A DNA stretch of 64,000 nucleotides, taken from positions 1 to 64,000 of the forward strand of contig ONRD01000003.1 in the NCBI GenBank assembly GCA_900320185.1, in the 5' to 3' direction. Origin of the DNA: an uncultured Bacteroidales bacterium (GTDB taxonomy: Bacteria; Bacteroidota; Bacteroidia; Bacteroidales; UBA932). Of the stretch, positions 1 through 64,000 are shown one piece after another (within the stretch, counting starts at the first letter, position 1; the number at the start of each line of letters is the position of its first letter). The notes below the pieces were generated by a model. That model worked only from the letters and a program-made list of their open reading frames with translations, ran no database searches and was not told where the DNA came from. The translations under genes were made by a program, and so were the position numbers.

Positions 1-378
1 ACGGAGATGTATGACCGGGTGAAAACGCTCAATGCAGAACTGCAGGCAAGGGCCGGTGTGTTCGTCGGGTCAGAGGTCGTACAGGTGGGGGTCGTAGGAG
101 ACGTTCCTCCCGGTGCGACACCCCTGAAGGAACTGCCTGAAGGCGTCGTCTCCCTGGACACACATGGCGCCCGTGCACTGGTCTCCCTGCTGCAGAAAGG
201 GAAGAAATCCTTCCTCGTAGTAGTGAGCGGGAGCATCGAGGAGCCAATGAGCCTTGACATCTCCTTCCGGAAAAAGGCCTGCGAGGTTGACCGGGAAGGC
301 CGTTACGTCCCTGTCGGAAAACACCCCGAGCAGTACAGGATCGAAGCTGGCGATGTCCGAATATTCCGCCTGCGGTGA
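1..378 (+). CDS. C-terminal part of an unidentified protein (5' end outside window)
   Basis: The reading frame is open from base 1 to a TGA at 376-378, so this is the last 125 or so codons of a longer gene; the ATG at 7 is probably internal. The segment reads like a C-terminal beta-sandwich. It has a stretch resembling the end of Bacteroidota glycoside hydrolases, where a strand of the form FLVVV-x-G/N is followed by E-P-M-x-L-x-I and a final basic strand, but no catalytic residues are in view. A glycosidase is a guess from that pattern only. A clear terminator hairpin follows 24 bp after the stop. Confidence 0.45.
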   Translation, partial: TEMYDRVKTLNAELQARAGVFVGSEVVQVGVVGDVPPGATPLKELPEGVVSLDTHGARALVSLLQKGKKSFLVVVSGSIEEPMSLDISFRKKACEVDREGRYVPVGKHPEQYRIEAGDVRIFRLR

Positions 379-401
379 TTCCGTCCCTTCACAAAAAGAA
401 G

Positions 402-446
402 GAGGATGACTGATAAGTCCAATGGACTTTGAGGTCATCCTCTTTT
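402..446 (+). terminator. Intrinsic terminator of the first gene
   Basis: GAGGATGAC (402-410) pairs with GTCATCCTC (434-442). An inner AAGTCC/GGACTT pairing extends the stem, and a T-rich tract (TTTTCTGTTGTTT) follows. It sits just after the stop codon at 378. Confidence 0.75.
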
Positions 447-467
447 CTGTTGTTTCAAGTTTGCGGG

Positions 468-632
468 CGGCAGGCGGCAGGCACCTCCGGAAGGTTCCGT
501 TCGCTTCCGCTCACTCCATCCCTCCCAACGTCTCCTTCGTCATCGCTGCGCGATAACTTGTATCCGTAGGGTCCCTCCCTCTAACGTGCCCGAGGGTGGG
601 CACGCCTTCCTTGAGGTGCCTGCCGCCTGCCG
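468..632. repeat. Large GC-rich inverted repeat in the gap between convergent genes
   Basis: A perfect 20-bp arm CGGCAGGCGGCAGGCACCTC at 468-487 is matched by its reverse complement at 613-632, with weaker pairing continuing inward. The 125-bp interior contains a segment (about 498-525) resembling part of the GC-rich repeat found near 15.8 kb. No open frame of note lies inside, and there is no terminal target duplication I can recognise. Confidence 0.7.
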
Positions 633-650
633 CGAAGCTCAACAATAAAG

Positions 651-683
651 AAGGCGACCGATAATCGCTTATCAGTCGCCTTC
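651..683 (-). terminator. Terminator of the ribosomal protein operon (probably bidirectional)
   Basis: AAGGCGACCGATAA and TTATCAGTCGCCTT form a long stem with a short loop. On the minus strand it is followed by a T-rich run (TTCTTTATTGTT), 26 bp after the rpsC stop. It shares its core with the terminator after susD. Confidence 0.8.
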
Positions 684-708
684 ATTTTGATTATAAAGCA
701 TGATGTGC

Positions 709-1479
709 TTATTCGGAGTTCCTTGAGTCACGACGGCCACCCCTGCCACCGCGGTTGCCGCCCCTGCGGTCGCCACGGTCGCCCCTGCGGTCACCGCGAG
801 GTGCGCGTGCACCCTGTGCGTTGGCTGCAGAAGCAGCGTTGGGGGTAAGGTCCTGCTTGCCGTAACGCTCTCCGTTGCAGATCCACACCTTGATTCCGAG
901 GGCGCCGACCTTGGTGCTTGCAACTGCAAGTGCATAGTCGATGTCAGCACGGAAAGTGTGCAGAGGAGTACGGCCTTCCTTGAACATTTCGCTCCTGGCC
1001 ATTTCAGCACCGCCGACGCGGCCGCTGATCTGGACCTTGATGCCTTCTGCTCCAACCCTCATGGTAGAGGCGATGGCCATCTTGATGGCCCTCCTGTAGG
1101 AGACACGGCCTTCAATCTGACGGGCGATGGTGTCAGCCACGATGTGGGCGTCGACCTCAGGCCTCTTGACCTCGAAGATGTTGATCTGGACATCCTTCTT
1201 GGTGACCTTCTTGAGTTCCTCCTTGAGACGGTCGACTTCCTGTCCGCCCTTGCCGATGATGAATCCGGGCCTTGCAGCATGGATTGTCACGGTTATGAGC
1301 TTGAGGGTCCTTTCGATGACGATCTTGGAGAGGCTGGCCTTTGCAAGACGGTTGGTCAGGTACTTGCGGATCTCGAAATCCTCGGCTATCTTCTCAGCGT
1401 AATTACCACCACACCAGTTAGAGTCCCAACCACGGGTGATACCGATTCTGTTAGAAATAGGATTTGTTTTCTGTCCCAT
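709..1479 (-). CDS. rpsC: 30S ribosomal protein S3
   Basis: Small-subunit protein at the mRNA entry channel. The 256-residue product starts [20 protein letters not shown], as S3 does in Bacteroidota. The KH-domain GxxG loop (IIGKGG) is near residues 75-80 and the S3 C-terminal domain follows. The last 35 or so residues form an Arg/Gly-rich tail ([13 protein letters not shown] and similar), longer than in most phyla. It is the last gene of the cluster, 1 bp after rplV. In the standard S10 operon rplP would come next; instead a terminator and a convergent unrelated gene follow. Confidence 0.97.
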
Positions 1480-1480
1480 A

Positions 1481-1906
1481 TTACTTATTCTCCTCTACTG
1501 TTGTTGGTTGCTTTACATCGAGAACGACAGTGACGTGGTTCGAACGCTTGCGGATCCTTCCGGCGCGGCCCTGAGGGCAGGGACGGATCCTCTTGAGAGT
1601 GCGGCCTTCACCGACCATGATGGTCTTGACATAGACGTTGCCGTTGTCAAGTTCCCTGGTCTTGTCGGGATTCTTGGCTTCCCAGTTTGCGATAGCGCTG
1701 CGGAGAAGCTTTTCCAGGCGGATCGAAGGAGCCTTCTTCGAAAAATGAAGAAGATCCAGCGCGCGGTTTACTTCCACTCCCCTGACGGTGTCAGCCACAA
1801 GACGCATCTTGCGGGGGGAAGTGGGTACATCGTTAAGTTTTGCTATTGAGGTCTGCTTCTTGGCTTCCTTGTACTTCAGGGCCATTAAGTGTTTACGAGC
1901 TCCCAT
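1481..1906 (-). CDS. rplV: 50S ribosomal protein L22
   Basis: L22 contacts all 23S rRNA domains and lines the exit tunnel. The 141-residue product has the Bacteroidota-type N-terminal extension ([18 protein letters not shown]) before the conserved core that begins [20 protein letters not shown]. The long beta-hairpin with the basic [16 protein letters not shown] stretch is near residues 107-122. The gene lies 17 bp after rpsS and 1 bp before rpsC in transcription order, so it is surely co-transcribed. Confidence 0.97.
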
Positions 1907-1923
1907 AACTTTAATTCTTTAAA

Positions 1924-2196
1924 TTACTTCTTATTGTTGCCCGAATGGCCTTTGAAAGTTCTGGTGGGCGCGAATTCGCCGAGCTTGTGACCTACCATGT
2001 TCTCAGTAATGTAAACAGGAATGAACTTGTTTCCATTATGAACGGCTACGGTGTGTCCTACGAAGTCCGGAGAGATCATGCTGGCACGGGACCAGGTCTT
2101 TACGACCTCCTTCTTCTTGCTACCATCATTCATGGCAAGAATTCTCTTTTCCAGTGCTTCCTGGATGTATGGACCTTTTCTTAATGAACGACTCAT
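1924..2196 (-). CDS. rpsS: 30S ribosomal protein S19
   Basis: S19 binds 16S rRNA in the subunit head with S13. The 90-residue protein begins [19 protein letters not shown], has the [21 protein letters not shown] core and ends with the [18 protein letters not shown] signature. Size and sequence are standard. It lies 19 bp after rplB and 17 bp before rplV. Confidence 0.97.
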
Positions 2197-2215
2197 AATC
2201 TTGATTTCTGTTTAA

Positions 2216-3043
2216 TTACTTCTTCTTTCTCCTTTCAATGATGAACTTGTTGGAGGTAGCCTTGGGGTTGCGTGTCTTGTAACCCTTTGCAGGAAGGCCC
2301 TTGCGGGAACGAGGGTGACCTCCTGATGCACGGCCTTCTCCACCACCCATCGGGTGATCGACAGGGTTCATGACGACACCACGGTTGTGAGGCCTGCGTC
2401 CGAGCCAGCGGTTGCGGCCTGCCTTACCGAAGGATTCAAGATTATGGTCTCCGTTGGAAACGGTACCGACAGTGGCGCGGCAAGCTACGAGGACCATCCT
2501 GGTCTCGCCCGAAGGGAGACGGAGGATAGCGTAGTTGCCTTCACGGGCAGCGAGCTGGGCGAAGGTTCCGGCGGAACGTGCCATGGCGGCACCCTGACCG
2601 GGACGGAGCTCGATGTTGTGAACGAGTGTTCCTACAGGGATCTCGGAAAGAGGAAGGCAGTTGCCCAGGTCCGGAGAGACACCGGAACCGGACTCGACGA
2701 CCTGTCCGACCTTGATGCCCGCAGGGGCGATGATGTACCTCTTGACTCCATCCTCGTACTCGACGAGGGCGATGCGGGCGCTCCTGTTAGGGTCGTACTC
2801 GATGGTGAGGACGGTTGCCTTTACGTTGTCCTTGTCGCGGAGGAAGTCGATGATACGGTACTTCCTCTTGTGGCCGCCGCCGATGTAGCGGACGGTCATC
2901 TGGCCTGTGTTGTTCCTACCGCCAGTGCTCTTGAGAGGCTCGCACAGCGGCTTGTAGGGTTTCTTTGCAGTGATTTCGTCGAAAGCACTGATAGCCTTGT
3001 TCCTCTGTCCGGGAGTTGTAGGCTTGAATTTCCTGATTGCCAT
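2216..3043 (-). CDS. rplB: 50S ribosomal protein L2
   Basis: L2 is a primary 23S rRNA binder near the peptidyl-transferase centre. The 275-residue protein has the OB-fold and SH3-like domains in the usual order. The conserved [13 protein letters not shown] loop is near residues 230-243, with the lysine/arginine-rich tail ([20 protein letters not shown]) behind it. The start [16 protein letters not shown] is typical. It lies 14 bp downstream of rplW. Confidence 0.97.
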
Positions 3044-3057
3044 AAATACGTTCCTCC

Positions 3058-3348
3058 TTAAATGTTAGCGTAGAAATCAATCTTGTCGTCGCCGGCAAGG
3101 GTGACATAGGCCTTCTTGTAGTGGTTGGTGCGGCCGCGGAGCATCCCGGACTTGGAGTAGCGGGACTTCCTGTCGCCATGATAGTTGACGGTGTTGACAT
3201 CAACGACGGAGACATTGTAGAACTTCTCGACGGCTTCCTTTATCTGGATCTTGTTGGCCTTGCGGTCAACGATGAAGCCGTAGCGGTTGAACTTTTCGCC
3301 TTCAGCCGTCAGCTTCTCAGTAACGATTGGCTTAATTAATATTCCCAT
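3058..3348 (-). CDS. rplW: 50S ribosomal protein L23
   Basis: L23 sits at the tunnel exit and is the docking point for trigger factor and SRP. The 96-residue product begins [20 protein letters not shown] and keeps the [20 protein letters not shown] helix-strand core. Its length fits the family. It is 12 bp downstream of rplD and 14 bp upstream of rplB. Confidence 0.96.
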
Positions 3349-3360
3349 CTCTTTGCTCTT

Positions 3361-3990
3361 TTAACGGTTGGCTCTCGCGGAAAGGACATCCTGGACGCCG
3401 TCGACAAGGACCATCGAATTCGCATTCATGATGGTGTAGGTGTTGAGTTCGTCCACGGTGATGACCTGGACCTCCGGGAGGTTGCGTGATGAAAGGAAAA
3501 TGTTGTTGGAGTTCTCCGGGAGGACGAAGAGGACCTTCCTGTCACCAGCCTTGAGGGCCTCAAGGATGTGCATGAATTCCTTGGTCTTGGGAGCATCCAT
3601 GGTGAAAGGCTCTACGAGGACGATGGCGTTCTCCTGGGCCTTGTAGGAAAGAGCAGAGTAACGGGCGAGAGCCTTCTGCTTCTTGTTGAGCTTGAACCTG
3701 TAGAGGCGAGGCTTGGGTCCGAAGACACGGCCGCCGCCGACGAAGATGTTCGCCTTGAGGCTGCCATGACGGGCGCCGCCGCCGCCCTTCTGGCGGCCAA
3801 GCTTCTTTGTGGAGTGAGCGATTTCGCTGCGGTCCTTGGTCTTGGCGGTTCCCTGACGCCTGTTGGCGAGGTACTGGACAACGTCAAGATAGATGGCATG
3901 GTCGTTGGGCTCGATGCCGAAAACCTTCTCGTCAAGGACAACCTTCTTGCCGGAATCAGTTCCGTCTATTTTCAATACTGGCAATTCCAT
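3361..3990 (-). CDS. rplD: 50S ribosomal protein L4
   Basis: L4 helps assemble the large subunit and in enterobacteria also represses its own operon. The 209-residue product has the conserved [13 protein letters not shown] region and the loop [20 protein letters not shown] (about residues 63-82), which reaches into the exit tunnel. Only 2 bp separate it from rplC. Whether L4 autoregulates this operon here is unknown, but the leader upstream of rplC does carry a hairpin. Confidence 0.97.
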
Positions 3991-3992
3991 AA

Positions 3993-4619
3993 CTAAAACT
4001 CCAATGCTACATAAGAACCCTTGGCCCCGGGGACGGAACCTTTAATAACGAGAAGATTGTTTTCAGGGATGACCTTGATGATCTCGAGGTTGAAAACCTT
4101 GACCCTTTCATTGCCCATGTGTCCGCCCATCCTCATACCGGGGAATACGCGGGAAGGCCATGAAGACGCGCCCAGCGAACCGGGCTTGCGGAGCCTGTTG
4201 TGCTGGCCGTGGGTCGCCCCGCCGACTCCGGCGAAGTGATAACGGTGCACGACACCCTGGAAACCTTTACCTTTAGAAGTACCGACAACATCGACGAACT
4301 TGACATCATCCTTGACGATGTCAGAGACGGTGATGGTGTCTCCGAGCTTGAGCTCTCCCTCGAAGTCGGCCTCGAATTCGACCAGCTTGCGCTTGGGAGT
4401 AGTCCCTGCCTTTTTGAAGTGCCCCTTCAAGGGCTCGCTGGCGTGTATCTCCTTGATTTCGTCATAGGCAAGCTGTACAGCGGCATAACCATCTTTCTCT
4501 ACTGTACGCAGTTGCGTGACAACACACGGACCAGCCTCGATGACGGTGCATGGAATGTTCTTTCCATCAGCACCGAAAACGGAAGTCATTCCGATTTTCT
4601 TTCCAATTAATCCAGGCAT
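3993..4619 (-). CDS. rplC: 50S ribosomal protein L3
   Basis: L3 organises the peptidyl-transferase centre. The 208-residue product begins [20 protein letters not shown] and has the [16 protein letters not shown] and [33 protein letters not shown] segments that mark the family. It is the first gene of its transcription unit: a clear promoter lies just upstream. rpsJ (S10), which normally precedes rplC, is absent because the divergent cdaA begins about 160 bp away. Confidence 0.97.
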
Positions 4620-4661
4620 TGGTTTGATTAATTAATTGTAACTTAATACTTTACACTATCC

Positions 4662-4679
4662 CGCACAAATTTGCGGGCT
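4662..4679 (-). promoter_or_regulatory. Stem-loop in the rplC leader
   Basis: CCCGCA and TGCGGG flank a short AT loop, read on the minus strand right after the promoter of the ribosomal operon and about 42 nt before the rplC start. It could be a 5' stabilising hairpin or part of a feedback site. There is no sequence match I can name. Confidence 0.45.
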
Positions 4680-4680
4680 G

Positions 4681-4711
4681 CAAATGTACGAATTATTTTT
4701 CAATTAACAAA
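4681..4711 (-). promoter_or_regulatory. Promoter of the rplC-rpsC operon
   Basis: On the minus strand, TTTG (4711-4708), 19 bp, then TACATTTG (4688-4681). This is a full match to the Bacteroidota primary sigma pattern. Transcription should start about 55 nt before rplC. Confidence 0.85.
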
Positions 4712-4752
4712 GTTTTCAACAACCTTATGGCCTCACATTCAAAGAGAAATAC

Positions 4753-4760
4753 TATCTTTG
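4753..4760 (+). promoter_or_regulatory. -7 box for cdaA-mutS2
   Basis: TATCTTTG lies 20 bp before the cdaA ATG, in the divergent gap shared with the ribosomal promoter. The -33 element is not obvious. Confidence 0.65.
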
Positions 4761-4780
4761 CATGATTAAAACTGACATCG

Positions 4781-5611
4781 ATGCCACTCGCCATATTCGG
4801 GTTCCTTAAATTCTCTCCTGCCGACGCCATCGACATCTTGATGGTGGCCGTCATCATCTACATCTGCTTCAAGTGGATCAGGGGTTCCGCGGCCATGAAC
4901 GTGTTCATCGCCGTGGTCATGCTCTTCGTCCTCAGGGTCCTCGTCGCCGCCCTCAACATGAAGCTGATGAGCGCGATCATCGGCACTTTCCTCGACGTGG
5001 GCGTGATCGCCCTCATAGTCATATTCCAGCCGGAAGTCCGCCATTTCCTGATGCGGTTCGGGGCCAGGTACACCTCCTCCGGCAAGGGAAGGAGCCTGCT
5101 GAACAAGCTGCTGGGGATAGAGGACAAGAAGATGGGCAACGAGGCCGTCAACGAGATCTGCGAAGCCTGCCGCCAGATGTCCTCGGACAAGACCGGGGCG
5201 CTGATGGTAATTCCCCGCAGGGACTCCCTGGAATACATCGCCCAGACCGGAGACCTGGTCGACGCCAAGATCAGCAGGAGGCTGATCATGAACATATTCT
5301 TCAAGAATTCGCCTCTCCACGACGGGGCCATGATCCTCAGGCACGACAGGATCGAGGCGGCACGCTGCACCCTGCCGATAACACAGCGTACGGACATTCC
5401 ACCGAGCCTCGGGATGAGGCACAAGGCGGCCATCGGCATTTCAGAAGAGACCGACGCCGATGTCATAGTGGTCTCGGAGGAGACCGGAGGGATTTCTTTC
5501 GTAAGGGGCGGCAGGCTCTCTGCGATAGGCAACATCAACGAACTTAAACTCCTGCTGGGCTCGAGCGAGTCCCAGCAGCAGGAGAAGGACACCCAGGAAA
5601 AACATCAGTGA
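4781..5611 (+). CDS. cdaA: Diadenylate cyclase CdaA (c-di-AMP synthase)
   Basis: Makes cyclic di-AMP from two ATP at the inner face of the membrane; c-di-AMP controls potassium and osmotic balance and cell-wall stress responses. Three predicted membrane helices (about residues 16-33, 38-56 and 63-82) precede the DisA_N domain. The catalytic DGA motif is at 181-183. The second motif reads RHK at 213-215 where most family members have RHR, a conservative change that probably keeps ATP binding. The length of 276 is normal. A TANNTTTG promoter lies just upstream, and the stop overlaps a possible GTG start of mutS2. Bacteroidales often carry folP before this gene, but it is not here. Confidence 0.94.
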   Translation: MPLAIFGFLKFSPADAIDILMVAVIIYICFKWIRGSAAMNVFIAVVMLFVLRVLVAALNMKLMSAIIGTFLDVGVIALIVIFQPEVRHFLMRFGARYTSSGKGRSLLNKLLGIEDKKMGNEAVNEICEACRQMSSDKTGALMVIPRRDSLEYIAQTGDLVDAKISRRLIMNIFFKNSPLHDGAMILRHDRIEAARCTLPITQRTDIPPSLGMRHKAAIGISEETDADVIVVSEETGGISFVRGGRLSAIGNINELKLLLGSSESQQQEKDTQEKHQ

Positions 5612-5616
5612 GAGGA

Positions 5617-8145
5617 ATGGAGGAGAACGCTAGCATTATCGACAGACGCCTGGAGGGCAAGCTGGGATTCGACAGGATCCGCACGATGGTCTCCGACCGT
5701 TGTTCAACTGAATATGCCTGCTCCCTGGTGGAGGGCGAGACTTTCTGCACCGACAGGACGGAACTGTCCCGGAGGCTGGCCCTGACGGACGAGATGCGGC
5801 TCATCATGATGTTCGAGGAGAGCTTCCCCACCAACGGCTACATCGACTGCCTGGACTTCCTCAGGCCGCTTGAGAACCCCGGATTCAACATAGACTTGCT
5901 GTCCCTGGGGAAACTCCGCACGATGGTGGAGACCGTCAGGAAGCTCACAGGCTTCTTCGCCTCGATAAAGGACGGAGTCTATCCGAACCTCAAGAAAATG
6001 AGTTCAAAGGTCATGAGTTTCCCGCTCGTGCAGAAACGCATCGACAGCATACTTGACAAGTACGGAGACGTGAAGGACACGGCTTCCGACGCCCTGCAGG
6101 AGATAAGGAGAGCCCTTCGTTCGAAGGAAGGAGCCGTCTCCAAGAGGGCCAACGCCATCCTCAAACAGGCCCAGGCGGACGGCCTGGTGGACGAAGACGC
6201 CAGCCTTTCAGTGAGGGACGGGAAACTGCTGATACCTGTCAACAGCGCCAGCAAGAAGAAGATCCCGGGCTACGTACATGACACTTCCGCAACCGGCAAG
6301 ACCGCCTACGTGGAGCCTGCCGAGATCATCGAACTCGAGAACGAAATCGCCGCCCTCCATTCCGAGGAAGCGATCGAGATCCAAAGGATCCTGGCAGGAT
6401 TCAGCGATTTCGTCAGGCCTTATGTCCCGGACCTTGAAAAGGCTGCCGAATATGTCGGGGAGACAGACTTCCTGGTCGCGAAGGCACAGGTCGCGCTGGA
6501 TTTCAAGGCAGGGGTTCCGGTCATATCCGACGATGGGGGGATGAACCTCCGGAAGGCCCGCCATCCGCTCCTCGAAAGAGCCCTTGCAAGGGAAGGACGG
6601 CCGATCGTCCCGGTCACCATAACCCTGACGCCGAAAAAACGCATACTCCTGGTCTCCGGCCCCAACGCCGGGGGCAAGTCCGTCTGCCTGAAGACTGCAG
6701 GACTGCTCCAGTACATGTTCCAGTGGGGCATGCCCGTCCCGACGTCCGAGACTTCGGAACTCCCCGTCTTCGACCGGATCATGGTAAGCATAGGCGACGA
6801 CCAGAACCTGGAGAACGACCTGTCCACCTACAGTTCCTTCCTCCAGGACATGAAAGCGATGCTCAAGGAAGCCGACGGCAAGACCCTCGTCCTGATCGAC
6901 GAGTTCGGGTCCGGGACAGAGCCGGCAGCCGGTGGCGCCATAGCCGAGGCTATCCTGGCGCAGCTCGACGAACGCGGGGTCTACGGAGTGATAACCACCC
7001 ACTACACCAACCTCAAGCTCTACGCCTCGTCTCCCGACACCGGAGTGATCAACGGAGCCATGCAGTTCGACGCCGCCAAGATCCAGCCCCTCTTTAAGTT
7101 GGACATCGGCCTCCCGGGCAATTCCTTCGCATTCGAACTCGCCCGGAAGATGGGCCTGCCCGAAAATGTAGTCAAGGACGCCGAAAACAGGGCCGGTGAA
7201 GAATTCGTCGGGATGGAGCGGAACCTCCGGAAGATTGTCCGCAGCCGCAGGGCCCTGGACGAGAAACTGCAGAAGATAAAGAACACGGACAAGATCCTCG
7301 ACAGCATCACGGAAAGGTACCAGAAGGAACTGGAAGGCATAAAGCAGACGAAGAAGGAGATCCTGGACCAGGCAAAGAAGGAGGCCGAGGAGATTGTCCA
7401 GGGAGCCAACAAGACTGTCGAGAACACCATCCGCACCATAAAGGAGTCCCAGGCTGAAAAAGAGAAGACCAGGGATGCAAGAAGCAGCCTCCAGGACTTC
7501 GTCTCGGCCCTCCAGAGCAAGAAGGAGAAGGAACTGAAGGACCACGACGACTACATAGAGAAGAAGCTCCGCCAGCTCGAGCACAGGAAGCAGAAGAAGA
7601 ACTCGAGGAGAACCCAGTCAGGAGACAATGGTTCCCAGGACGGCGGGAAGGAGAAAGAACCGTTCAGGGGAGGTGCCCTGAAGGTCGGCGAGAAGGTCCG
7701 CGTGAAGGACAACGGGATGGTCGGCGAGATTGTCAGGGTGTCCAACAAGGCAGTGACGATAGCGGTGGGGAACATAACCTCCCAGATGCCTCCGGACAGG
7801 GTGGAGAGGATTTCCTCGAATGAATACAACGCCGCAAGGAAGGCAACGGCAAAGCCCCGGGACGTCCGGGACGACAGCGCCGTCAGGGAACGCCGGCTCA
7901 ATTTCTCTCCCGAACTGGACGTGAGGGGTGAAAGGGTCGGGGACGCCCTCGGCATTGTGACCCATTACATCGACGACGCGATCATGCTCGGCATAGGAAC
8001 CGTCAGGATAATCCACGGCAAAGGCACCGGTGCCCTGAGGGACGAACTCCAGAAATATCTCAGGACGATTCCGGGGGTCTCCTCCGTCAGGGACGAACAC
8101 ATCCAGTTCGGAGGGTCCGGCGTCACCATCGTGGATTTCGACTGA
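5617..8145 (+). CDS. mutS2: MutS2-family ATPase with Smr domain
   Basis: MutS2 proteins suppress recombination and, in Bacillus, split collided ribosomes. The 842-residue product has the MutS core and lever region, an ABC-type ATPase with Walker A SGPNAGGKS near residue 348 and Walker B LVLIDEFGSGTEP near 428. A long coiled-coil insertion (about 530-690) and a C-terminal Smr domain with LDVRG (about 767) and HGKGTGALR complete it. I chose the ATG at 5617, preceded by GAGAGGA; a GTG at 5608 would overlap the cdaA stop by 4 bp and add three residues. Co-transcribed with cdaA. Confidence 0.95.
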   Translation: MEENASIIDRRLEGKLGFDRIRTMVSDRCSTEYACSLVEGETFCTDRTELSRRLALTDEMRLIMMFEESFPTNGYIDCLDFLRPLENPGFNIDLLSLGKLRTMVETVRKLTGFFASIKDGVYPNLKKMSSKVMSFPLVQKRIDSILDKYGDVKDTASDALQEIRRALRSKEGAVSKRANAILKQAQADGLVDEDASLSVRDGKLLIPVNSASKKKIPGYVHDTSATGKTAYVEPAEIIELENEIAALHSEEAIEIQRILAGFSDFVRPYVPDLEKAAEYVGETDFLVAKAQVALDFKAGVPVISDDGGMNLRKARHPLLERALAREGRPIVPVTITLTPKKRILLVSGPNAGGKSVCLKTAGLLQYMFQWGMPVPTSETSELPVFDRIMVSIGDDQNLENDLSTYSSFLQDMKAMLKEADGKTLVLIDEFGSGTEPAAGGAIAEAILAQLDERGVYGVITTHYTNLKLYASSPDTGVINGAMQFDAAKIQPLFKLDIGLPGNSFAFELARKMGLPENVVKDAENRAGEEFVGMERNLRKIVRSRRALDEKLQKIKNTDKILDSITERYQKELEGIKQTKKEILDQAKKEAEEIVQGANKTVENTIRTIKESQAEKEKTRDARSSLQDFVSALQSKKEKELKDHDDYIEKKLRQLEHRKQKKNSRRTQSGDNGSQDGGKEKEPFRGGALKVGEKVRVKDNGMVGEIVRVSNKAVTIAVGNITSQMPPDRVERISSNEYNAARKATAKPRDVRDDSAVRERRLNFSPELDVRGERVGDALGIVTHYIDDAIMLGIGTVRIIHGKGTGALRDELQKYLRTIPGVSSVRDEHIQFGGSGVTIVDFD

Positions 8146-8235
8146 CGGACTGTCCCGAGCCGCTGGCAGCTTCATCCGGCAGGCAAGTCCTGCCTGAGGG
8201 GTCGGACCGGAGGGATGGATGCCCCGACGGAGTTT

Positions 8236-8307
8236 TGAGAAAGAAGGAAGATTGAGGAAGAAGGATGAATGAGAAGGATGAATGAGAAGGAAGCTTGAGG
8301 AGGAAGA
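8236..8307 (+). repeat. Purine-rich tract with short tandem repeats before yraN
   Basis: The plus strand is almost all A and G with scattered T. The 13-mer GGATGAATGAGAA is repeated in tandem at 8263-8275 and 8276-8288, with degenerate GAGGA(A/G)GAA units on both sides. It leads straight into the start codon of yraN. Confidence 0.6.
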
Positions 8308-8709
8308 ATGAATATGAAGGCAAGGAGAGACAGGCCCGCGGCCAGGGTCGGGAAGAGGGGAGAAGATGAGGCTTGCGCCTTTCTGGTCAGGATGGGACAT
8401 GTCCTGATACAAAGGAACTACAGGGCCGGACATCTCGAGATAGACATCATCTCACTGGACAGGAATGGTGTGCATTTTGTAGAGGTCAAGAGCAGGGTTG
8501 CTCCGGTCCAGGCCGAGCCTCAGGAGAATGTGACTCCTGTCAAGCAGAGGAGGATAGCCGAAGCTGCCAGAAGATACCTCAACAGATCGAAAGACAGCAG
8601 GTTGAGTCCAGACCTCGAGATCAGTTTCGATGTGGTGGCGGTGACTTTCGACAAGGGAGAAACCCGGATAGAATGGTTCCCCCAGGCCTTCATTCCGATG
8701 TTTTGTTGA
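8308..8709 (+). CDS. yraN: YraN/UPF0102 family nuclease-like protein
   Basis: UPF0102 proteins have a restriction-endonuclease-like fold related to Holliday-junction resolvases; their cellular role is unsettled. The 133-residue product shows the family features in order: a G-KRGEDEA helix (about 16-22), EIDIIS (about 46-51) and VEVKSR (about 61-66), which carry the likely metal-binding Glu, Asp, Glu and Lys. The first ATG is used, but the third codon is also ATG and either could be the start. Only 22 bp separate it from the following gene. Confidence 0.88.
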   Translation: MNMKARRDRPAARVGKRGEDEACAFLVRMGHVLIQRNYRAGHLEIDIISLDRNGVHFVEVKSRVAPVQAEPQENVTPVKQRRIAEAARRYLNRSKDSRLSPDLEISFDVVAVTFDKGETRIEWFPQAFIPMFC

Positions 8710-8731
8710 ACATTGTCAATGCAAACACTAT

Positions 8732-9826
8732 ATGAACTATAACCGATACTGTGTAATCATGGCCGGAGGCGCGGCAAACCGCTTCTGGCCCATCAGCAGG
8801 GATGCGAACCCGAAACAGTTCCTGGACATCTACGGACACGGGAAGTCTTTCATAAGGCAGACTTACGAAAGGTTCTCCAGCTTCATCCCGTCAAGGAACA
8901 TCCTGGTCGTCACCCTCAACAAATATGCGGACCTCGTAAGGGAGCAGATTCCCGAAATCCCGGAAGGAAACATCCTCCTGGAGCCCTACAGCCGGAACAC
9001 CGCCCCCTGCCTGGCATATTCGACATATTCCATCATGGCGCGCGACCCCGGCGCAACCATCATCGCCACCCCGGCCGACCACATCATCCGGGATGAAGAC
9101 AACTTCCGGAGCACCATGGAGAAGGTGATGGACTGTGCGGAGAAAAACGATGTGCTGATGACCGTCGGGATCATGCCCGAGCGTCCTGACACTTCCTATG
9201 GCTACATCCAGGTCACGGGGGGCAAAGCGCAGCCATTCTCGGAGACTCCGATCAAGGTCAAGACCTTCACGGAAAAGCCCGACAGGGTCATTGCGGAAGC
9301 ATTCTGCCGCAGCGGGGAATTCTTCTGGAACTCGGGAATATTCGCCTGGAAAGCCTCTGTCATCAAGGATGAGATGGAGCGGTTCATCCCGGACGTGTGC
9401 TCCCTCCTGAAAGGAGTCGGAGCCGTGGCCGGTACCCCGGAGGAGAGCATATTCCTGGAGAAGGCCTACTCGGACTGCCCGAAGGTTTCCATCGACTACG
9501 GAGTGATGGAAAAGACCGGCAAGGCCTGGCTGCTGCCGGGCAATTTCGGCTGGTCCGACATCGACAACTGGGAAGCCCTCTACGAGATGCTGGACAAGAA
9601 AGACCCCGACGGCAATGTCTCCAACACCGCGAACACCTTGTTCGGGATGGACAGCAACAACCTCCTGCTGTCCACCGCCAAGAAGAAGCTCTATGCGGTC
9701 AAGGGACTGGAGAACTACCTTGTGGTGGACACTGAGGACGCCCTCCTGATCTGCCCGAGGGACGAAAAACAGTTCAAGGAGTTCATCTCCGGCCTGGGAA
9801 TGCCCGGTTTCGAGGATTTCCGGTAG
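8732..9826 (+). CDS. manC: Mannose-1-phosphate guanylyltransferase
   Basis: Forms GDP-mannose from mannose 1-phosphate and GTP for glycan synthesis, in the cytoplasm. The nucleotidyltransferase signature MAGGAANRFWPISR is near residues 10-23, followed by PKQFL, a typical ATPADHII motif around 110, and FTEKP near 180. At 364 residues it is the short form: the phosphomannose isomerase domain of bifunctional ManC/AlgA enzymes is absent. It ends before a strong terminator and appears to be transcribed with yraN. Confidence 0.92.
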   Translation: MNYNRYCVIMAGGAANRFWPISRDANPKQFLDIYGHGKSFIRQTYERFSSFIPSRNILVVTLNKYADLVREQIPEIPEGNILLEPYSRNTAPCLAYSTYSIMARDPGATIIATPADHIIRDEDNFRSTMEKVMDCAEKNDVLMTVGIMPERPDTSYGYIQVTGGKAQPFSETPIKVKTFTEKPDRVIAEAFCRSGEFFWNSGIFAWKASVIKDEMERFIPDVCSLLKGVGAVAGTPEESIFLEKAYSDCPKVSIDYGVMEKTGKAWLLPGNFGWSDIDNWEALYEMLDKKDPDGNVSNTANTLFGMDSNNLLLSTAKKKLYAVKGLENYLVVDTEDALLICPRDEKQFKEFISGLGMPGFEDFR

Positions 9827-9843
9827 CAACTCCTGCCAACACT

Positions 9844-9866
9844 CCTCCGTGGAGGTCTCTTTTTTA
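9844..9866 (+). terminator. Intrinsic terminator after the guanylyltransferase
   Basis: A short CCTCC/GGAGG stem with a 2-nt loop is followed by a run of six T, 18 bp after the stop codon. Confidence 0.7.
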
Positions 9867-9904
9867 GCACAAACACCGAAAAAACAATCGCTTGAAACGT
9901 TTTT

Positions 9905-9937
9905 TTTGGTGTTTTGTCTTTTTTTTACATATATTTA
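9905..9937 (+). promoter_or_regulatory. Possible susC promoter
   Basis: TTTG (9905-9908), 21 bp, then TATATTTA (9930-9937), one base off the TANNTTTG consensus. It lies 63 bp before the susC ATG in a T-rich gap. Confidence 0.45.
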
Positions 9938-10000
9938 CCCAATTACTATGGGTTTCTGCTTAATCGCAAGCCTTTTATTTTAACCAAATAACTTTGTTAA

Positions 10001-13000
10001 ATGCTTAAGATTTTCAAGCCAGCCAGCATCATCCTGGCATTGGGACTGGCCATCAGTCCCGCTGTCGCCGCTCCTTCTGCGGAGCAGGCAGTGCCTGAAA
10101 GTGCGCAGCAGCAACGGACCATCTCCGGAAAAGTCGTTGACGCCAACGGCTCTCCGGTTGTGGGAGCCGGAATCCGGATCCAGGGGACCAACACCGGAAC
10201 GGTCTCGACAAACAACGGAACTTTCTCCCTCTCCGGAGTACGCGAAGGTGCCGTCCTGGAATTCTCCTGTGTCGGATTCAAGAGCGTTTCCGTCCCGGCT
10301 TCGCAGGGAATGATCGTAGTCCTCGAAGAAGATACCGAGTTCCTTGACGATGTCGTCGTGGTCGGTTACGGCGCACAGAGGAAAGAAAGCCTCACCGGAG
10401 CCGTTTCTTCCGTCAACGTGAACAAGGCCCTGGAAGGCCGTCCGATCGCTGACGTCGGCCGTGGACTCCAGGGTTCCGCTCCGGGCCTCAATGTCCGCAT
10501 CGGATCGAATGAAGTGGGTTCCGACCCTGTGTTCAGGATCCGCGGACAGGTTGGATCCTACCTGGGAGGTTCGACGCCGCTCATCCTTCTGGACAACGTC
10601 GAGATCCCTTCCATCAACCTGGTCAATCCTGACGACATCGAGTCCATCTCCATCCTGAAGGACGCCGCTTCGGCATCCATCTACGGAGCCAAGGCTGCTT
10701 TCGGTGTCATCCTCATCACTTCGAAGAAGGGCGCCAGGGAAGCTGACAAGGTCAATGTCACATATTCCGGGAACATCGCTTTCCAGAACATGGCAAAAGA
10801 CTATCAGCTGGCCGGCGTCGAAGGCCTGCACTACACTGTAGAGGCCGCCGAGCGCGTCGGTACGACCACTCCGGTCGGAGCATTCTGGCTCATCGACAGG
10901 GCCGGTTACAACGCCGCCAAGGCATGGGTCAAGAAGTACGGCAGCACCCTCGACAAGGATGCCCCGATGACCTATGGACGTGACTGGTACGTGGACGGCT
11001 CGAACAGGAAGATCGGTGTCCGTACCTACGATCCGTACTACTACCTCGTAAGGAAGAACGCTCCTTCCCAGACCCACAACATTTCCGTCTCCGGCAACAA
11101 GGGAAGGACCAACTACAACATCTCCCTCGGCTATCTCGGCCAGAAGGGTATGATGAAGCCCACCGACTACGACGGGTACGTCCGCTACAACGCGAACACC
11201 CGCGTCAACACCCAGATAAACGACTGGCTGGGCGTCCATGCCGGAATGATGTTCACCCGTTCGCAGAAGTCATGGGCATTCGCCACGAACTCCACCACGG
11301 CCGACCCCTGGTACTATGTGTTCCGCTGGGGTCCCACCTATCCCCAGGTCCCTGTCGACGAGTACGGCAACAACGTCAGGAGCGCCGCCTATGAGCTCGC
11401 CACAGCACACAAGGCTACGATCACCACTGTGTATTCCAGCGTCAACGTAGGAACCACGATCACTCCGGTCCGCAACTGGAACATCAATGTCGACTACACC
11501 TACGCCAACAACAACACCCAGGAACTCGATCCCGGTATCACCTACATGGCAGGAAACACCTGGGCTGCAGCCATCAATGCCTTGAAGAACGGAAGCACCT
11601 TCACGGTGAACAACGAGTGGAACGACATAAACAAGCTCGGAAGCGAGATCACCGCAAGGGTCCTCGACGTGTCCAGCTACACCTCGTCCTACGACTCCAT
11701 CTACCAGGATTCGTTCACATCCCAGCGCCAGACCTGGAACATCACCTCCACCTACGACTGGAACATCGCCGACATCCACAAGTTCAACTTCATGCTCGGA
11801 TTCAACGGTGTCGCCTACGACTACACCGGAGTCTGGGGAAAGAGGATGGGACTCCTTGACATCAACAATCCCCAGTTCGCCCTCGCGACCGGAACCCAGA
11901 CTTCCGGAGGAAGCGCTTCATGGAGCTCCACAGCCGGATTCTTCGGCCGCGTGAACTACAACTACAAGGAAAGGTACCTCATCGAGGCCAACCTCCGTTA
12001 CGACGGGTCTTCCAAGTTCCCGGCCCACCTGAAGTGGATGTGGTTCCCTTCAGTCTCCGCAGGATGGCGTGTAAGCCAGGAACCCTGGTGGACTCCCGTC
12101 TCTCCCTATGTCTCCTCACTCAAGCTCAGGGCTTCCTGGGGATCCATCGGAGACCAGACGGTCGCCAGTTCACTGTACATCCCTACTATGGGAGCGGCAG
12201 ACACCTACTATCTGCATAACGGGGCAAGGGACTACACCTTCTCCACTCCCGGACTGGTTGCTTCCGACATCACCTGGCAGGACATCGAGACCATCGACTT
12301 CGGTGTCGACATGACCCTCGCCCAGCAGGTCAACGTGACCTTCGACTGGTACAGGAGGAACACCAACAACATGATCGTCCCCATGGAGGGTGTCGGTTAC
12401 AACCTCGGAGCGACAGCCCCCAACGGCAACTACGGATCCCTCCGCACGGACGGATGGGAACTCTCCATCAACTACGGACACATGTTCAGCAACGGCCTCA
12501 ACATCTCCGCCACAGCCAACCTGGCCGACGCCAAGACCACGATCGTCAAGTACGGAAACGCCAAGGGCATCAACGGATGGTACAACGGCAAGACCTACGG
12601 AGAGATCTGGGGCTACAGGGTAGACAGGCTCTTCCAGAAGGATGACTTCAAGTACGACGAGAACGGCAAACTGATCAAGCTCACCGACAAGTACGGCAAC
12701 TACTACCAGTACGCTGACGGCAAGGAATATGCGACCCAGGGCCGCATCGCTTCAGGCAACCTGATCTCCGGTCCCGGCGACGTCAAGTTCAAGGACCTCG
12801 ACAAGAATGGTGTGATCAACTACGGTTCCAACCTCATCGACGACCATGGAGACCTTGATGTAATCGGAAACACCACTCCGCGCTACGAGTACAGCCTCAG
12901 GCTTGACGCCGACTACAAGGGCTTCGACCTCTCGGTCTTCTTCCAGGGCATCGGGAAGCGTGACATGTGGGGTTCGTCATCCTTGACCCTCCCCGGATTC

Positions 13001-13435
13001 AACACCTCCGACGGTGCCATGGCAGCCACCTTCGCCAACGACTTCTGGTATGAGACCTACGAGGACGGCAAACTGGTCGACTCCAACTACGACGCCTTCT
13101 ACCCGAGGGCTGCCAACACCTCCAACGGTTCTTCGTTCAACATGTGCGTCAACGACAAGTACCTCCTGAACATGGCTTATTTCAGGGTGAAGAACATCAC
13201 CTTCGGCTACACTCTCCCCAAGGTCGTCACCCAGAAGATCAGCATGGAGAGGGCCAGGTTCTATGTCTCTCTCGAGAACTTCTTCACCTTCGACCACCTG
13301 AGAGGTCTCCCTATCGACCCCGAAGAAATCGCTGGTTACTCTTACCTCAACTCGAGCAACTACAACTCGGGCCGTGCCGGACTTGGAACCCCTGCGTTCA
13401 AGACTGCCGCAATCGGTGTTCAGGTTACATTCTAA
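10001..13435 (+). CDS. susC: SusC/RagA-type TonB-linked outer membrane transporter
   Basis: Outer-membrane beta-barrel that imports glycans or peptides using TonB energy, under a SusD lid. The 1,144-residue product has a signal peptide (residues 1 to about 24) and a carboxypeptidase-regulatory-like domain from ISGKVVDANGSPVVGAGI to about 110. The SusC box VVVVGYGAQRKESLTGAVSS (about 118-137) precedes the plug domain, and the barrel ends in a terminal phenylalanine. It is followed 14 bp later by susD. No glycosidase, sulfatase, protease or sensor gene accompanies the pair, so the substrate cannot be inferred. Confidence 0.95.
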   Translation: MLKIFKPASIILALGLAISPAVAAPSAEQAVPESAQQQRTISGKVVDANGSPVVGAGIRIQGTNTGTVSTNNGTFSLSGVREGAVLEFSCVGFKSVSVPASQGMIVVLEEDTEFLDDVVVVGYGAQRKESLTGAVSSVNVNKALEGRPIADVGRGLQGSAPGLNVRIGSNEVGSDPVFRIRGQVGSYLGGSTPLILLDNVEIPSINLVNPDDIESISILKDAASASIYGAKAAFGVILITSKKGAREADKVNVTYSGNIAFQNMAKDYQLAGVEGLHYTVEAAERVGTTTPVGAFWLIDRAGYNAAKAWVKKYGSTLDKDAPMTYGRDWYVDGSNRKIGVRTYDPYYYLVRKNAPSQTHNISVSGNKGRTNYNISLGYLGQKGMMKPTDYDGYVRYNANTRVNTQINDWLGVHAGMMFTRSQKSWAFATNSTTADPWYYVFRWGPTYPQVPVDEYGNNVRSAAYELATAHKATITTVYSSVNVGTTITPVRNWNINVDYTYANNNTQELDPGITYMAGNTWAAAINALKNGSTFTVNNEWNDINKLGSEITARVLDVSSYTSSYDSIYQDSFTSQRQTWNITSTYDWNIADIHKFNFMLGFNGVAYDYTGVWGKRMGLLDINNPQFALATGTQTSGGSASWSSTAGFFGRVNYNYKERYLIEANLRYDGSSKFPAHLKWMWFPSVSAGWRVSQEPWWTPVSPYVSSLKLRASWGSIGDQTVASSLYIPTMGAADTYYLHNGARDYTFSTPGLVASDITWQDIETIDFGVDMTLAQQVNVTFDWYRRNTNNMIVPMEGVGYNLGATAPNGNYGSLRTDGWELSINYGHMFSNGLNISATANLADAKTTIVKYGNAKGINGWYNGKTYGEIWGYRVDRLFQKDDFKYDENGKLIKLTDKYGNYYQYADGKEYATQGRIASGNLISGPGDVKFKDLDKNGVINYGSNLIDDHGDLDVIGNTTPRYEYSLRLDADYKGFDLSVFFQGIGKRDMWGSSSLTLPGFNTSDGAMAATFANDFWYETYEDGKLVDSNYDAFYPRAANTSNGSSFNMCVNDKYLLNMAYFRVKNITFGYTLPKVVTQKISMERARFYVSLENFFTFDHLRGLPIDPEEIAGYSYLNSSNYNSGRAGLGTPAFKTAAIGVQVTF

Positions 13436-13449
13436 ATATCGGATGAATT

Positions 13450-15522
13450 ATGAAAAAGATTTTCAACATATTCTTTATTGCAGTCCTGGCCCTTGCTGCG
13501 GCAAGTTGCAACGACTTTCTCGACAGGGAGTCCAAGACTACGATGGACGACAACAACTACTGGAGCTCCGAAGGCAACCTGAGGCTGTTCGTAAACTCGG
13601 CCTACAACCAGTACTTCTCCGGTTATTCGGACAACTGGGGACAGGTCTATGCCCCGGGAGTCTACAGCAGCGGTGAGTTCAGTGATGACAGGACTACCAC
13701 CGGCACACAGGAGAACATCCTCATCTCGGTCCCTGCCGACAACTGGTACCGGGAAGAACTTACCTACAGGGGATACTGGCTCGCGCGCCGCGGCTCCTCT
13801 CCCTGGAACTTCGCATATGTAAGGAAATGGAACCTCCTCATCGAAAGGCTCGACATGATGAAGGAGAAAGGCGTACTGACGGACGAAGCCTACAACCACT
13901 GGATGGGTATCGCCCGCTTCTTCAGGGGCTTCGAATACAGCCGCCTGGTGGAATCCTTCGGGGACGTTCCCTACTATGACAAGCCTCTGAGCGCCGAAGA
14001 CCTCGAACAGCAGTTCGCTCCCAGGATACCAAGGGTCGACGTGATGAAGAAAGTCATGGAAGACTTCGATTTCGCCATGGCCAACGTCAGGGAGAATGAC
14101 GGTACCGACTACGTCAACAGGTATGTAGTGGGTGTCGTAGCTTCCCGCTGCCTGCTCTTCGAAGGGACATGGTACATCTACCACAAGAACGATGAGGCCA
14201 TGAAGACCAATTCCAACGTGGACGCCGCAGCCAAGCAGTTCCTCGAGAAGGCACGTGACTATGCGGCCGTAGTCGTCAACTCCGGGAAATTCAAGTTCGA
14301 CACGGACTTCCGCACCCTGTTCGGCACTCTCTACAAGAGACCTGCCAGCAACGAGATTCTGCTCTACAGGGCTTACAACAAGTCCGTCTACAATTCCGCC
14401 CAGCACTGCATCGCTTCCTACTCCAACGGAGACGAGAGCCAGACCTGCGCAGGCAACCTCAGCACCCTCAAGGCCTGGATCTGCCAGGATGGAAAGCCTT
14501 ACGCCACCTCGGAGGTCAAGAACGTGAAGAGCTGGAGGCTCCAGGACATGGTCACCACGAGGGATCCCCGTTTCGAGGCCACCTTCTGGGACGAACCCAA
14601 GGCAAGCGCCACCGGACTGTACTGCGAGAAGTTCATCGACAGGGAAGGTCCTACCTATTCCTACAACGGGAAGACCCGCCCCACCTACTATGCTTCCTGT
14701 ACCAACGAGAACGGCTATCCCTGCATCCGCTACTCAGAGGCCGTCCTCAACTGGATCGAAGCCATTGCCGAGCTTGCCAGCAAGTTCGGAGGTGCAGCCG
14801 TCACCCAGGATGATCTCGACAAGTCCATCAACGCCATCAGGCAGAGGCCTCTTGACGATGAAGCGGTCGCAAAGGGCGTGAAGAAGACTGCCCCCCTGCA
14901 GCTTGCAGACGCAAAGAGCGAGAACTTCGACCCTGAAAGGAAGTCCGCCGCCCAGCAGACCACCCTCGGCTACAAGACCACCGGGTTCGTGGATCCCATC
15001 ATCTGGGAAATCCGCCGTGAGCGCCGCATGGAATTCTTCATGGAGCAGTACAGGGTTCTCGACATCCGCCGCTGGGGACAGCTTGAGCTCATGCTCGGAG
15101 AAAACAACCCCGACCTTCTCGTCGGCGGTTACGTGGAGCTGGACCTTGCAGCCACCCTTACCGAAAAACAGGCAGCGGAACTCCACAGGGAGCCTCAGAC
15201 CACAAACCTGAAGAAGTCCCTCGACAACGTCGGCTACAATCTACTTACCGAAGCCAACTCCGGAAAGGTGAGCATCCGTCCCATCGTGGGCTACAATGCC
15301 GACGGAACGATAATCCTCGGAGAGAGGACCTTCTTCCAGGTGGAGGCTGACGGAAGTTCCAACTACGCCGAGATGCGCGGCTTCCTCGTCCCGATGAGCA
15401 TCGCCGACCGCGACCCCAGGAACGTGGATGTGAGGAACTACCTCGAGCCCGTCTGCACCCAGGTCATCGACCAGTACAAGGAAAAGGACCGCACCATCAC
15501 CCAGAATCCTGGATGGGAGTAG
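13450..15522 (+). CDS. susD: SusD/RagB-type surface lipoprotein
   Basis: Substrate-binding lid for the SusC transporter, anchored in the outer membrane. The lipoprotein signal MKKIFNIFFIAVLALAAASC puts the acylated cysteine at residue 20. The SusD N-terminal pattern FLDRESKTTMDDNNYWSSEG follows, with four-helix TPR-like repeats and the C-terminal IRRERRMEFFMEQYRVLDIR segment near residue 520 that marks the family. At 690 residues it is longer than many SusD proteins. Expressed with susC and closed by a strong terminator. Confidence 0.94.
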   Translation: MKKIFNIFFIAVLALAAASCNDFLDRESKTTMDDNNYWSSEGNLRLFVNSAYNQYFSGYSDNWGQVYAPGVYSSGEFSDDRTTTGTQENILISVPADNWYREELTYRGYWLARRGSSPWNFAYVRKWNLLIERLDMMKEKGVLTDEAYNHWMGIARFFRGFEYSRLVESFGDVPYYDKPLSAEDLEQQFAPRIPRVDVMKKVMEDFDFAMANVRENDGTDYVNRYVVGVVASRCLLFEGTWYIYHKNDEAMKTNSNVDAAAKQFLEKARDYAAVVVNSGKFKFDTDFRTLFGTLYKRPASNEILLYRAYNKSVYNSAQHCIASYSNGDESQTCAGNLSTLKAWICQDGKPYATSEVKNVKSWRLQDMVTTRDPRFEATFWDEPKASATGLYCEKFIDREGPTYSYNGKTRPTYYASCTNENGYPCIRYSEAVLNWIEAIAELASKFGGAAVTQDDLDKSINAIRQRPLDDEAVAKGVKKTAPLQLADAKSENFDPERKSAAQQTTLGYKTTGFVDPIIWEIRRERRMEFFMEQYRVLDIRRWGQLELMLGENNPDLLVGGYVELDLAATLTEKQAAELHREPQTTNLKKSLDNVGYNLLTEANSGKVSIRPIVGYNADGTIILGERTFFQVEADGSSNYAEMRGFLVPMSIADRDPRNVDVRNYLEPVCTQVIDQYKEKDRTITQNPGWE

Positions 15523-15539
15523 AATCCATTCCTGAATAA

Positions 15540-15582
15540 AAAGGAGGGCGGCCGATAGCGTATCGGTCGCCTTCTTTTTTTT
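15540..15582 (+). terminator. Terminator of the susCD operon
   Basis: GGCGGCCGATA and TATCGGTCGCC form an 11-bp stem followed by a run of eight T. It lies 18 bp after the susD stop. The stem core matches the terminator at 651-683. Confidence 0.88.
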
Positions 15583-15584
15583 CA

Positions 15585-15840
15585 GCGCCGCCAGGCCGTG
15601 AGGGGATGGAGATGGATGTGCATGGACAGTAGCAAGCGGTGTTGTCCTGAGGACCCTGGCCACCCGCGGCCGTAAGCGGGGGGCACCGCGCCGCCAGGCG
15701 TGGGGGGATGGAGCGGATGTTTGCAGGGTCGCATGCGGTGTTGTCCTGGGGACCCTGGCCACCCGCGGCCGTAAGCGGGTACCCGCAAGCGAAGCGCAGC
15801 GGGGGGGATGGAGCGAAGCGGAAGGTCCTCAGTACAATAC
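15585..15840. repeat. GC-rich intergenic tandem repeat, unit about 103 bp
   Basis: Two units begin with GCGCCGCCAGGC at 15585 and 15688, each ending in the conserved segment GGACCCTGGCCACCCGCGGC-CGTAAGCGGG. A third partial unit (GGGGGGATGGAG) runs on to about 15840. A diverged inverted copy lies at 43783-43853 and a fragment near 498-525. The 103-bp period is not a multiple of three and no frame is preserved, so it is non-coding. Confidence 0.75.
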
Positions 15841-15924
15841 CGCTTGAGACAACTACGTCAACCAGAAAACAAGGATGTACAGGCCGCGGAAGAAACACCG
15901 CCCCGCCGCCGGAGCAAGAGCCTC

Positions 15925-16998
15925 TCATTCGAACATTTCCGTCGCCTGGCGGAACAGTTCGTCGATGACCTCCTGGTCAGGAACAGCCTGAGGCGGTTTT
16001 TCCTGAGAGGAACTGCCCTTGGAAGGCACCGCCTTTCCGGAACCTTTCCGGGAGACAGGCTGCAGGGAAGAGGCCCGGACGGAAGAATCCGAAACTTCCG
16101 TCGACGTGGAATCTTCTACAGGCACGGCCGGAGCAACGGCAACCGTATCCGTCACATCAGAAGCCGGAACCTCTGATTTTTTTGAACCTGACTGAACCTT
16201 GTCGAACAGAGGAATCAAAGCCATCAGGGCAATAAGGAATATGAACAGGAAACCCTGAAACACAAAGCCCTTGGCCTTGAGGGCCTCAGCCACTTCCTGC
16301 GCGGAAGAATACCGCCTTTCGGGATGGGACGAACAAAGACGCCTTGCCACCCTCGAGCATTTCCTTGAAGGAAAAAGGGACAGCACCATACCGAGGGAGT
16401 ACAAGTCGCTCCTGACGGTAGCCTTCCCCCCGGCACGAACCTCCGGAGCGGCATAGGCAAGGGTCCCGGCCGGAATCTTAAGGACGGAAGAAGAGTCCGA
16501 ATCAGACACTCCGAAATCGATGATCTTGACATTGTCACCGTTGTAGGTAACAAGGATATTGGTAGGTTTCAAGTCCTTGTGCAGCACCTGTTTGGCGTGC
16601 ATGTACGAAAGGGCGTCGCAAATCTCCGCCGCTATCTTGTCACAGACCGCCCTCTCCTGTTTCTTCTCCGAAAGGAACTCCTTCAGTGTACGCCCGTCCA
16701 CCCATTCCATCTCAATGCAGGAACCAAGTTGCGGATCCGTAAGGAAAGAGTAGTATTCGCAGATATTCCTGTGGGACAGGGAATACCCAGTCTCGAATTC
16801 CTTCCGAAGGAGGCTCTCGTACAGCGGCAGCCCGCGATATTCCTTCTTCAGGCACTTCAGCACACGGAACCTGCCGGAGCGGTCATAACGCCAGATCTCG
16901 CAGTATCCCTGTGAGGATCCGCCTATCCTTTCCCTTGCCTTGCCTGGATCAAGGGTGCTGACTGTGGGTACGTCGAAGAACTCTGAGGACTCTTCCAT
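15925..16998 (-). CDS. Membrane-anchored Ser/Thr protein kinase (Hanks type)
   Basis: Phosphorylates proteins on Ser/Thr in the cytoplasm; targets unknown. The 357-residue product has the kinase lobes at residues 22-245: a glycine loop around GGSSQG, the ATP lysine K48 in VLKCL, HKDLKPTN at 140-147, DFG at 161-163 and APE at 184-186. One membrane helix (about 249-265) is followed by a roughly 90-residue extracytoplasmic Ser/Thr/Pro-rich tail with no PASTA repeat. The open frame runs further upstream, but the ATG at 16998 starts the kinase homology and avoids overlapping the divergent gene at 17036. Only 37 bp separate the two starts, hinting at shared control. Confidence 0.88.
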   Translation of the reverse strand: MEESSEFFDVPTVSTLDPGKARERIGGSSQGYCEIWRYDRSGRFRVLKCLKKEYRGLPLYESLLRKEFETGYSLSHRNICEYYSFLTDPQLGSCIEMEWVDGRTLKEFLSEKKQERAVCDKIAAEICDALSYMHAKQVLHKDLKPTNILVTYNGDNVKIIDFGVSDSDSSSVLKIPAGTLAYAAPEVRAGGKATVRSDLYSLGMVLSLFPSRKCSRVARRLCSSHPERRYSSAQEVAEALKAKGFVFQGFLFIFLIALMALIPLFDKVQSGSKKSEVPASDVTDTVAVAPAVPVEDSTSTEVSDSSVRASSLQPVSRKGSGKAVPSKGSSSQEKPPQAVPDQEVIDELFRQATEMFE

Positions 16999-17021
16999 AC
17001 CGAAATATCTGCATTTTTCCC

Positions 17022-17029
17022 TAAATTTG
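17022..17029 (+). promoter_or_regulatory. -7 box placed 6 nt before a start codon
   Basis: TAAATTTG ends 6 nt before the ATG at 17036. A start site at the usual distance would give an mRNA with almost no leader. No clear -33 element is seen. Confidence 0.55.
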
Positions 17030-17035
17030 CAATAG

Positions 17036-18052
17036 ATGCGAACGTTCCTGCCATACCTCATCTGCGCCACTTTGCTTCTGTCCAAAGCCTTTACGGTCTC
17101 AGCCCAGACCGACAACATGGAAAAGGCGCTGGACAGGTATGAAGCCATCTGCGAAGATTGCATCGCCCTGAAGGAACGCTCAATGAAAGGAGAGGCTGTC
17201 TCTTCGGAAGAACTCCTGTCGCTGCTGGAGCAAGTCAAAATGCTCAAGTCGACCATCCAGCAAGGTTCCGGCAAGATGACTCCGTCCCAGAAAAAACGCT
17301 TCGAAAAGATCCGCCAGAGGTACTCGGATGCCTTCTCCACAGACCGTGGCAAGGATGCAGAGGGAGATGAAGCCTTGGCCAAAGGTCAGGGACAAGGAGG
17401 GTCCGGCCGGAAAGCGACGGAGGCCATGGATGGGTCCTCCGCGCTCTCGACACTCCCCTTTCCTCCCCTTCACACTGGCGTACGGCCTCTGGAAAAAACC
17501 CTCAGGCAGATGGTTCCGGCCCTGCGGCATCAAGGCGAAGGCAAGGATTCCGGCATCCCTTCCGCAAAGGCTGACGCCGCCCGGGGAGCATTCACGGGGG
17601 TCCTGGCTCTCGGAGGCTGGGAACAAGGGATATTCACCGGCGGTGGGATGTTCGCCATGTGTTTCGGCAAGGCCGGGTTCTACGTCAAGGGAAAAACTGA
17701 TTTCAAGCACCGTTCCTACGACTACACCTGCTCCGGCAACGGCACCACAGCCTCCGGTTTCATCTGGACAAGCGGCAAGTCTATCCGTTCGGCTTGGAGC
17801 GTAAGCGCAGGCGGCATCGTTCCCCTCGGCGGCCCGTTCAGCCTCTACGCAGGCCCCCTCTACGGCAGCCGAAGCACCCTTTGGGAAGATTGGGAAGGCA
17901 GATGGGCAAAGGTTGAAGACTATTCAGCCAAGGGACCTGGTGCTGACGCAGGAATCCTTTTCAGGAAAGGACGTTTCATCGCCGAGGCCGGCGCAGGCAC
18001 TGTAATGTTCAGGACGGTTTCCCTGGAAATCGGCCTGGGAATATGCTTCTAG
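17036..18052 (+). CDS. Exported protein with coiled-coil and outer-membrane-like barrel
   Basis: Not recognised as a named family. A signal peptide MRTFLPYLICATLLLSKAFTVSAQ would be cut near residue 24. Residues 28-105 are helical and charged (coiled-coil-like), then comes a low-complexity linker. From about 185 onward alternating strands rich in glycine and aromatics end in a C-terminal phenylalanine, as in outer-membrane beta-barrels. Divergent from the kinase gene with only 37 bp between them, so the pair may work together; that is inference. No paralogue is visible in this window. Confidence 0.6.
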   Translation: MRTFLPYLICATLLLSKAFTVSAQTDNMEKALDRYEAICEDCIALKERSMKGEAVSSEELLSLLEQVKMLKSTIQQGSGKMTPSQKKRFEKIRQRYSDAFSTDRGKDAEGDEALAKGQGQGGSGRKATEAMDGSSALSTLPFPPLHTGVRPLEKTLRQMVPALRHQGEGKDSGIPSAKADAARGAFTGVLALGGWEQGIFTGGGMFAMCFGKAGFYVKGKTDFKHRSYDYTCSGNGTTASGFIWTSGKSIRSAWSVSAGGIVPLGGPFSLYAGPLYGSRSTLWEDWEGRWAKVEDYSAKGPGADAGILFRKGRFIAEAGAGTVMFRTVSLEIGLGICF

Positions 18053-18059
18053 GGCTGCG

Positions 18060-18644
18060 TCAATCCTCCCTGACCACCTCCAGGACATTCAGTCCCTCGG
18101 CCTTCGCCGCCACGTACGGAGAGGTGTCGGAGCCGTCAAGCCGGTGAAGGGAACTGATGAACAAAGGAGCACCGAGGATGAACTCAGAAGCCGAGAACCT
18201 GTCTCCGGCTTTGAGTTTGGAATTCGTAGAGGTTATGACCTCGAAGCTGTTCCCGCCGAGATAGCCCAGGCGGACCATCCGGTTGGGGGCCCAGCCGATG
18301 ATGACCCTGTCACCCACTTTCAGGGAAGAGGCTTCGACCGTCCTGGATGTAAAGAAGGATGACACTTCCGCCCCTGATTCCTTCAGTTCCCTGCAGAAGG
18401 TCTTGAAATCGGCTTTGCCTATGTAGCGGCACAAGGTGTCGAACGTAGCCATCCTCGGAACGGAAGAGTAGGAGACGTAACCCCAGAGTCTCTTCAATGT
18501 GGAAGATGACACTCCTTCCCCCGTCTCCCTCTCGATGACGAACGAAAGGAGTTCATAGTCAGTCGTAGTGGAGAGCCTGTGGGCGAACTTTTGTTCGACC
18601 TGCCGAAGCAGTTCGTGCATTTCAGGTATGAATGGAGTTCCCAT
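18060..18644 (-). CDS. Putative XRE/HTH-like regulator, Bacteroidota family
   Basis: A 194-residue cytoplasmic protein. The N-terminal third contains a helix-turn-helix-like segment (VSSSTLKRLWGYVS, then TFDTLCRYIG) seen in a widespread but uncharacterised Bacteroidota family. The C-terminal part is strand-rich and may bind a ligand or partner. I chose the ATG at 18644, not the longer frame from 18716, because homology starts at MGTPFIPEMHELL and a perfect -7 box sits just upstream. Convergent with the preceding exported-protein gene. Confidence 0.55.
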   Translation of the reverse strand: MGTPFIPEMHELLRQVEQKFAHRLSTTTDYELLSFVIERETGEGVSSSTLKRLWGYVSYSSVPRMATFDTLCRYIGKADFKTFCRELKESGAEVSSFFTSRTVEASSLKVGDRVIIGWAPNRMVRLGYLGGNSFEVITSTNSKLKAGDRFSASEFILGAPLFISSLHRLDGSDTSPYVAAKAEGLNVLEVVRED

Positions 18645-18648
18645 AAGG

Positions 18649-18656
18649 CAAAGATA
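18649..18656 (-). promoter_or_regulatory. -7 box 4 nt before a start codon
   Basis: On the minus strand TATCTTTG is followed by CCTT and then ATG, implying a leaderless or nearly leaderless mRNA. Confidence 0.6.
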
Positions 18657-18793
18657 GATCATGCCGCCAAAGGCGTCAAGTTCACGAAAGTTCAAAAACG
18701 GCCGGACGCCGTGCAAATGGTCTGCAAGGCCGGACTGCCGGCGGATATTTGCAAGATACGAAAAAAACGGGTAACTTGCTTGGTTGAAAAGTC

Positions 18794-19603
18794 ATGGCAA
18801 TGGGCATGCTTACTTCCATATCCACAAGGTTAGCCGCCTTCATGGCAGCCTTGGCGGCCTTGTGCTCCTGCACCGTGGAGAACAGGGCGGAAGACTTCCT
18901 GCCTCCCAGCTTCCTGGACGTGTCGGCCAGGATCGAAGACGGAGAAGCCATCCTCGGCGCGACGCTTTCCTCCGGCAGGGTTGAGGGGTGCGGGTTCATC
19001 CTGACAAACCCCGAAGGCCTGGCCGGTACATATCCCTGCACCATTTCCGACACACGGTTCGAAACCAGGGCGGCCGTCGACGGGCATGGCATGTACCGCT
19101 GCGTGGCATTCGCCGAGGCTGGTGGTGCGAAGGTGTATTCTGACACAATGGACGTGTTGTCCCCTTTCCGGACGGGAGATCTGGTGGACAGGGGCGGCCT
19201 TGGAATTGTCTTCAGCACGGGCCAGGACGGAAGCGCCCTGATAGTTTCAGTTGAAGAGACCGCATGGAAGCCTTGGAACATGTCCCTTGATTGGTGCCGG
19301 AAGTACGGAGACGGCAGCTGGGACATGCCGGACATCAGTCAGCTCGACCTTCTCAGCAAAGAATTCGAAAACGTGAACAGGGCCCTTTCTGAAAAAGGAT
19401 TCAAGCCTCTGTGCAGCGACAACTACTGCTACTGGTCCTCTACGCCCAACGAAGAGGACGGAAACTACTACTACAGGGAAAGGCTCTACGACGGGCTCAT
19501 CCTCAACTACGGCCTTGACGAGCACAAGGAATCCACTGCGAACTTCACTCGCGCCGTCAAGGCAATAACCCCTTACTACACAACGGATAAGACAGCACCA
19601 TGA
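18794..19603 (+). CDS. Lipoprotein with Lcl/DUF1566-like C-terminal domain
   Basis: A 269-residue exported protein. The hydrophobic N-terminus ends in a lipobox-like LCSC, making cysteine 26 the likely acylated residue. A middle beta-rich region (about 40-125) is of Ig type or unknown. The last 110 residues carry the pattern W-x-x-A-x-x-WCRKYGDGSWDMPDISQLDLL, CYWSSTPNEEDGNYYY and RAVKAI, typical of the Lcl C-terminal/DUF1566 adhesion-associated fold. It overlaps the next gene by 4 bp (ATGA), so the two are co-expressed. Function is not known beyond a surface role. Confidence 0.65.
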   Translation: MAMGMLTSISTRLAAFMAALAALCSCTVENRAEDFLPPSFLDVSARIEDGEAILGATLSSGRVEGCGFILTNPEGLAGTYPCTISDTRFETRAAVDGHGMYRCVAFAEAGGAKVYSDTMDVLSPFRTGDLVDRGGLGIVFSTGQDGSALIVSVEETAWKPWNMSLDWCRKYGDGSWDMPDISQLDLLSKEFENVNRALSEKGFKPLCSDNYCYWSSTPNEEDGNYYYRERLYDGLILNYGLDEHKESTANFTRAVKAITPYYTTDKTAP

Positions 19604-20259
19604 AAAGAATTATGCTTGCACTCACTGCGGCGCTCCTCGGCTTTTGGGCCTTGGACGCCCAGACCCTGCAGTCGGGATTCGAGGCGAGCCTCCCCGACAG
19701 CGTCAAATACTTCCTCCCTGAATTCGCCCCAGGACGGATCGTCTACAAGGACGGTGGCTTCTCCACCGGGACATTCAACATAAGCACCCTGGACCAGACT
19801 CTCCGCTACATCGAGGATGGAAAGGAAATGAGCCTTGACAGGAATCTTGCTGTGGACCGGGTCTTTATCGGGAACCACTTGTTCATCAAGCATCTGAATG
19901 AATACCTCTGCGTCTCGGAATCGGTGGGGGACGTCTTTCTGTGCGTGGGCAGGCAGTTCCGGCTGAACGACACGAAGAAGGGAGCCTACGGCAGCGCCTC
20001 CGCCACAAGCAACATCAAGGAAGTAGGGCAGATGGAAGGAGCAAGCGGAGAACTCTACAACCTCAAGGGCTTCCCCAACTTCAAGATCGTCGAGGTTCCC
20101 TACCTGCTCAAGGACAACAAAGTCAGCCGGCCGACACGCAAGCAGATAAGGAAACTGCTCCCCGGAAAGGCCGAAGCGATCGACTCGTACCTTGAAGGGA
20201 AGCAGTTCAATTTCGACAGCTTCGAGCAGATGCTCGGGCTTTTCCAGGCCATCAAGTAA
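19600..20259 (+). CDS. Exported protein of unknown function
   Basis: A 219-residue protein with signal peptide MKRIMLALTAALLGFWALDAQ. It has the pattern YFLPEFAPGRIVYKDGGFSTGTFNISTLDQTLRYI, shared by uncharacterised Bacteroidota exported proteins. The mature part is predicted mixed alpha/beta with a basic C-terminal helical region (TRKQIRKLLPGK). Its start overlaps the stop of the lipoprotein gene, suggesting translational coupling and a shared envelope role. Confidence 0.55.
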   Translation: MKRIMLALTAALLGFWALDAQTLQSGFEASLPDSVKYFLPEFAPGRIVYKDGGFSTGTFNISTLDQTLRYIEDGKEMSLDRNLAVDRVFIGNHLFIKHLNEYLCVSESVGDVFLCVGRQFRLNDTKKGAYGSASATSNIKEVGQMEGASGELYNLKGFPNFKIVEVPYLLKDNKVSRPTRKQIRKLLPGKAEAIDSYLEGKQFNFDSFEQMLGLFQAIK

Positions 20260-20285
20260 TAAGGGACGGAGGCTCCTGCGGGCGG

Positions 20286-21695
20286 CTATCCTCGCCGCTC
20301 GGCCCGGCTTACCAGGGAGCAGAGGATGCTTCCAAGGATTCCCGCGCAGACCGAACCCATAAGGACCGCGACCTTACCCATGTCGCGCATCCTTTCCATC
20401 ACCTCGGGAGCCTGGTCGCCGAAGGAAAGGGTGTCGACGAATATGGACATGGTGAAGCCGATGCCGCCAAGGCAGGCGACCGCGAACAGCATCTTCCAGC
20501 TTGCACCCTCGGGCATGGCTCCGAAATGAAGCTTCACGGCAAGGAAACTGGCGAGCGATATACCGAGAGGCTTGCCGACGACAAGACCCAGGAAGACGCC
20601 CATGCTGACGCTGCCGAGTCCGGGAATCACTTTGAATATGTTGAAATAGGACAGGTCCGGAATCTCCACTCCGGCATTCGCAAGGGCGAAGAGAGGCATA
20701 ATAAGGAAATTCACCCATGGACCCAGTGCATGCTCGAGCCGGTAACTCATCGGTATGGCTCCCTTCGATATCCTTGACATCTGGCGCAGGCAATGACGCT
20801 GAGGCCCGTTGGGAAATTCTCCTGAAGAGGTCTCTATCCCGTCATATTCATTGAGGCGGGCGATGTACTGCTTCCTCTTGCGGGTATAATAGGCTTCGGA
20901 ATACCTCGGCGCCATCGGCACCAGGAAAGCCATCACGACGCCTGACATCGTGGAATGGATGCCCGAATAGTAGAAAAGGGCCCATATCACCATGGCGGGG
21001 ATGAAATAGAAGACCCCCCGCTTTTCGCCCAGCCTGTTGGCCAGGAGGACCACGACTATGAGCACCAATGCAATCCCGAGAAGGGCGAAATTGATGGTGC
21101 CGCCGTAGAAGAGGGCGACCACGAGGATTGCTATCAAGTCATCCGCGATCGCCAGGGCGGTAAGGAAGACTTTCAGCGAGACCGGAACCTTGTCGCCGAG
21201 GATGGAGAGTATCCCGACGGCAAAGGCGATGTCGGTCGCGGTAGGGATGCCCCAGCCGGAAGAAGCAGCCGTCCCATGGTTTACCGCCGTGAATATCAGG
21301 GCGGGGGCGATGACTCCTCCGAAGGCGGCGATTACCGGCATCAGAGCCTTCCTGACGCTGGAAAGCTCGCCGCTTTTCATCTCCCTCCGGATTTCCAGGC
21401 CCACCGTGAAGAAGAAGACGGTCATCAGGATGTCGTTGATGAAGGCTTCCACGGTCATGTTGCGCGGGAAGGTGAATCCTCCGCCGCCAGGGGAGCCGAA
21501 ATAAAGGGAGAAATCGGAATGAAGGAAATTGTGGTAGAACGTCTTCGTGAAAGGCAGGTTGGCCAGCAGCATGGCGACAATGACGCATGAAAGGAGGATC
21601 ACTCCCTGCGCCCATGGCTGATTGGTGAATTTGCGTCTGCGGTGGTCGAAGTTTCTGATGCCTTTAGTCCAAGAGTAGATCGGAAATAGTCTCAT
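20286..21695 (-). CDS. nhaA: Na+/H+ antiporter NhaA
   Basis: Electrogenic sodium/proton exchanger of the inner membrane, important for pH and Na+ balance. The 469-residue protein has about 11-12 membrane helices. The paired aspartates of the active site are at 185-186 (AIADDL), and the conserved GIPTATDIAFAVGILSILGDKVP segment precedes them. A cytoplasmic loop of about 60 residues between helices, around 270-330, is longer than in E. coli NhaA. Its ATG overlaps the ahcY stop (ATGA), so it is translated from the ahcY mRNA. Confidence 0.95.
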   Translation of the reverse strand: MRLFPIYSWTKGIRNFDHRRRKFTNQPWAQGVILLSCVIVAMLLANLPFTKTFYHNFLHSDFSLYFGSPGGGGFTFPRNMTVEAFINDILMTVFFFTVGLEIRREMKSGELSSVRKALMPVIAAFGGVIAPALIFTAVNHGTAASSGWGIPTATDIAFAVGILSILGDKVPVSLKVFLTALAIADDLIAILVVALFYGGTINFALLGIALVLIVVVLLANRLGEKRGVFYFIPAMVIWALFYYSGIHSTMSGVVMAFLVPMAPRYSEAYYTRKRKQYIARLNEYDGIETSSGEFPNGPQRHCLRQMSRISKGAIPMSYRLEHALGPWVNFLIMPLFALANAGVEIPDLSYFNIFKVIPGLGSVSMGVFLGLVVGKPLGISLASFLAVKLHFGAMPEGASWKMLFAVACLGGIGFTMSIFVDTLSFGDQAPEVMERMRDMGKVAVLMGSVCAGILGSILCSLVSRAERRG

Positions 21696-22945
21696 GCTTC
21701 ACCGTAAAGATAGGTTCTTTGTTTATCTGTAAGGCTGTCTATGGTAATACCCCAGTCGGAGAGTTTCATGAAGGCCACCTCCCTGTCGATGGATGCGGGA
21801 ACCTGGTTGAGCATGTTCCCGGGAGTCCTGGCAAGGATGTCCCTGTTTTCTGCAAGATACCTGGCGCTCAAGGCCTGGATGGCGAAACTCATGTCCATGA
21901 TCTCCGCCGGATGTCCGTCTCCTGCGGCGAGATTGACAAGACGCCCCTGGGCCAGCACATATATCCGGCGGCCGTCAGGAAGGAGATATTCCTGGATGTT
22001 GTTCCTGGCCGTCCTGGACGAAACCGCGATGGCCTTGAGGTCGGCTACGCTCACTTCACAGTCGAAATGTCCGGCATTGCAGCAGATGGCTCCGTCCTTC
22101 ATCAGCATGAAGTGCTCACGAGTGATGACGTCCTCGCATCCGGTCACGGTGACGAATATGTCGCCAAGGGGTGCGGCCTGGGCCATGCCCATGACCGAAA
22201 AACCGTCCATCACCGCCTCCATGGCCTTGATGGGATCCACTTCTGTGACCGTCACCTTCGCGCCCATTCCCTTTGCACGCATGGCCACTCCCTTGCCGCA
22301 CCAGCCGTAGCCAGCGACGACAACCTGCTTGCCTGCCACTATCAGGTTCGTAGTACGGTTAATCCCGTCCCAGACCGACTGGCCGGTGCCGTAGCGGTTG
22401 TCGAAGAGATGCTTGCAGTCTGCGTCGTTCACGAGCATCATCGGGAAGCGCAGCTTCTTCTCACGGTCCATGTTCCTGAGCCTCATGATGCCGGTAGTGG
22501 TCTCCTCGCAGCCTCCGATGACTCCCGGCACCAGTTCCGGGTAGTTGTCGTGGATCATCGTGACCAAGTCGCCGCCGTCGTCTATTATGATGTTCGGCCC
22601 GGCTTCGATGACCTTCCTGATCCCGTGTTCATATTCCTGGGGAGTGGCATCATGGACCGCAAAGACATTGAGGCCTTCATGCACGAGGGCCGCGGCAATG
22701 TCGTCCTGGGTCGAAAGAGGGTTGCTTCCGGTCACGAACATCTCTGCTCCTCCGTCCGACAGGACCTCGCACAGATGGGCGGTCTTGGCCTCCAGGTGGA
22801 CCGAAAGAGCGACCTTAAGTCCCTTGAAGGGCTTTGCCTGCATGAATTCCTTCTGCAAGAGGCCAAGGAGAGGCATGTGGCGCCTCACCCACTCGATCTT
22901 CAGCTCTCCGCTTTCCCAGAGCCCGGGGTTTCGTATCTCACTCAT
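21692..22945 (-). CDS. ahcY: Adenosylhomocysteinase (short, Thermotoga/archaeal-type)
   Basis: Splits S-adenosylhomocysteine into adenosine and homocysteine in the methyl cycle, using bound NAD. The 417-residue product has the NRYGTGQSVWDGINRTTN segment, the Rossmann motif VAGYGWCGKG near 220 and the CNAGHFDCEV motif near 305. It lacks the roughly 40-residue insertion of the common 470-residue bacterial form and ends in LTDKQRTYLYGEA, not the KPDHYRY tail that contacts NAD in the long form. Sequence resembles the Thermotoga type. Members of this group may prefer other nucleosides. Transcribed with nhaA. Confidence 0.9.
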   Translation of the reverse strand: MSEIRNPGLWESGELKIEWVRRHMPLLGLLQKEFMQAKPFKGLKVALSVHLEAKTAHLCEVLSDGGAEMFVTGSNPLSTQDDIAAALVHEGLNVFAVHDATPQEYEHGIRKVIEAGPNIIIDDGGDLVTMIHDNYPELVPGVIGGCEETTTGIMRLRNMDREKKLRFPMMLVNDADCKHLFDNRYGTGQSVWDGINRTTNLIVAGKQVVVAGYGWCGKGVAMRAKGMGAKVTVTEVDPIKAMEAVMDGFSVMGMAQAAPLGDIFVTVTGCEDVITREHFMLMKDGAICCNAGHFDCEVSVADLKAIAVSSRTARNNIQEYLLPDGRRIYVLAQGRLVNLAAGDGHPAEIMDMSFAIQALSARYLAENRDILARTPGNMLNQVPASIDREVAFMKLSDWGITIDSLTDKQRTYLYGEA

Positions 22946-22968
22946 TGGAACATCCGTTTAAAGGGTTG

Positions 22969-22976
22969 CAAATATA
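22969..22976 (-). promoter_or_regulatory. -7 box for ahcY-nhaA
   Basis: TATATTTG on the minus strand, 23 nt before the ahcY ATG, with ATTG 19 bp upstream as a weak -33. It overlaps the end of the large glycosidase gene. Confidence 0.6.
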
Positions 22977-22981
22977 GCCAA

Positions 22982-25900
22982 TTATTTACTTTCGACAATC
23001 AGCTTGACCGGCCCGACCAAGCCGGCTTCAGGGTCGCCTCGATAAGGTGTCGGAACCGTCTGGTAATGGTTCGCAAGCGTACTGTACACAAGGACTTCCA
23101 CTTCATTCGGACCGGGATGGACAAGGTCGGTCACGTCGACCCTGTAAGGCGGGGCGATCATCACTCCGGCATCCTTTCCGCCGACTTTCACCTCACAGGT
23201 GGCCACTATGCGTCCAAGGTCCAGAAGCACTCTTCCGGCGCCCTCGGGGACCGTCACTTCCTTGCGGTAACGGATTCCTCCGGAATAGTGGAGCAAGGAC
23301 CCGGCGGAAGACCAGTCTCCGGCCTGGAGAAGGCCCTCCGAGACGGAGAACCCGACAGGGGAGGCGAATATCGCCCCGCCGTTGAATCCTTCGTCCGCTT
23401 CGACCAGAAGGCAGATGTCCCCGACCCGCTTACGGGTCCCGCCGAAGTGCATGGAGACCTCGTTCAGGGAAGGCTGGACGCCATCCAGGCCTCCTTCCAG
23501 CCCGGAGGACATCCCGTTCCCAGCGGAAGAGTGCGCTGCGCCTCCAGGCCTGTCAAACCTGCTTTGGGCCATGAAGGAAGGGTTCGCCTCCTCGCCGTCC
23601 AGCCAGGCCCTGATGACCTTCCCGTGGATGGACATCCTAAGGGAGTCCATTCCCGGCACCGAGCCGAAACGGAAACACCATGTGCGCCTTGTCCCGCCAT
23701 AAGGATCGTACAGCAGATGCGGGGAACCATACCAGCGCGAGGCCACGATGCCCGAGTACCTGTCCCTTTCCCGTGGGACCTGCCCTCCTGCAGGGTACAG
23801 GGCTATGAAGCTTCTCTTCCGGCCGTCAAAGACTTCGTGCCGGGGATGGTCGTTCCCGGCCTTCTCCGAGCAGGAATACACTGCTTCCATCACATACCAT
23901 CCCTCCCCAAGGAATATGCTCCCCGAGGCGGGCCGGCCGTCGATTGAAACTCCGTCCGGGCTGCACCCGGCGGTAACAATCGCATATTCACCGGAAGAAG
24001 GTACCTTCACCCATGTCTTGAAGCGCTGGCCAGGTCCCTTGTCAAGGATGAAGAACCTGTCGTCCACCTTTCCCTTCAGGCCATGGTAGCCCTGGCCGCC
24101 GGGCTGGTCCCAGACCCCGTACTGCCAGGAAAAGGCGACTTCGTCCGGGACGGAGCCTTCTATCCCAGTCAGGGCCTGCGGCCCGTAGCCGTACACATAT
24201 TCGCTCCAGGAAGAATCATCGAAGCCTTTATTGGTCCATCCTTCAGGCGCATCCTGCGAAGGCAGGCAGCGGAAAGTCCTGGCTTCCGCTCCGATGAGGC
24301 CGGGTGAAGCCGGGAGGCGGAAATCCCCCCACTTGTTGTCCATGGTCGGGACAAGGCTCACCCTCCATTCGCCCTCTACTGGAATCTCCGTCGCCGCGGA
24401 GGATGAAGGGCCGGCATCCCCGGCATATTCAGGCTCGCCGGGGGAGAAGACGACAAGGTAGGAGACGCCCTTTTCCCTGTCCATGCGTATCCATGTGCCT
24501 GAACCGTCCTGGCGGAGAACGGGACAGGCTGTCATCGTCCCTGAAGAGGCATCCCAGAGTTCGGCCCTGCCCTTTGCCCGGAAGAAGCACTCGACTCCCC
24601 TGGACACGTCCGTGACAAAGTACACGTCATGGTCGCCTATCCTCCTGTGAAGTACCTTTCCGGAATGGTCCTGCGGCATGAAATCGGGAGTAATCAGCTT
24701 TGGAACAAGTGTTTCCGGATGGGCGTCCTCTATGACTATGCCGCCGGAGCGGCGGAACTCCCCGAGTTTCTCCTCCGTGGACCTGTGGGTGATCCGGATC
24801 CCGGCTTTCACGACCACCTTGTAGCTTTCCCTGCCGATCCGCAGGGTACCGTCCACAACCTTTGCATCACGAAGCGACCTGAAATCCACGAAATCATAGT
24901 CGAGTCCGCTTTCGCTCAGGCGTCTCGCCACATTGAAGGTCTCCCCCATGTCGGCATCCGGGAAGGCCTGACGCGTCTCGGTGGGATAAAGCACGGCGAT
25001 GTCGGCCACATGGTCGCCCTGGCTCAGGATGTAGCTCATCCTTTCGGTGTACTCGAGCCACTTCTTCATGTGAGGCCAGTAAGGCATCCTGAAGTGGAAA
25101 TCCGGCGGAGCCCATTCCCACCATCCTCCATGGGTGGAATAGTAAAGTCCGTGCATGCAGACCAGATTGCCTCCGGCTATGAAATGGTGGTCGATCTGGC
25201 GCGTCAGCCATTCTCCCGAACTGCCCCATCCCATGCTGTGGAAGGCTTCCAGCCATGTGCGCGGGCGCCCGTAAAGATGGGCTATCGAACTTGAAACCTT
25301 TGTCTGGATGAAGCTGGAGCCCCTTGCAGGGGCATCGTTGCCGGGGGCGGTGAACCATGACGTCTCCCGGAAATAGTCTATGTAGGACGACGGGTCCAAG
25401 CCGCGTCCGAGGTTGTCGCAGCCATAGATAAGGCCACGGCTTGCGTGCCAGTCGTAAACCGGCTTGAAATACCTCTCTTCGGCAAGGTCCGAAAGGACTT
25501 CGCAGTAATCGATGCGGATCCTGGGAGTTTCTTCTCCGATGTCATCCCTGAGGGCAGGCAGGTAAGGCAGGATGTCGTAACCTTTCCGCCTTGAAAACTC
25601 GGCGGCGAAATCGTCCGACCAGGTACCGACTGCCAATGGATAGGAAAGCTCGTCCTGGAAGAAATAGTTCATTCCGCGCCTTCCTTCTTCGTCCATCCTG
25701 TCCTCGAACCTGTCGAAATATACCTCGACCAGCTTGCGGCCATGCTCCGGATGAAGCTCATAGCCGGGTACGGTAGAGATCTTGTAGACGGTAACGTCTC
25801 CCTTGCGGGGGACCTTCCATTCTATCCTTCCGCGCCTTGCCTTGGGGAGCAGCCTTACCTTGCCGGGCCAGGCAACCACCTCGATGGTGCTGTCGCTTAC

Positions 25901-26455
25901 CTCCGTACGGTAGATGCCTCCGGCCTTCACGGTCTCCTTCTCGAACTTGAGGCTGCCACGGCTGCCCTTGAACACCGACATGGTGTCAAGCTCGTCAGGA
26001 TAGTAACCGTTGCCTTTCCACCCTACGGTGTAGTCGTCCAGTCCTGCACCCATCCCCCTCCCGGCACATTCCGAAGAGAAGGCGTTCCATATCTCCCACC
26101 ACTTGTCGCTGAATACTTCCGGACGTCCCGGTTCCGTCCTTCCGAAGAGACCATGGCCATCCTTGTTTTCAAGGGAGTCGACCGCCGGGGCGGTGTGGAT
26201 GTAACTGACGGCAAAGCCATCCGTGGCGCTCGACGAGAGTATCTCGAGTTCTTCGACCAGACGGTCCATCCTCAGGGAATCTCCGTTCCACCAGAAAAAG
26301 GGTACGTTTCCGTAGCCCTGGGGCGGATTGCGGAATTCCTTGCGGATGTCGATTCCTCCCGGATCCCGGGGCCAACCCTTCTTATACTGAGTCTGCTGCC
26401 CGTTCAGGACGAAGGGCAGCAGAACCAAGAAAATCGCTGGAGAGAGCCTCCTCAT
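22982..26455 (-). CDS. Large secreted glycoside hydrolase, GH106-like (probable alpha-L-rhamnosidase)
   Basis: A 1,157-residue exported enzyme. Signal peptide MRRLSPAIFLVLLPFVLNGQ is followed by the FFWWNGDSL-RMDRLVEELE opening of a TIM-barrel, acidic motifs such as FFQDELSY (about 268-275), GYDILPYLP and TWLEAFHSMGWGSSGEWLT (about 405-423). Two or three beta-sandwich, jelly-roll domains fill the rest, as in GH106 enzymes like BT0986. GH106 acts on alpha-L-rhamnosides of plant pectins and gums. Assignment rests on overall architecture, not on verified catalytic residues. It starts 6 bp after the fabG stop and is probably read through from fabG. Confidence 0.72.
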   Translation of the reverse strand: MRRLSPAIFLVLLPFVLNGQQTQYKKGWPRDPGGIDIRKEFRNPPQGYGNVPFFWWNGDSLRMDRLVEELEILSSSATDGFAVSYIHTAPAVDSLENKDGHGLFGRTEPGRPEVFSDKWWEIWNAFSSECAGRGMGAGLDDYTVGWKGNGYYPDELDTMSVFKGSRGSLKFEKETVKAGGIYRTEVSDSTIEVVAWPGKVRLLPKARRGRIEWKVPRKGDVTVYKISTVPGYELHPEHGRKLVEVYFDRFEDRMDEEGRRGMNYFFQDELSYPLAVGTWSDDFAAEFSRRKGYDILPYLPALRDDIGEETPRIRIDYCEVLSDLAEERYFKPVYDWHASRGLIYGCDNLGRGLDPSSYIDYFRETSWFTAPGNDAPARGSSFIQTKVSSSIAHLYGRPRTWLEAFHSMGWGSSGEWLTRQIDHHFIAGGNLVCMHGLYYSTHGGWWEWAPPDFHFRMPYWPHMKKWLEYTERMSYILSQGDHVADIAVLYPTETRQAFPDADMGETFNVARRLSESGLDYDFVDFRSLRDAKVVDGTLRIGRESYKVVVKAGIRITHRSTEEKLGEFRRSGGIVIEDAHPETLVPKLITPDFMPQDHSGKVLHRRIGDHDVYFVTDVSRGVECFFRAKGRAELWDASSGTMTACPVLRQDGSGTWIRMDREKGVSYLVVFSPGEPEYAGDAGPSSSAATEIPVEGEWRVSLVPTMDNKWGDFRLPASPGLIGAEARTFRCLPSQDAPEGWTNKGFDDSSWSEYVYGYGPQALTGIEGSVPDEVAFSWQYGVWDQPGGQGYHGLKGKVDDRFFILDKGPGQRFKTWVKVPSSGEYAIVTAGCSPDGVSIDGRPASGSIFLGEGWYVMEAVYSCSEKAGNDHPRHEVFDGRKRSFIALYPAGGQVPRERDRYSGIVASRWYGSPHLLYDPYGGTRRTWCFRFGSVPGMDSLRMSIHGKVIRAWLDGEEANPSFMAQSRFDRPGGAAHSSAGNGMSSGLEGGLDGVQPSLNEVSMHFGGTRKRVGDICLLVEADEGFNGGAIFASPVGFSVSEGLLQAGDWSSAGSLLHYSGGIRYRKEVTVPEGAGRVLLDLGRIVATCEVKVGGKDAGVMIAPPYRVDVTDLVHPGPNEVEVLVYSTLANHYQTVPTPYRGDPEAGLVGPVKLIVESK

Positions 26456-26461
26456 CGCAGG

Positions 26462-27208
26462 CTAGCAGTTCATCGCTCCGCAGCAATGGATGACCTGGCC
26501 GCTGACATAGGCGGAAAGGTCGCTCGCGAGGAAGAGGGCCACCTTGGCCACGTCCTCGGGGGTGCCTCCGCGACGCAGGGGTATCTGCTTGATCCATGCT
26601 TCGCGAACGTCTGCAGGAAGGGCGGCAGTCATGTCGGACTCGATGAATCCGGGGGCGATGCAGTTGGCCCTGATGCCCCTGGGCCCCATCTCCTTGGCTA
26701 TGGACTTGGCGAGGCCGATAAGGCCTGCCTTGGAGGCGGAGTAGTTGCACTGGCCGGCGTTTCCGGAAACTCCGACGACGGAAGACATGTTGATTATGCT
26801 TCCTCCCCTCTGGCGGGCCATTACGGGAGTCACGGCATGTATGAAATTGAACGCGGACTTGAGGTTGACGTTGAGCACGGCATCCCACTGCTGCTCGCTC
26901 ATCCTGAGCATGAGCCCGTCCTTTGTGATCCCCGCGTTGTTGACCAGGATGTCGATCCTTCCGAATTCAGACAGTATCTGCTCCACGACCTGGTGGGTCT
27001 GCTCGAAATCGGCGGCATTGGATGCATATCCCTTCACCTTGTGGCCGAATGCGCCTATTTCCCGGACCGTAGCTTCGGCCGCTTCGTTGATGACAAGGTC
27101 GGTGAACGCCACGTCGGCACCTTCAGATGCGAATTTCAGCGCAATAGCCTTGCCGATTCCTCTTGCTGCGCCCGTGATGAGGGCGACTTTTCCTTCAAGT
27201 AATCCCAT
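26462..27208 (-). CDS. fabG: 3-oxoacyl-[acyl-carrier-protein] reductase FabG
   Basis: NADPH-dependent reduction of 3-oxoacyl-ACP in fatty acid elongation. The 248-residue SDR protein has TGAARGIG (about 13-20), NNAG (about 89-92), the catalytic Ser of the GGSIINMSS strand and YSASK (about 155-159). The C-terminus reads VIHCCGAMNC where the family usually has VDGGM, a local divergence. The longer frame from 27313 is not used: homology begins at MGLLEGKVALITG and a promoter lies between. Unusually, a glycosidase gene follows 6 bp downstream in place of other fab genes. Confidence 0.92.
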   Translation of the reverse strand: MGLLEGKVALITGAARGIGKAIALKFASEGADVAFTDLVINEAAEATVREIGAFGHKVKGYASNAADFEQTHQVVEQILSEFGRIDILVNNAGITKDGLMLRMSEQQWDAVLNVNLKSAFNFIHAVTPVMARQRGGSIINMSSVVGVSGNAGQCNYSASKAGLIGLAKSIAKEMGPRGIRANCIAPGFIESDMTAALPADVREAWIKQIPLRRGGTPEDVAKVALFLASDLSAYVSGQVIHCCGAMNC

Positions 27209-27282
27209 AATAGTTATTATTTGTTGTCTGTTCTCTTTCCATGCCGGGGTGCCCAGCCTCGGGACAGGCGGTTCCGGCAATG

Positions 27283-27290
27283 CAAAATTA
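27283..27290 (-). promoter_or_regulatory. -7 box for fabG
   Basis: TAATTTTG on the minus strand, 74 nt before the fabG ATG, with TTTG at 27310-27307 (16 bp spacing, short for the consensus). Confidence 0.5.
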
Positions 27291-27385
27291 GCCTTAATTG
27301 GCTTGACAAACAAGTATTTTTCCTCTCACCGCCTATTTTGTCCCGGGGCGGCACGACCGTGGGGCGCTATTCTGGATTATTTTCA

Positions 27386-27393
27386 TATATTTG
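27386..27393 (+). promoter_or_regulatory. -7 box for the hypothetical membrane protein gene
   Basis: TATATTTG, 21 nt before the ATG at 27415, in the divergent gap with fabG. Confidence 0.6.
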
Positions 27394-27414
27394 TAAAAGA
27401 CAACGGATAACGCC

Positions 27415-28086
27415 ATGAAACAGTCCAGGTTCAAGACAGACACCATCGTCGGTTTCCTCAGCAACCTCCTCTCGGTAATCCTCGGTATCGTGATCACGTT
27501 CTCGGTACAGGGAATGATAAACCGCTCTGGAGACAAGAAGGAAGTCAGGTCCGCCCTGGAGCTGGTAAGGACCGAACTTGCCGCAAACGCGGAAGACATC
27601 GCCGTGATGGCCGACTACCTGGTCCAGGAACGCAAGTCGGCCGGTTACCTCCTCCGCCACAGGGAAGACTTCGCCCTCTGCCCCGAAGATTCGGTGGCGT
27701 TCCACAGCGGAATACTGTTCGCCGACGCTTCCATAACCCTGAGCAGGGACGCCCTTGAACTGATGACCAGGTCTTCCATGTTCCAGAAAGTGGGAGACAA
27801 CAACCTGTCGATGAAGATCATCAGGGCCTACGACGCCTGCCAGTCCGCCGCCGCCAACCTCAACCAGCATATCGCCATGAGGGACTCGAGACTTGAAGGT
27901 GCGGTCAGCGACGAGAACACCTTGACCTTCTCCACGGAAGGGCTTTTCGACCTTGCGAAGTTCCTGAAGACCGAATATGGCCTCTACACCGTCCGCTGGC
28001 TGTCCACCCAGGCCGACCCCCTGCGCCTGGCCGACGTGTCAGACATCGAAGATGCGATAACCGCAATTGAAAAATATTTAGAATAA
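27415..28086 (+). CDS. Hypothetical protein with one N-terminal membrane helix
   Basis: Not recognised. The 223-residue product has a basic start (MKQSRFKTD) and a hydrophobic helix at about residues 11-33 (IVGFLSNLLSVILGIVITF). A largely helical soluble domain follows (DKKEVRSALELVRTELAANAEDI and later repeats of charged helices), probably periplasmic or cytoplasmic depending on topology. The N-in helix without a cleavage site suggests a signal anchor. A good promoter precedes it, and two further genes follow in the same direction. Confidence 0.55.
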   Translation: MKQSRFKTDTIVGFLSNLLSVILGIVITFSVQGMINRSGDKKEVRSALELVRTELAANAEDIAVMADYLVQERKSAGYLLRHREDFALCPEDSVAFHSGILFADASITLSRDALELMTRSSMFQKVGDNNLSMKIIRAYDACQSAAANLNQHIAMRDSRLEGAVSDENTLTFSTEGLFDLAKFLKTEYGLYTVRWLSTQADPLRLADVSDIEDAITAIEKYLE

Positions 28087-28102
28087 TTTAAACTATAACC
28101 AA

Positions 28103-28291
28103 ATGGCTGACAACACGATCAAGACACCCTCGAAGGTAGTCATCATTCCCCGTCCCACCACCGGAGGAAGCCGGGAGCAGGGCGGCGACAAAAAGACCGT
28201 CCTCGACGAACCGGAAGGGACGGAATCCATCCAGGTAGAGACCGGGACTGACGGAAACGAGACCCTCGAAACGGGACCCAAGAAGAAATAA
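28103..28291 (+). CDS. Small hydrophilic protein, 62 residues
   Basis: Short open frame 16 bp after the previous stop, with the start context AACCAAATGGCT. The product is polar and probably disordered (KVVIIPRPTTGG, then many Asp, Glu, Thr and a Lys-rich end). There is no domain. It may be a real co-transcribed small protein, but coding evidence is only its spacing, its start context and the absence of any other gene in this 230-bp stretch. Confidence 0.4.
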   Translation: MADNTIKTPSKVVIIPRPTTGGSREQGGDKKTVLDEPEGTESIQVETGTDGNETLETGPKKK

Positions 28292-28316
28292 CCACTATCG
28301 ACCGGACACTGGCATC

Positions 28317-29450
28317 ATGGAACACCTTTCTGTCAGAAGGCGCCTTCTTTCTTGCGCCGCGGCCCTCGCCGCCATGGTTTCCACCATCCTTCCTTTCAAT
28401 GACGTTTCGGCCCAGACTCCCCGGGACGTCCGCATCCAGTTCACGGACGCATCCACCCTTACCCTGGTCGGCAAGCTCATGCCAGGCACTCCGAACCCCT
28501 TCCACAGGGTGGACACGGTCAGGTTCAAGGGCTTCACCAAAGGGGAGAACACCCAGGTGAGGATGTGCACCGGAATGTCGGTTGCCTTCACGACATCTTC
28601 TTCTGTAATCTCCCTCAAAGCGAAATACGGCCAGAGGCAGTCGCCGCTCAACTGCAGCGCATTGGCCGCGAGGGGTTTCGACCTTTACATAAAGAAGGAC
28701 GGAGCCTGGACCTACGCTGCCTCGGCGGCTCCGGCCGAAAACGCCCTGGAGAAGGCTTTCGAGATCATCCGGAACATGGACTCCTCGCGGAAGGAGTGCC
28801 TGCTGTACCTTCCGATATATTCAGAACTCCTTTCCCTTGAAATCGGAGTGGAGGAAGGCTCCGGGATAGAGCCCCTACCGATGCCTTTCAGGCACCGGGT
28901 AGCCATATTCGGTTCCAGCTACACCCACGGTTCCAGCACATCCCGCCCAGGGATGACATATCCAGCGCAGCTGACCCGCATGACAGGGATACAGTTCCTG
29001 AGCCTGGGGTGCAGCGGCAACTCCAAGCTGCAGCCCTACTTCGCGGACGTCCTTGCAGCCACCGACGCCGATGCTTTCGTCTTCGACGCCTTTTCGAATC
29101 CTTCGGTAGAACAGATCAAGGAGAGGCTGTTCCCGTTCATCGAAAAGGTCCAGGCGGCCCATCCGGGAGTGCCGCTGATCTTCCAGAAGACTATCCGGAG
29201 GGAAAGCCGCAACTTCAACGTCGCCTCGGAGCGGTTCGAGGCGGAAAGGATGCAGGTGGCCGACAGCCTGATGAGGATAGCCTGCAGGAAGTACAAGGAT
29301 GTCTATTGGGTTGACTGCACCAACGCTTCGGTGAAATCCCACGACACCAGCGTCGACGGGATTCATCCGACCAACTATGGTTACACCCTTTGGGCGGAAT
29401 CGGTCCGCAAGCCCATAACCAGGATCTTGAAGAAATATGGCATAAGGTAG
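28317..29450 (+). CDS. Secreted SGNH/GDSL-type esterase
   Basis: Probably removes acyl groups from a carbohydrate outside the cytoplasm. The 377-residue product has a signal peptide (about residues 1-32, ending VSAQ) and an N-terminal beta-sandwich of the kind that precedes SGNH domains in Bacteroidota. The catalytic domain starts at VAIFGSSYTHG (about 198-208, the nucleophile serine block, here GSS not GDS), with LGCSGN as block III/oxyanion residues and DGIHPT near 345 carrying the Asp-His pair. The comF gene follows. Confidence 0.82.
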   Translation: MEHLSVRRRLLSCAAALAAMVSTILPFNDVSAQTPRDVRIQFTDASTLTLVGKLMPGTPNPFHRVDTVRFKGFTKGENTQVRMCTGMSVAFTTSSSVISLKAKYGQRQSPLNCSALAARGFDLYIKKDGAWTYAASAAPAENALEKAFEIIRNMDSSRKECLLYLPIYSELLSLEIGVEEGSGIEPLPMPFRHRVAIFGSSYTHGSSTSRPGMTYPAQLTRMTGIQFLSLGCSGNSKLQPYFADVLAATDADAFVFDAFSNPSVEQIKERLFPFIEKVQAAHPGVPLIFQKTIRRESRNFNVASERFEAERMQVADSLMRIACRKYKDVYWVDCTNASVKSHDTSVDGIHPTNYGYTLWAESVRKPITRILKKYGIR

Positions 29451-29496
29451 GATGCCGCCCCCCTTCGGGGTTGGAAGAGGAGAAAGGAACGTCGGG

Positions 29497-30279
29497 ATGA
29501 TTGAGGGGATCGGTCCAGGAGATGTCTTGTGCGCGCTCGGCGACATTGTGATGCCGAGAAAGTGCATCGTGTGCGGAAGGCCGCTGTCCCTGAGGGAGAG
29601 GCACCTTTGCATAGGCTGCCTGGCCGACCTTCCGAGGACCTTCTTTTCCGGCCAGCGCCACAACCAGATGGCCGACAGGTTCAACGCCCTGATCCAGCGG
29701 GACCTGGACGAAGGATTGGCGGAAGGTCTCCATTCCCAAGGACTTGCGAGCTGCAGAAGGGAGGAATATGCCATGGCTGCCGCCCTGTTCTACTATCGTT
29801 CGTCTACAGGTTACCGGAAGATCACCCAGCGCCTGAAATACCACGCCGACCTCTCCGCCGGAAGGTACTTTTCCCGCCTTCTCGGCAAGGAGATGGTCGA
29901 AGGCGGGCTCTTCAAGGATGTCGATGCCGTGGTCCCGGTTCCCCTTCACTGGACGAGACGGTGGAGCAGGGGCTACAACCAGGCGGAGGTCATCGCCGCC
30001 GTCCTTGCCGGTATCCTTGGCGCTCCTCTCTACAGGAATATGCTTTCAAGGAGACGCAGAACCCGCACCCAGACCAGGATGTCCGTAGAAAGAAAGTCCA
30101 GGAACGTGGAGGGTGCCTTCAAGGCGCATGTTCCGGACAGGGTCTTCCGGCACATCCTCCTGGTTGACGACGTATTCACGACAGGAGCAACCCTCCATGA
30201 GTGTTTCAAGGCCCTCCGGGCTGTCCTTCCTTCCGAAGTACGCATATCCGTAGCCACGCTGGCAGCCGTCGGGCAGTGA
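29497..30279 (+). CDS. comF: ComF-family phosphoribosyltransferase-like protein
   Basis: ComF proteins help natural transformation or DNA handling in some bacteria; in Bacteroidota the role is untested. Residues from the ATG at 29497 give about 260 aa. A zinc-ribbon CIVCGRP and CIGCL lies near the N-terminus, and the PRT domain has VVPVPLHWTRRWSRGYNQAE and the PRPP loop ILLVDDVFTTGAT near 220. An in-frame ATG at 29452, one base after the preceding stop, adds 15 low-complexity residues; the AGGAGAAAGG stretch favours 29497. Convergent with the dipeptidase gene. Confidence 0.85.
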   Translation: MIEGIGPGDVLCALGDIVMPRKCIVCGRPLSLRERHLCIGCLADLPRTFFSGQRHNQMADRFNALIQRDLDEGLAEGLHSQGLASCRREEYAMAAALFYYRSSTGYRKITQRLKYHADLSAGRYFSRLLGKEMVEGGLFKDVDAVVPVPLHWTRRWSRGYNQAEVIAAVLAGILGAPLYRNMLSRRRRTRTQTRMSVERKSRNVEGAFKAHVPDRVFRHILLVDDVFTTGATLHECFKALRAVLPSEVRISVATLAAVGQ

Positions 30280-30305
30280 AACAACTTGCCGCCGGATAAC
30301 TGCGG

Positions 30306-31856
30306 CTATTCTTCCGAAAGGCCTTGGACCTCGGCCATTACGCGCAGGAAGTTCCCTCCCCAGAAGCCTTCGATCTGTTCCGGGGAATATCCGTGCTTCA
30401 GCATCCGGACCGTGATGTTGACCATATCGTTGTCGCCATTGAGGCCGAGGACGCTTCCTCCGCCGTCGAAATCGGAACCGATCCCTACGTGCTCCGGGCC
30501 GGCCACCTCCACGGCGTGGTTGAAATGCTCCATAAAGTCGTCGATCGAAGCAAGTTCCGCCTCGGCACGCAGGAAATTGGGCACAGTGTAGATCTGTATG
30601 ACTCCACCCTTGTCCGCCAGGGCCTTGAGCTGGCTGTCGTCAAGCCCGCGGTCGTGTCCGAATACGGCCTTGACCCCGGAGTGGGAGCAGACGACCGGGG
30701 CCTTGCTGTACTTGATACAATCCCAGAATGTCCCCTCCGAAGGATGGGAAAGGTCGATCATCAAGCCCTGCCGGTTCATCTCCCTGACGACCTTGATTCC
30801 GAATGGAGTCAGGCCCAGGGAAGGGTCCTCCCCGTGCTGCGAGGATGTGTGGCACACATAGTTGTCGTAGAAATGGCAGAGGGTTATGTAGGTGATTCCC
30901 AGCTCCTTCATCTTCCGGATGTTGGCAAGGTCGCCGCCTATTCCGTAAGCATTCTCGAGGCCGATGAAAAAGGCCTTCCGGCCTTCGGCGGCAAGAGCAA
31001 GCGCCTCCTGCGGGGTCGTCGCAAGGCCGCATAGGGAAGAGTTTGACTCGATGTCCGCCTTTATCTCGCTTATCTGCCGGAGGTTCCTTTCCACTGCGGC
31101 CGCCCAGCCCTCTTCGTCGTCAGGTCCCTGGTTGAGAAAAGAGATGAGTACCTGCGCCTTCAGTCCTCCTTCGTCCATTTTAGGTATGCCGCACTGGCTG
31201 CGGTTCCTCTTCCCCACGGACACAGTTCCGTTCCTGTAGCCTTCTCCTTCCGGCAGGTCGCAGTGGGTGTCAAGAGTGAATATCCTGTCCATCAGGGCCC
31301 TTGCCTTCCGGTAGTACAAGGCCTCGGCGGCCAGGTCGGAGATATCCGAGACCGTACCGGGAAGCCTCCGCAGCCCTTTGTCTATCAGTTTGGTTGCATA
31401 AGAAGCGCCGATGTACGGGACATTCCTGTCAGTGATGGTCTTGTAGAAGAGCAACGAATATTCATCATCGAAACTCACCCAACCCTCCGGCATAAGGGCT
31501 CCGTCCCAGCAAACGGAGGAGTTGCGCAGCTCGACGGCCGGGCATTCCATCTCGTCGAGGGCCGGCAGAAGGACCGGCAGGCACCCCTGGTCAAGGACCA
31601 TGGCCTCGAGCGAGCGGGCCTGACCGCATGCAGGGATGGCGATCCGCACGGGAGTCCTTCCGAAACCTGGCAGGTCCCCTGCGCAGGACAAACCCCTGGC
31701 AGCTTCCGTTCCCTCCGTCCTGTAGTATTCCGTCACCTCCCTGTCGGCCTTCTCGAAGACGGCCTTGAACTCATCGAGATACACTATTTCCTGAGCCGGC
31801 AGGCTCCCGGCAAGGAGAGCGGCCAGCATCACAGAAAAGAAAATTGTTCTCTTCAT
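30306..31856 (-). CDS. Exported M19-family (renal) dipeptidase with extra N-terminal domain
   Basis: Zinc dipeptidase acting outside the cytoplasm. Signal peptide MKRTIFFSVMLAALLAGSLPAQ. Residues from about 192 form the M19 barrel with metal ligands in DTHCD (about 195-199), the glutamate-containing region around residue 300, the LSHPS and CSHSG motifs, and GSDFDGG. Residues 70-170 resemble part of a class I glutamine-amidotransferase fold (RIAIPACGQARSLEAMVLDQGCLPVLLP) but are far shorter than a whole domain and lack a full catalytic triad. A TATTTTTG box lies upstream at 31888-31881. 516 residues in total. Confidence 0.87.
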   Translation of the reverse strand: MKRTIFFSVMLAALLAGSLPAQEIVYLDEFKAVFEKADREVTEYYRTEGTEAARGLSCAGDLPGFGRTPVRIAIPACGQARSLEAMVLDQGCLPVLLPALDEMECPAVELRNSSVCWDGALMPEGWVSFDDEYSLLFYKTITDRNVPYIGASYATKLIDKGLRRLPGTVSDISDLAAEALYYRKARALMDRIFTLDTHCDLPEGEGYRNGTVSVGKRNRSQCGIPKMDEGGLKAQVLISFLNQGPDDEEGWAAAVERNLRQISEIKADIESNSSLCGLATTPQEALALAAEGRKAFFIGLENAYGIGGDLANIRKMKELGITYITLCHFYDNYVCHTSSQHGEDPSLGLTPFGIKVVREMNRQGLMIDLSHPSEGTFWDCIKYSKAPVVCSHSGVKAVFGHDRGLDDSQLKALADKGGVIQIYTVPNFLRAEAELASIDDFMEHFNHAVEVAGPEHVGIGSDFDGGGSVLGLNGDNDMVNITVRMLKHGYSPEQIEGFWGGNFLRVMAEVQGLSEE

Positions 31857-31880
31857 CTTGAATTCGGTTTTATTTCACCA

Positions 31881-31888
31881 CAAAAATA
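31881..31888 (-). promoter_or_regulatory. -7 box for the M19 dipeptidase gene
   Basis: TATTTTTG on the minus strand, 24 nt before the ATG at 31856. Confidence 0.5.
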
Positions 31889-32230
31889 GGGAATCCGGCG
31901 GAATTCCTCGACCAAAAAAGGAAGGAGAGACCACGGTACGGCTTCTTGAAGAAAGCCCCTGCCCCTGAGGATGGTCTTTCCACAAAACAGGAGAAGGAGA
32001 AACATGCGGCAATCACGGCACTTCCGGTTTTAAAGAATCGGCGCTTAAATTCTTACACTTTTTAACAACCAAACGATTTAGTTTAATCAAACAAGTTCCA
32101 GATGACATTAAAACAGCTCGAAAAAAGAACAACTCGCCAAACTTTAAAATTTCGCTTAGAGTTTATATTATTGATTAAAAATAGGTTACTGCGCGTATTT
32201 GAATTTTTTTCAGAAATTTTTCTTAAAAAG
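31889..32230. other. AT-rich gap without recognised gene
   Basis: About 340 bp, increasingly AT-rich toward the right, between the dipeptidase promoter and the RNA promoter at 32231. I see no tRNA, open frame or clear repeat. It may hold upstream control sequence. Confidence 0.5.
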
Positions 32231-32261
32231 TTTGGAGATTTGATTTTTTGTCGTACCTTTG
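32231..32261 (+). promoter_or_regulatory. Strong consensus promoter
   Basis: TTTG (32231-32234), 19 bp, TACCTTTG (32254-32261). A perfect match to the Bacteroidota pattern. The predicted start is near 32267, 185 nt before the next gene. Confidence 0.85.
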
Positions 32262-32266
32262 TCTCG

Positions 32267-32380
32267 GGTTGAGCAAGGAGGTTCTCTCCCCTATCAACCT
32301 ATTGGTTATTAGTTTTAGTGTTATTAATTATGTGGTTAGAGTGAGTGTTCACGCGGGAAGCGTCAACGCTCATTTTTTTT
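32267..32380 (+). ncRNA. Candidate small RNA or attenuator leader, about 112 nt
   Basis: The transcript would begin with a hairpin: GGTTGA (32267-32272) pairs with TCAACC (32294-32299), and inside it GGAG pairs with CTCC. It would end at an intrinsic terminator: GAGTGTTCACGC (32343-32354) and GCGTCAACGCTC (32360-32371) make 11 of 12 pairs with a GGGAA loop, then eight T. No open frame of note lies between. Either a free-standing sRNA or a leader that ends transcription before the phosphatase gene at 32452. I cannot assign it to a known RNA family. Confidence 0.65.
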
Positions 32381-32451
32381 GTTATTTTTACAAGCAAACC
32401 GATTTCGTCACTTATGAAAACTTTTATGGATTTCTAATATTCATAATATTC

Positions 32452-33291
32452 ATGAAACCTATCCACCTGTTCCTCACCCTTGCGGTGACATTCATGCTTT
32501 CCGCCTGCTCGCAGGAGTTCGCTTTCGTCCAGATGGCCGACACACAGATCGGCTTCAATGACAACTCTCCTCACTTCATCCATTCCGACACTCTCATGCA
32601 GAAAGCCGTCGAGGCAGTGAACCGACTGCGGCCTGCAGCCGTCATCATTTGCGGAGACCTCATCAACCAGCCTTGGGGCGAAGGGGACGAGAAGGTATTC
32701 GATGAGCAGAACCGCATTTTCGAGGCGAACTTGAAGAAGTTCGACCCATCCATAGACGTCCGTCTGGTTCCCGGCAACCACGACATTCACGGATTCTCTG
32801 CGCTGACGCTGGAAGCTTATGTACAACTACGTGGATATGAACGGTTCGCTTTCCGGAAGAAAGGCTGCGCCTTCATCGGTTTCGACACCAGCCGCATCAT
32901 GGACGATGCCCCTGAGGCCGCACAGGAACAGTGGATATGGCTGGAGGAGCAGCTCCGGAAGGCACGTAACGCCCGGTTCACCTTCCTGTTCATCCACTGC
33001 CCGGTTTTCCGAACCAATATAGGCGAAGGAGAGAGTTATTTCAATTTCCCGAAGGAAGTCCGCCAGCAGTACCTGGACTTGTTCAAGAAGTACGGGGTGG
33101 ATGCTGTCTTTGCAGGTCATACGCACAAGGACTACTCCTGCGAGGCGGAAGGGATAAGGTTCTACGTTGCCGGCGCCGTAGGCAACTGTCTCGGGCGCGG
33201 CTATCCCGGGTATCATGTCGTGTCGGTGGGTAAGCGGGACTTCGAGGTCGTCTACACCGCCACTCCCGGAGTCATAGTACAGTCTCACTGA
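32452..33291 (+). CDS. CPPED1/CSTP1-like metallophosphatase lipoprotein
   Basis: Calcineurin-like phosphatase, probably in the periplasm or on the outer membrane. The 279-residue product has lipoprotein signal MKPIHLFLTLAVTFMLSAC. Metal motifs in order are MADTQIG (DxQ in place of DxH), CGDLIN, GNHDI and GHTH. The run from YFNFPKEVRQQYLDLFKKYG to GAVGNCLGRGYPG matches eukaryotic CPPED1 (CSTP1) closely. The ATG at 32452 is used, because the longer frame upstream runs through the RNA hairpins and promoter. Its mRNA may depend on read-through of the terminator at 32343-32380. Confidence 0.85.
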   Translation: MKPIHLFLTLAVTFMLSACSQEFAFVQMADTQIGFNDNSPHFIHSDTLMQKAVEAVNRLRPAAVIICGDLINQPWGEGDEKVFDEQNRIFEANLKKFDPSIDVRLVPGNHDIHGFSALTLEAYVQLRGYERFAFRKKGCAFIGFDTSRIMDDAPEAAQEQWIWLEEQLRKARNARFTFLFIHCPVFRTNIGEGESYFNFPKEVRQQYLDLFKKYGVDAVFAGHTHKDYSCEAEGIRFYVAGAVGNCLGRGYPGYHVVSVGKRDFEVVYTATPGVIVQSH

Positions 33292-33303
33292 CCGGAATTC
33301 AGA

Positions 33304-33340
33304 AAAAGAGGCACCTACGCGAACCGTAAGTGCCTCTTTT
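33304..33340 (+). terminator. Intrinsic terminator after the phosphatase gene
   Basis: AAAAGAGGCAC and GTGCCTCTTTT pair with an inner TACG/CGTA. The T run and symmetric A run allow use in both directions. Confidence 0.85.
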
Positions 33341-33454
33341 GGACTCGTCGGTTTTAACCGGACAAACATGTAATCGGATAAATCAGCGGAATAATTCGTA
33401 TCTTTCGGACTACTTAATGCTCAATCGTATTATTATTTCACAAGTATAATAACT

Positions 33455-33991
33455 ATGACCCGCTTCAGACTCCTTGCCCTTAACATCTGTTTCTTTATCT
33501 GCTCCCTTGCATCCGCCCAGACATTCAGCATTGGCGGAGGCATGATTTCCGGCGTCCAGAAAGACATGTACGGTTATGGACTCGGCATCGGCATCGATCT
33601 GCGTTATGACCGGATAATCGCCGGGTCTGGATCCTGGAAATTGTCCGTGTCGCCCGAGATTCTCTCTGGAGATATCATTTTCGGCGTTCCCGGCGGGGTG
33701 GAATATGACAACCTTTTCATAAATGCCTGGCTGCCTGCCTTGATCAAATATGACCCTGCAGCAGACAAGCGGCATATTGTCCCTTATATAGGACCATACG
33801 CCGAACTGTTCTTCGACAGATACAGAATGTGCGAGCCTTTCAATGCCGGGATTACCCTTGGAGCCAGCATCCCCATAAAGAGCCTTTCCCTGGATCTCCG
33901 GTTCAACGCCGGCCTGCTTAACAGAAAGGAAAACATCCCGCCTTACTTCAACCGCGGCAATATTACCGCCTCGCTGACCTATCCTTTCTGA
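33455..33991 (+). CDS. Small outer-membrane beta-barrel-like protein
   Basis: The 178-residue product has a signal peptide (MTRFRLLALNICFFICSLASAQ) followed by about eight alternating amphipathic strands (for example FSIGGGMISG, GLGIGIDLRYDR, SLSLDLRFNAG). It ends in phenylalanine, as in eight-stranded outer-membrane barrels of the OMP_b-brl/PorT-like group. A TATCTTTC near-consensus box (about 33404-33411) and a 40-nt leader precede it. Substrate or role unknown. Convergent with the swivelling-domain gene. Confidence 0.6.
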   Translation: MTRFRLLALNICFFICSLASAQTFSIGGGMISGVQKDMYGYGLGIGIDLRYDRIIAGSGSWKLSVSPEILSGDIIFGVPGGVEYDNLFINAWLPALIKYDPAADKRHIVPYIGPYAELFFDRYRMCEPFNAGITLGASIPIKSLSLDLRFNAGLLNRKENIPPYFNRGNITASLTYPF

Positions 33992-34054
33992 TGGATTCAC
34001 TCCCGGTTTCCACCTGTCATCTTTCCGGTTGCCGAAAGCCTGCCGAGGGATAGA

Positions 34055-34462
34055 TCAAGCGTCTGAATGCAGGTCCAGCGACAGCTGGGTGTCGGATTCG
34101 GAACGTAGCCGCTCGTACTCATTCACTGTTTCCAGGTCCGGGTTGACCACGACGTCAAGATTCCGGATCAGCATCCTGTCTCCGCTGAAAATGTCCGATG
34201 TGCACCCCTGGATCCCTACTATTGCCGGGATTCCTATCCCTCGTGCGATGACACGGACATGCCCCGCAGGATCATCTTCCTCCGTAACGAGGCCGACGAC
34301 ATTGTGGAAATTGATGAGCGCAGAATCGGAAAGGGACACAGTCCTGGCAACCAGGATGCTTCCCGGAGGAATATTCTCGAACGGATTCCTGGAGGCCCCG
34401 TCTTTCACGACAAAGGCCCTTCCCTTTGCGAATCCTTTGACTCCTGTTCCCCTTTTTTCCAT
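34055..34462 (-). CDS. Stand-alone PEP-utilizing-enzyme swivelling (phosphohistidine) domain
   Basis: The 135-residue protein matches the phospho-histidine domain of PTS enzyme I and PEP synthase. It has GVKGFAKGRAFVV at the start, then VGLVTEEDDPAGHVRVIAR with the phospho-acceptor histidine at position 68, GIPAIVG, and a DVVVNP-like end. The alpha-helical HPr-binding insert and the PEP-binding barrel of enzyme I are both missing. The usual TSH before the barrel reads AGH. It lies 39 bp after the GDPD gene and is probably in the same operon. It may accept phosphate from a separate PEP or ATP domain, but none is next to it. Confidence 0.72.
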   Translation of the reverse strand: MEKRGTGVKGFAKGRAFVVKDGASRNPFENIPPGSILVARTVSLSDSALINFHNVVGLVTEEDDPAGHVRVIARGIGIPAIVGIQGCTSDIFSGDRMLIRNLDVVVNPDLETVNEYERLRSESDTQLSLDLHSDA

Positions 34463-34501
34463 AGAAAGACGATTTTCGTTTGCTGCCCGGAGGACTGGTA
34501 G

Positions 34502-35326
34502 CTAGTAGACCACATGGATCCAGGGAAACCTGGCCGACATGGTCTTCATGGTCTCGATGGGTATGTCCGTACAGAGATAATCTGCTCCCAGATAGCACCC
34601 GAGGACGAAATCCTCTATCTTGTGGGTAGGCCACAGGCTCACGATGAAGCCTTCCTTGTGAGCCTTCTCGACCATTGCCCTCGAAGTCCCGGGCATAGTG
34701 GCACCGATCCTCCGGATGCCCAGGGCCCTGGCCATGGACATGGTCGCATCGTTCAAAGGTTCCCCGGTGATCATCAGGCACTCGGCCCCGTACTTGGACA
34801 TCAGGTAGCGAAGCCCCCTGTAATCCGAAGAAGTGAAGAGATAGGTTGCCCCTGCAGGCTTGTTCTTCATCACTGTCTTGTAAAGCTTGTCACAGTACTC
34901 TTCCAGCCTTTCCTGCGGATAGAGGTTCTCCGGCTTGGTCTTGAGTTCGAACTCCACGTACATGCCGTCCTGCCTGCATGTTCCGAGGAAAGCCATCAGT
35001 TCGTCCAAGGTCATCAGCTCGTGCCCTCCCTTGGTCACAAGGGCTTTCAGCTCCTTGAGGGTCTTCTCCTCAAGGACGCCCTCCCCGTTGGTGGTACGCT
35101 CCAGGGTATGGTCGTGGTTGATGACAAGGAAGCCGTCCCTGGTCATGCGGATGTCGGTTTCAAAGCCGTTGTAGCCCGCGTCCCGGCTGGCTTCGAAGGC
35201 CGACAGGGTGTTCTCGTCGAATTCCATGCGGCCTCCCCTGTGGGAGAAAGCCCGGACGGTCTGGGTCTGGGCGGAAGCCGTGGCACAGAGGGCAAGCAAT
35301 GCGACTGCAGCGAATAATTTCCTCAT
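34502..35326 (-). CDS. Exported glycerophosphodiester phosphodiesterase
   Basis: Hydrolyses glycerophosphodiesters to glycerol phosphate and alcohol. Signal peptide MRKLFAAVALLALCATASAQ, then the GDPD TIM-barrel: FSHRGGRMEFDENTLSAF near residue 28, GFETDIRMTRDG and INHDHTLERTTNG with the metal-binding Glu, Asp and His, and VEFELKTK. 274 residues. A longer frame to 35611 runs into the upstream gene; the ATG at 35326, 11 bp after that gene's stop, starts the signal peptide. It forms an operon with the glycerol-1-phosphate dehydrogenase and glyS. Confidence 0.9.
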   Translation of the reverse strand: MRKLFAAVALLALCATASAQTQTVRAFSHRGGRMEFDENTLSAFEASRDAGYNGFETDIRMTRDGFLVINHDHTLERTTNGEGVLEEKTLKELKALVTKGGHELMTLDELMAFLGTCRQDGMYVEFELKTKPENLYPQERLEEYCDKLYKTVMKNKPAGATYLFTSSDYRGLRYLMSKYGAECLMITGEPLNDATMSMARALGIRRIGATMPGTSRAMVEKAHKEGFIVSLWPTHKIEDFVLGCYLGADYLCTDIPIETMKTMSARFPWIHVVY

Positions 35327-35337
35327 ATTCAAAAACT

Positions 35338-36780
35338 TCAAGCAATAACTTCCTTGGTAAGGTCCCATGCTCCTCCGGCGGCGAAGACCGACTCGACGAG
35401 ACTGTCGTAGAACCCTGCCCTCTTGGCAAGGTCGAGCAGGTTGAAACGGAACCTCATGAGCTGGACTTTCGGGAACATGTCCTTTAACATCAGGCGCGTG
35501 ACTCCTATCATCGAAGGGTCGTAAGGGGCGCCGGCCGCCTTGAAGAGGGCCTGCATCTTCTCGAATGGGAACACCTGGGCCCGGAGCTTCTCCTTGAAGC
35601 CGGGCCAGCAAGCCTTTACCTTTTCGAGCTGGAGGCGGACCGTCTGCGCATCATCATATTTCTGGGTGATCTGGGTGTAGCCAAGCCTTGGAGCCGGGAA
35701 ATCCTTGAATATCTCAAGTGCACGCTGCTGTTCCTGCTCGAGGGTCGGCCAGAGCGAGACGCATTTTTCGACATCGACCGAGGTAAGGTCCATCTTCAGG
35801 AACTCGTCGAAGACGGCGCACATCGTCAAGGTTCCGATGGCGACCTGGAAACCGTGGGACTGAAGCTTTCCGTTGAACCGGAAATGGGTCATGTCGAGGA
35901 TATGGCTGAAAAGGTGGTCGCAGCACGAAGCCGGCCTGCTGGACTGTGCCGCCTGCATGGCTATGCCGCTGAGAGTCAAACCTTCGAACAGGTCGGCCAC
36001 AGCCTGCGGATCTCCGGATGCGGTTCCTTCCGGATTGGAAAGGAGGTCCACCAGGCAGTCCTGCAGGACATGCCATGCCGCAGGGATGATCGGCTCGGTA
36101 CCCAGGAGGTCCGCTATCATCCACTCCCCTCCCGCCGGAATCTTGGCCGCAAGGTCTGCATAACCGGCGGCGGTCATCTCCTTGGGTGCCGCCGCTATCA
36201 CATCGGTGTCGGCAACTATCGCCACCGGGGCGGGGCAGGAAAAGGTTTGCTTCGAATTCTGGTAGGAAATGGAAGCGCCGAACGACGAAAACCCGTCTAC
36301 CGAAGCTGCGGTCGGCAGGGAAAGATAGGACTGTGCGTGATGGTGGGAGCAGAGCTTGCAAAGGTCGTTTATGGTTCCGGACCCAACCGAAACCGCAACG
36401 AAGCAGTCATCCGAGAAGGGCCTGAATGCCTTGGCTGCATCCGCCTCAATGTGGTTTTCATCGTTCTCGATGGCTTTCGCGGCATCGAAATCTCCCTCGA
36501 TGACCTTGTCGACCATTTCGACGTACTTCCATTCTGCGTGGAATTCCTTCTTGCCGATGACATATTCAGCAGTGTCGATTCCCGCTTCCCTGAAGAGGGC
36601 GCAGACCCTTTTTCCAAGGATGGGCCAAGTGTTGACGTCGGCCACTATCACAGCCTTCCTGCCCGGAAACCATTTGCTGAACACGGAGGGAGCCTTTTCG
36701 CTTGCTCCCCTCCCCATCTCGAAAACCTTGGTGTCGGTGGCAACTTCGAGCGCCTTCGCTATCCTCTGCTTTGAATCCAT
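35338..36780 (-). CDS. sn-Glycerol-1-phosphate dehydrogenase (AraM/EgsA-like)
   Basis: Interconverts dihydroxyacetone phosphate and sn-glycerol 1-phosphate with NAD(P)H; G1P is the backbone of archaeal lipids and of rare bacterial prenylglycerol lipids. The 480-residue product is of the iron-type alcohol dehydrogenase fold: SVGSGTINDLCK near residue 130, PTAASVDGFSS and DDLxAK-like GYADLAAKI near 205, and a C-terminal helical domain longer than in B. subtilis AraM (394 aa). It lies 4 bp after glyS and 11 bp before the GDPD gene. Metal ligands at about Asp, His and His positions appear present (HGFQVAIGTL). Confidence 0.88.
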   Translation of the reverse strand: MDSKQRIAKALEVATDTKVFEMGRGASEKAPSVFSKWFPGRKAVIVADVNTWPILGKRVCALFREAGIDTAEYVIGKKEFHAEWKYVEMVDKVIEGDFDAAKAIENDENHIEADAAKAFRPFSDDCFVAVSVGSGTINDLCKLCSHHHAQSYLSLPTAASVDGFSSFGASISYQNSKQTFSCPAPVAIVADTDVIAAAPKEMTAAGYADLAAKIPAGGEWMIADLLGTEPIIPAAWHVLQDCLVDLLSNPEGTASGDPQAVADLFEGLTLSGIAMQAAQSSRPASCCDHLFSHILDMTHFRFNGKLQSHGFQVAIGTLTMCAVFDEFLKMDLTSVDVEKCVSLWPTLEQEQQRALEIFKDFPAPRLGYTQITQKYDDAQTVRLQLEKVKACWPGFKEKLRAQVFPFEKMQALFKAAGAPYDPSMIGVTRLMLKDMFPKVQLMRFRFNLLDLAKRAGFYDSLVESVFAAGGAWDLTKEVIA

Positions 36781-36784
36781 GTGC

Positions 36785-38323
36785 CTAGAGGGTCCTGAGA
36801 AGATTGTTCATGTTGACTTCCTTGTCGATGACGGCGCGGAGCTCGGCTACCGGAATCCTTCTCTGCTCCATGGAATCCCTTTCGCGCAGGGTGACGCAAC
36901 CGTCGTTGAGCGACTCGTGGTCGATGGTGACGCAGAAAGGCGTACCGACGGCATCCTGGCGGCGATACCTCTTGCCTATGGAATCCTTGGGATCATACTG
37001 GCACTTGAAGTCGAACTTCAGTTCGTTCATCACGTCCTGGGCCATCTCGGGCAAGCCGTCCTTGTTGACCAGGGGCAGCACGGCGCACTTGACGGGAGCA
37101 AGGGGCGCAGGAATGCTGAGCACAACCCTTGTCTCGCCGTTTTCCAGCTTCTCGTTCTTATAGGAGTGGCTCAGGACGGCAAGGAACATGCGGTCGACTC
37201 CGATGGAGGTCTCGACGCAGTAAGGGACGTAGCTTTCGGAGGTCTCTGGGTCGTAGTACTGGATCTTCTTTCCGGACAGCCTCTGGTGGTTGCCAAGGTC
37301 GAAGTCGGTACGGGAATGGATTCCCTCCAGCTCCTTGAAACCGAACGGGAAGTTGAATTCGATGTCGGTAGCGGCGTTGGCATAATGGGCCAGCTTCTCG
37401 TGGTCATGGAAGCGGTAGTTCTCTGCGCCCATGCCAAGGTTGACGTGCCATTTCATTCGGGTCTCCTTCCACTTCCTGAACCATTCCATCTCGGTGCCGG
37501 GACGGCAGAAGAACTCCATCTCCATCTGCTCGAACTCCCTCATCCTGAATATGAACTGGCGGGCGACGATTTCATTCCTAAAGGCCTTTCCGATCTGGGC
37601 GATGCCGAAAGGAATCTTCATCCTGCCGGTCTTCTGCACGTTGAGATATTCAACGAATATGCCCTGTGCCGTCTCGGGACGCAGGTAGATCCTGTCGTCC
37701 GCGTCGCCGGTGTTGCTGATCTGGGTGGAGAACATAAGGTTGAACTGGCGCACGTCGGTCCAGTTGGCGGTGCCCGAGATAGGGTCGACTATCCCGCAGT
37801 CGATGATGATCTGGCGGTATTCCTTAAGGTCGTTGGCGGCCTCCGCGGCGACATAGCGGCCATGGACCTCGTCGTACTTGGCCTTCTCGCGGAGGATGTT
37901 GGGGTTGGTCTGGCGGAACTTCTCTTCGTCGAAGGCGTCCCCGAACCGTTTGCGTCCCTTCTCCACTTCCTTGTTCATCTTCTCCTCGATCTTCCCGAGG
38001 TAGTCTTCGATGAGGTTGTCCGCACGGTAGCGCTTCTTCGAGTCCTTGTTGTCGATCAGGGGATCGTTGAACGCCGCGACATGTCCGGACGCGACCCAAG
38101 TCTTGGGATGCATGAACACGCAGGTGTCAACGCCTGCGATGTTCTCGTTGAGCCGGGTCATGGCATTCCACCAGTATTGCTTGATGTTGTTCTTGAGTTC
38201 AACTCCCATCTGGCCATAGTCGTACACGGCTGCCAGTCCATCATAAATCTCGCTTGAAGGGAATATGAATCCATATTCCTTGCAGTGCGCTACAAGCACC
38301 TTGAACAGTTCGTCCTGAGTCAT
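36785..38323 (-). CDS. glyS: Glycine-tRNA ligase (dimeric, single-chain type)
   Basis: Charges tRNA-Gly with glycine in the cytoplasm. The 512-residue class II synthetase begins MTQDELFKVLVAHCKEYGFIFPSSEIYDGLAAVYDYG. It has the RPETAQGIFVEYLNV motif-2 region, FRNEIVARQFIFRMREFEQMEMEFF, and a C-terminal anticodon-binding domain with LAPVKCAVLPLV. It is the eukaryote-like alpha2 form, not the alpha2beta2 form. It is first gene of the operon with G1P dehydrogenase (4 bp gap). A TAAATTTG box lies 39 bp upstream. Confidence 0.96.
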   Translation of the reverse strand: MTQDELFKVLVAHCKEYGFIFPSSEIYDGLAAVYDYGQMGVELKNNIKQYWWNAMTRLNENIAGVDTCVFMHPKTWVASGHVAAFNDPLIDNKDSKKRYRADNLIEDYLGKIEEKMNKEVEKGRKRFGDAFDEEKFRQTNPNILREKAKYDEVHGRYVAAEAANDLKEYRQIIIDCGIVDPISGTANWTDVRQFNLMFSTQISNTGDADDRIYLRPETAQGIFVEYLNVQKTGRMKIPFGIAQIGKAFRNEIVARQFIFRMREFEQMEMEFFCRPGTEMEWFRKWKETRMKWHVNLGMGAENYRFHDHEKLAHYANAATDIEFNFPFGFKELEGIHSRTDFDLGNHQRLSGKKIQYYDPETSESYVPYCVETSIGVDRMFLAVLSHSYKNEKLENGETRVVLSIPAPLAPVKCAVLPLVNKDGLPEMAQDVMNELKFDFKCQYDPKDSIGKRYRRQDAVGTPFCVTIDHESLNDGCVTLRERDSMEQRRIPVAELRAVIDKEVNMNNLLRTL

Positions 38324-38362
38324 ATTATTTCAGTTCTATTGGTTTCGGATCATTCCAATCCG

Positions 38363-38370
38363 CAAATTTA
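38363..38370 (-). promoter_or_regulatory. -7 box for the glyS operon
   Basis: TAAATTTG on the minus strand, 39 nt before the glyS ATG. Confidence 0.55.
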
Positions 38371-38410
38371 ATCATTTATGGGTTTTCCTTGAACACGAAA
38401 AGCCCCGGAT

Positions 38411-39748
38411 TTACTCGAACATGAAAGAACCTATGGAGAAAAGGTCCTCATCTTCCTTTCCCTGGAAGCGTATCCGTACAGTAGTGAGCCCCTCAGGCGC
38501 CGCCTCGACGGGTACCTCCATGGTGATGGAATGGCGCCCGTCCCCTTCAGGCACATCGAACTGCGCTATCGGAGCGCCATAGAGGAAGTCCCGGTAAACA
38601 ATGATCCGGCCTCCGGCCTTGGGACAGACCGATATCTTCATCTTCGCCGGTTTCCGGCTGAAATAGAAGTGTTTCCATGAAGCCGTGTCGTTGTTCCTGA
38701 TGGCAGAGAGTGCGAATGTACGGTCAATCCTGACATGGCCCGTCAGGTAGCATGCGCGGCCTGCCACCTTGCTTTCTTCCATTCCGGCGAAAGGGTCCAG
38801 CGGCTTTCCGGCGCCGGTGGAAGTCATCTCGACTTCCGGTATCGATCCGTCGGGAAGGAACGCTATGGGTTCGATGCAGGTGTTGCGCATGGCGTTCGAG
38901 CCGCAGGAAGACCTGTGATAGAACACATACCACCGGCCGTTGAATTCGGCGACGGAACCGTGGTTGTTCCAGACAGCAGGGTCGCTGCCGAAATTGTCGA
39001 CGATAACCCCCCGGTACTTATAAGGTCCGGTGATGCAGTCGGAGGTGGCGTAGCCTATGCAGGTCGGCATCCCGCGGCGGCTGATGTCGGCGAAGGCAAG
39101 GTAATAGGTCCCGTTGCGCTTGAACACCTGGATGCCCTCATGGAAATGATGCTCCGCTTCAGTGATTATCCCGTCCTTGAAGGTGGACATGTCGAGGCTT
39201 CGCATGTCCGGATTGAGTTTCGCGCACTTTGCGGAAAACTGTCCCCAGAACATCCATGCCTGCCCGTCATCGTCGATGAAGACCGAAGGGTCGATCTGGC
39301 CGGCCCCTTCCACGGGCCTCCCGTCCAGGAACGGGCCGTAAGGGCTGTCGCTTACCGCGGTGCCCTCCACGTTGCGGCTGCCGCTCTGGGAATAGAAGAG
39401 ATAGTACTTTCCGTCCTTTTCGATGCAGTCCGGAGCGTAGAGAAGTTCATCGTTGTAGGGAACCTCCTTTGAGGAAAACGACCCGGCCCCGGTCCAGTGC
39501 ACCATGTCGGAGGTCGAAAAGACGTCGTACCTCTTCGAGCAATAATAGGAGGGACTCTCGTCCCTTGACCCGTAGATGAAAAGCCTCTCCCCTCCTTCCG
39601 TCTTCCAGACCCTTGCCTGCGGATCCGAATTGTAAGCCCAGCCCATGAACACCGGATTCTGGGCCAAGGAAACCGTCTCCGCCCAAAACGCCGACACTGC
39701 CATGGCACAGGCGACGGCGGCAAACCTCAACATATCCAATCTTTTCAT
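38411..39748 (-). CDS. Secreted GH43-family glycosidase
   Basis: Five-bladed beta-propeller glycosidase, probably an arabinofuranosidase or xylosidase on plant hemicellulose. Signal peptide region at residues 1-29. Catalytic features: NSDPQARVW (about 40-48, general base Asp), IDPSVFIDDDG (Asp, about 151-161) and HFHEGIQVFKRNGTYYL (general acid Glu, about 201-217). The C-terminal 120 residues form a CBM6-like beta-sandwich (for example SWKHFYFSRKPAKMKI). 445 residues. It has no SusCD pair next to it; 87 bp separate it from glyS and 58 bp from the DUF389 gene. Confidence 0.86.
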   Translation of the reverse strand: MKRLDMLRFAAVACAMAVSAFWAETVSLAQNPVFMGWAYNSDPQARVWKTEGGERLFIYGSRDESPSYYCSKRYDVFSTSDMVHWTGAGSFSSKEVPYNDELLYAPDCIEKDGKYYLFYSQSGSRNVEGTAVSDSPYGPFLDGRPVEGAGQIDPSVFIDDDGQAWMFWGQFSAKCAKLNPDMRSLDMSTFKDGIITEAEHHFHEGIQVFKRNGTYYLAFADISRRGMPTCIGYATSDCITGPYKYRGVIVDNFGSDPAVWNNHGSVAEFNGRWYVFYHRSSCGSNAMRNTCIEPIAFLPDGSIPEVEMTSTGAGKPLDPFAGMEESKVAGRACYLTGHVRIDRTFALSAIRNNDTASWKHFYFSRKPAKMKISVCPKAGGRIIVYRDFLYGAPIAQFDVPEGDGRHSITMEVPVEAAPEGLTTVRIRFQGKEDEDLFSIGSFMFE

Positions 39749-39806
39749 ATCCGTAATTGACCGTTGTGTATTTTACTGCAAACCAAAAACTTCCACTCAG
39801 CCCGGC

Positions 39807-41153
39807 TTACCTGGCTCCGGCTACATTGTGAACCACTACAGTCGAATCCTCGAGGCGTAGACGGAGCCACTGCCGGACCTTGTCCTGACTGGCGGCAGGA
39901 AGGGCCTTGTCGGTGTACAACAGTACCACGGTACAGTCCCTTACCTTCAGGCTGTCATCGACCGTGGCGCCTTTTGCAATGGACAAGTCCTTGACCTCAG
40001 GACAGTTGAAGCGAACCTCCTTGGCAAGTTTCGGGTAGTCCAGACTCTCTCCCTTCAAGCGGAGGACCGCATCTTCGAGTTCCCCTATCCTTGCATCCTT
40101 CTTCGCCAATTCGTCTTCCGAACGTTCGTATATTCCCTTGAGGATGTTGTCCGCGGTCTTGTCCACCACTCCGAAATCCTGCTCCTTTACGACAAGATGC
40201 GAAGTGTCTATCCCATGGAGCCGGGCCGATTCGACAAGAGACCCGAGTTCCTCCTCCGTCATCTTGTTTCCCGCATAATAGACCTCCACCCTGCGGGGGC
40301 GGCCCTCCAGGATCTTGTAGTCGTAGATGTAGCCCTTGCTTGAATTCTTGTTCTCATGGATGAAGCTCTGGACGTTCCTCTCGAAATTGTTCTCCCCCAC
40401 CATCTTGATCGCGCTCCAGATGCTGGGCACCGAAACGGCCAGGATCACCGCGGTCATGATCAGCCTGACTTTCTTCGCCTTGGATTCTTCAGTGAACTCC
40501 ACTTCCTTGAACCTCAAGTATTTAGTCATCACATAAGTGGCGATGATAATGAATATGCTGTTGATAGCGAACAAGAATATCGCTCCGAGGAAGAATCTCA
40601 TGTCTGCCTTGGCAAGGCCAAAACCGGCTGTGCACAACGGCGGCATCAGTGCGGTAGCGATGGCGACACCGGATATTACCGTCCCTTTCTCCTTGCGGCT
40701 TGTCTCAAGGATTCCTGCAAGACCGCCGAATAGGGCTATGAGGACATCGAATATGGTAGGGCGCGTCCTCGCCTGGAGCTCGGTCGGATTCACGAGATTC
40801 AACGGAGACAGAAGGAAATAGACAAAGGAAGCGGCGAGGCTCACCAGGACCATGACCAGGAAATTCCTGAGGCTTTCCTTGAGCAGCTTCATGTCATTGG
40901 TGCCAAGCGCAAGGCCGATTCCCATGATAGGCCCCATCAGGGGCGAGATGAGCATCGCTCCGATTATGACCGCCGTCGAATTGATGTTCAGTCCGACGGA
41001 AGCGATGATCACGGAAAAAGCAAGGATCCACACGTTGGGGCCCTTGAACCAGATGCTGGTCTTAATGTGGCGGGAGGCCATCTCCGTGTCTATCTGGTCG
41101 CCGATGTTCACCACACCCTTGAACCAGAGCCGAAACTGATCGAAACTAGCCAT
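39807..41153 (-). CDS. DUF389-family membrane protein
   Basis: Uncharacterised inner-membrane family (TIGR00341-like). The 448-residue product has about six membrane helices between residues 40 and 250 (for example VWILAFSVIIASVGLNINST, AVIIGAMLISPLMGPIMGIG), including the conserved MLISPLMGPI and ATALMPPLCTAGFG motifs. A 200-residue soluble C-terminal domain follows, with a charged helical segment near 345. A TAAATTTG box lies only 4 nt from the ATG. No partner gene is evident. Confidence 0.88.
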   Translation of the reverse strand: MASFDQFRLWFKGVVNIGDQIDTEMASRHIKTSIWFKGPNVWILAFSVIIASVGLNINSTAVIIGAMLISPLMGPIMGIGLALGTNDMKLLKESLRNFLVMVLVSLAASFVYFLLSPLNLVNPTELQARTRPTIFDVLIALFGGLAGILETSRKEKGTVISGVAIATALMPPLCTAGFGLAKADMRFFLGAIFLFAINSIFIIIATYVMTKYLRFKEVEFTEESKAKKVRLIMTAVILAVSVPSIWSAIKMVGENNFERNVQSFIHENKNSSKGYIYDYKILEGRPRRVEVYYAGNKMTEEELGSLVESARLHGIDTSHLVVKEQDFGVVDKTADNILKGIYERSEDELAKKDARIGELEDAVLRLKGESLDYPKLAKEVRFNCPEVKDLSIAKGATVDDSLKVRDCTVVLLYTDKALPAASQDKVRQWLRLRLEDSTVVVHNVAGAR

Positions 41154-41157
41154 GGTA

Positions 41158-41165
41158 CAAATTTA
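41158..41165 (-). promoter_or_regulatory. -7 box 4 nt before the DUF389 start codon
   Basis: TAAATTTG, then TACC, then ATG on the minus strand. This implies a leaderless or nearly leaderless mRNA. Confidence 0.6.
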
Positions 41166-41237
41166 AAAATTTCTAATTTGCCGCACTATTACGGCTGTCA
41201 TTCCTTCGGCGGCGGCTTTCCTGCCCGGCGCGCGCAC

Positions 41238-42677
41238 TCAGCCGCGGAACCTCTTGCGTGGCGCGAAAGAGAAGGTTTCCTGGACTTGTCCGGTCCTTAT
41301 GTTGTGCACCGTGACCTGGAGCTTCCCTCCCTTGACTTCTCCTTCAACCACCGTAGGATAGTTCTTTTCCCCGAATTCAGGGCCGCCTCCTACTATCTGC
41401 GCCCACCTGCGCCCTTCGGCAGGGGGATCGAAGCGGTACTGATGCTGGTGGGCGGTTATGACCAGCTGGCATCCTGCCTTGTCAAGCAGCGGCCCCCAAA
41501 GGTTGGCGCAAGTACGCTGCCAGATGGCGAAATCATGCTTGTAGCGGGGATCCGTATCGTCCGGGGCGATGTCGCCCGGATTGCTTTCGGGATTGTCGTC
41601 AAACAAGGGAATATGGCAGAATGCGACCAGGAAGGGAGCGGAAGAGATGTCCTTTCTCTTAAGGACATCCTTGAGCCACACGGTCTGGGCCTTCCTGTAC
41701 GATTCGCTTGTGAAAAGACCGGCGAACCGGGGATTTGTGTCCATCTTGTCCTCGGCCGTGTCGAGTCCTATAAGGGCGACTTTCCCCATCCGGACAGCGA
41801 AATTGCGTCCGAGGTCCCAGTCCCGAGGGTCCCTCTCCTCCGGCTGGCGGAACATCCAGAGGTTTTCCATATGGCGGTTCGCCATGCCGCGGGAATCGTG
41901 GTTGCCGGGACAGAAAAGGTAAGGCGTGTCAGCGGCATAGTCCTTTCTCTGCACTTCGGGATCAAGGAATATCCTGACCTGGGAATCTATCGTCTCTTCG
42001 ACATTGGTCGCATCGCCGTTCCATATGACGCACGAAGGAGAAAGCTCCGCAAGCTTGTTGAACGTAGGGTCTATGGCCTTCCAGCGGGCATGTGTATCGT
42101 TTATCACGCAGAAATGGGCCTCCGCGTCCTTACCGGCGGTGGTAAAACTGTGTATGGTCTGGTCCTCTTCGTTTCCGAGCACCTTCATGTCGTACCCTCC
42201 GCCATAATGGATCCGGTCCGCCCCGACCTTGTAGTAATACTTCGTAGCCGGCTTGAGTCCGGTCAGCCGGACCTGTATGACCTTATCGCTTATCGCCGTG
42301 ACCCTGTAGCCGCCGCACAGAACCTTCCTGGCGTCGCTCAGGTCCGGTTTCTCCCCTACCAGCACATATCCGTTGGCAAGGGAACCGACGGCGAAAGCCA
42401 CACCCATCGAGGTTTCCGCATAGTTCTGAAGCATCGGAGCCGATGTTATCAGTTTCCCCTCCCCTTCCGGAACTTCCGGTGAGGTATATTCACCGACGCC
42501 GTCCGGCTGGTCTTGTCCGCGCAACGACTCCGGCTGGTCTTGTCCACTCTGCGCCTCCGGCTGGTCTTGTCCACTCTGCGCCTCCGGCTGAAACCTCTGG
42601 GCCGCCTTCAGGGCGTTCGATGCGCCCGCAGCGGCTACCATGATGGCCGTACTCTTGATAAAAGCCCTTCTTTTCAT
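41238..42677 (-). CDS. Tat-exported metallophosphoesterase (purple-acid-phosphatase-like)
   Basis: Phosphoesterase exported folded. The N-terminus MKRRAFIKSTAIMVAAAGAS has the twin-arginine motif. Residues 30-56 contain a nine-residue repeat (QDQPEAQSG) encoded by a 27-bp tandem repeat at 42503-42590. A fibronectin-III-like domain (LTGLKPATKYYYKVGA) precedes the phosphatase domain, whose metal motifs are NDTHA, NGDATN, GNHDSRG, FCHIPLF and AHQHQY. 479 residues. The 5' leader consists of a 22-bp minisatellite, so expression may vary with repeat number. The downstream DUF389 gene has its own promoter. Confidence 0.85.
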   Translation of the reverse strand: MKRRAFIKSTAIMVAAAGASNALKAAQRFQPEAQSGQDQPEAQSGQDQPESLRGQDQPDGVGEYTSPEVPEGEGKLITSAPMLQNYAETSMGVAFAVGSLANGYVLVGEKPDLSDARKVLCGGYRVTAISDKVIQVRLTGLKPATKYYYKVGADRIHYGGGYDMKVLGNEEDQTIHSFTTAGKDAEAHFCVINDTHARWKAIDPTFNKLAELSPSCVIWNGDATNVEETIDSQVRIFLDPEVQRKDYAADTPYLFCPGNHDSRGMANRHMENLWMFRQPEERDPRDWDLGRNFAVRMGKVALIGLDTAEDKMDTNPRFAGLFTSESYRKAQTVWLKDVLKRKDISSAPFLVAFCHIPLFDDNPESNPGDIAPDDTDPRYKHDFAIWQRTCANLWGPLLDKAGCQLVITAHQHQYRFDPPAEGRRWAQIVGGGPEFGEKNYPTVVEGEVKGGKLQVTVHNIRTGQVQETFSFAPRKRFRG

Positions 42678-42895
42678 ATCTTGTCTTAAAAATACTCTTC
42701 CCTTGTAAAATATTCTTCCCTTGTCTTGAAACTACTCTTCCAAGACCATTCTTCCAATGCCTTGGAGCCATTCTTCCCCTGTCATGGAAGCACTATTTCC
42801 CTGCCTTGGAGCCATTCTTCCCCTGCCTTGGAAGAATTCTTCCCCTGTCATGGAAGCACTATTTCCCTGCCTTGGAGCCATTCTTCCCCTGCAAT
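42678..42895 (-). repeat. 22-bp minisatellite in the leader of the Tat phosphatase gene
   Basis: Read on the minus strand, about ten units start with CAGGGGAAGAATGG-CTCCAAGG or a variant. CAGGGAAATAGTGC-TTCCATGA alternates with it, so pairs and triplets repeat at 44 and 66 bp. Units nearest the gene are more decayed. Several units contain short palindromes such as GGAAGAATTCTTCC. The array ends about 10 bp before the ATG at 42677. There are no unique spacers, so it is not a CRISPR. Confidence 0.8.
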
Positions 42896-43045
42896 ATACG
42901 AAAATCCTATGGATTTCCGCAGGCATCCTCCATGGCTTTCCCGAAAAACCAAAGCGCAGAAAGAGCAAAAAGGCCGATTGCATTAGATTTATTCCATAGT
43001 TTTAGTCTGCGGCGTTACGCTTGCGGGTACAACTAATCTATCTTC

Positions 43046-43120
43046 CTGCATGGGATTATCTACCATCATACTGCATGGGGCCATATACCATCGTGCGGTA
43101 TGGGACATTCGGCTATCGCA
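43046..43120. repeat. Three 25-bp degenerate tandem repeats
   Basis: Units at 43046, 43071 and 43096 begin CTGCATGGG, CTGCATGGG and CGGTATGGG and each ends with a (C/T)ACCATC or CTATCG segment. They lie in a gap without genes. Confidence 0.55.
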
Positions 43121-43129
43121 CGGATAGTC

Positions 43130-43301
43130 TTTTTCAAATAGCTAACACGCTCTAAAAAGATAAACTCCTCATTATTAATATATTACAAATCGGCGGCGTG
43201 TGAAGGTACCTCCAAAAAACGTCCACTTAACACGCCATCAAAACTTAACGCATTGATTTACAACCCATAACAAAAGCCAAGCGTGTTAGCTACTTGAAAA
43301 T
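43130..43301. mobile_element. MITE-like element with 22-bp terminal inverted repeats
   Basis: TTTTTCAAATAGCTAACACG-CT at 43130-43151 matches the reverse complement of 43280-43301 with two mismatches. The 172-bp element is AT-rich compared with its surroundings and contains a second, shorter inverted repeat (GGCGTGT near 43195 and ACACGCC near 43240). It encodes nothing. No target duplication is certain. It resembles a non-autonomous element or the ends of a deleted insertion sequence. Confidence 0.5.
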
Positions 43302-43391
43302 GTGGGTTTAGCCAAGGACGACTTCTCCATCGCCACCTACCTCAAGGCATTCGGGGATGCCGCCTATGAGCCCTTTAAAGGATGGCTCTGA
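43290..43391 (+). pseudogene. C-terminal fragment of an unidentified gene next to the inverted repeat
   Basis: An open frame beginning at the right arm of the inverted repeat reads VGLAKDDFSIATYLKAFGDA and ends in EPFKGWL before a TGA at 43389. The residue pattern looks like real protein, but there is no start codon or upstream part. It is probably the leftover 3' end of a gene removed when the repeat element arrived. I do not recognise the family. Confidence 0.35.
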
Positions 43392-43882
43392 AAAGCATGG
43401 ACAAAAGAGAAAGGAATATGCCTGAGTTAAAGGGGCCATCCACAAAAACCGGCCTCCAGCGTGGATGACTCGGGCAGGCAGGGGCTGCCCACAAAAAAGC
43501 CAGGAGCCGGTCCCCTCGAGGCGCGGCGGCTAGAACACGGCTGGCCGCGGGTGGGCAAGCAGCCTGCCCGTTGGCCGGATCTGCGGACTGGCGGAACTAT
43601 CAGGCCGGGCTGCGTGTCGGAGCAGTCTATTGAAGTTGTCTGACGGAGTTGACTGCCAAATGGCCTGCCGGAGCAGTCCGTTGAAGCTGTCTAACGGAAC
43701 TGCGTGCCGGAGCTGTCTGGCGGCACAGTCTGCAGAGTTGTATGCCGGAGCTCGAAACCAGGTGCGACGGCTACAAGACGTGCAGCCGCGGGTGGCCAGG
43801 GTCCTCTTGGCAACACCGCTTCAACCCAGCATAACCGCATGGCTCCATCCAAGGCAGACTACTACGCGGTCCCCCGGGGGTA
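43392..43882. other. GC-rich gap with degenerate repeats, no convincing gene
   Basis: About 490 bp. A 51-bp unit starting (C/G)GGAGCAGTC is repeated at about 43619 and 43670, and again partly near 43710. An inverted, diverged copy of the 15.6-kb repeat family covers 43783-43853 (the core reads GCCGCGGGTGGCCAGGGTCC). Open frames here are short, overlap each other and have no family resemblance. Confidence 0.55.
43783..43853 (-). repeat. Diverged copy of the GC-rich intergenic repeat family
   Basis: The reverse complement has GATGGAGCC, GCGGTGTTG and GAGGACCCTGGCCACCCGCG in the same order as the two units near 15.6-15.8 kb. Confidence 0.65.
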
Positions 43883-44380
43883 TCAAATCGTGGAGTTAAC
43901 GAAGAAACCAGGAAAAGCTTTCTTGAGAGCTGGCCTTGCAACCTCGCGAAGTGGAACCAGGACGAAAGGTCTGTCGGAAATGCCTTTATGGGGAACAGTA
44001 AGTCTCGGGCAATCTATGGTTTCCGCCCCAATAAAAAGAATGTCGATGTCTATTGTCCTGGAATGGTAGATACGCTTGCCCTGAGCGTCCCTCTCCCCCT
44101 TGCCGGTCCTTCCCATGGAACGCTCGATCGCCTCGACCTTGTCGAGGATAGACAAAGCCGCCTTTTCTACGCCGGAGGCCGGTATTGCAAGACGGTACAT
44201 CACGACGGCATTGAGAAACATCCCTCCGGAGAATCCCACCGGAGACGTCTCGACAAGGGTTGAAAGGGCCTTGGCGCCTGTACCGAAAGAATCATCCATC
44301 CTCCTTACAGCCTCGAGGATGTTGGCCTTCCGGTCCCCGAGGTTGCTACCTAAAGAAAAATAAACACTTAAAAGAGGCAT
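43883..44380 (-). CDS. folK: 2-Amino-4-hydroxy-6-hydroxymethyldihydropteridine pyrophosphokinase
   Basis: Transfers pyrophosphate from ATP to the pterin in folate synthesis. The 165-residue product begins with FSLGSNLGDRKANILEAV. It shows FLNAVV and the signature RTIDIDILFIG followed by LTVPHKGISDRPFVLVPL, which includes the two Mg-binding aspartates. Length is usual. folB and folP are not nearby. It sits within the repeat island, 178 bp after sufT, and may be read from the suf promoter. Confidence 0.93.
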   Translation of the reverse strand: MPLLSVYFSLGSNLGDRKANILEAVRRMDDSFGTGAKALSTLVETSPVGFSGGMFLNAVVMYRLAIPASGVEKAALSILDKVEAIERSMGRTGKGERDAQGKRIYHSRTIDIDILFIGAETIDCPRLTVPHKGISDRPFVLVPLREVARPALKKAFPGFFVNSTI

Positions 44381-44383
44381 GAC

Positions 44384-44586
44384 TTCTCAGGCTTGTACGG
44401 CTATCTATTTTGCATTGATTCTCAGGCTTGTACTGTTTGTCTATTGTCTTGGTTGTAAAACCCGTCTGACCGCTCATGGGTGTCTGTCGATTCCGAGTTC
44501 CTGTCTGGGTCGTGGATGTCTGTCAATTTCGAGTTCCTGCCTGGCCCGGTCATGGGTGTCAGTCGAATCCGAGTTCCAGCCTGGCT
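44384..44586. repeat. Tandem repeats including duplicated 3' end of sufT
   Basis: Two copies of TTCTCAGGCTTGTAC 35 bp apart (44384, 44419) are followed by three 38-bp units (about 44475, 44513, 44551). The third unit overlaps the last eight codons and stop of sufT. The other two repeat that coding end (ARLELGFD and stop, with changes) in the 3' untranslated region. Confidence 0.7.
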
Positions 44587-44936
44587 TCGTCACTCAGCAT
44601 GCTCTGGTCCCACGGCGGCTCGAACACCAGTTCAACCGAGCAGCCGGCAACGCCCGGGACGTCAGAAACCGCAGCCTTGACCTCTTCAAGCACCTGGTCG
44701 GCCATCGGACAGGTAGGCGCGGTGAATGTCATCTTGATGAAAACCTCATGCTTCTTGTTTATCACAAGTTCATAGATGAGCCCCAGGTCATAGATATTGA
44801 CTGGTATCTCCGGGTCGTAAACCTGCTTGATCGCCATGACGACATCGTCGTACAAAGGTGCAAGTTCCTTTGCATCCTCGGCAGTCAGGATTTCATCAGA
44901 AACGGACTGTTTGTTCTTGTCGTTTGGTTCCTCCAT
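44559..44936 (-). CDS. sufT: SufT/MIP18-type Fe-S assembly protein
   Basis: DUF59-family protein that helps mature iron-sulfur proteins. The 125-residue product has an acidic N-terminal extension, then VYDPEIPVNIYDLGLIY (about 39-55) and the conserved TFTAPTCPMADQVL with the family cysteine, and ends VFEPPWDQSMLSDEARLELGFD. It follows sufE by 12 bp in the same operon, which fits its role beside the cysteine desulfurase. Its stop codon lies within a tandem repeat. Confidence 0.88.
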   Translation of the reverse strand: MEEPNDKNKQSVSDEILTAEDAKELAPLYDDVVMAIKQVYDPEIPVNIYDLGLIYELVINKKHEVFIKMTFTAPTCPMADQVLEEVKAAVSDVPGVAGCSVELVFEPPWDQSMLSDEARLELGFD

Positions 44937-44948
44937 CTCGCTACAGTC

Positions 44949-45386
44949 TTATTTATCAACTATTTCCGATTTTGGACAGTTCTGTCGCGCCGCCTCCTTG
45001 ATAGTCTCGATCATGGAGACCAGACCGTTGGCCCTCGTCGGGGAGAGGTTCTCCTTCAATCCTATCTGGGATATGAAGGAAAAGTCGTCTCCGGCGATCT
45101 CCTCCGGAGTCCTGCCGGAATAGACGCTCGTCAAAAGGGAGATGATACCCTTGGTTATGATCGCATCGCTGTCCGCCTGGAAGAAGATCCTCCCCTCTTT
45201 CACCGTCCAGTCCAGCCAGACACGTGACTGACAACCCTTGATCAGGCGGTCGTCTGTCTTTTTGTCTTCAGGGTAGGCTTCCAGGTTCTTTCCCAGGTCG
45301 ATGAGGTACTCGTACTTGTCGAGCCACTCGTCATACATCGAGAAATCGTCGATCACCGCCTGTTTAGCTTCTTCTAGAGAATTCAT
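44949..45386 (-). CDS. sufE: SufE-like sulfur acceptor
   Basis: Accepts persulfide sulfur from SufS and passes it to the Fe-S scaffold. The 145-residue product has KGCQSRVWLDW, where the cysteine in GCQS is the sulfur acceptor (about residue 51), and the SPTRANGLVSMIETIKE helix. The upstream frame is longer, but the ATG at 45386 starts the family homology (MNSLEEAKQAVIDDF) and lies 10 bp after the sufS stop. The operon order is sufS, sufE, sufT; sufBCD are not in view. Confidence 0.92.
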   Translation of the reverse strand: MNSLEEAKQAVIDDFSMYDEWLDKYEYLIDLGKNLEAYPEDKKTDDRLIKGCQSRVWLDWTVKEGRIFFQADSDAIITKGIISLLTSVYSGRTPEEIAGDDFSFISQIGLKENLSPTRANGLVSMIETIKEAARQNCPKSEIVDK

Positions 45387-45396
45387 TGTCAAATAA

Positions 45397-46614
45397 TTAC
45401 AATAACATGGAAATCGCCTTGTCCAAAGACTTGACAAACAGTTCGGCTTCTTCCATCGTGTTGTAGGGTGCAAGAGACGCACGAACCATGCCTGTGACGC
45501 CGAACCTGTCCATGAGGGGCTCTGCACACATCTGGCCGGACCGGACGGCTATCCCCATCTTGTCCAGAAGCAAGGCTATATCTTCATGATGCGCTGCTCC
45601 GGCCGTAAAGGAAAAGACAGGAACCTTGTGCTGAGTTCCACGTGGAACACCGTACAAATGTACCCGTTTCCCCAATTCATAGGAAAGGTAATCACAAATC
45701 GTCTTTTGATTCTGTATCAACTCACTATCCTTCAACAAGTTCACGAATTCGATAGCTGGCTTCAGGGTCGGAATGGCGTTGATGTTCTGGGTTCCGGCTT
45801 CGAACTTTCCAGGAATAGGTGCATACGTCGTTCCCGAGAAAGAAACGTGATCTATCATCTCTCCCCCGCCCTTGTACGGAACCATGCGCTCAAGCCAGGA
45901 TGCCTTTCCGTAAAGGACGCCGGTTCCTGTGGCCGCGTAAAGCTTATGACCAGAAAAAACATAGAAATCGCAATCTGTGTCTTGAACGTCGATCCCTGAA
46001 TGCACGATACCTTGGGCTCCGTCTATCAAGACGGGACAACCTCTTGAATGACAAATGTTTACTATTTCCTTTACAGGATTCTCGATCCCAAGGACGTTTG
46101 AAATCTGGGCAACAGAGACAAGTTTGGTCCGGTCGGTAATGAGAGTCCTGAGCCGCTCAGTTTCAAGGTGGCCCTCATCGTCGACATGCAGCACTTTAAG
46201 CAGTGCGCCCTTCCTCTGGCAAAGCATCTGCCAAGGAACGATGTTGGAATGATGTTCCTCTTCCGAAACGATGATTTCATCCCCTTCATGGACGAAAGCT
46301 TCGCCGAAAGAAAAGGCAACAAGGTTGATTCCCTCAGTCGTGCCGGAGGTAAAAACCACTTCCCTTCTGTCAGATGCGTTGATGAACCGTTTCACAGCGT
46401 CCCTGGTGCTCTCATATTCTTCGGTAGCATCTGCAGCAAGCTTATGTACGGCGCGGTGGATGTTGGCATTCGAACCATGCACAAGGGAATCCCATTTGGA
46501 AACGACCGACTCAGGACGCTGCGACGTCGCCGCATTGTCAAAATAGACCAGCGGCCTGCCGTAAACGGATTGCGCCAGGGACGGAAACATGGACCTTATT
46601 TCCTGTACATTCAT
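45397..46614 (-). CDS. sufS: Cysteine desulfurase SufS
   Basis: PLP enzyme that takes sulfur from cysteine for Fe-S clusters. The 405-residue product begins MNVQEIRSMFPSLAQSVYGR and has FDNAATSQRP. The PLP lysine is in FSGHKLYAATGTGVLYG (near 224), and the catalytic cysteine is in RSGQMCAEPLMDRFG (near 363; most SufS have RxGxHCA). The frame extends to 46719, but the ATG at 46614 starts the homology and a promoter lies just upstream. A parS-like palindrome is inside the gene at 45634-45649. Confidence 0.95.
   Translation of the reverse strand: MNVQEIRSMFPSLAQSVYGRPLVYFDNAATSQRPESVVSKWDSLVHGSNANIHRAVHKLAADATEEYESTRDAVKRFINASDRREVVFTSGTTEGINLVAFSFGEAFVHEGDEIIVSEEEHHSNIVPWQMLCQRKGALLKVLHVDDEGHLETERLRTLITDRTKLVSVAQISNVLGIENPVKEIVNICHSRGCPVLIDGAQGIVHSGIDVQDTDCDFYVFSGHKLYAATGTGVLYGKASWLERMVPYKGGGEMIDHVSFSGTTYAPIPGKFEAGTQNINAIPTLKPAIEFVNLLKDSELIQNQKTICDYLSYELGKRVHLYGVPRGTQHKVPVFSFTAGAAHHEDIALLLDKMGIAVRSGQMCAEPLMDRFGVTGMVRASLAPYNTMEEAELFVKSLDKAISMLL
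45634..45649. promoter_or_regulatory. parS-like ParB binding site, 15 of 16 bases
   Basis: AGTTCCACGTGGAACA matches the bacterial parS consensus TGTTCCACGTGGAACA except the first base. The inner 14 bp are a perfect palindrome. It lies within sufS. Confidence 0.65.
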
Positions 46615-46638
46615 CTGAAGCTGCCTTTTCTTGGTGTG

Positions 46639-46646
46639 CAAATTTA
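46639..46646 (-). promoter_or_regulatory. -7 box for the suf operon
   Basis: TAAATTTG on the minus strand, 24 nt before the sufS ATG. Confidence 0.55.
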
Positions 46647-46678
46647 GCAAATCAATTCCTTTTTTGAAGCAATTGTGG

Positions 46679-46686
46679 TATTTTTG
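46679..46686 (+). promoter_or_regulatory. -7 box for ruvA
   Basis: TATTTTTG, 31 nt before the ruvA ATG, divergent from the sufS box. Confidence 0.5.
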
Positions 46687-46717
46687 CGAAACGGGTAACA
46701 GGCACCCGCCAGGAAAC

Positions 46718-47308
46718 ATGATTGACTATATCAAAGGAACCATCGTCGAGCTCTCCCCTGCCGAGCTCGTTCTTGAAAACAACGGTATCGGCTACAGCAT
46801 CCTCATTTCCCTCCAGACCTACCAGGCACTTGAGAACAAAAGAGACGCCACGGTCTACATATTCCACTATCTGAGGGAAGATATGGAAGAATTCTACGGC
46901 TTCGCGACAAAAGACGAGAGAGAGTTGTTTGAACTACTCATCAGCGTGTCGGGAATCGGTGTTGCGTCGGCAAGGATGATGCTTTCGTCGATGTCTGCCG
47001 AAGAGATACGCCAGGCCATACTGTCGGAAGACGTGGCAAGGATCAAGAGCATAAAGGGAATAGGAGTAAAAAGCGCGCAAAGGCTGATAATCGAACTGAA
47101 AGACAAAGTCGTCAAAGGCGAAGGGGCTGACAGTTCCGAACTCTTCGGCGGACAAGCCCGGAGTGAAGTCGTCGAGGAGGCGACAAGGGCTCTTATCATG
47201 CTTGGCTTCACAAAACAGGCAGTCTCCAAGGCGGTCCATGCCATAATAAAAGCGAACCCCAACGCAAAGGTCGAGCAAATCATCAAATCGGCCCTGCAGA
47301 TGCTGTAG
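46718..47308 (+). CDS. ruvA: Holliday junction DNA helicase subunit RuvA
   Basis: Binds four-way junctions and loads RuvB for branch migration. The 196-residue product has the N-terminal OB fold (MIDYIKGTIVELSPAELVLE), two helix-hairpin-helix motifs (ISVSGIGVASARMML and IKGIGVKSAQRLIIELKDK) and the C-terminal RuvB-binding domain (EEATRALIMLGFTKQAVSKAV). The frame extends upstream to 46631, but the ATG at 46718 starts the homology. ruvB and ruvC are not adjacent. Confidence 0.95.
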   Translation: MIDYIKGTIVELSPAELVLENNGIGYSILISLQTYQALENKRDATVYIFHYLREDMEEFYGFATKDERELFELLISVSGIGVASARMMLSSMSAEEIRQAILSEDVARIKSIKGIGVKSAQRLIIELKDKVVKGEGADSSELFGGQARSEVVEEATRALIMLGFTKQAVSKAVHAIIKANPNAKVEQIIKSALQML

Positions 47309-47371
47309 AATAAGATTTTCGTCTGTGAATATGCTGTAAGAAAAAACCGTCGTTGGGTCTTGCAGATTGAA

Positions 47372-47405
47372 GCCTGAGAAGAAAAAGGCTTTCGGCCCTT
47401 CAGGC
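47372..47405 (-). terminator. Probable terminator between ruvA and mnmG
   Basis: An outer GCCTGA/TCAGGC pairing (47372-47377 with 47400-47405) encloses an AGGGC-GCCTT stem, followed on the minus strand by TTTTTCTTC. It would end mnmG transcripts. The rest of the 47309-47541 gap shows nothing else I can name. Confidence 0.45.
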
Positions 47406-47541
47406 GCTGTAGAGAAAGAGAAAGTCTTTCATCTATGCAGAAGACGGAGTAAAAAGGGTTTCAACTATCGTTGATTATACATAGGGGGGGGAAAACCGAC
47501 CGGGGAAGTCGAGGCTGACTGTAATCGAAAAACGAGATTGT

Positions 47542-49404
47542 CTACCTTCCGAAATATACCAAAAGGACAGAAATGTCGGCAGGGGAGACTCCGGATATCC
47601 TGGACGCCTGCGCAATTGTCCTAGGTCCGTACCGCTTCAGCTTTTGGCGGCATTCGATAGTCAAACCAGGAACCTTTTCAAAATCAAAGCCCTCGGGAAT
47701 GGCCAGTTCTTCAAGGCGTTTTATCTTGCCGGCTATGGTCTTTTCCCTCTCAATGTAGCCTTTATACTTTACTTCGACCTCAACCGCTTCAACAACTTCC
47801 TTAGGATAATTTGTTCCACGTGGAACAAATTCCAGAAGTTTCTGAAGTTTCAACTCAGGCCGAGAGGCAAGATCTGAAATCCTTCTGGACTCACCGAGTG
47901 GGGTAGAACCGCAAGATTCAAGATATTGATTTACAGCACCAGGCTTAAGGTTATGGTTCTCGCAATAATCGGACAGCTCTTCGGTCAATTCCAGTTTCCT
48001 GTGCATGAGTTCGTAACGTTCGGAACTTGCCAGGCCGATGGAATGAGAACGAGCTGTAAGCCTGAAATCAGCATTGTCCTGACGCAGGAGGATTCTGTAT
48101 TCAGCACGGGAGGTAAACATCCTGTAAGGTTCATCGACGCCTTTGGTGACAAGATCGTCAACAAGGACTCCTATGTACCCTTCGTCGCGGCGAAGGATGA
48201 AAGGATCCCGTCCAAGAACCTTCATGGCCGCGTTGATGCCGGCAAGGATTCCCTGGGCGGCTGCTTCTTCATAACCGGTTGTACCATTGACCTGTCCTGC
48301 AAGAAATAGATTCTCAATCTCTTTAAGTTCAAGGGTTTGCTTCAGTTGCAGAGGGTCGAAATAATCATATTCCACAGCATAGGCCGGCTTGAATATCTTT
48401 GCGTTCTCGAGTCCTTCGATGGAATGAAGGGCATCCAGCTGGACCTGAAGGGGGAGTGATGAAGAAAAACCTTGGAGATAATACTCGTTCGTGAATCTTC
48501 CTTCAGGTTCGAGGAAAAGCTGGTGGGAGTCCTTGTCCGGGAAAACCCTCAGCTTGTCTTCAATGCTTGGGCAGTACCTTGGGCCGATTCCGGTGATCAT
48601 GCCGGTAAAAAGGGGAGAATCCTGGAAACCGGACCTGAGGATTTCGTGAACCTTCACGTTGGTGTGAAGGATGAAACATGGCATCTGTGGATTTCCGGAC
48701 TGGACGGAGGATGGCCTGTCCAGATATGAAAATCTTTCTGGCTCCGCATCGCCCATCTGTGGTGGAAGTTTCGAAACAACCACAGAGGAAATGTCGATCC
48801 GCGGGGGAGTGCCGGTCTTCATGCGTCCGGTCCTGAGTCCAAGGCTCACGAGCTGCTCGGTCAGTCCATGGGAAGAAAGTTCTCCGATCCTGCCTCCTTC
48901 AAAAGATTTGCGCCCGATGAAAAGTTTGCCGCCAAGGAAGGTTCCGGCGGTCAGGATAACCGCTTGAGATTTAAAAATTGCCCCGGTATTAGTGTGGACC
49001 CCGCAAATTTTTGAATTCTCAAAGAGGAAAGAATCCGCAAAATCCGCGTAAATATCTAAGGTACAATGAGTTTCAAGAATATTCCGCCATACTGAAGAAA
49101 AGGCGCTTTTATCACACTGGGCCCTGGGGCTCCACATGGCCGGACCTTTGGAGCGATTGAGCATGCGGAACTGGAGAGTGGAAGAGTCAGTGACGATTCC
49201 CATCATGCCGCCAAGGGCGTCAACCTCGCGGACGATCTGACCTTTCGCTATTCCTCCGACTGCAGGGTTGCAGGACATCCTGGCGAAACTGTCAAGTCCG
49301 GGATTGACAAGAAGGACACGACAACCAAGGTTGGCAGCAGCTACGGCAGCCTCGCATCCGGCATGTCCGCCACCGACGACTATTATATCATAGTATCCTT
49401 GCAT
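47542..49404 (-). CDS. mnmG: tRNA uridine-5-carboxymethylaminomethyl modification enzyme MnmG (GidA)
   Basis: With MnmE, adds the carboxymethylaminomethyl group at wobble uridine 34. The 620-residue product starts [27 protein letters not shown] with the FAD-binding GxGxxG, has [31 protein letters not shown] near 200, and [21 protein letters not shown], with the C-terminal helical domain that docks MnmE. Length is normal. ybeY lies upstream (102-bp gap), an arrangement common in Bacteroidota. A perfect parS site lies inside the gene. gidA near parS and oriC is a familiar bacterial layout. Confidence 0.96.
47812..47827. promoter_or_regulatory. parS site (ParB binding palindrome)
   Basis: TGTTCCACGTGGAACA is an exact 16-bp match to the parS form known from Pseudomonas and other phyla. 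The palindrome extends to 22 bp (47809-47830). It lies in the mnmG coding sequence, 2.2 kb from the second site. Confidence 0.85.
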
Positions 49405-49506
49405 GGAGAAAAAGGAGTTTCTTATATAACTGCGTGGAGAAGGGGGGCTTGAAAACCTCAGGGGGAAAGAGGGTCCTTATAAAACAGAAGATAAAAAAAG
49501 AACCTG

Positions 49507-49932
49507 TTAACGGGAGAGGGCTTGCCTCATGGCGAGATAGTAATCTTCCTTGGAACGCATTGTTTTCTGCTCTTCGGGTGTGTGGTCGTCATATCCTGCA
49601 AGGTGGAGGATTCCATGGACCATGACACGGTCTAGCTCATCAAGGAATTCCACCCCGTACTCGAGAGCATTCTCCCTGACGGAGTCGATGCTGATGAACA
49701 AGTCTCCCGAAAGGATATTGCCCTCGCAATAATCAAACGTTATTATGTCGGTGAAATAATCATGCTGCAGGTACCGCATGTTGACATCCAGGATATAGTT
49801 GTCCGAACAGAAGACGATGGAAATGTCTCCGAGCTTCTTGATTTCGCTTCCTGCCACCATATTCAACCACTTGCTTGTCGCCCTGCGATTCTTGAAAACG
49901 AACTTCACGTCTTCACAAAAATACCTCACCAT
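49507..49932 (-). CDS. ybeY: Endoribonuclease YbeY
   Basis: Metal-dependent RNase needed for 16S rRNA 3' processing and ribosome quality control. The 141-residue product (from the ATG at 49932, the frame start at 49953 being a TTG) contains the Zn motif HGILHLAGYDDHTPEE (about 112-127). The upstream DYFTDIITFDYCEG strand fits the family. Transcribed toward mnmG. A TAAATTTG box (49958-49951) lies just upstream. Confidence 0.92.
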   Translation of the reverse strand: MVRYFCEDVKFVFKNRRATSKWLNMVAGSEIKKLGDISIVFCSDNYILDVNMRYLQHDYFTDIITFDYCEGNILSGDLFISIDSVRENALEYGVEFLDELDRVMVHGILHLAGYDDHTPEEQKTMRSKEDYYLAMRQALSR

Positions 49933-49977
49933 CTGTTGATAAATTTTTGACAAATTTATAACTATTAATTCAAAAAG

Positions 49978-50008
49978 TTTGAAATGAGAATTATTATTTC
50001 TAACTTTG
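49978..50008 (+). promoter_or_regulatory. Promoter of tonB
   Basis: TTTG (49978-49981), 19 bp, TAACTTTG (50001-50008). It is a consensus Bacteroidota promoter 65 nt before the ATG, and its left part overlaps the ybeY promoter region. Confidence 0.85.
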
Positions 50009-50073
50009 GATGCAAAATAGGACTTGCTGAAGACCGGCAGAAGCCGATAATTTGAAAGTTAAAAAGTACGGAT

Positions 50074-50766
50074 ATGGAAATCAAGAAGACTGAAAAAGCA
50101 AATCTTGAAAACAGAAGATTGCTCTTTACGGAGATCGGACTTGTCCTGGCCCTGCTCCTCGTTTGGGGCGCTTTCTCCTATGGAACCAGGGAGAAGAACG
50201 TTGCCACTCTGGAAGCGGAGACCCAGGTCATTGAGGTAGAGGATGTTATCCCTATCACCGAGAACACCCCTCCGCCGCCCCAGGAGGCTCCTCAGATCCC
50301 TGTCCTGTCAGACCAGATCGACATCGTTGAAGACAACATCAAAGTTGATGACAACTTCATGAGCCTTGAAGACAATGCCAACCTCGGAGTTGAAATCCAG
50401 GATTATGTCGAGGATGTGAAGGAAGAGGTCGTCGAAGAAGAGGCCATTCCGTTCCAGTTGGTCGAGGAGAAGCCGACATTCAATGGCGGAGACGCACAGA
50501 CTGAATTCCCGAGATGGGTCCAGTCACAGCTTGTCTATCCTGAAATTGCGAAGGAAAACGGTGTTTCCGGCCGTGTCGTCCTTCAGTTCACCGTCATGCC
50601 TGACGGCAGCCTGGCGAACATCAACGTCGTCCGCGGAGTAGACTCATCTCTTGACAAGGAAGCTGTCAGGGTTGTCAAAAGCTCTCCTAAATGGAAGCCC
50701 GGAAAGCAGCGTGACCGCGCTGTAAAGGTTACTTACACATTCCCTGTCATTTTCCAGCTCCGATAA
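50074..50766 (+). CDS. tonB: TonB family energy transducer
   Basis: Couples the proton motive force to outer-membrane transporters such as SusC. The 230-residue product has a basic N-terminus, one membrane helix (about 20-37, LVLALLLVWGAFSYG) and a Pro/Glu-rich periplasmic linker with PPPPQEAPQIP. The C-terminal TonB domain (about 145-230) contains YPEIAKENGVSGRVVLQFTV and the final KVTYTFPVIFQLR. No exbB/exbD genes lie beside it. It has its own consensus promoter. Confidence 0.93.
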   Translation: MEIKKTEKANLENRRLLFTEIGLVLALLLVWGAFSYGTREKNVATLEAETQVIEVEDVIPITENTPPPPQEAPQIPVLSDQIDIVEDNIKVDDNFMSLEDNANLGVEIQDYVEDVKEEVVEEEAIPFQLVEEKPTFNGGDAQTEFPRWVQSQLVYPEIAKENGVSGRVVLQFTVMPDGSLANINVVRGVDSSLDKEAVRVVKSSPKWKPGKQRDRAVKVTYTFPVIFQLR

Positions 50767-50786
50767 AAGGATATTCAGGAAAAAAG

Positions 50787-50894
50787 ACAAAGAGGCTGGC
50801 CCAAAGAGGTTCTTCGGCAGGATCTTCCTGCCTCAGAGAGACATGACCTGTCAATCTGGACGTAATGAAGAATCTTCCGGGGCAGCCTCTTTGT
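50787..50894 (+). ncRNA. Candidate structured RNA between tonB and hflX
   Basis: ACAAAGAGGCTGGCCC (50787-50802) pairs with GGGGCAGCCTCTTTGT (50879-50894), 15 of 16 positions. Inside, TTCTTC pairs with GAAGAA, then GGCAGGA-TCT-TCCTGCC forms a 7-bp hairpin and GACA/TGTC a small one, giving a three-way-junction layout of about 108 nt. There is no U run, so it is not an ordinary terminator. It could be a repeat element, a processing site or a structured leader for hflX. Confidence 0.5.
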
Positions 50895-50938
50895 ATCATC
50901 TATGGAGGCCCTCTCCGTAACAATACCGTCAACAGCAG

Positions 50939-52126
50939 ATGTCTGAAGAAAATAAGATTGAAAAAGCCGTCTTCGTTGGGATAATCCGTCAGAACGACGA
51001 CGAGAGAAAGGTAATGGAATACCTTGACGAACTGGAATTCCTGGCGGAAACAGCAGGTGCGACGGGAGACAGGAAGTTCGTACAAAGGTTGGACAAGCCG
51101 GAGAAATCAACTTACATAAGAAGCGGCAAACTGCAGGAAATAGCTGATTACTGCGAAGAAAACAAGGTCAGCTATGTGATCTTCGACGATGAACTCACCG
51201 GCATGCAGCAGAGGAACATCGAGAAGGTGATCTCCTGCAGTTCAGTGATCGACAGGACCAGCCTGATCCTGGAAATATTCGCACAAAGGGCAAAGACCTC
51301 GTATGCAAAGATGCAGGTGGAACTGGCCCGCTACAACTACATGCTGCCTCGTCTTGCCGGAATGTGGACGCATCTGGAAAGGCAGAGAGGCGGTATGGGC
51401 ACCAGGGGAGGTATGGGTGAAACCCAGATAGAGATAGACAGGCGGATCGTAAAGGAGAGGATATCCCGGCTGAAAGAACAGCTCAAGAAAGTGGACCGGC
51501 AGATGGCCACGCAAAGGAGCAACAGGGGATCCATGGTAAGGCTTTCCCTCGTGGGGTACACAAACGTAGGGAAGAGTACTATCATGAACTTGTTGGCAAA
51601 ATCCGAGGTTTTCGCTGAAAACAAGCTGTTCGCAACCCTTGACACAACGGTGAGGAAAGTGGTCATCGAGAATGTTCCGTTCCTTCTGAGCGACACAGTC
51701 GGATTCATCCGGAAACTTCCGACCCAGCTCGTAGAGGCGTTCAAGAGCACACTTGACGAAGTCAGGGAGGCGGACATCCTTCTCCACGTGGTCGACATCT
51801 CACATCCTGGATTCGAAGAGCAGATGGAAGTTGTCGAGAAGACGCTTCGGGACATCGGGGCGTCGAACAAACCGGTCTATGTGATTTTCAACAAGACCGA
51901 CGCCTACACGTACGAGGAATATGACGAATTCTCGCTCGTACCGAAAGGGAAGGAGAACAGGACGCTGGAAGAACTGAAAAACAGCTGGATAGCGCAGGAA
52001 AAGACGCCGTGCATCTTCATCTCTGCCAAGAATAGGACGAACATCGAAAAACTACGCTCCGACATCTACAAGATGGTGGCCGAGATCCATGCAGGAAGGT
52101 ACCCTTTCAACAATTTCCTCTGGTAA
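50939..52126 (+). CDS. hflX: GTPase HflX
   Basis: Ribosome-associated GTPase that splits stalled or idle ribosomes under stress. The 395-residue product has the N-terminal HflX domain (VGIIRQNDDERKVMEYLDEL, IFDDELTGMQQRNIEK), the glycine-rich linker GGMGTRGGMGETQIE, and the G domain with GYTNVGKSTIMNLL (G1, about 202-215), DTVGF (G3), NKTD (G4) and SAKN (G5). It starts the tight plus-strand run: the SEDS-PBP gene begins 12 bp after its stop. Confidence 0.94.
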   Translation: MSEENKIEKAVFVGIIRQNDDERKVMEYLDELEFLAETAGATGDRKFVQRLDKPEKSTYIRSGKLQEIADYCEENKVSYVIFDDELTGMQQRNIEKVISCSSVIDRTSLILEIFAQRAKTSYAKMQVELARYNYMLPRLAGMWTHLERQRGGMGTRGGMGETQIEIDRRIVKERISRLKEQLKKVDRQMATQRSNRGSMVRLSLVGYTNVGKSTIMNLLAKSEVFAENKLFATLDTTVRKVVIENVPFLLSDTVGFIRKLPTQLVEAFKSTLDEVREADILLHVVDISHPGFEEQMEVVEKTLRDIGASNKPVYVIFNKTDAYTYEEYDEFSLVPKGKENRTLEELKNSWIAQEKTPCIFISAKNRTNIEKLRSDIYKMVAEIHAGRYPFNNFLW

Positions 52127-52138
52127 AATCTTCTATCC

Positions 52139-55100
52139 ATGCGAATCTACCGTCCGTCAAACCTGAAAGAGGAAAAGCCCGGGGCCTTCAGGGGACGTGG
52201 TGCCGAATTCCTTCTGATGCTGGCCGTCACTGCCTTCCTGGTCCTTCTCGGATCCTGCCTCTACCGCAGGCAGTCAGCCCAACTGGCCCTGATGGACAAC
52301 GGGCGCTTCGTCACGCTCGGACCTGACGTTTCTGCGGACAGCCTGAAGAAAGTCCTGGTTGACGAAGGATATATCCTTGACGGCAGGGATGCCTCGTTCA
52401 TCGCCGATTCGCTCTCGGCCAAAGCAAGGAGGTTGCCGCTTCCAAACCTTGGATCTATAAACAAGAAAGACTGGAAAGTCCTTTCCGAGAATGCCTTGGC
52501 CCTGGGAGGAAAGGGCTTGCAGGCAAGGGTCCGCAATTCCTATGCAAGGCTGGGTCTGGACTCCCTCCTCAGGGTGCCTGCCCTGGCGGATTCCTCACTT
52601 GCGGCAGAACGGTCGGAAGACGGTTCTTTCAAAGTAGGGGAGGGACGGCTCAGGATCAAGGCCGTCATCCTTCCCCAGAAAGGGAAACACCGGACGGACG
52701 GCCCGGTCTGGGTAAGACTTACAAAGTACCGCAGCAAGGAACAGATTGACAGCCTGGAAGTTGAATATGACGACGAAGGCTACCCCCTGCCGCTCCAGAC
52801 TTCTGAATCATGGTATGCCCTGGCGCAGCCGATAAAAGGAGGGAAAGCACTGTCCGTCGTCTTCTCTGGGCTTGAAGGCGATGGCTCGTACAGCGTGCTT
52901 CCCGTCCGGAGGGGATTCGAATACGGACCTCCGCGCGGAACAACCAAGACCGGACACCTTTCGGATGAAAGGGCGTGGAGGGGTTGCTCCACCTACCGCT
53001 TCAGGGAAAATGAAAGCAGGATCAGCCTGTTCTCGCCGCAGGAATATTCATCGCTCAAGAACGACTCGGTCCTGAGGGTAAGGACAACGGAAGGGTACCT
53101 TGGGTCGCTCTCTCTCTTCCTTGCGCTGTTCCTTATCGCCTTCTGGGGAACGCACATATTCCTGCTTGCCTTCAACGGCAAGGCTTCGCAGGGTATCCTG
53201 CCTTTGGTCATGCTGCTGTCGGGAATATGCGTCATCAGCATGTACGCCTTCTTCAGCCCGCTTCAAGACACCCTGCAGGGCAGGGAAATGGTCCTGGGTA
53301 CCATCATAGGACTGGTGGCGCTCTGCCTGCTGAGCAAGGTTGACTATGTCAGGTTCTGGAACAAAGTTTCCTCTTTCGATGACTCCGGCTACCTGTTCGC
53401 GGCGGCAGGGATAGTACTCCAGTTCCTGCTGCTGGCCTTCGGACATGGTCCCGAAGGCAGCGGAGTGAAGGTCAATCTTTGGTTCTTTCAACCAAGCGAG
53501 ATTACCAAATACCTGACAATCATTTGCTTCGCCTTTTATTTCGCAAAAGATTCAAAGACTCTTTCAAAACTTCCTTTCAAAAGGAGGATCATTCGCACGA
53601 TGATCCTGGCAGGGATATTCGGCGCCCTCCTCCTTCTATACCTTGCGACAGGAGACATGGGGCCTGCAGTCGTGCTTGCCCTGACGTTCATCTATTTCTA
53701 TTCCTATGCAAGGGGAGACTTCAAGCAGATGGCTCTGGGCGTCGTCTCGCTCGGAATCCTGCTGTGGATTTCAGCCCGGTTCTGCCAGGGCATCCCGATG
53801 GCAGGTCTCGCCGCCGTCATCATATGGCTTGCAATATACCTGCTGTACGGATTCCTGTCCCGCAGATTCCATGAAAGCGCCCTCCTGATGGCTTTCATAA
53901 TATGCGCGTTCTTCTTCCTTTCGGACATCCCGGGAGTTCCGGAAAGGATGGCGACAAGGACAGACATGTGCGAGAATCCCTTCGACACAAGGTTCTTCGG
54001 AGGCAGCCAGGTGGCGGAAGGAATATGGGGTCTTTCAACCGGTGGACTGAAGGGAAGGGGAATAGCTTTGGGAAATGCCAATGTCATTCCCGCCGGACAC
54101 ACGGACATGATACTCTCCAGCATAGGAGAAGAAGGCGGTTTCCTGGCCCTCCTCGTCATTGCCGCCGTGTTCGCAATGCTGCTTCACCGGTGCCTCCTTA
54201 CAGGAAGGAACTCCGGACATCCATTCCTGTTCTACCTTTCCTCCGGAATAGCGGTCTCAATGGGGATCCAGTTCTTCGTCATAGCACTCGGCAGCACCGG
54301 AGTGATTCCCCTGACCGGTATCTCCGTTCCGTTCATCAGTTTCGGGAAAGTGGGCATGATCTTCTCGCTCGCCTCCATGGGAACCGTGCTCGGGGTGTCG
54401 GTTTTCAGACCTACAAGGGAACAGTTCGAAAACACGAGGGAAAGCTACGACAACGCCCTGCTGCTCTCCATGACTACCTTTTCGCTGATGATGGTCTTCC
54501 TCCTTGGGGTCTTTGCCGACTATCAGGTATTCAACAGGGACAAGTACATCGTAAAGCCGGCCTTGACTGTAAACAAGGAAGGTGAACAAGTCGTAGCTTA
54601 CAATCCAAGGATCCGTCTGCTGATGAAAGAACTCAGGAGCGGAGACATCCTGGACAGGAACAACCTTGTCCTGGCCACCTCCGACCCCGGCTCCATTGAC
54701 GGAAAGGACTATTCCGTCTTTGCGAAGGGTAGGGAACCGGAGCCGCCGAGGGCGGCCATGGAGAAGAAGAAACGCTTCTATCCCTGCGGGATGCACACTT
54801 TCTTCTGGACCGGGGACGCCAACACTTCATTGATGTGGGGACAGGAGGAAAGAGGTTATTTCGCAGAAAGCCGGCATCTTTCCCGCCTGAGGGGTTTCAA
54901 GGTTCCGCCTGTGTCTCTTGAGTCTCGTTCTTTCAAGGATAAAGGATTCATTTCAAGGAGGTTCGGTTCGTTCCTTCCGGAATCCGAGATTCCAGCCCAA
55001 AGAGTCCTTCAGGGATGGGACTACAGCGATCCTGAACTTGTTGCCCTCCTCAAGGCCGGGCCCCACAGCGAAAAAGTCAAGGAATACAACGAGAAGGTCC

Positions 55101-56473
55101 ACGAAAGAGACATCACCCTCAGCCTGGATGCCACCCTGCAGGCCAGGATCCAAAACGGCCTGGATGCCTTCTTCTCCACCAGGAACAAGAGCAGGACTTC
55201 CACGGTCGTCATCAACGGAAGTACCGGAGAGGTGCTCGCCTCCGCGCTATATCCTCTGCCTTCGACGGAAGACATCAGGAAGGTCCAGGACCTCTGGTCT
55301 CCCGAAGACAATTTCCTTCAGAGAAGCCTCGTTTCGCTCGGTACCGTCGACGGGCACATATTCACCGATTCGGACTTGGGAATGACCTATGCTACGGCAC
55401 CCGGATCGACGGCGAAGGTGATGTCGGGGATGGCCGCCCTGGAGAAGACCGGCGGCAATCCTCCCAGATTCACCATCTACCCCTATGAATCCATCCACAA
55501 CGATGAATCCGGGGACGATATCACGATGGAACAGGCCATCGTCAGGTCAAACAACCCTTACTTCATCCACCTGAACAACGAACTGGCCACCGACGACTAC
55601 CTGATGAAGATCTACCTTGCCGCAGGGATAAGGGTAGGCGGAAAAGGCAGCAACCAGTTCTTTCCCCTGGCCTACAGGGACGAGGAATCCATCAAGGAGA
55701 CATGGAGGAAGGTATTCAGCGAAAGAAGGGACAGCTACGACAAGCATCTCAGGGAGCACAGGAACCTCAACGAACTCTACGCCATCGCCAGGAAGAGGGG
55801 ACAGGAGCCGGATCCTGCCAGGGTAAAGGACATCCAGGACAGGATAAAGCGCGGCCTCAGGAGTGAATTCTCATACCTTGCATGGGGCCAGGGACAGATG
55901 CAGGCCACTCCTCTTGCAATGGCGAGGATGATGGGGGCCGTAGCCTGCAACGGCACCATGAAAGAAAGCGTCTATCTCATTTCCGACACGCTCCGTTCCC
56001 CCTCGGAGCAGCTTTGGGACCCTTCCAACGCAGCGATCATGCAGGGTTACCTTAAAAAGGAATCCTACTCTCTCTCGCAAGGGACCGGAACGACCGTCTA
56101 CGGTAAAACCGGAACTCCGGAACAACTCATCCTGAAATCTTTCTCCAGGAGGAACAGGGCCGGAGCGGAAAGGTTCGTGGAAAGGAACAGAAGGTACTCT
56201 TCCCGTACGGACGCCTATCTTTCCTACGACAGGGGAAACGTTAAATACAGGGTGAATCTCGACTCCAAGGGCAACCCCGTCAACATGTGGGTCAGGGAAT
56301 ATGTGAAGAAGAACGACGCCTGGTACCTGTTCTACGCCTTCGGCAAAGACGGCACGCCTATTGTTGCCTGCATAAGGATTGAAAGGACCGGGAGGCTTTC
56401 CGACCTTGCGAAAAAGGAAGTGGCAAGGTCAGTGGTCATCCCGTGCCTTAAAGAATGCGGTTATCTCGAATAG
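52139..56473 (+). CDS. Fused SEDS glycosyltransferase (FtsW/RodA) and class B penicillin-binding protein
   Basis: A 1,444-residue membrane protein that should both polymerise and cross-link peptidoglycan. Order: a membrane helix (about 24-43) and a 290-residue extracytoplasmic domain of unknown type. A multi-helix SEDS module (about 335-790) follows, with WFFQPSEITK at 448-457, GDMG at 505-508, the catalytic aspartate in HTDMILSSIGEEGG at 656 and GISVPFISFGKVG. After another membrane helix comes a transpeptidase (about 1020-1444) with the SxxK nucleophile S1090-TAK, SNN at 1137-1139 and KTG at 1323-1325. All canonical catalytic motifs are present, so both activities look intact. It heads a five-gene run with two FHA proteins, PP2C and a kinase, its likely regulators. 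Confidence 0.92.
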   Translation: MRIYRPSNLKEEKPGAFRGRGAEFLLMLAVTAFLVLLGSCLYRRQSAQLALMDNGRFVTLGPDVSADSLKKVLVDEGYILDGRDASFIADSLSAKARRLPLPNLGSINKKDWKVLSENALALGGKGLQARVRNSYARLGLDSLLRVPALADSSLAAERSEDGSFKVGEGRLRIKAVILPQKGKHRTDGPVWVRLTKYRSKEQIDSLEVEYDDEGYPLPLQTSESWYALAQPIKGGKALSVVFSGLEGDGSYSVLPVRRGFEYGPPRGTTKTGHLSDERAWRGCSTYRFRENESRISLFSPQEYSSLKNDSVLRVRTTEGYLGSLSLFLALFLIAFWGTHIFLLAFNGKASQGILPLVMLLSGICVISMYAFFSPLQDTLQGREMVLGTIIGLVALCLLSKVDYVRFWNKVSSFDDSGYLFAAAGIVLQFLLLAFGHGPEGSGVKVNLWFFQPSEITKYLTIICFAFYFAKDSKTLSKLPFKRRIIRTMILAGIFGALLLLYLATGDMGPAVVLALTFIYFYSYARGDFKQMALGVVSLGILLWISARFCQGIPMAGLAAVIIWLAIYLLYGFLSRRFHESALLMAFIICAFFFLSDIPGVPERMATRTDMCENPFDTRFFGGSQVAEGIWGLSTGGLKGRGIALGNANVIPAGHTDMILSSIGEEGGFLALLVIAAVFAMLLHRCLLTGRNSGHPFLFYLSSGIAVSMGIQFFVIALGSTGVIPLTGISVPFISFGKVGMIFSLASMGTVLGVSVFRPTREQFENTRESYDNALLLSMTTFSLMMVFLLGVFADYQVFNRDKYIVKPALTVNKEGEQVVAYNPRIRLLMKELRSGDILDRNNLVLATSDPGSIDGKDYSVFAKGREPEPPRAAMEKKKRFYPCGMHTFFWTGDANTSLMWGQEERGYFAESRHLSRLRGFKVPPVSLESRSFKDKGFISRRFGSFLPESEIPAQRVLQGWDYSDPELVALLKAGPHSEKVKEYNEKVHERDITLSLDATLQARIQNGLDAFFSTRNKSRTSTVVINGSTGEVLASALYPLPSTEDIRKVQDLWSPEDNFLQRSLVSLGTVDGHIFTDSDLGMTYATAPGSTAKVMSGMAALEKTGGNPPRFTIYPYESIHNDESGDDITMEQAIVRSNNPYFIHLNNELATDDYLMKIYLAAGIRVGGKGSNQFFPLAYRDEESIKETWRKVFSERRDSYDKHLREHRNLNELYAIARKRGQEPDPARVKDIQDRIKRGLRSEFSYLAWGQGQMQATPLAMARMMGAVACNGTMKESVYLISDTLRSPSEQLWDPSNAAIMQGYLKKESYSLSQGTGTTVYGKTGTPEQLILKSFSRRNRAGAERFVERNRRYSSRTDAYLSYDRGNVKYRVNLDSKGNPVNMWVREYVKKNDAWYLFYAFGKDGTPIVACIRIERTGRLSDLAKKEVARSVVIPCLKECGYLE

Positions 56474-56481
56474 TTACGGAA

Positions 56482-57240
56482 ATGGGACTGAAACAACTCC
56501 TTGAAAGACTCAGGGGCGACAATCACGTCGAAAGGGAAGACGACATCATCCGGAAGATAGCTTCAGGACTGAAGGACAGGCTCTATCAGTCAACGCTGAA
56601 GCATGTCGACATCTATTTTTCTGAATATCCTGAACCGACGACCCTTGAAAGCATATTCAGCACCCCAGGATTCAGGAAGGACCTTATCGTTGCCGCGCAG
56701 GACAAAGGAGTCCCTATCGATTCTTCGACGGACATACGCTTCGATCCTGTGACTCCGGCCCCGGATGAAGCTTTCGAGGTGTGCGCCGGAGTGAAGGTCG
56801 TCGGTTCCACGGTGAAGTCCTTTCCCAAAGCCAGCAACGCCACGCTGAAGGTTTACGGTAATTCCGGAATACTCGAACGCGGGACCTACGTGCTGGAAGG
56901 CAAGGTCCACTCCAGATACAAGGTAGGACGAGGCGAAAACGTCGTTCTGGACGATGGGCTGCGGAGGCACAACGACATTGTGATAAAAGCCGTGGAGGGG
57001 GACGCCTTCCAGGAGGGCTGTCCGGAACACAACAATCTCCATGTCAGCAGGAAGCAGTGCCTCATCGAGTACCATGAAGGAAAGTTCCTCCTTTCCAACG
57101 AAGGAGACGACACAAGGATACTCCGCGACGAACAGAAGATAAAGCTTCTGAGCCCTTTGCAGAAAGTCGCGCTCAAAGACGGTGACATCATCGTCCTCAA
57201 CAGGAAAGTCATGCTTTTGTTCAACCTCAACAAAGATTGA
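56482..57240 (+). CDS. FHA-domain protein with FhaA-like N-terminal domain
   Basis: Phosphothreonine-binding adaptor candidate, 252 residues. Residues 1-110 resemble the N-terminal domain of actinobacterial FhaA (a charged helix, then TPGFRKDLIVAAQDKG and DIRFDPV). The FHA domain (about 145-250) has the GR of YKVGR at 149-150, an SR pair at 189-190 followed by KQC, where FHA domains have a conserved His, and no NG(T/S) strand, so the binding pocket is atypical. It starts 8 bp after the SEDS-PBP stop; the longer frame from 56455 overlaps that gene. The next gene starts 1 bp after its stop. Confidence 0.8.
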   Translation: MGLKQLLERLRGDNHVEREDDIIRKIASGLKDRLYQSTLKHVDIYFSEYPEPTTLESIFSTPGFRKDLIVAAQDKGVPIDSSTDIRFDPVTPAPDEAFEVCAGVKVVGSTVKSFPKASNATLKVYGNSGILERGTYVLEGKVHSRYKVGRGENVVLDDGLRRHNDIVIKAVEGDAFQEGCPEHNNLHVSRKQCLIEYHEGKFLLSNEGDDTRILRDEQKIKLLSPLQKVALKDGDIIVLNRKVMLLFNLNKD

Positions 57241-57241
57241 A

Positions 57242-58234
57242 ATGACGCTGAAGGAAATACTGAAGAAGCTGATGGGGCTTGAAGACCAGGACCCCGTGGA
57301 AAGGCAGCAGAAGGGCCAGTACAACAAGAGACTGATGGAAGAGATCAGGAACTGCTTCGTACAGAACCTTGAAGCCGATTCCGTCGGGACGCAGATGATC
57401 TACCCGATGTCCTTCATAATCCTGGTCAACAACGAGGACTATGTGGAAAGGAAAGACCAGTTCCTGCTTATCCAAAGGCAGATAATCAACGTTTTCTACG
57501 AAGAGATACGCTCCAGGAAATCCAAGTATCCGGACTACTACACCTTCAACTGGTGGCATCTTCAGTTCATCCCGATGAGCGAAGACAGTTCCATTGTAGG
57601 CAACACCGACATAGGAGAGCTGAAGAAGGGAGACATCGCCATCCTTGCCAGGCTCTCAGAAGAGAGACCGGAAGACAAATCCTATCCTTCCAACCAGAAG
57701 ACTGAATCCAATGTCAGGGTCTCCTTGAGGTCCGGCAACTCGGTGGTCTACCAGACCAGGAACATCAACATCAACCTCCTCACACACGTAGACATTGAAG
57801 GAGAAAACAATTTCTGGGTAAAATTTGACGAGTCCCTGCGTCCCCTCAAGGTGGAAGCGAAAAATGATTCCGGGACAAAGGGGATGGATACTGACACGAC
57901 TTATGCAACCCTTTCGTGGATGCTCAATCCGGGACAGAAGGCAACTTTCTCGATGATAACTCCTTCCATAGAAATAACAGGTAAAGGGGACCCCAGGAAA
58001 AGGGCAGACATCTGCAGGATAGAGACCCCTGGAGTAGGAAGGAGCCATGCCCTGCTCCGTTTCAATGGAGAGAAATTCGAAATCTGTCCTTTCGGGGAAA
58101 TGCGAAGGGGGGAAAGGATTATTCCTTCATGCTCCCCCGAGAGGCAGATCTGGACACCTATACCTGACGATTGCGACCTTCTCTTCCTGAATGACGAAGG
58201 TGACACCGCAGTTAAATTCTCAAAAGCCAGATGA
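57242..58234 (+). CDS. Second FHA-type signalling protein
   Basis: A 330-residue cytoplasmic protein. The N-terminal 120 residues again look like the FhaA N-terminal domain (LMEEIRNCFVQNL, MIYPMSFIILVN, RKDQFLLIQRQIINVFYEEI). The middle part is strand-rich. The C-terminal 70 residues keep an FHA-like core, VGRSHALLRFNGEKFEI, with the SR-H order shifted to GRSHA. The start MTLKEILKKLMGLEDQD parallels MGLKQLLERLRGDNH of the first FHA protein, suggesting a duplicated pair. Its stop overlaps the PP2C start by 4 bp (ATGA), implying coupled translation. Confidence 0.68.
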   Translation: MTLKEILKKLMGLEDQDPVERQQKGQYNKRLMEEIRNCFVQNLEADSVGTQMIYPMSFIILVNNEDYVERKDQFLLIQRQIINVFYEEIRSRKSKYPDYYTFNWWHLQFIPMSEDSSIVGNTDIGELKKGDIAILARLSEERPEDKSYPSNQKTESNVRVSLRSGNSVVYQTRNININLLTHVDIEGENNFWVKFDESLRPLKVEAKNDSGTKGMDTDTTYATLSWMLNPGQKATFSMITPSIEITGKGDPRKRADICRIETPGVGRSHALLRFNGEKFEICPFGEMRRGERIIPSCSPERQIWTPIPDDCDLLFLNDEGDTAVKFSKAR

Positions 58235-59142
58235 GTGCCGGAAAAGAAACAAGGATGGGAACGCTTTCCCTTGCAGGAAAGACTGATGTCGGACTTGTAA
58301 GGAAGAACAACGAAGATACTTTCATATCCAGAAAGATATGGGACGGCAAATGGTGCCTTGCCGCCGTGATAGATGGAATCGGGGGATATGAAGGCGGTGA
58401 GGTTGCCTCTTCCGTCGCAGAACATGAGATCTGCTCCTATCTGGAAGAATTCAAGTCAGGGAATCCGGGAAGGCTCCTGGCAGAGGCCGTGAACTCGGCC
58501 AACAACGCAATCTTCGAGGAAAGGAAGACCTCTGAGGTATATTCAAGGATGGGTTGCGTGCTTACGGCTGTACTTACGGATGGAAAGACCCTTTACACGG
58601 CGCATGTAGGTGATACAAGACTCTATCTCGCAAGGAAGGGGCGGCTGGTGAAACTGACTCACGACCATTCCCTTGTCGGATACAGGGAGGAAATAGGCGA
58701 CTTGAGTGAAGAGGAAGCCATGAACCACCCCATGAGGAACGTCATAAGCCGCGACCTCGGGGAAAGCCTTCACAACCATGACGACGAAAACTGGATAGAA
58801 ACATCCTGCCTTCCCATTCATTCCGGAGACATACTCCTTCTATGCAGCGACGGGCTTTCCGACCTGGTCACTTCAAAGGAAATGTGCGGCATCCTGTTTG
58901 ACGGAAAGTCCCTCGCAGAAAGGGCCGGAGAACTTATAGGGAAGGCCCTTTCCAAAGGAGGGAAGGACAATGTTACAGTAGTACTGGTTGAACGCGACCG
59001 GGATGATGACGAAAATGAAATCCAAGTGGAAACGGTTGGACATAAAGCACTTGAAAGAAAAACTATCCTCCTTGTCCTGGCTGTGTCCTTGATTGCCGCC
59101 GCTGTTCTTTTCTTTATATTGAAAGTAACCAACATCATTTAA
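58231..59142 (+). CDS. PP2C-family Ser/Thr phosphatase with C-terminal membrane helix
   Basis: PstP/Stp1-like phosphatase that would reverse the neighbouring kinase's phosphorylation. The 303-residue product has the PP2C aspartate motifs in order: NNEDTF (26-31), VIDGIGGYEGGE (47-58), GDTRLYL near 127, SDGLSDL near 210 and GGKDNVTVVLV near 248. A single hydrophobic helix at about 279-298 (TILLVLAVSLIAAAVLFFIL) leaves only a few residues outside, making it a tail anchor. PstP of actinobacteria is likewise anchored. It is followed 3 bp later by the kinase gene. Confidence 0.92.
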   Translation: MSAGKETRMGTLSLAGKTDVGLVRKNNEDTFISRKIWDGKWCLAAVIDGIGGYEGGEVASSVAEHEICSYLEEFKSGNPGRLLAEAVNSANNAIFEERKTSEVYSRMGCVLTAVLTDGKTLYTAHVGDTRLYLARKGRLVKLTHDHSLVGYREEIGDLSEEEAMNHPMRNVISRDLGESLHNHDDENWIETSCLPIHSGDILLLCSDGLSDLVTSKEMCGILFDGKSLAERAGELIGKALSKGGKDNVTVVLVERDRDDDENEIQVETVGHKALERKTILLVLAVSLIAAAVLFFILKVTNII

Positions 59143-59145
59143 GCC

Positions 59146-60393
59146 ATGCCTAAACCTTTCCTCAGGGAATTCGAAATAAAGAGTAAAAGTACGGCCAATG
59201 AAGGTGGCTATGCTTCCGTCTACAAGGTAAAACACTTGAAACTGGGTTACATCAGGGCCTTGAGGGTACTTCATGCAACCATAGAAGACGAGAATGATCC
59301 CAAGTACCTGCAGTTCCTCGAGGAGTGCAAGTTGCTGCTGAGGATCGGCAACGGAGGACACAGGAACATCGTCCGCATATTCCAGCCGCGCCTCGTAGAC
59401 AACAAGGCGTTCGTCGAGATGGAATACATTGAAGGAACCGACCTGTACGACTTCCTCGCAAAGAATAAGGGCTTCATCCCCATGGAAGAGTACTACAGGT
59501 TCGCCTTCCAGGTTGCCGATGCCCTCGCATACTGCCATCACGACATCTACAGGTACTGCATGGACCTGGATGAAGACGGAATAGAGGATGATGAAAACGG
59601 GAATCCGGTGATCACGCCAGAAGTCGAGCGGAAGCTCGTGGAAAAGTACCAGGTCATACACAACGACATCCACTCGAAGAACATAATGAGAAGGATGGAC
59701 GGTGAATATATCCTGCTGGACTTCGGACTTGCCGTACAGAACGGCAACACGGTAAGAAGCAGCACCAGGAAGGCGGGAGTCTATGAATACATGGCTCCGG
59801 AGAAATTCGAAGACAGCGGTGTCCTTACCACAAGGACGGACGTCTACGCCTTCGGGATCCTTATGTACGAGATGCTCTGCGGGACCGTTCCGTTCAAACT
59901 TGAAGGAGACGCCCCCTCACAGATCTACAATCTCCAGATGAAACAGATGAACGATCCCGTTCCGTCGTTCTTCAAGGCAAGGAAGGCTTGTTACGAAAAA
60001 TCCCATCCCGGCAGCACTTATGTCCGCGATTTTCCAAAATGGCTTGAAGAAGTCATCATGAAATGCCTTGAAAAGAATCCGGCCGACCGCTATAATGACT
60101 GCAGGGAACTCCTGGATGACATGAAGATGCACATGGCTGAATCCGGTGTATCTGCAGATGGAATCTTGAACGTGGAATCGCAAGGTCTGCTTAAAGGAAA
60201 GATAGCTGCCCTTTCGCGCGAAATAGAGGAAAAGGACAGGCTCATCAGTTCCCTTGAAGGAAAACTTACGGAAAAAGACCTTGTCATTGAAAACCTGAAG
60301 GACAATTCAAGTCATTCCAGCCTGAGCAGGAGGATAAGGGAACTTGAGAAAGAAAATGAATCCCTGAGGAATAAAAAGAAATGGCCCTGGTAA
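59146..60393 (+). CDS. Ser/Thr protein kinase lacking the usual ATP lysine
   Basis: A 415-residue soluble protein. Kinase lobes at 15-315: glycine loop EGGYASVY (19-26), HND at 172-174 in place of HRD, DFG at 192-194 and MAPE at 216-219. The beta-3 lysine of VAIK is arginine (ALR, R40). A 30-residue acidic insert before the catalytic loop contains DLDEDGIEDDENGNP, like a calcium-binding TSP3 or EF-hand loop. The last 75 residues form a coiled coil. There is no membrane helix or PASTA domain. It is last in the operon, with the phosphatase upstream; it may be a kinase with low or altered activity, or a scaffold. Confidence 0.82.
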   Translation: MPKPFLREFEIKSKSTANEGGYASVYKVKHLKLGYIRALRVLHATIEDENDPKYLQFLEECKLLLRIGNGGHRNIVRIFQPRLVDNKAFVEMEYIEGTDLYDFLAKNKGFIPMEEYYRFAFQVADALAYCHHDIYRYCMDLDEDGIEDDENGNPVITPEVERKLVEKYQVIHNDIHSKNIMRRMDGEYILLDFGLAVQNGNTVRSSTRKAGVYEYMAPEKFEDSGVLTTRTDVYAFGILMYEMLCGTVPFKLEGDAPSQIYNLQMKQMNDPVPSFFKARKACYEKSHPGSTYVRDFPKWLEEVIMKCLEKNPADRYNDCRELLDDMKMHMAESGVSADGILNVESQGLLKGKIAALSREIEEKDRLISSLEGKLTEKDLVIENLKDNSSHSSLSRRIRELEKENESLRNKKKWPW

Positions 60394-60428
60394 AACCGGA
60401 GCCATTTGCTTTATAGGAATATTCCCTG

Positions 60429-61208
60429 TTACTGGGCGAACTTCGAATTGAAGAATTCCCTGTTGAGGCGGGCGATGTGCTCGATGCTTATACCCTTTGG
60501 ACACTCGAGTTCGCAGGCACGTGTGTTGGTGCAGCCTCCGAATCCAAGTTCTTCCATCTTTGCAACCATGTTCCTGGCCCTTCTTGCAGCCTCCGGACGA
60601 CCCTGTGGAAGCAATGCCAGTGAACTTACCCTTGCTGCAACGAACAGCATTGCAGAACCGTTCTTGCAAGTAGCCACACAGGCTCCGCAGCCGACACAGG
60701 CTGCAGCATCCATGCTCTTTTCAGCCTTCTCATGAGGAATGAGTATGCTGTTCGCATCCTGGGCCGAACCTGTACGGACGGAAATGAATCCTCCTGCCTG
60801 GAGTATCTTGTCGAAAGCGCTGCGGTCGACAACCAGGTCCTTTATGATGGGGAAGGCCGGGCTCCTGAAAGGCTCCACGGTGATGGTCGCTCCATCCTTG
60901 AAATGACGCATGAACAGCTGGCATGTGGTGACATGGTCATCCGGTCCATGAGCCCTGCCGTCGATGAACAGGGAGCAGGCTCCGCATATACCTTCACGAC
61001 AGTCATGGTCGAAAGACACGGGACCGCTGCTCTGGCAGCCTCTTTCAACAGCCACAGGATCGTTTCCCTCTCGGATAAGCTGTTCATTCAGGATGTCAAG
61101 CATCTCAAGGAAAGAAGCATCCTCCTCGATTCCTGAGATGTGATAGGTCTCGAAATGACCCTTTTCCCGGGCGTTCTTCTGACGCCATATCTTAAGATTG
61201 AATTCCAT
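60429..61208 (-). CDS. frdB: Succinate dehydrogenase/fumarate reductase iron-sulfur subunit
   Basis: Passes electrons between the membrane anchor and the flavoprotein. The 259-residue product has the [2Fe-2S] cysteines in [11 protein letters not shown] (about 68-78) and the later C in VTTCQLF. The [4Fe-4S]/[3Fe-4S] ligands are in [11 protein letters not shown] (about 171-181) and [14 protein letters not shown] near 230. It lies 6 bp after frdA. The kinase gene converges on it with a 35-bp gap and no clear terminator. Confidence 0.94.
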
Positions 61209-61214
61209 ATCCGG

Positions 61215-63161
61215 CTAGTCTTTGTAATTTCTGGTTTTAACTTCGATGAATTCGTACTTCAGGGGTTCCTTGTGCAGTTCGGGATCCTTTCCTTCACCCT
61301 TGTATTCCCAAGCAGCCACATACATGTAATTGGCATCGTCCCTCTTGGCCTCGCCTTCTTCGGTCTGGCTTTCTTCGCGGAAGTGTCCTCCGCAGGACTC
61401 GTTCCTGTTCAGGGCATCCCTGGCCATCAGTTCTCCTATTTCGAAGAAATCCTCGAGCCTGAGGGCCTTTTCGAGTTCCTGGTTGAACTCGTACTGCGAA
61501 CCGGTGACGCGCACGTTGGAGTAGAAGTATTCCTTGAGTTTGCGGATTTCTTCTATGGCCTTCTTCAGTCCTGCTTCATTACGCGCCATTCCGACATATT
61601 CCCACATTATGTTTCCAAGTTTCTTGTGGATGACATCGACAGGTTCCTTGCCCTGGATGGAGAACAGCCTGTCGATCCTGGCCTGGACAGCCTTTTCGGC
61701 TTCGTCGAAAGCAGGGTTGGCGACATCTGTCTTAGGTTCTGCGAACTTGTGGGAGAGATAATCTGCGATGGTGACCGGAAGTATGAAATAACCGTCGGCA
61801 AGACCCTGCATGAGCGCGGATGCACCCAGGCGGTTTCCTCCGTGGTCGGAGAAGTTGGCCTCTCCGATAGCGTACAGTCCGGGAATGGTTGTCTGAAGGT
61901 CGTAATCAACCCAGATTCCACCCATGGTGTAGTGGATGGCCGGATAAATCATCATCGGCTCTTCCCAAGGGCTGACATTGTTGATCTTGAAATACATGTC
62001 GAACAGGTTGCCGTAGCGTTCCTGCACCCTTTGGTGGCCGAGCCTCTTTATTGCGTCTGAGAAATCGAGGAAAACTGCAAGACCGGTCTCGTTCACACCG
62101 AAGCCGGCATCGCACCTTTCCTTCGCAGCCCTTGATGCAACGTCACGGGGAACGAGGTTTCCGAAAGCAGGGTAACGGCGCTCGAGGTAGTAGTCCCTGT
62201 CTTCTTCCGGAATCTGCGAAGGCTTGATCTCATGCTTCCTGAGCTTCATCACGTCTTCCATCTTCTTGGGAACCCAGATACGTCCGTCGTTCCTGAGGGA
62301 TTCGGACATGAGGGTAAGCTTGCACTGCTGCTGACCATGGACGGGGATGCAGGTAGGATGGATCTGTGCGAAGCAGGGATTTGCGAAGAAAGCTCCCTTC
62401 TTGTAACACTGCCAAGCAGCGGAACCGTTGCTGTTCATCGCATTTGTGGAAAGGAAGTAAGTGTTTCCGTAACCTCCGGTGGCTATCACTACTGCGTGGG
62501 CTCCGAACCTCTCGAGCTTTCCGGTCACCAGGTTGCGGGCTATGATACCCTTGGCCTGGCCGTCTATGACCACAAGGTCGAGCATCTCATGGCGGGGATA
62601 GCTCGTGACGGTCCCGGCTGCGATCTGGCGGTTGAGCGCAGCATAAGCACCAAGAAGGAGCTGCTGTCCGGTTTGCCCACGGGCATAGAAGGTACGGCTT
62701 ACCTGGACGCCTCCGAAAGAACGGTTGGCGAGGTAACCACCGTATTCACGTGCAAAAGGAACTCCTTGTGCGACACACTGGTCTATGATGGCAGCGCTTA
62801 CCTCTGCGAGACGGTAGACATTGGCCTCACGGCTGCGGTAGTCGCCTCCCTTGATGGTGTCGTAGAAAAGACGGTAGACGGCATCGTTGTCGTTCTGGTA
62901 ATTCTTGGCGGCGTTGATTCCACCCTGTGCGGCGATGGAATGAGCCCTTCGCGGAGAATCGGAAATGCAGAAAACCTTCACATTGTAGCCAAGTTCACCG
63001 AGGGAAGCGGCTGCAGAAGCGCCTCCAAGTCCAGTTCCGACCACGATTATCTCCAGCTTTCTTCTGTTGTTGGGATTCACGAGACGAAGCTCTGATTTGC
63101 GTTTGGTCCATTTTTCGGCCAAAGGTCCGTCAGGAATCTTTGAGATTAGTTTTTCGGCCAT
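61215..63161 (-). CDS. frdA: Succinate dehydrogenase/fumarate reductase flavoprotein subunit
   Basis: FAD-bearing catalytic subunit. The 648-residue product (ATG at 63161; the frame upstream is non-coding) has the FAD motif [20 protein letters not shown] near 39-58, the [10 protein letters not shown] site where FAD is attached to histidine, and HPTCIPVHG. The catalytic region [37 protein letters not shown] follows. The start context has only a weak -7 box (TAAAATTG). In Bacteroidota the cytochrome b anchor gene normally comes first; it is not upstream here. Confidence 0.95.
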
Positions 63162-63233
63162 TTTATTATGTTTTATTGTATGTTTTGCTTCCTGGGCAGA
63201 AATAGTCTGCAATTTTAGTCATTTTTATCGTAT

Positions 63234-64000
63234 TCAGCAATTTTTATAGCCTGCATCAGGCCATTTCGACCTGCACATCCTGCTGTATTTACGGAATATC
63301 CTCTTCAGGAGAAGGTCGTATCTCCATCCGCTCATCCCCGGACTGAATGAGGAATCGACATACTCCTCAACCTTGCGGCACTCACTCGCACACCCGTTCT
63401 CGAATCCGCATATTCCTTTTATCACCAAAGAATAACTGCAGATCTTGGATTTTTCAGAGTCGTTCTTCAAGTAAGCGGGGACATGGTCCTTCTCCCTCAC
63501 CATCAAAGGAACATAGACGCAGGTAGTGGGACAGCCGCAAATCGTCCACATCACCGTCCGCAGGGGATCCTCCCCTGGCGCAACGCCCTCAAAAACTATT
63601 GAAGCAGAGGTTATATCCCTTACTATAGGTTTTCCGGAACGGGATATCATGTTGAATATTTCCTTATGGGAAACAGTCGACACGTCCATTCCCTCCATTA
63701 TGCTCTCAGCCTTTTCAAACCTGTCCACTCCTTTCCTGTCTTCAGCCCGTCCGCTTCTCGTGAAATTAGTAACCACCATCCATCCACCTTCCTGGTCGGC
63801 CACATCGTATCTTTTCCAACTATGGTTGTTTACCTCATAATATGCAGCTTCGCCAAGGGCGTCTATTATTCCGAAATTGGCCTCTACGCCCCATGGTTTC
63901 TCCCTTTCTGAAAGGTACTTTTCAAAATCGGCGAGGCTGGCGCATCTCCCGAGCGCTTCGAACATGACTTCTCCCTCGCGGTCCATCATACCGGCAGGGA
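63234..64000 (-). CDS. Partial Ntn-hydrolase-like protein (C45/linear amide hydrolase group)
   Basis: The 3' part of a gene whose start lies beyond the window; the frame is open to base 64000. The visible 255 residues include IIDALGEAAYYEVNNHSWKR and MVVTNFTRSG, then a serine/acidic-rich region and TICGCPTTCVYVPLMV. That order is seen in the C-terminal half of acyl-coenzyme A:6-aminopenicillanate acyltransferase-like and related hydrolases. The catalytic N-terminal cysteine would be outside the window. It occupies the place where frdC usually stands, 72 bp upstream of frdA. Confidence 0.5.
   Translation of the reverse strand, partial: PAGMMDREGEVMFEALGRCASLADFEKYLSEREKPWGVEANFGIIDALGEAAYYEVNNHSWKRYDVADQEGGWMVVTNFTRSGRAEDRKGVDRFEKAESIMEGMDVSTVSHKEIFNMISRSGKPIVRDITSASIVFEGVAPGEDPLRTVMWTICGCPTTCVYVPLMVREKDHVPAYLKNDSEKSKICSYSLVIKGICGFENGCASECRKVEEYVDSSFSPGMSGWRYDLLLKRIFRKYSRMCRSKWPDAGYKNC

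What the first reader, a model, noticed from the sequence alone, without database searches (positions are those of the whole stretch)
52139..60393. Five-gene phospho-signalling and cell-wall synthesis operon in a Bacteroidota genome
The run SEDS-PBP fusion, FHA protein, FHA protein, PP2C phosphatase, Ser/Thr kinase has gaps of +8, +1, -4 and +3 bp, so it is one unit. Established knowledge: the same functions (rodA, pbpA, two FHA proteins, pstP, pknA/B) form a conserved cluster in Actinobacteria that controls growth by phosphorylation. Finding the whole set in a Gram-negative lineage, with rodA-pbpA fused, suggests an independently assembled or transferred system regulating wall synthesis.
Basis: partly seen in the sequence, partly recalled or inferred. 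Interest (0 to 1): 0.92.

Follow-up and report, generated by a model that had tools for sequence, protein, structure and literature searches.

The report
Phospho-controlled accessory cell-wall synthase cluster
A Bacteroidota genome carries an extra cell-wall-building enzyme next to its own kinase, phosphatase and phosphate-reading proteins, and this rare gene set appears related to the growth-control cluster known from Actinobacteria; what it does has not been tested.

Summary
The five genes are real and tightly packed: a 1444-aa SEDS polymerase fused to a class B PBP, two FHA-type proteins, a PP2C phosphatase and a Ser/Thr kinase. The fusion is not this genome's RodA/PBP2: two other SEDS genes lie elsewhere, so this is a third. 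The set recurs across Bacteroidota but is rare (own included: 15 of 395 phylum genomes; 2 of 393 order genomes). 19 of 24 fusion loci hold all four partner types (plus the window); one copy is on a Spirosoma plasmid; one relative has PP2C, SEDS and PBP in one ORF. In four same-genus genomes hflX and sdhB are neighbours without the operon. SEDS and transpeptidase trees group the fusions with actinobacterial-cluster and clostridial RodA/PbpA, not Bacteroidota RodA (AU 3e-11). The second FHA family resembles FhaA_N. So independent assembly is disfavoured, although the PP2C tree gives no link to PstP and the window kinase has no PASTA. The Bacteroidales kinases have Arg for the beta3 Lys (5 of 5). 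Best reading: an accessory, phosphorylation-gated peptidoglycan synthase; function is inferred.

The parts
52139..56473 (+). SEDS-class B PBP fusion, 1444 aa: predicted membrane helix 24-42, N-terminal domain about 45-320 (presumed extracytoplasmic), SEDS about 326-756, helix about 774-792, transpeptidase part to the C-terminus (SxxK S1090/K1093, SxN S1137/N1139, KTG K1323; SEDS Asp D656)
56482..57240 (+). FHA1: N-terminal region of about 140 aa plus C-terminal FHA domain; R150 and S189, common to 90% or more of the family, are present; the family's H192 is Q here; no predicted membrane helix
57242..58234 (+). FHA2: FhaA_N-like N-terminal domain plus degenerate FHA fold (family-level evidence; no Pfam match of its own)
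58231..59142 (+). PP2C Ser/Thr phosphatase, four conserved Asp sites present, predicted C-terminal membrane helix 279-297; the only PF13672 match found in the genome
59146..60393 (+). Ser/Thr kinase: beta3 Lys replaced by Arg (R40), catalytic loop HNDIHSKN, DFG kept, no predicted membrane helix
50939..52126 (+). hflX GTPase, 12 bp upstream on the same strand; left border of the block, possibly co-transcribed
60429..61208 (-). sdhB (name recalled from its sequence), right border of the block; neighbour of hflX in same-genus genomes without the operon

Best explanation
The operon encodes an accessory (third) peptidoglycan synthase whose activity or partner binding is set by its own phosphorylation switch. 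The SEDS part polymerises lipid II and the tethered transpeptidase cross-links the product (inferred from conserved catalytic motifs). The kinase phosphorylates cytoplasmic parts of the fusion or the FHA proteins; FHA1 reads the phosphate and, with FHA2 as scaffold, recruits or activates the fusion; the membrane-anchored PP2C resets the switch (all inferred). Its SEDS, transpeptidase and FhaA-like parts share ancestry with the actinobacterial fhaA-fhaB-pstP-rodA-pbpA-pknA/B cluster and clostridial rodA-pbpA pairs (shown by trees and profiles, within their limits). In this lineage the block sits between hflX and sdhB, where same-genus genomes have nothing comparable (shown); that it was gained rather than lost by the others is inferred.
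For: Two other SEDS genes in the genome, one with a PBP next to it. Catalytic positions kept in 24 of 24 fusions: SEDS Asp, Ser and Lys of SxxK, Ser and Asn of SxN, KTG. All four partner types at 18 of 23 other fusion loci and the window, in different gene orders. PP2C fused to SEDS-PBP in one 1384-aa ORF in L138; PP2C directly upstream in its tree sister L137. Fusions monophyletic (99.8/99) and grouped with 13 actinobacterial and 7 clostridial RodA (100/100); transpeptidases show the same grouping (0.988); grouping with Bacteroidota RodA rejected (AU 3e-11). FhaA_N matched by 6 of 23 FHA2 proteins, one over Pfam's cut-off; profile score 33.4 against at most 18.3 in 200 column shuffles. R-type kinase profile: only the window's copy in 247 order genomes at E <= 1e-60. 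hflX-sdhB neighbours without the operon in 4 of 7 regions, and these four genomes have no fusion match. Whole set on a Spirosoma plasmid.
Against: No expression, phosphorylation or activity data. The kinase lacks the usual beta3 Lys and the catalytic-loop Lys, so it may be weak or inactive. The PP2C tree does not group with PstP. L133, L134 and L136 have only FHA genes beside the fusion and L135 none, so kinase and phosphatase are not always linked. Grouping with own FtsW is only marginally excluded (AU 0.044, SH 0.155). GC3 shows no foreign signal. Absence from relatives may be repeated loss; several of the searched genomes are incomplete. The window's FHA2 alone gives no Pfam match, its model is of low confidence (mean pLDDT 63.5) and the top Foldseek hit is not an FHA protein.
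Confidence: 0.68

Rival explanations
1. Convergent assembly: Bacteroidota gathered SEDS, PBP, PP2C, kinase and FHA genes independently, and the resemblance to the actinobacterial cluster is functional only.
For: PP2C does not branch with PstP; window kinase without PASTA; FHA1 without predicted membrane helix; gene orders differ.
Against: SEDS and transpeptidase group with the actinobacterial/clostridial genes, Bacteroidota RodA origin rejected, FhaA_N-like domain shared.
Confidence: 0.15
2. Stress or drug by-pass synthase (a special case of the best explanation, not exclusive of it): the third SEDS-PBP takes over when housekeeping pairs are blocked by beta-lactams or wall-attacking toxins.
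For: Accessory, patchy distribution, plasmid copy, place behind hflX. Precedent: extra FtsW/RodA enzymes in Listeria are induced by beta-lactams and their combined absence raises susceptibility (PMC6686043, abstract).
Against: No data on drug binding or induction; neighbouring genes were not searched for resistance functions; promoter scan at shuffle level.
Confidence: 0.3
3. Anti-phage or conflict system with a cell-wall effector: the kinase-phosphatase module senses infection and misdirects wall synthesis.
For: Kinase matches PADLOC PD-T4-6 and mad6 models and PP2C one weak model; patchy distribution; presence/absence at a syntenic site.
Against: Those kinase models match by the kinase domain, which is widespread; fusion and both FHA proteins have no PADLOC match; synthase motifs are conserved. 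Neighbours of the other loci were not scanned for defence genes.
Confidence: 0.07
4. The Bacteroidales kinase is a pseudokinase, an ATP- or ligand-sensing scaffold, and the phosphate comes from another kinase of the cell (not exclusive of the best explanation).
For: beta3 Arg and catalytic-loop His in place of Lys in 5 of 5 Bacteroidales copies; Lys at beta3 in 28 other rows; two further Pkinase genes in the genome.
Against: Catalytic Asp, Asn and DFG kept in all five, and PP2C metal-site Asp kept, as if phosphorylation still occurs.
Confidence: 0.3

Closest known systems
Actinobacterial fhaA-fhaB-pstP-rodA-pbpA-pknA-pknB cluster
   Same: Gene content type for type; SEDS and transpeptidase in the same supported clade; FhaA_N-like plus FHA architecture at family level; PP2C with a predicted membrane helix; two kinase genes in several relatives
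   Different: SEDS and PBP fused, with an extra N-domain; no PASTA in the window kinase; FHA1 without predicted membrane helix; PP2C not with PstP; rare in its phylum; a third SEDS gene in the genome
Clostridial RodA-PbpA pairs (L028, L029, L033, L043, L059, L071, L085)
   Same: In the same clade in the SEDS tree (7 loci) and nearest to the fusions in the transpeptidase tree (6 loci, support 0.888); weak FHA-like ORF (12-13 bits) directly upstream in L028 and L029
   Different: Separate genes; no PP2C or kinase over 25 bits in the stretches held, some of which are short contigs
Single-ORF SEDS-PBP fusions
   Different: 'Bacteroid' has 0 occurrences in that text; the passages seen name no phospho-signalling partners
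Kinase and PP2C genes clustered with rodA in Gram-positive bacteria
   Same: PMC1262709 (passages) notes kinase genes clustering with rodA and PP2C genes
   Different: Passage concerns Gram-positive species; no fusion or Bacteroidota set in the passages seen
Accessory FtsW/RodA enzymes of Listeria monocytogenes
   Same: Supernumerary SEDS enzymes with conditional roles (PMC6686043, abstract and section list)
   Different: No fusion or kinase/FHA operon in what I saw

Membership tests
SEDS peptidoglycan polymerase | FTSW_RODA_SPOVE domain over cut-off | tested here: met
   108.9 bits, cut-off 26.4
SEDS peptidoglycan polymerase | Asp of the xTD motif (its catalytic role is recalled) | tested here: met
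   24 of 24 fusions: 23 HTD, 1 NTD
SEDS peptidoglycan polymerase | lipid II polymerisation | not testable with these tools
   needs biochemistry
Class B PBP | Transpeptidase domain with SxxK, SxN, KTG | tested here: met
   55.2 bits, cut-off 22.1; motifs in 24 of 24
Housekeeping RodA-PBP2 | the genome's RodA-type SEDS gene next to PBP2 and mre genes | tested here: not met
   other SEDS genes on C25 and C29; C25 copy beside a transpeptidase gene (mre names recalled from sequence starts); grouping with Bacteroidota RodA rejected
Actinobacterial fha-pstP-rodA-pbpA-pkn cluster | RodA and PbpA of that clade | tested here: met
   joint clade 100/100 for SEDS, 0.988 for transpeptidase, with clostridial pairs; the fusions are a separate sub-clade
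Actinobacterial fha-pstP-rodA-pbpA-pkn cluster | FhaA: FhaA_N plus FHA | tested here: inconclusive
   6 of 23 family members match FhaA_N, 1 of 10 scanned singly over cut-off, profile score above 200 of 200 shuffles; the window protein alone matches nothing
Actinobacterial fha-pstP-rodA-pbpA-pkn cluster | PstP-clade phosphatase | tested here: not met
   fusion-cluster PP2Cs do not branch with 7 actinobacterial cluster rows (6 distinct genes); deep nodes weak
Actinobacterial fha-pstP-rodA-pbpA-pkn cluster | PASTA-domain kinase | tested here: not met
   no PASTA in P0005 at E <= 1; NF033483 148.8 bits, cut-off 450; kinases of relatives not scanned
Canonical active Hanks-type kinase | beta3 Lys, catalytic Asp, DFG | tested here: not met
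   Asp and DFG kept, beta3 Lys is Arg
Stp1/IreP-type PP2C phosphatase | NCBIfam cut-off and conserved Asp sites | tested here: inconclusive
   209.9 bits, cut-off 230; four Asp in 22 of 22 rows
PD-T4-6 / MADS6 anti-phage kinases | defence phenotype and system partners | not testable with these tools
   only kinase-domain similarity

The most novel reading that the evidence does not exclude
A portable, self-contained, phosphorylation-switched cell-wall synthase that shares ancestry with the actinobacterial growth-control cluster moves among Bacteroidota (chromosomal site, plasmid) as an accessory back-up or specialised builder, and in Bacteroidales has come to run with a non-canonical kinase that has Arg for the beta3 Lys.
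Probability: 0.4. Interest if true: 0.82.

Novelty: new variant of a known kind. Interest (0 to 1): 0.68.

Why it matters
In the papers I saw, phospho-control of wall synthesis through an fha/pstP/rodA/pbpA/pkn cluster is described for Actinobacteria and in part for Firmicutes. A related set that is rare, and so probably dispensable, in Gram-negative bacteria would allow each part of that switch to be removed singly, in culturable hosts such as Spirosoma. Polymerase, cross-linker and, in one relative, phosphatase in a single chain limit how the switch can act. A natural Lys-to-Arg kinase kept beside its phosphatase is a test case for catalysis, or its loss, without the beta3 lysine.

Tried and rejected
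Viral contigs: 4 stretches matched a pattern, none a relative by tblastn. Phage records: three Listeria phage records with matches over 11-12% of the fusion, not followed. Nine literature searches ran; three returned no paper; in the listings of the others I saw no title or abstract start on a Bacteroidota set. Only open-licence PubMed Central papers are held and listings are capped, so this is no proof that nothing is in print.

TerD idea for an ORF in L025 (9981-10568): a recalled resemblance; Pfam gave 0 families at E <= 0.01, dropped. FHA1 N-region as FhaA_N: profile probability 4.15% and 0.85%, dropped. The first shuffle control for FhaA_N was faulty: several of 100 shuffles gave scores above 130 over few columns; repeated on well-occupied columns (0 of 200 reach 30). 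FhaA_N against FHA2: 79% with 3 actinobacterial sequences, 54% with 26, 58.7% on occupied columns. N-domain fold: best hits are dioxygenase and pilin beta-sandwiches, none at E <= 0.001, left open. GC3 of the operon lies within the range of other window genes, no signal. Promoter and terminator scans at shuffle level, not used. In one search the phmmer step failed on a file character; repeated. Rows dropped: duplicate loci of the same places before the SEDS tree; domains under 250 (SEDS), 200 (transpeptidase) or 150 aa (PP2C) before trees; 61 of 142 SEDS sequences by random subsampling for IQ-TREE; cluster copies already present before the PP2C tree. Left in: L047 and L144, and L047 and L238, are the same gene twice. 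Own FtsI did not enter the transpeptidase set.
Full report
What is there. Five ORFs on the + strand run from 52139 to 60393 with gaps of +8, +1, -4 and +3 bp. hflX stops at 52126, 12 bp before the first; sdhB lies at 60429-61208 on the other strand. Pfam finds a SEDS and a transpeptidase domain in the first ORF, FHA in the second, nothing in the third, PP2C in the fourth and a protein kinase in the fifth. Hydropathy gives the fusion an extra helix at 24-42, a hydrophilic stretch to about 325, the SEDS helices, and a helix near 774-792 before the transpeptidase part; PP2C has one C-terminal helix; FHA1, FHA2 and the kinase have none. Residues 1-345 were modelled (mean pLDDT 74.8): a helical part followed by beta strands, with weak solved-structure matches only, none at E <= 0.001.

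Not the housekeeping pair. The genome holds SEDS matches at three places (five segments). The C25 copy lies beside a gene that the transpeptidase profile finds, the C29 copy in what looks like a division and cell-wall cluster (mre, mur and fts names recalled from order and sequence starts). The fusion is a third SEDS gene. Its PP2C is the only PF13672 match in the genome. Pkinase matches lie at three places, one of them in the window at 15925-17382 on the minus strand.

Distribution (own genome counted). Fusion-level matches: 2 of 59 genomes of the family, 2 of 393 of the order in 1 of 206 genera (E <= 1e-40), 1 of 31 of the genus (E <= 1e-60), 15 of 395 of the phylum in 9 of 171 genera (E <= 1e-60). 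In some searches at most two candidates a genome were scored, many genomes are drafts, and draws differ, so these are estimates. The same-genus carrier G041 is 40% identical in the best segment, 37% over the alignment.

Partners. phmmer with the window proteins found all five types in all eight first loci. With models built from these, 18 of 23 fusion loci besides the window hold FHA1, FHA2, PP2C and kinase with a domain over 25 bits in the stretch held; singly FHA1 22, FHA2 20, PP2C 19, kinase 19 of 23; L133, L134, L135, L136 and L137 are incomplete. L134 and L135 are two fusions of one genome. At a laxer threshold (summed score over 20 bits) FHA2 is found in 22 of 23. In L138 the kinase lies about 5 kb from the fusion with other ORFs between. 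Of 73 non-fusion SEDS loci, 2 (L046, L047, actinobacterial) have PP2C and kinase and none the FHA families by these models, which derive from Bacteroidota and may miss distant genes. Gene order differs among lineages. In L138 one 1384-aa ORF carries PP2C, SEDS and transpeptidase; in its tree sister L137 the PP2C ORF directly precedes the fusion. A complete set lies on a 136,743-bp Spirosoma oryzicola plasmid, typed non-mobilizable, where the record names the fusion an FtsW/RodA/SpoVE family protein; it was the one plasmid record with a match among 72,556 at E <= 1e-30.

Empty site. In 4 of 7 same-genus regions hflX is followed by sdhB, about 77, 84, 10 and 1209 bp apart by tblastn ends (L211, L213, L215, L214). 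L212 and L216 end soon after hflX; L210 shows no sdhB downstream. The four genomes have no fusion match, but are 72-85% complete. The operon sits in just this gap. This favours gain in the window's lineage; loss in the others is not excluded.

Ancestry. In a FastTree of 142 SEDS sequences the 24 fusions form one clade (1.0); with 27 actinobacterial and 7 clostridial RodA they form a clade of 58 (0.998). Of the actinobacterial rows the cluster context was checked in L046 and L047; the others were found by similarity to the L047 RodA. IQ-TREE on 81 of the 142 gives 99.8/99 for the fusions and 100/100 for fusions with 13 actinobacterial and 7 clostridial RodA; own and E. coli RodA join at 99.4/100. 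Forcing the fusions with six Bacteroidota RodA is rejected (AU 3e-11); with own FtsW marginally (AU 0.044, SH 0.155 not rejected). A transpeptidase tree of 99 sequences, rooted with E. coli FtsI, shows the 24 fusions (0.999), then six clostridial partners (0.888), then 23 actinobacterial ones (0.988), then own PBP2 (0.963). The PP2C tree of 48 rows keeps the 20 Bacteroidota cluster PP2Cs and a second G041 PP2C together, 99.9/100 with one further actinobacterial PP2C (L221) and 45.8/56 without it, and not with PstP; deep nodes are weak. No kinase tree was made.

FHA2 as FhaA-like. Pfam on 23 FHA2 proteins: FHA in 11, FhaA_N in 6 (best 4.9e-6); the window protein has neither. Of ten scanned singly three match FhaA_N, one (L133, 27.4 bits) over the cut-off of 25. 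FhaA_N is found in one of 14 control genomes, Corynebacterium glutamicum. A profile of 26 actinobacterial FhaA_N against the FHA2 N-region scores 33.4 (probability 58.7%), against at most 18.3 in 200 column shuffles. The FHA2 profile finds FHA chains among solved structures, best 3.6e-6. The model of the window protein (pLDDT 63.5) has FHA domains such as Rv0020c and GarA among its hits with probability 1.00, but its top hit is an IRF9 complex and none reaches E <= 0.001.

Kinase. The five Bacteroidales kinases have Arg at the beta3 position and HND(I/M)H(S/P)xN in the catalytic loop. Of the other 31 rows 28 (four of them actinobacterial) have Lys, L135 has Glu (weak, short hit, probably misaligned), and L138 and an own fragment (L102) lack the stretch. 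The profile of the five finds only the window's copy in 247 order genomes at E <= 1e-60; G041, whose kinase is in the profile, was evidently not in that draw. Whether these kinases are active is open.

What is known. PMC6554272 (passages) describes the seven-gene actinobacterial cluster, its conservation in Actinobacteria and pknB-fhaA linkage in some Firmicutes; 'Bacteroid' has 0 occurrences. PMC11898655 (passages) describes the operon in Mycobacteriales. PMC10449877 (passages, outline, part of the references) notes that single-ORF SEDS-PBP fusions exist. PMC1262709 (passages) notes kinase, rodA and PP2C clustering in Gram-positives. PMC12088040 (one passage) has no occurrence of FtsW, RodA or transpeptidase. 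PMC6686043 (abstract) shows conditional extra SEDS enzymes in Listeria.

Verdict. The set is best read as an accessory, phospho-gated wall synthase that shares ancestry, in its SEDS, transpeptidase and FhaA-like parts, with the actinobacterial/clostridial genes. It is not filed as a member of that cluster, because the phosphatase-clade and PASTA tests are not met. All statements on function are inference.

Noticed in passing
window 15925-17382 (-): A second Ser/Thr kinase (Pkinase 116.8 bits) with beta3-type Lys and HKDLKPTN loop by eye, followed by a hydrophobic stretch; not in the operon.
   Followed up: partly
L138:7262-11416: PP2C, SEDS and transpeptidase in one 1384-aa ORF.
   Followed up: partly
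window 49979: Only match in 45000-64000, either strand, to a recalled Bacteroidota promoter pattern (TTG, 18-22 nt, TAnnTTTG), about 95 bp before the tonB ORF that precedes hflX.
   Followed up: no
L025:9981-11029 and 14367-17366: Extra genes in a Prevotellaceae version: an unassigned 196-aa protein, a 151-aa protein with a CW_7 repeat, and a P-type cation ATPase after the PP2C.
   Followed up: no
L126-L130: In one family (f121) kinase genes lie on both sides of the cluster, with catalytic loop KHGD(V/I)KSNN.
   Followed up: no
L244 (G041:C8:59424-60038): A second PP2C about 9 kb from the cluster PP2C in the same-genus carrier, its sister in the tree.
   Followed up: no
L135:5165-9088: A second, divergent fusion in genome G576 without FHA hits nearby and with a weak kinase hit.
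   Followed up: no
L027:13504-14469 and 18073-18819: A Sel1-repeat protein and an FGE-sulfatase (SUMF1-like) domain protein downstream of a Bacteroidales version.
   Followed up: no
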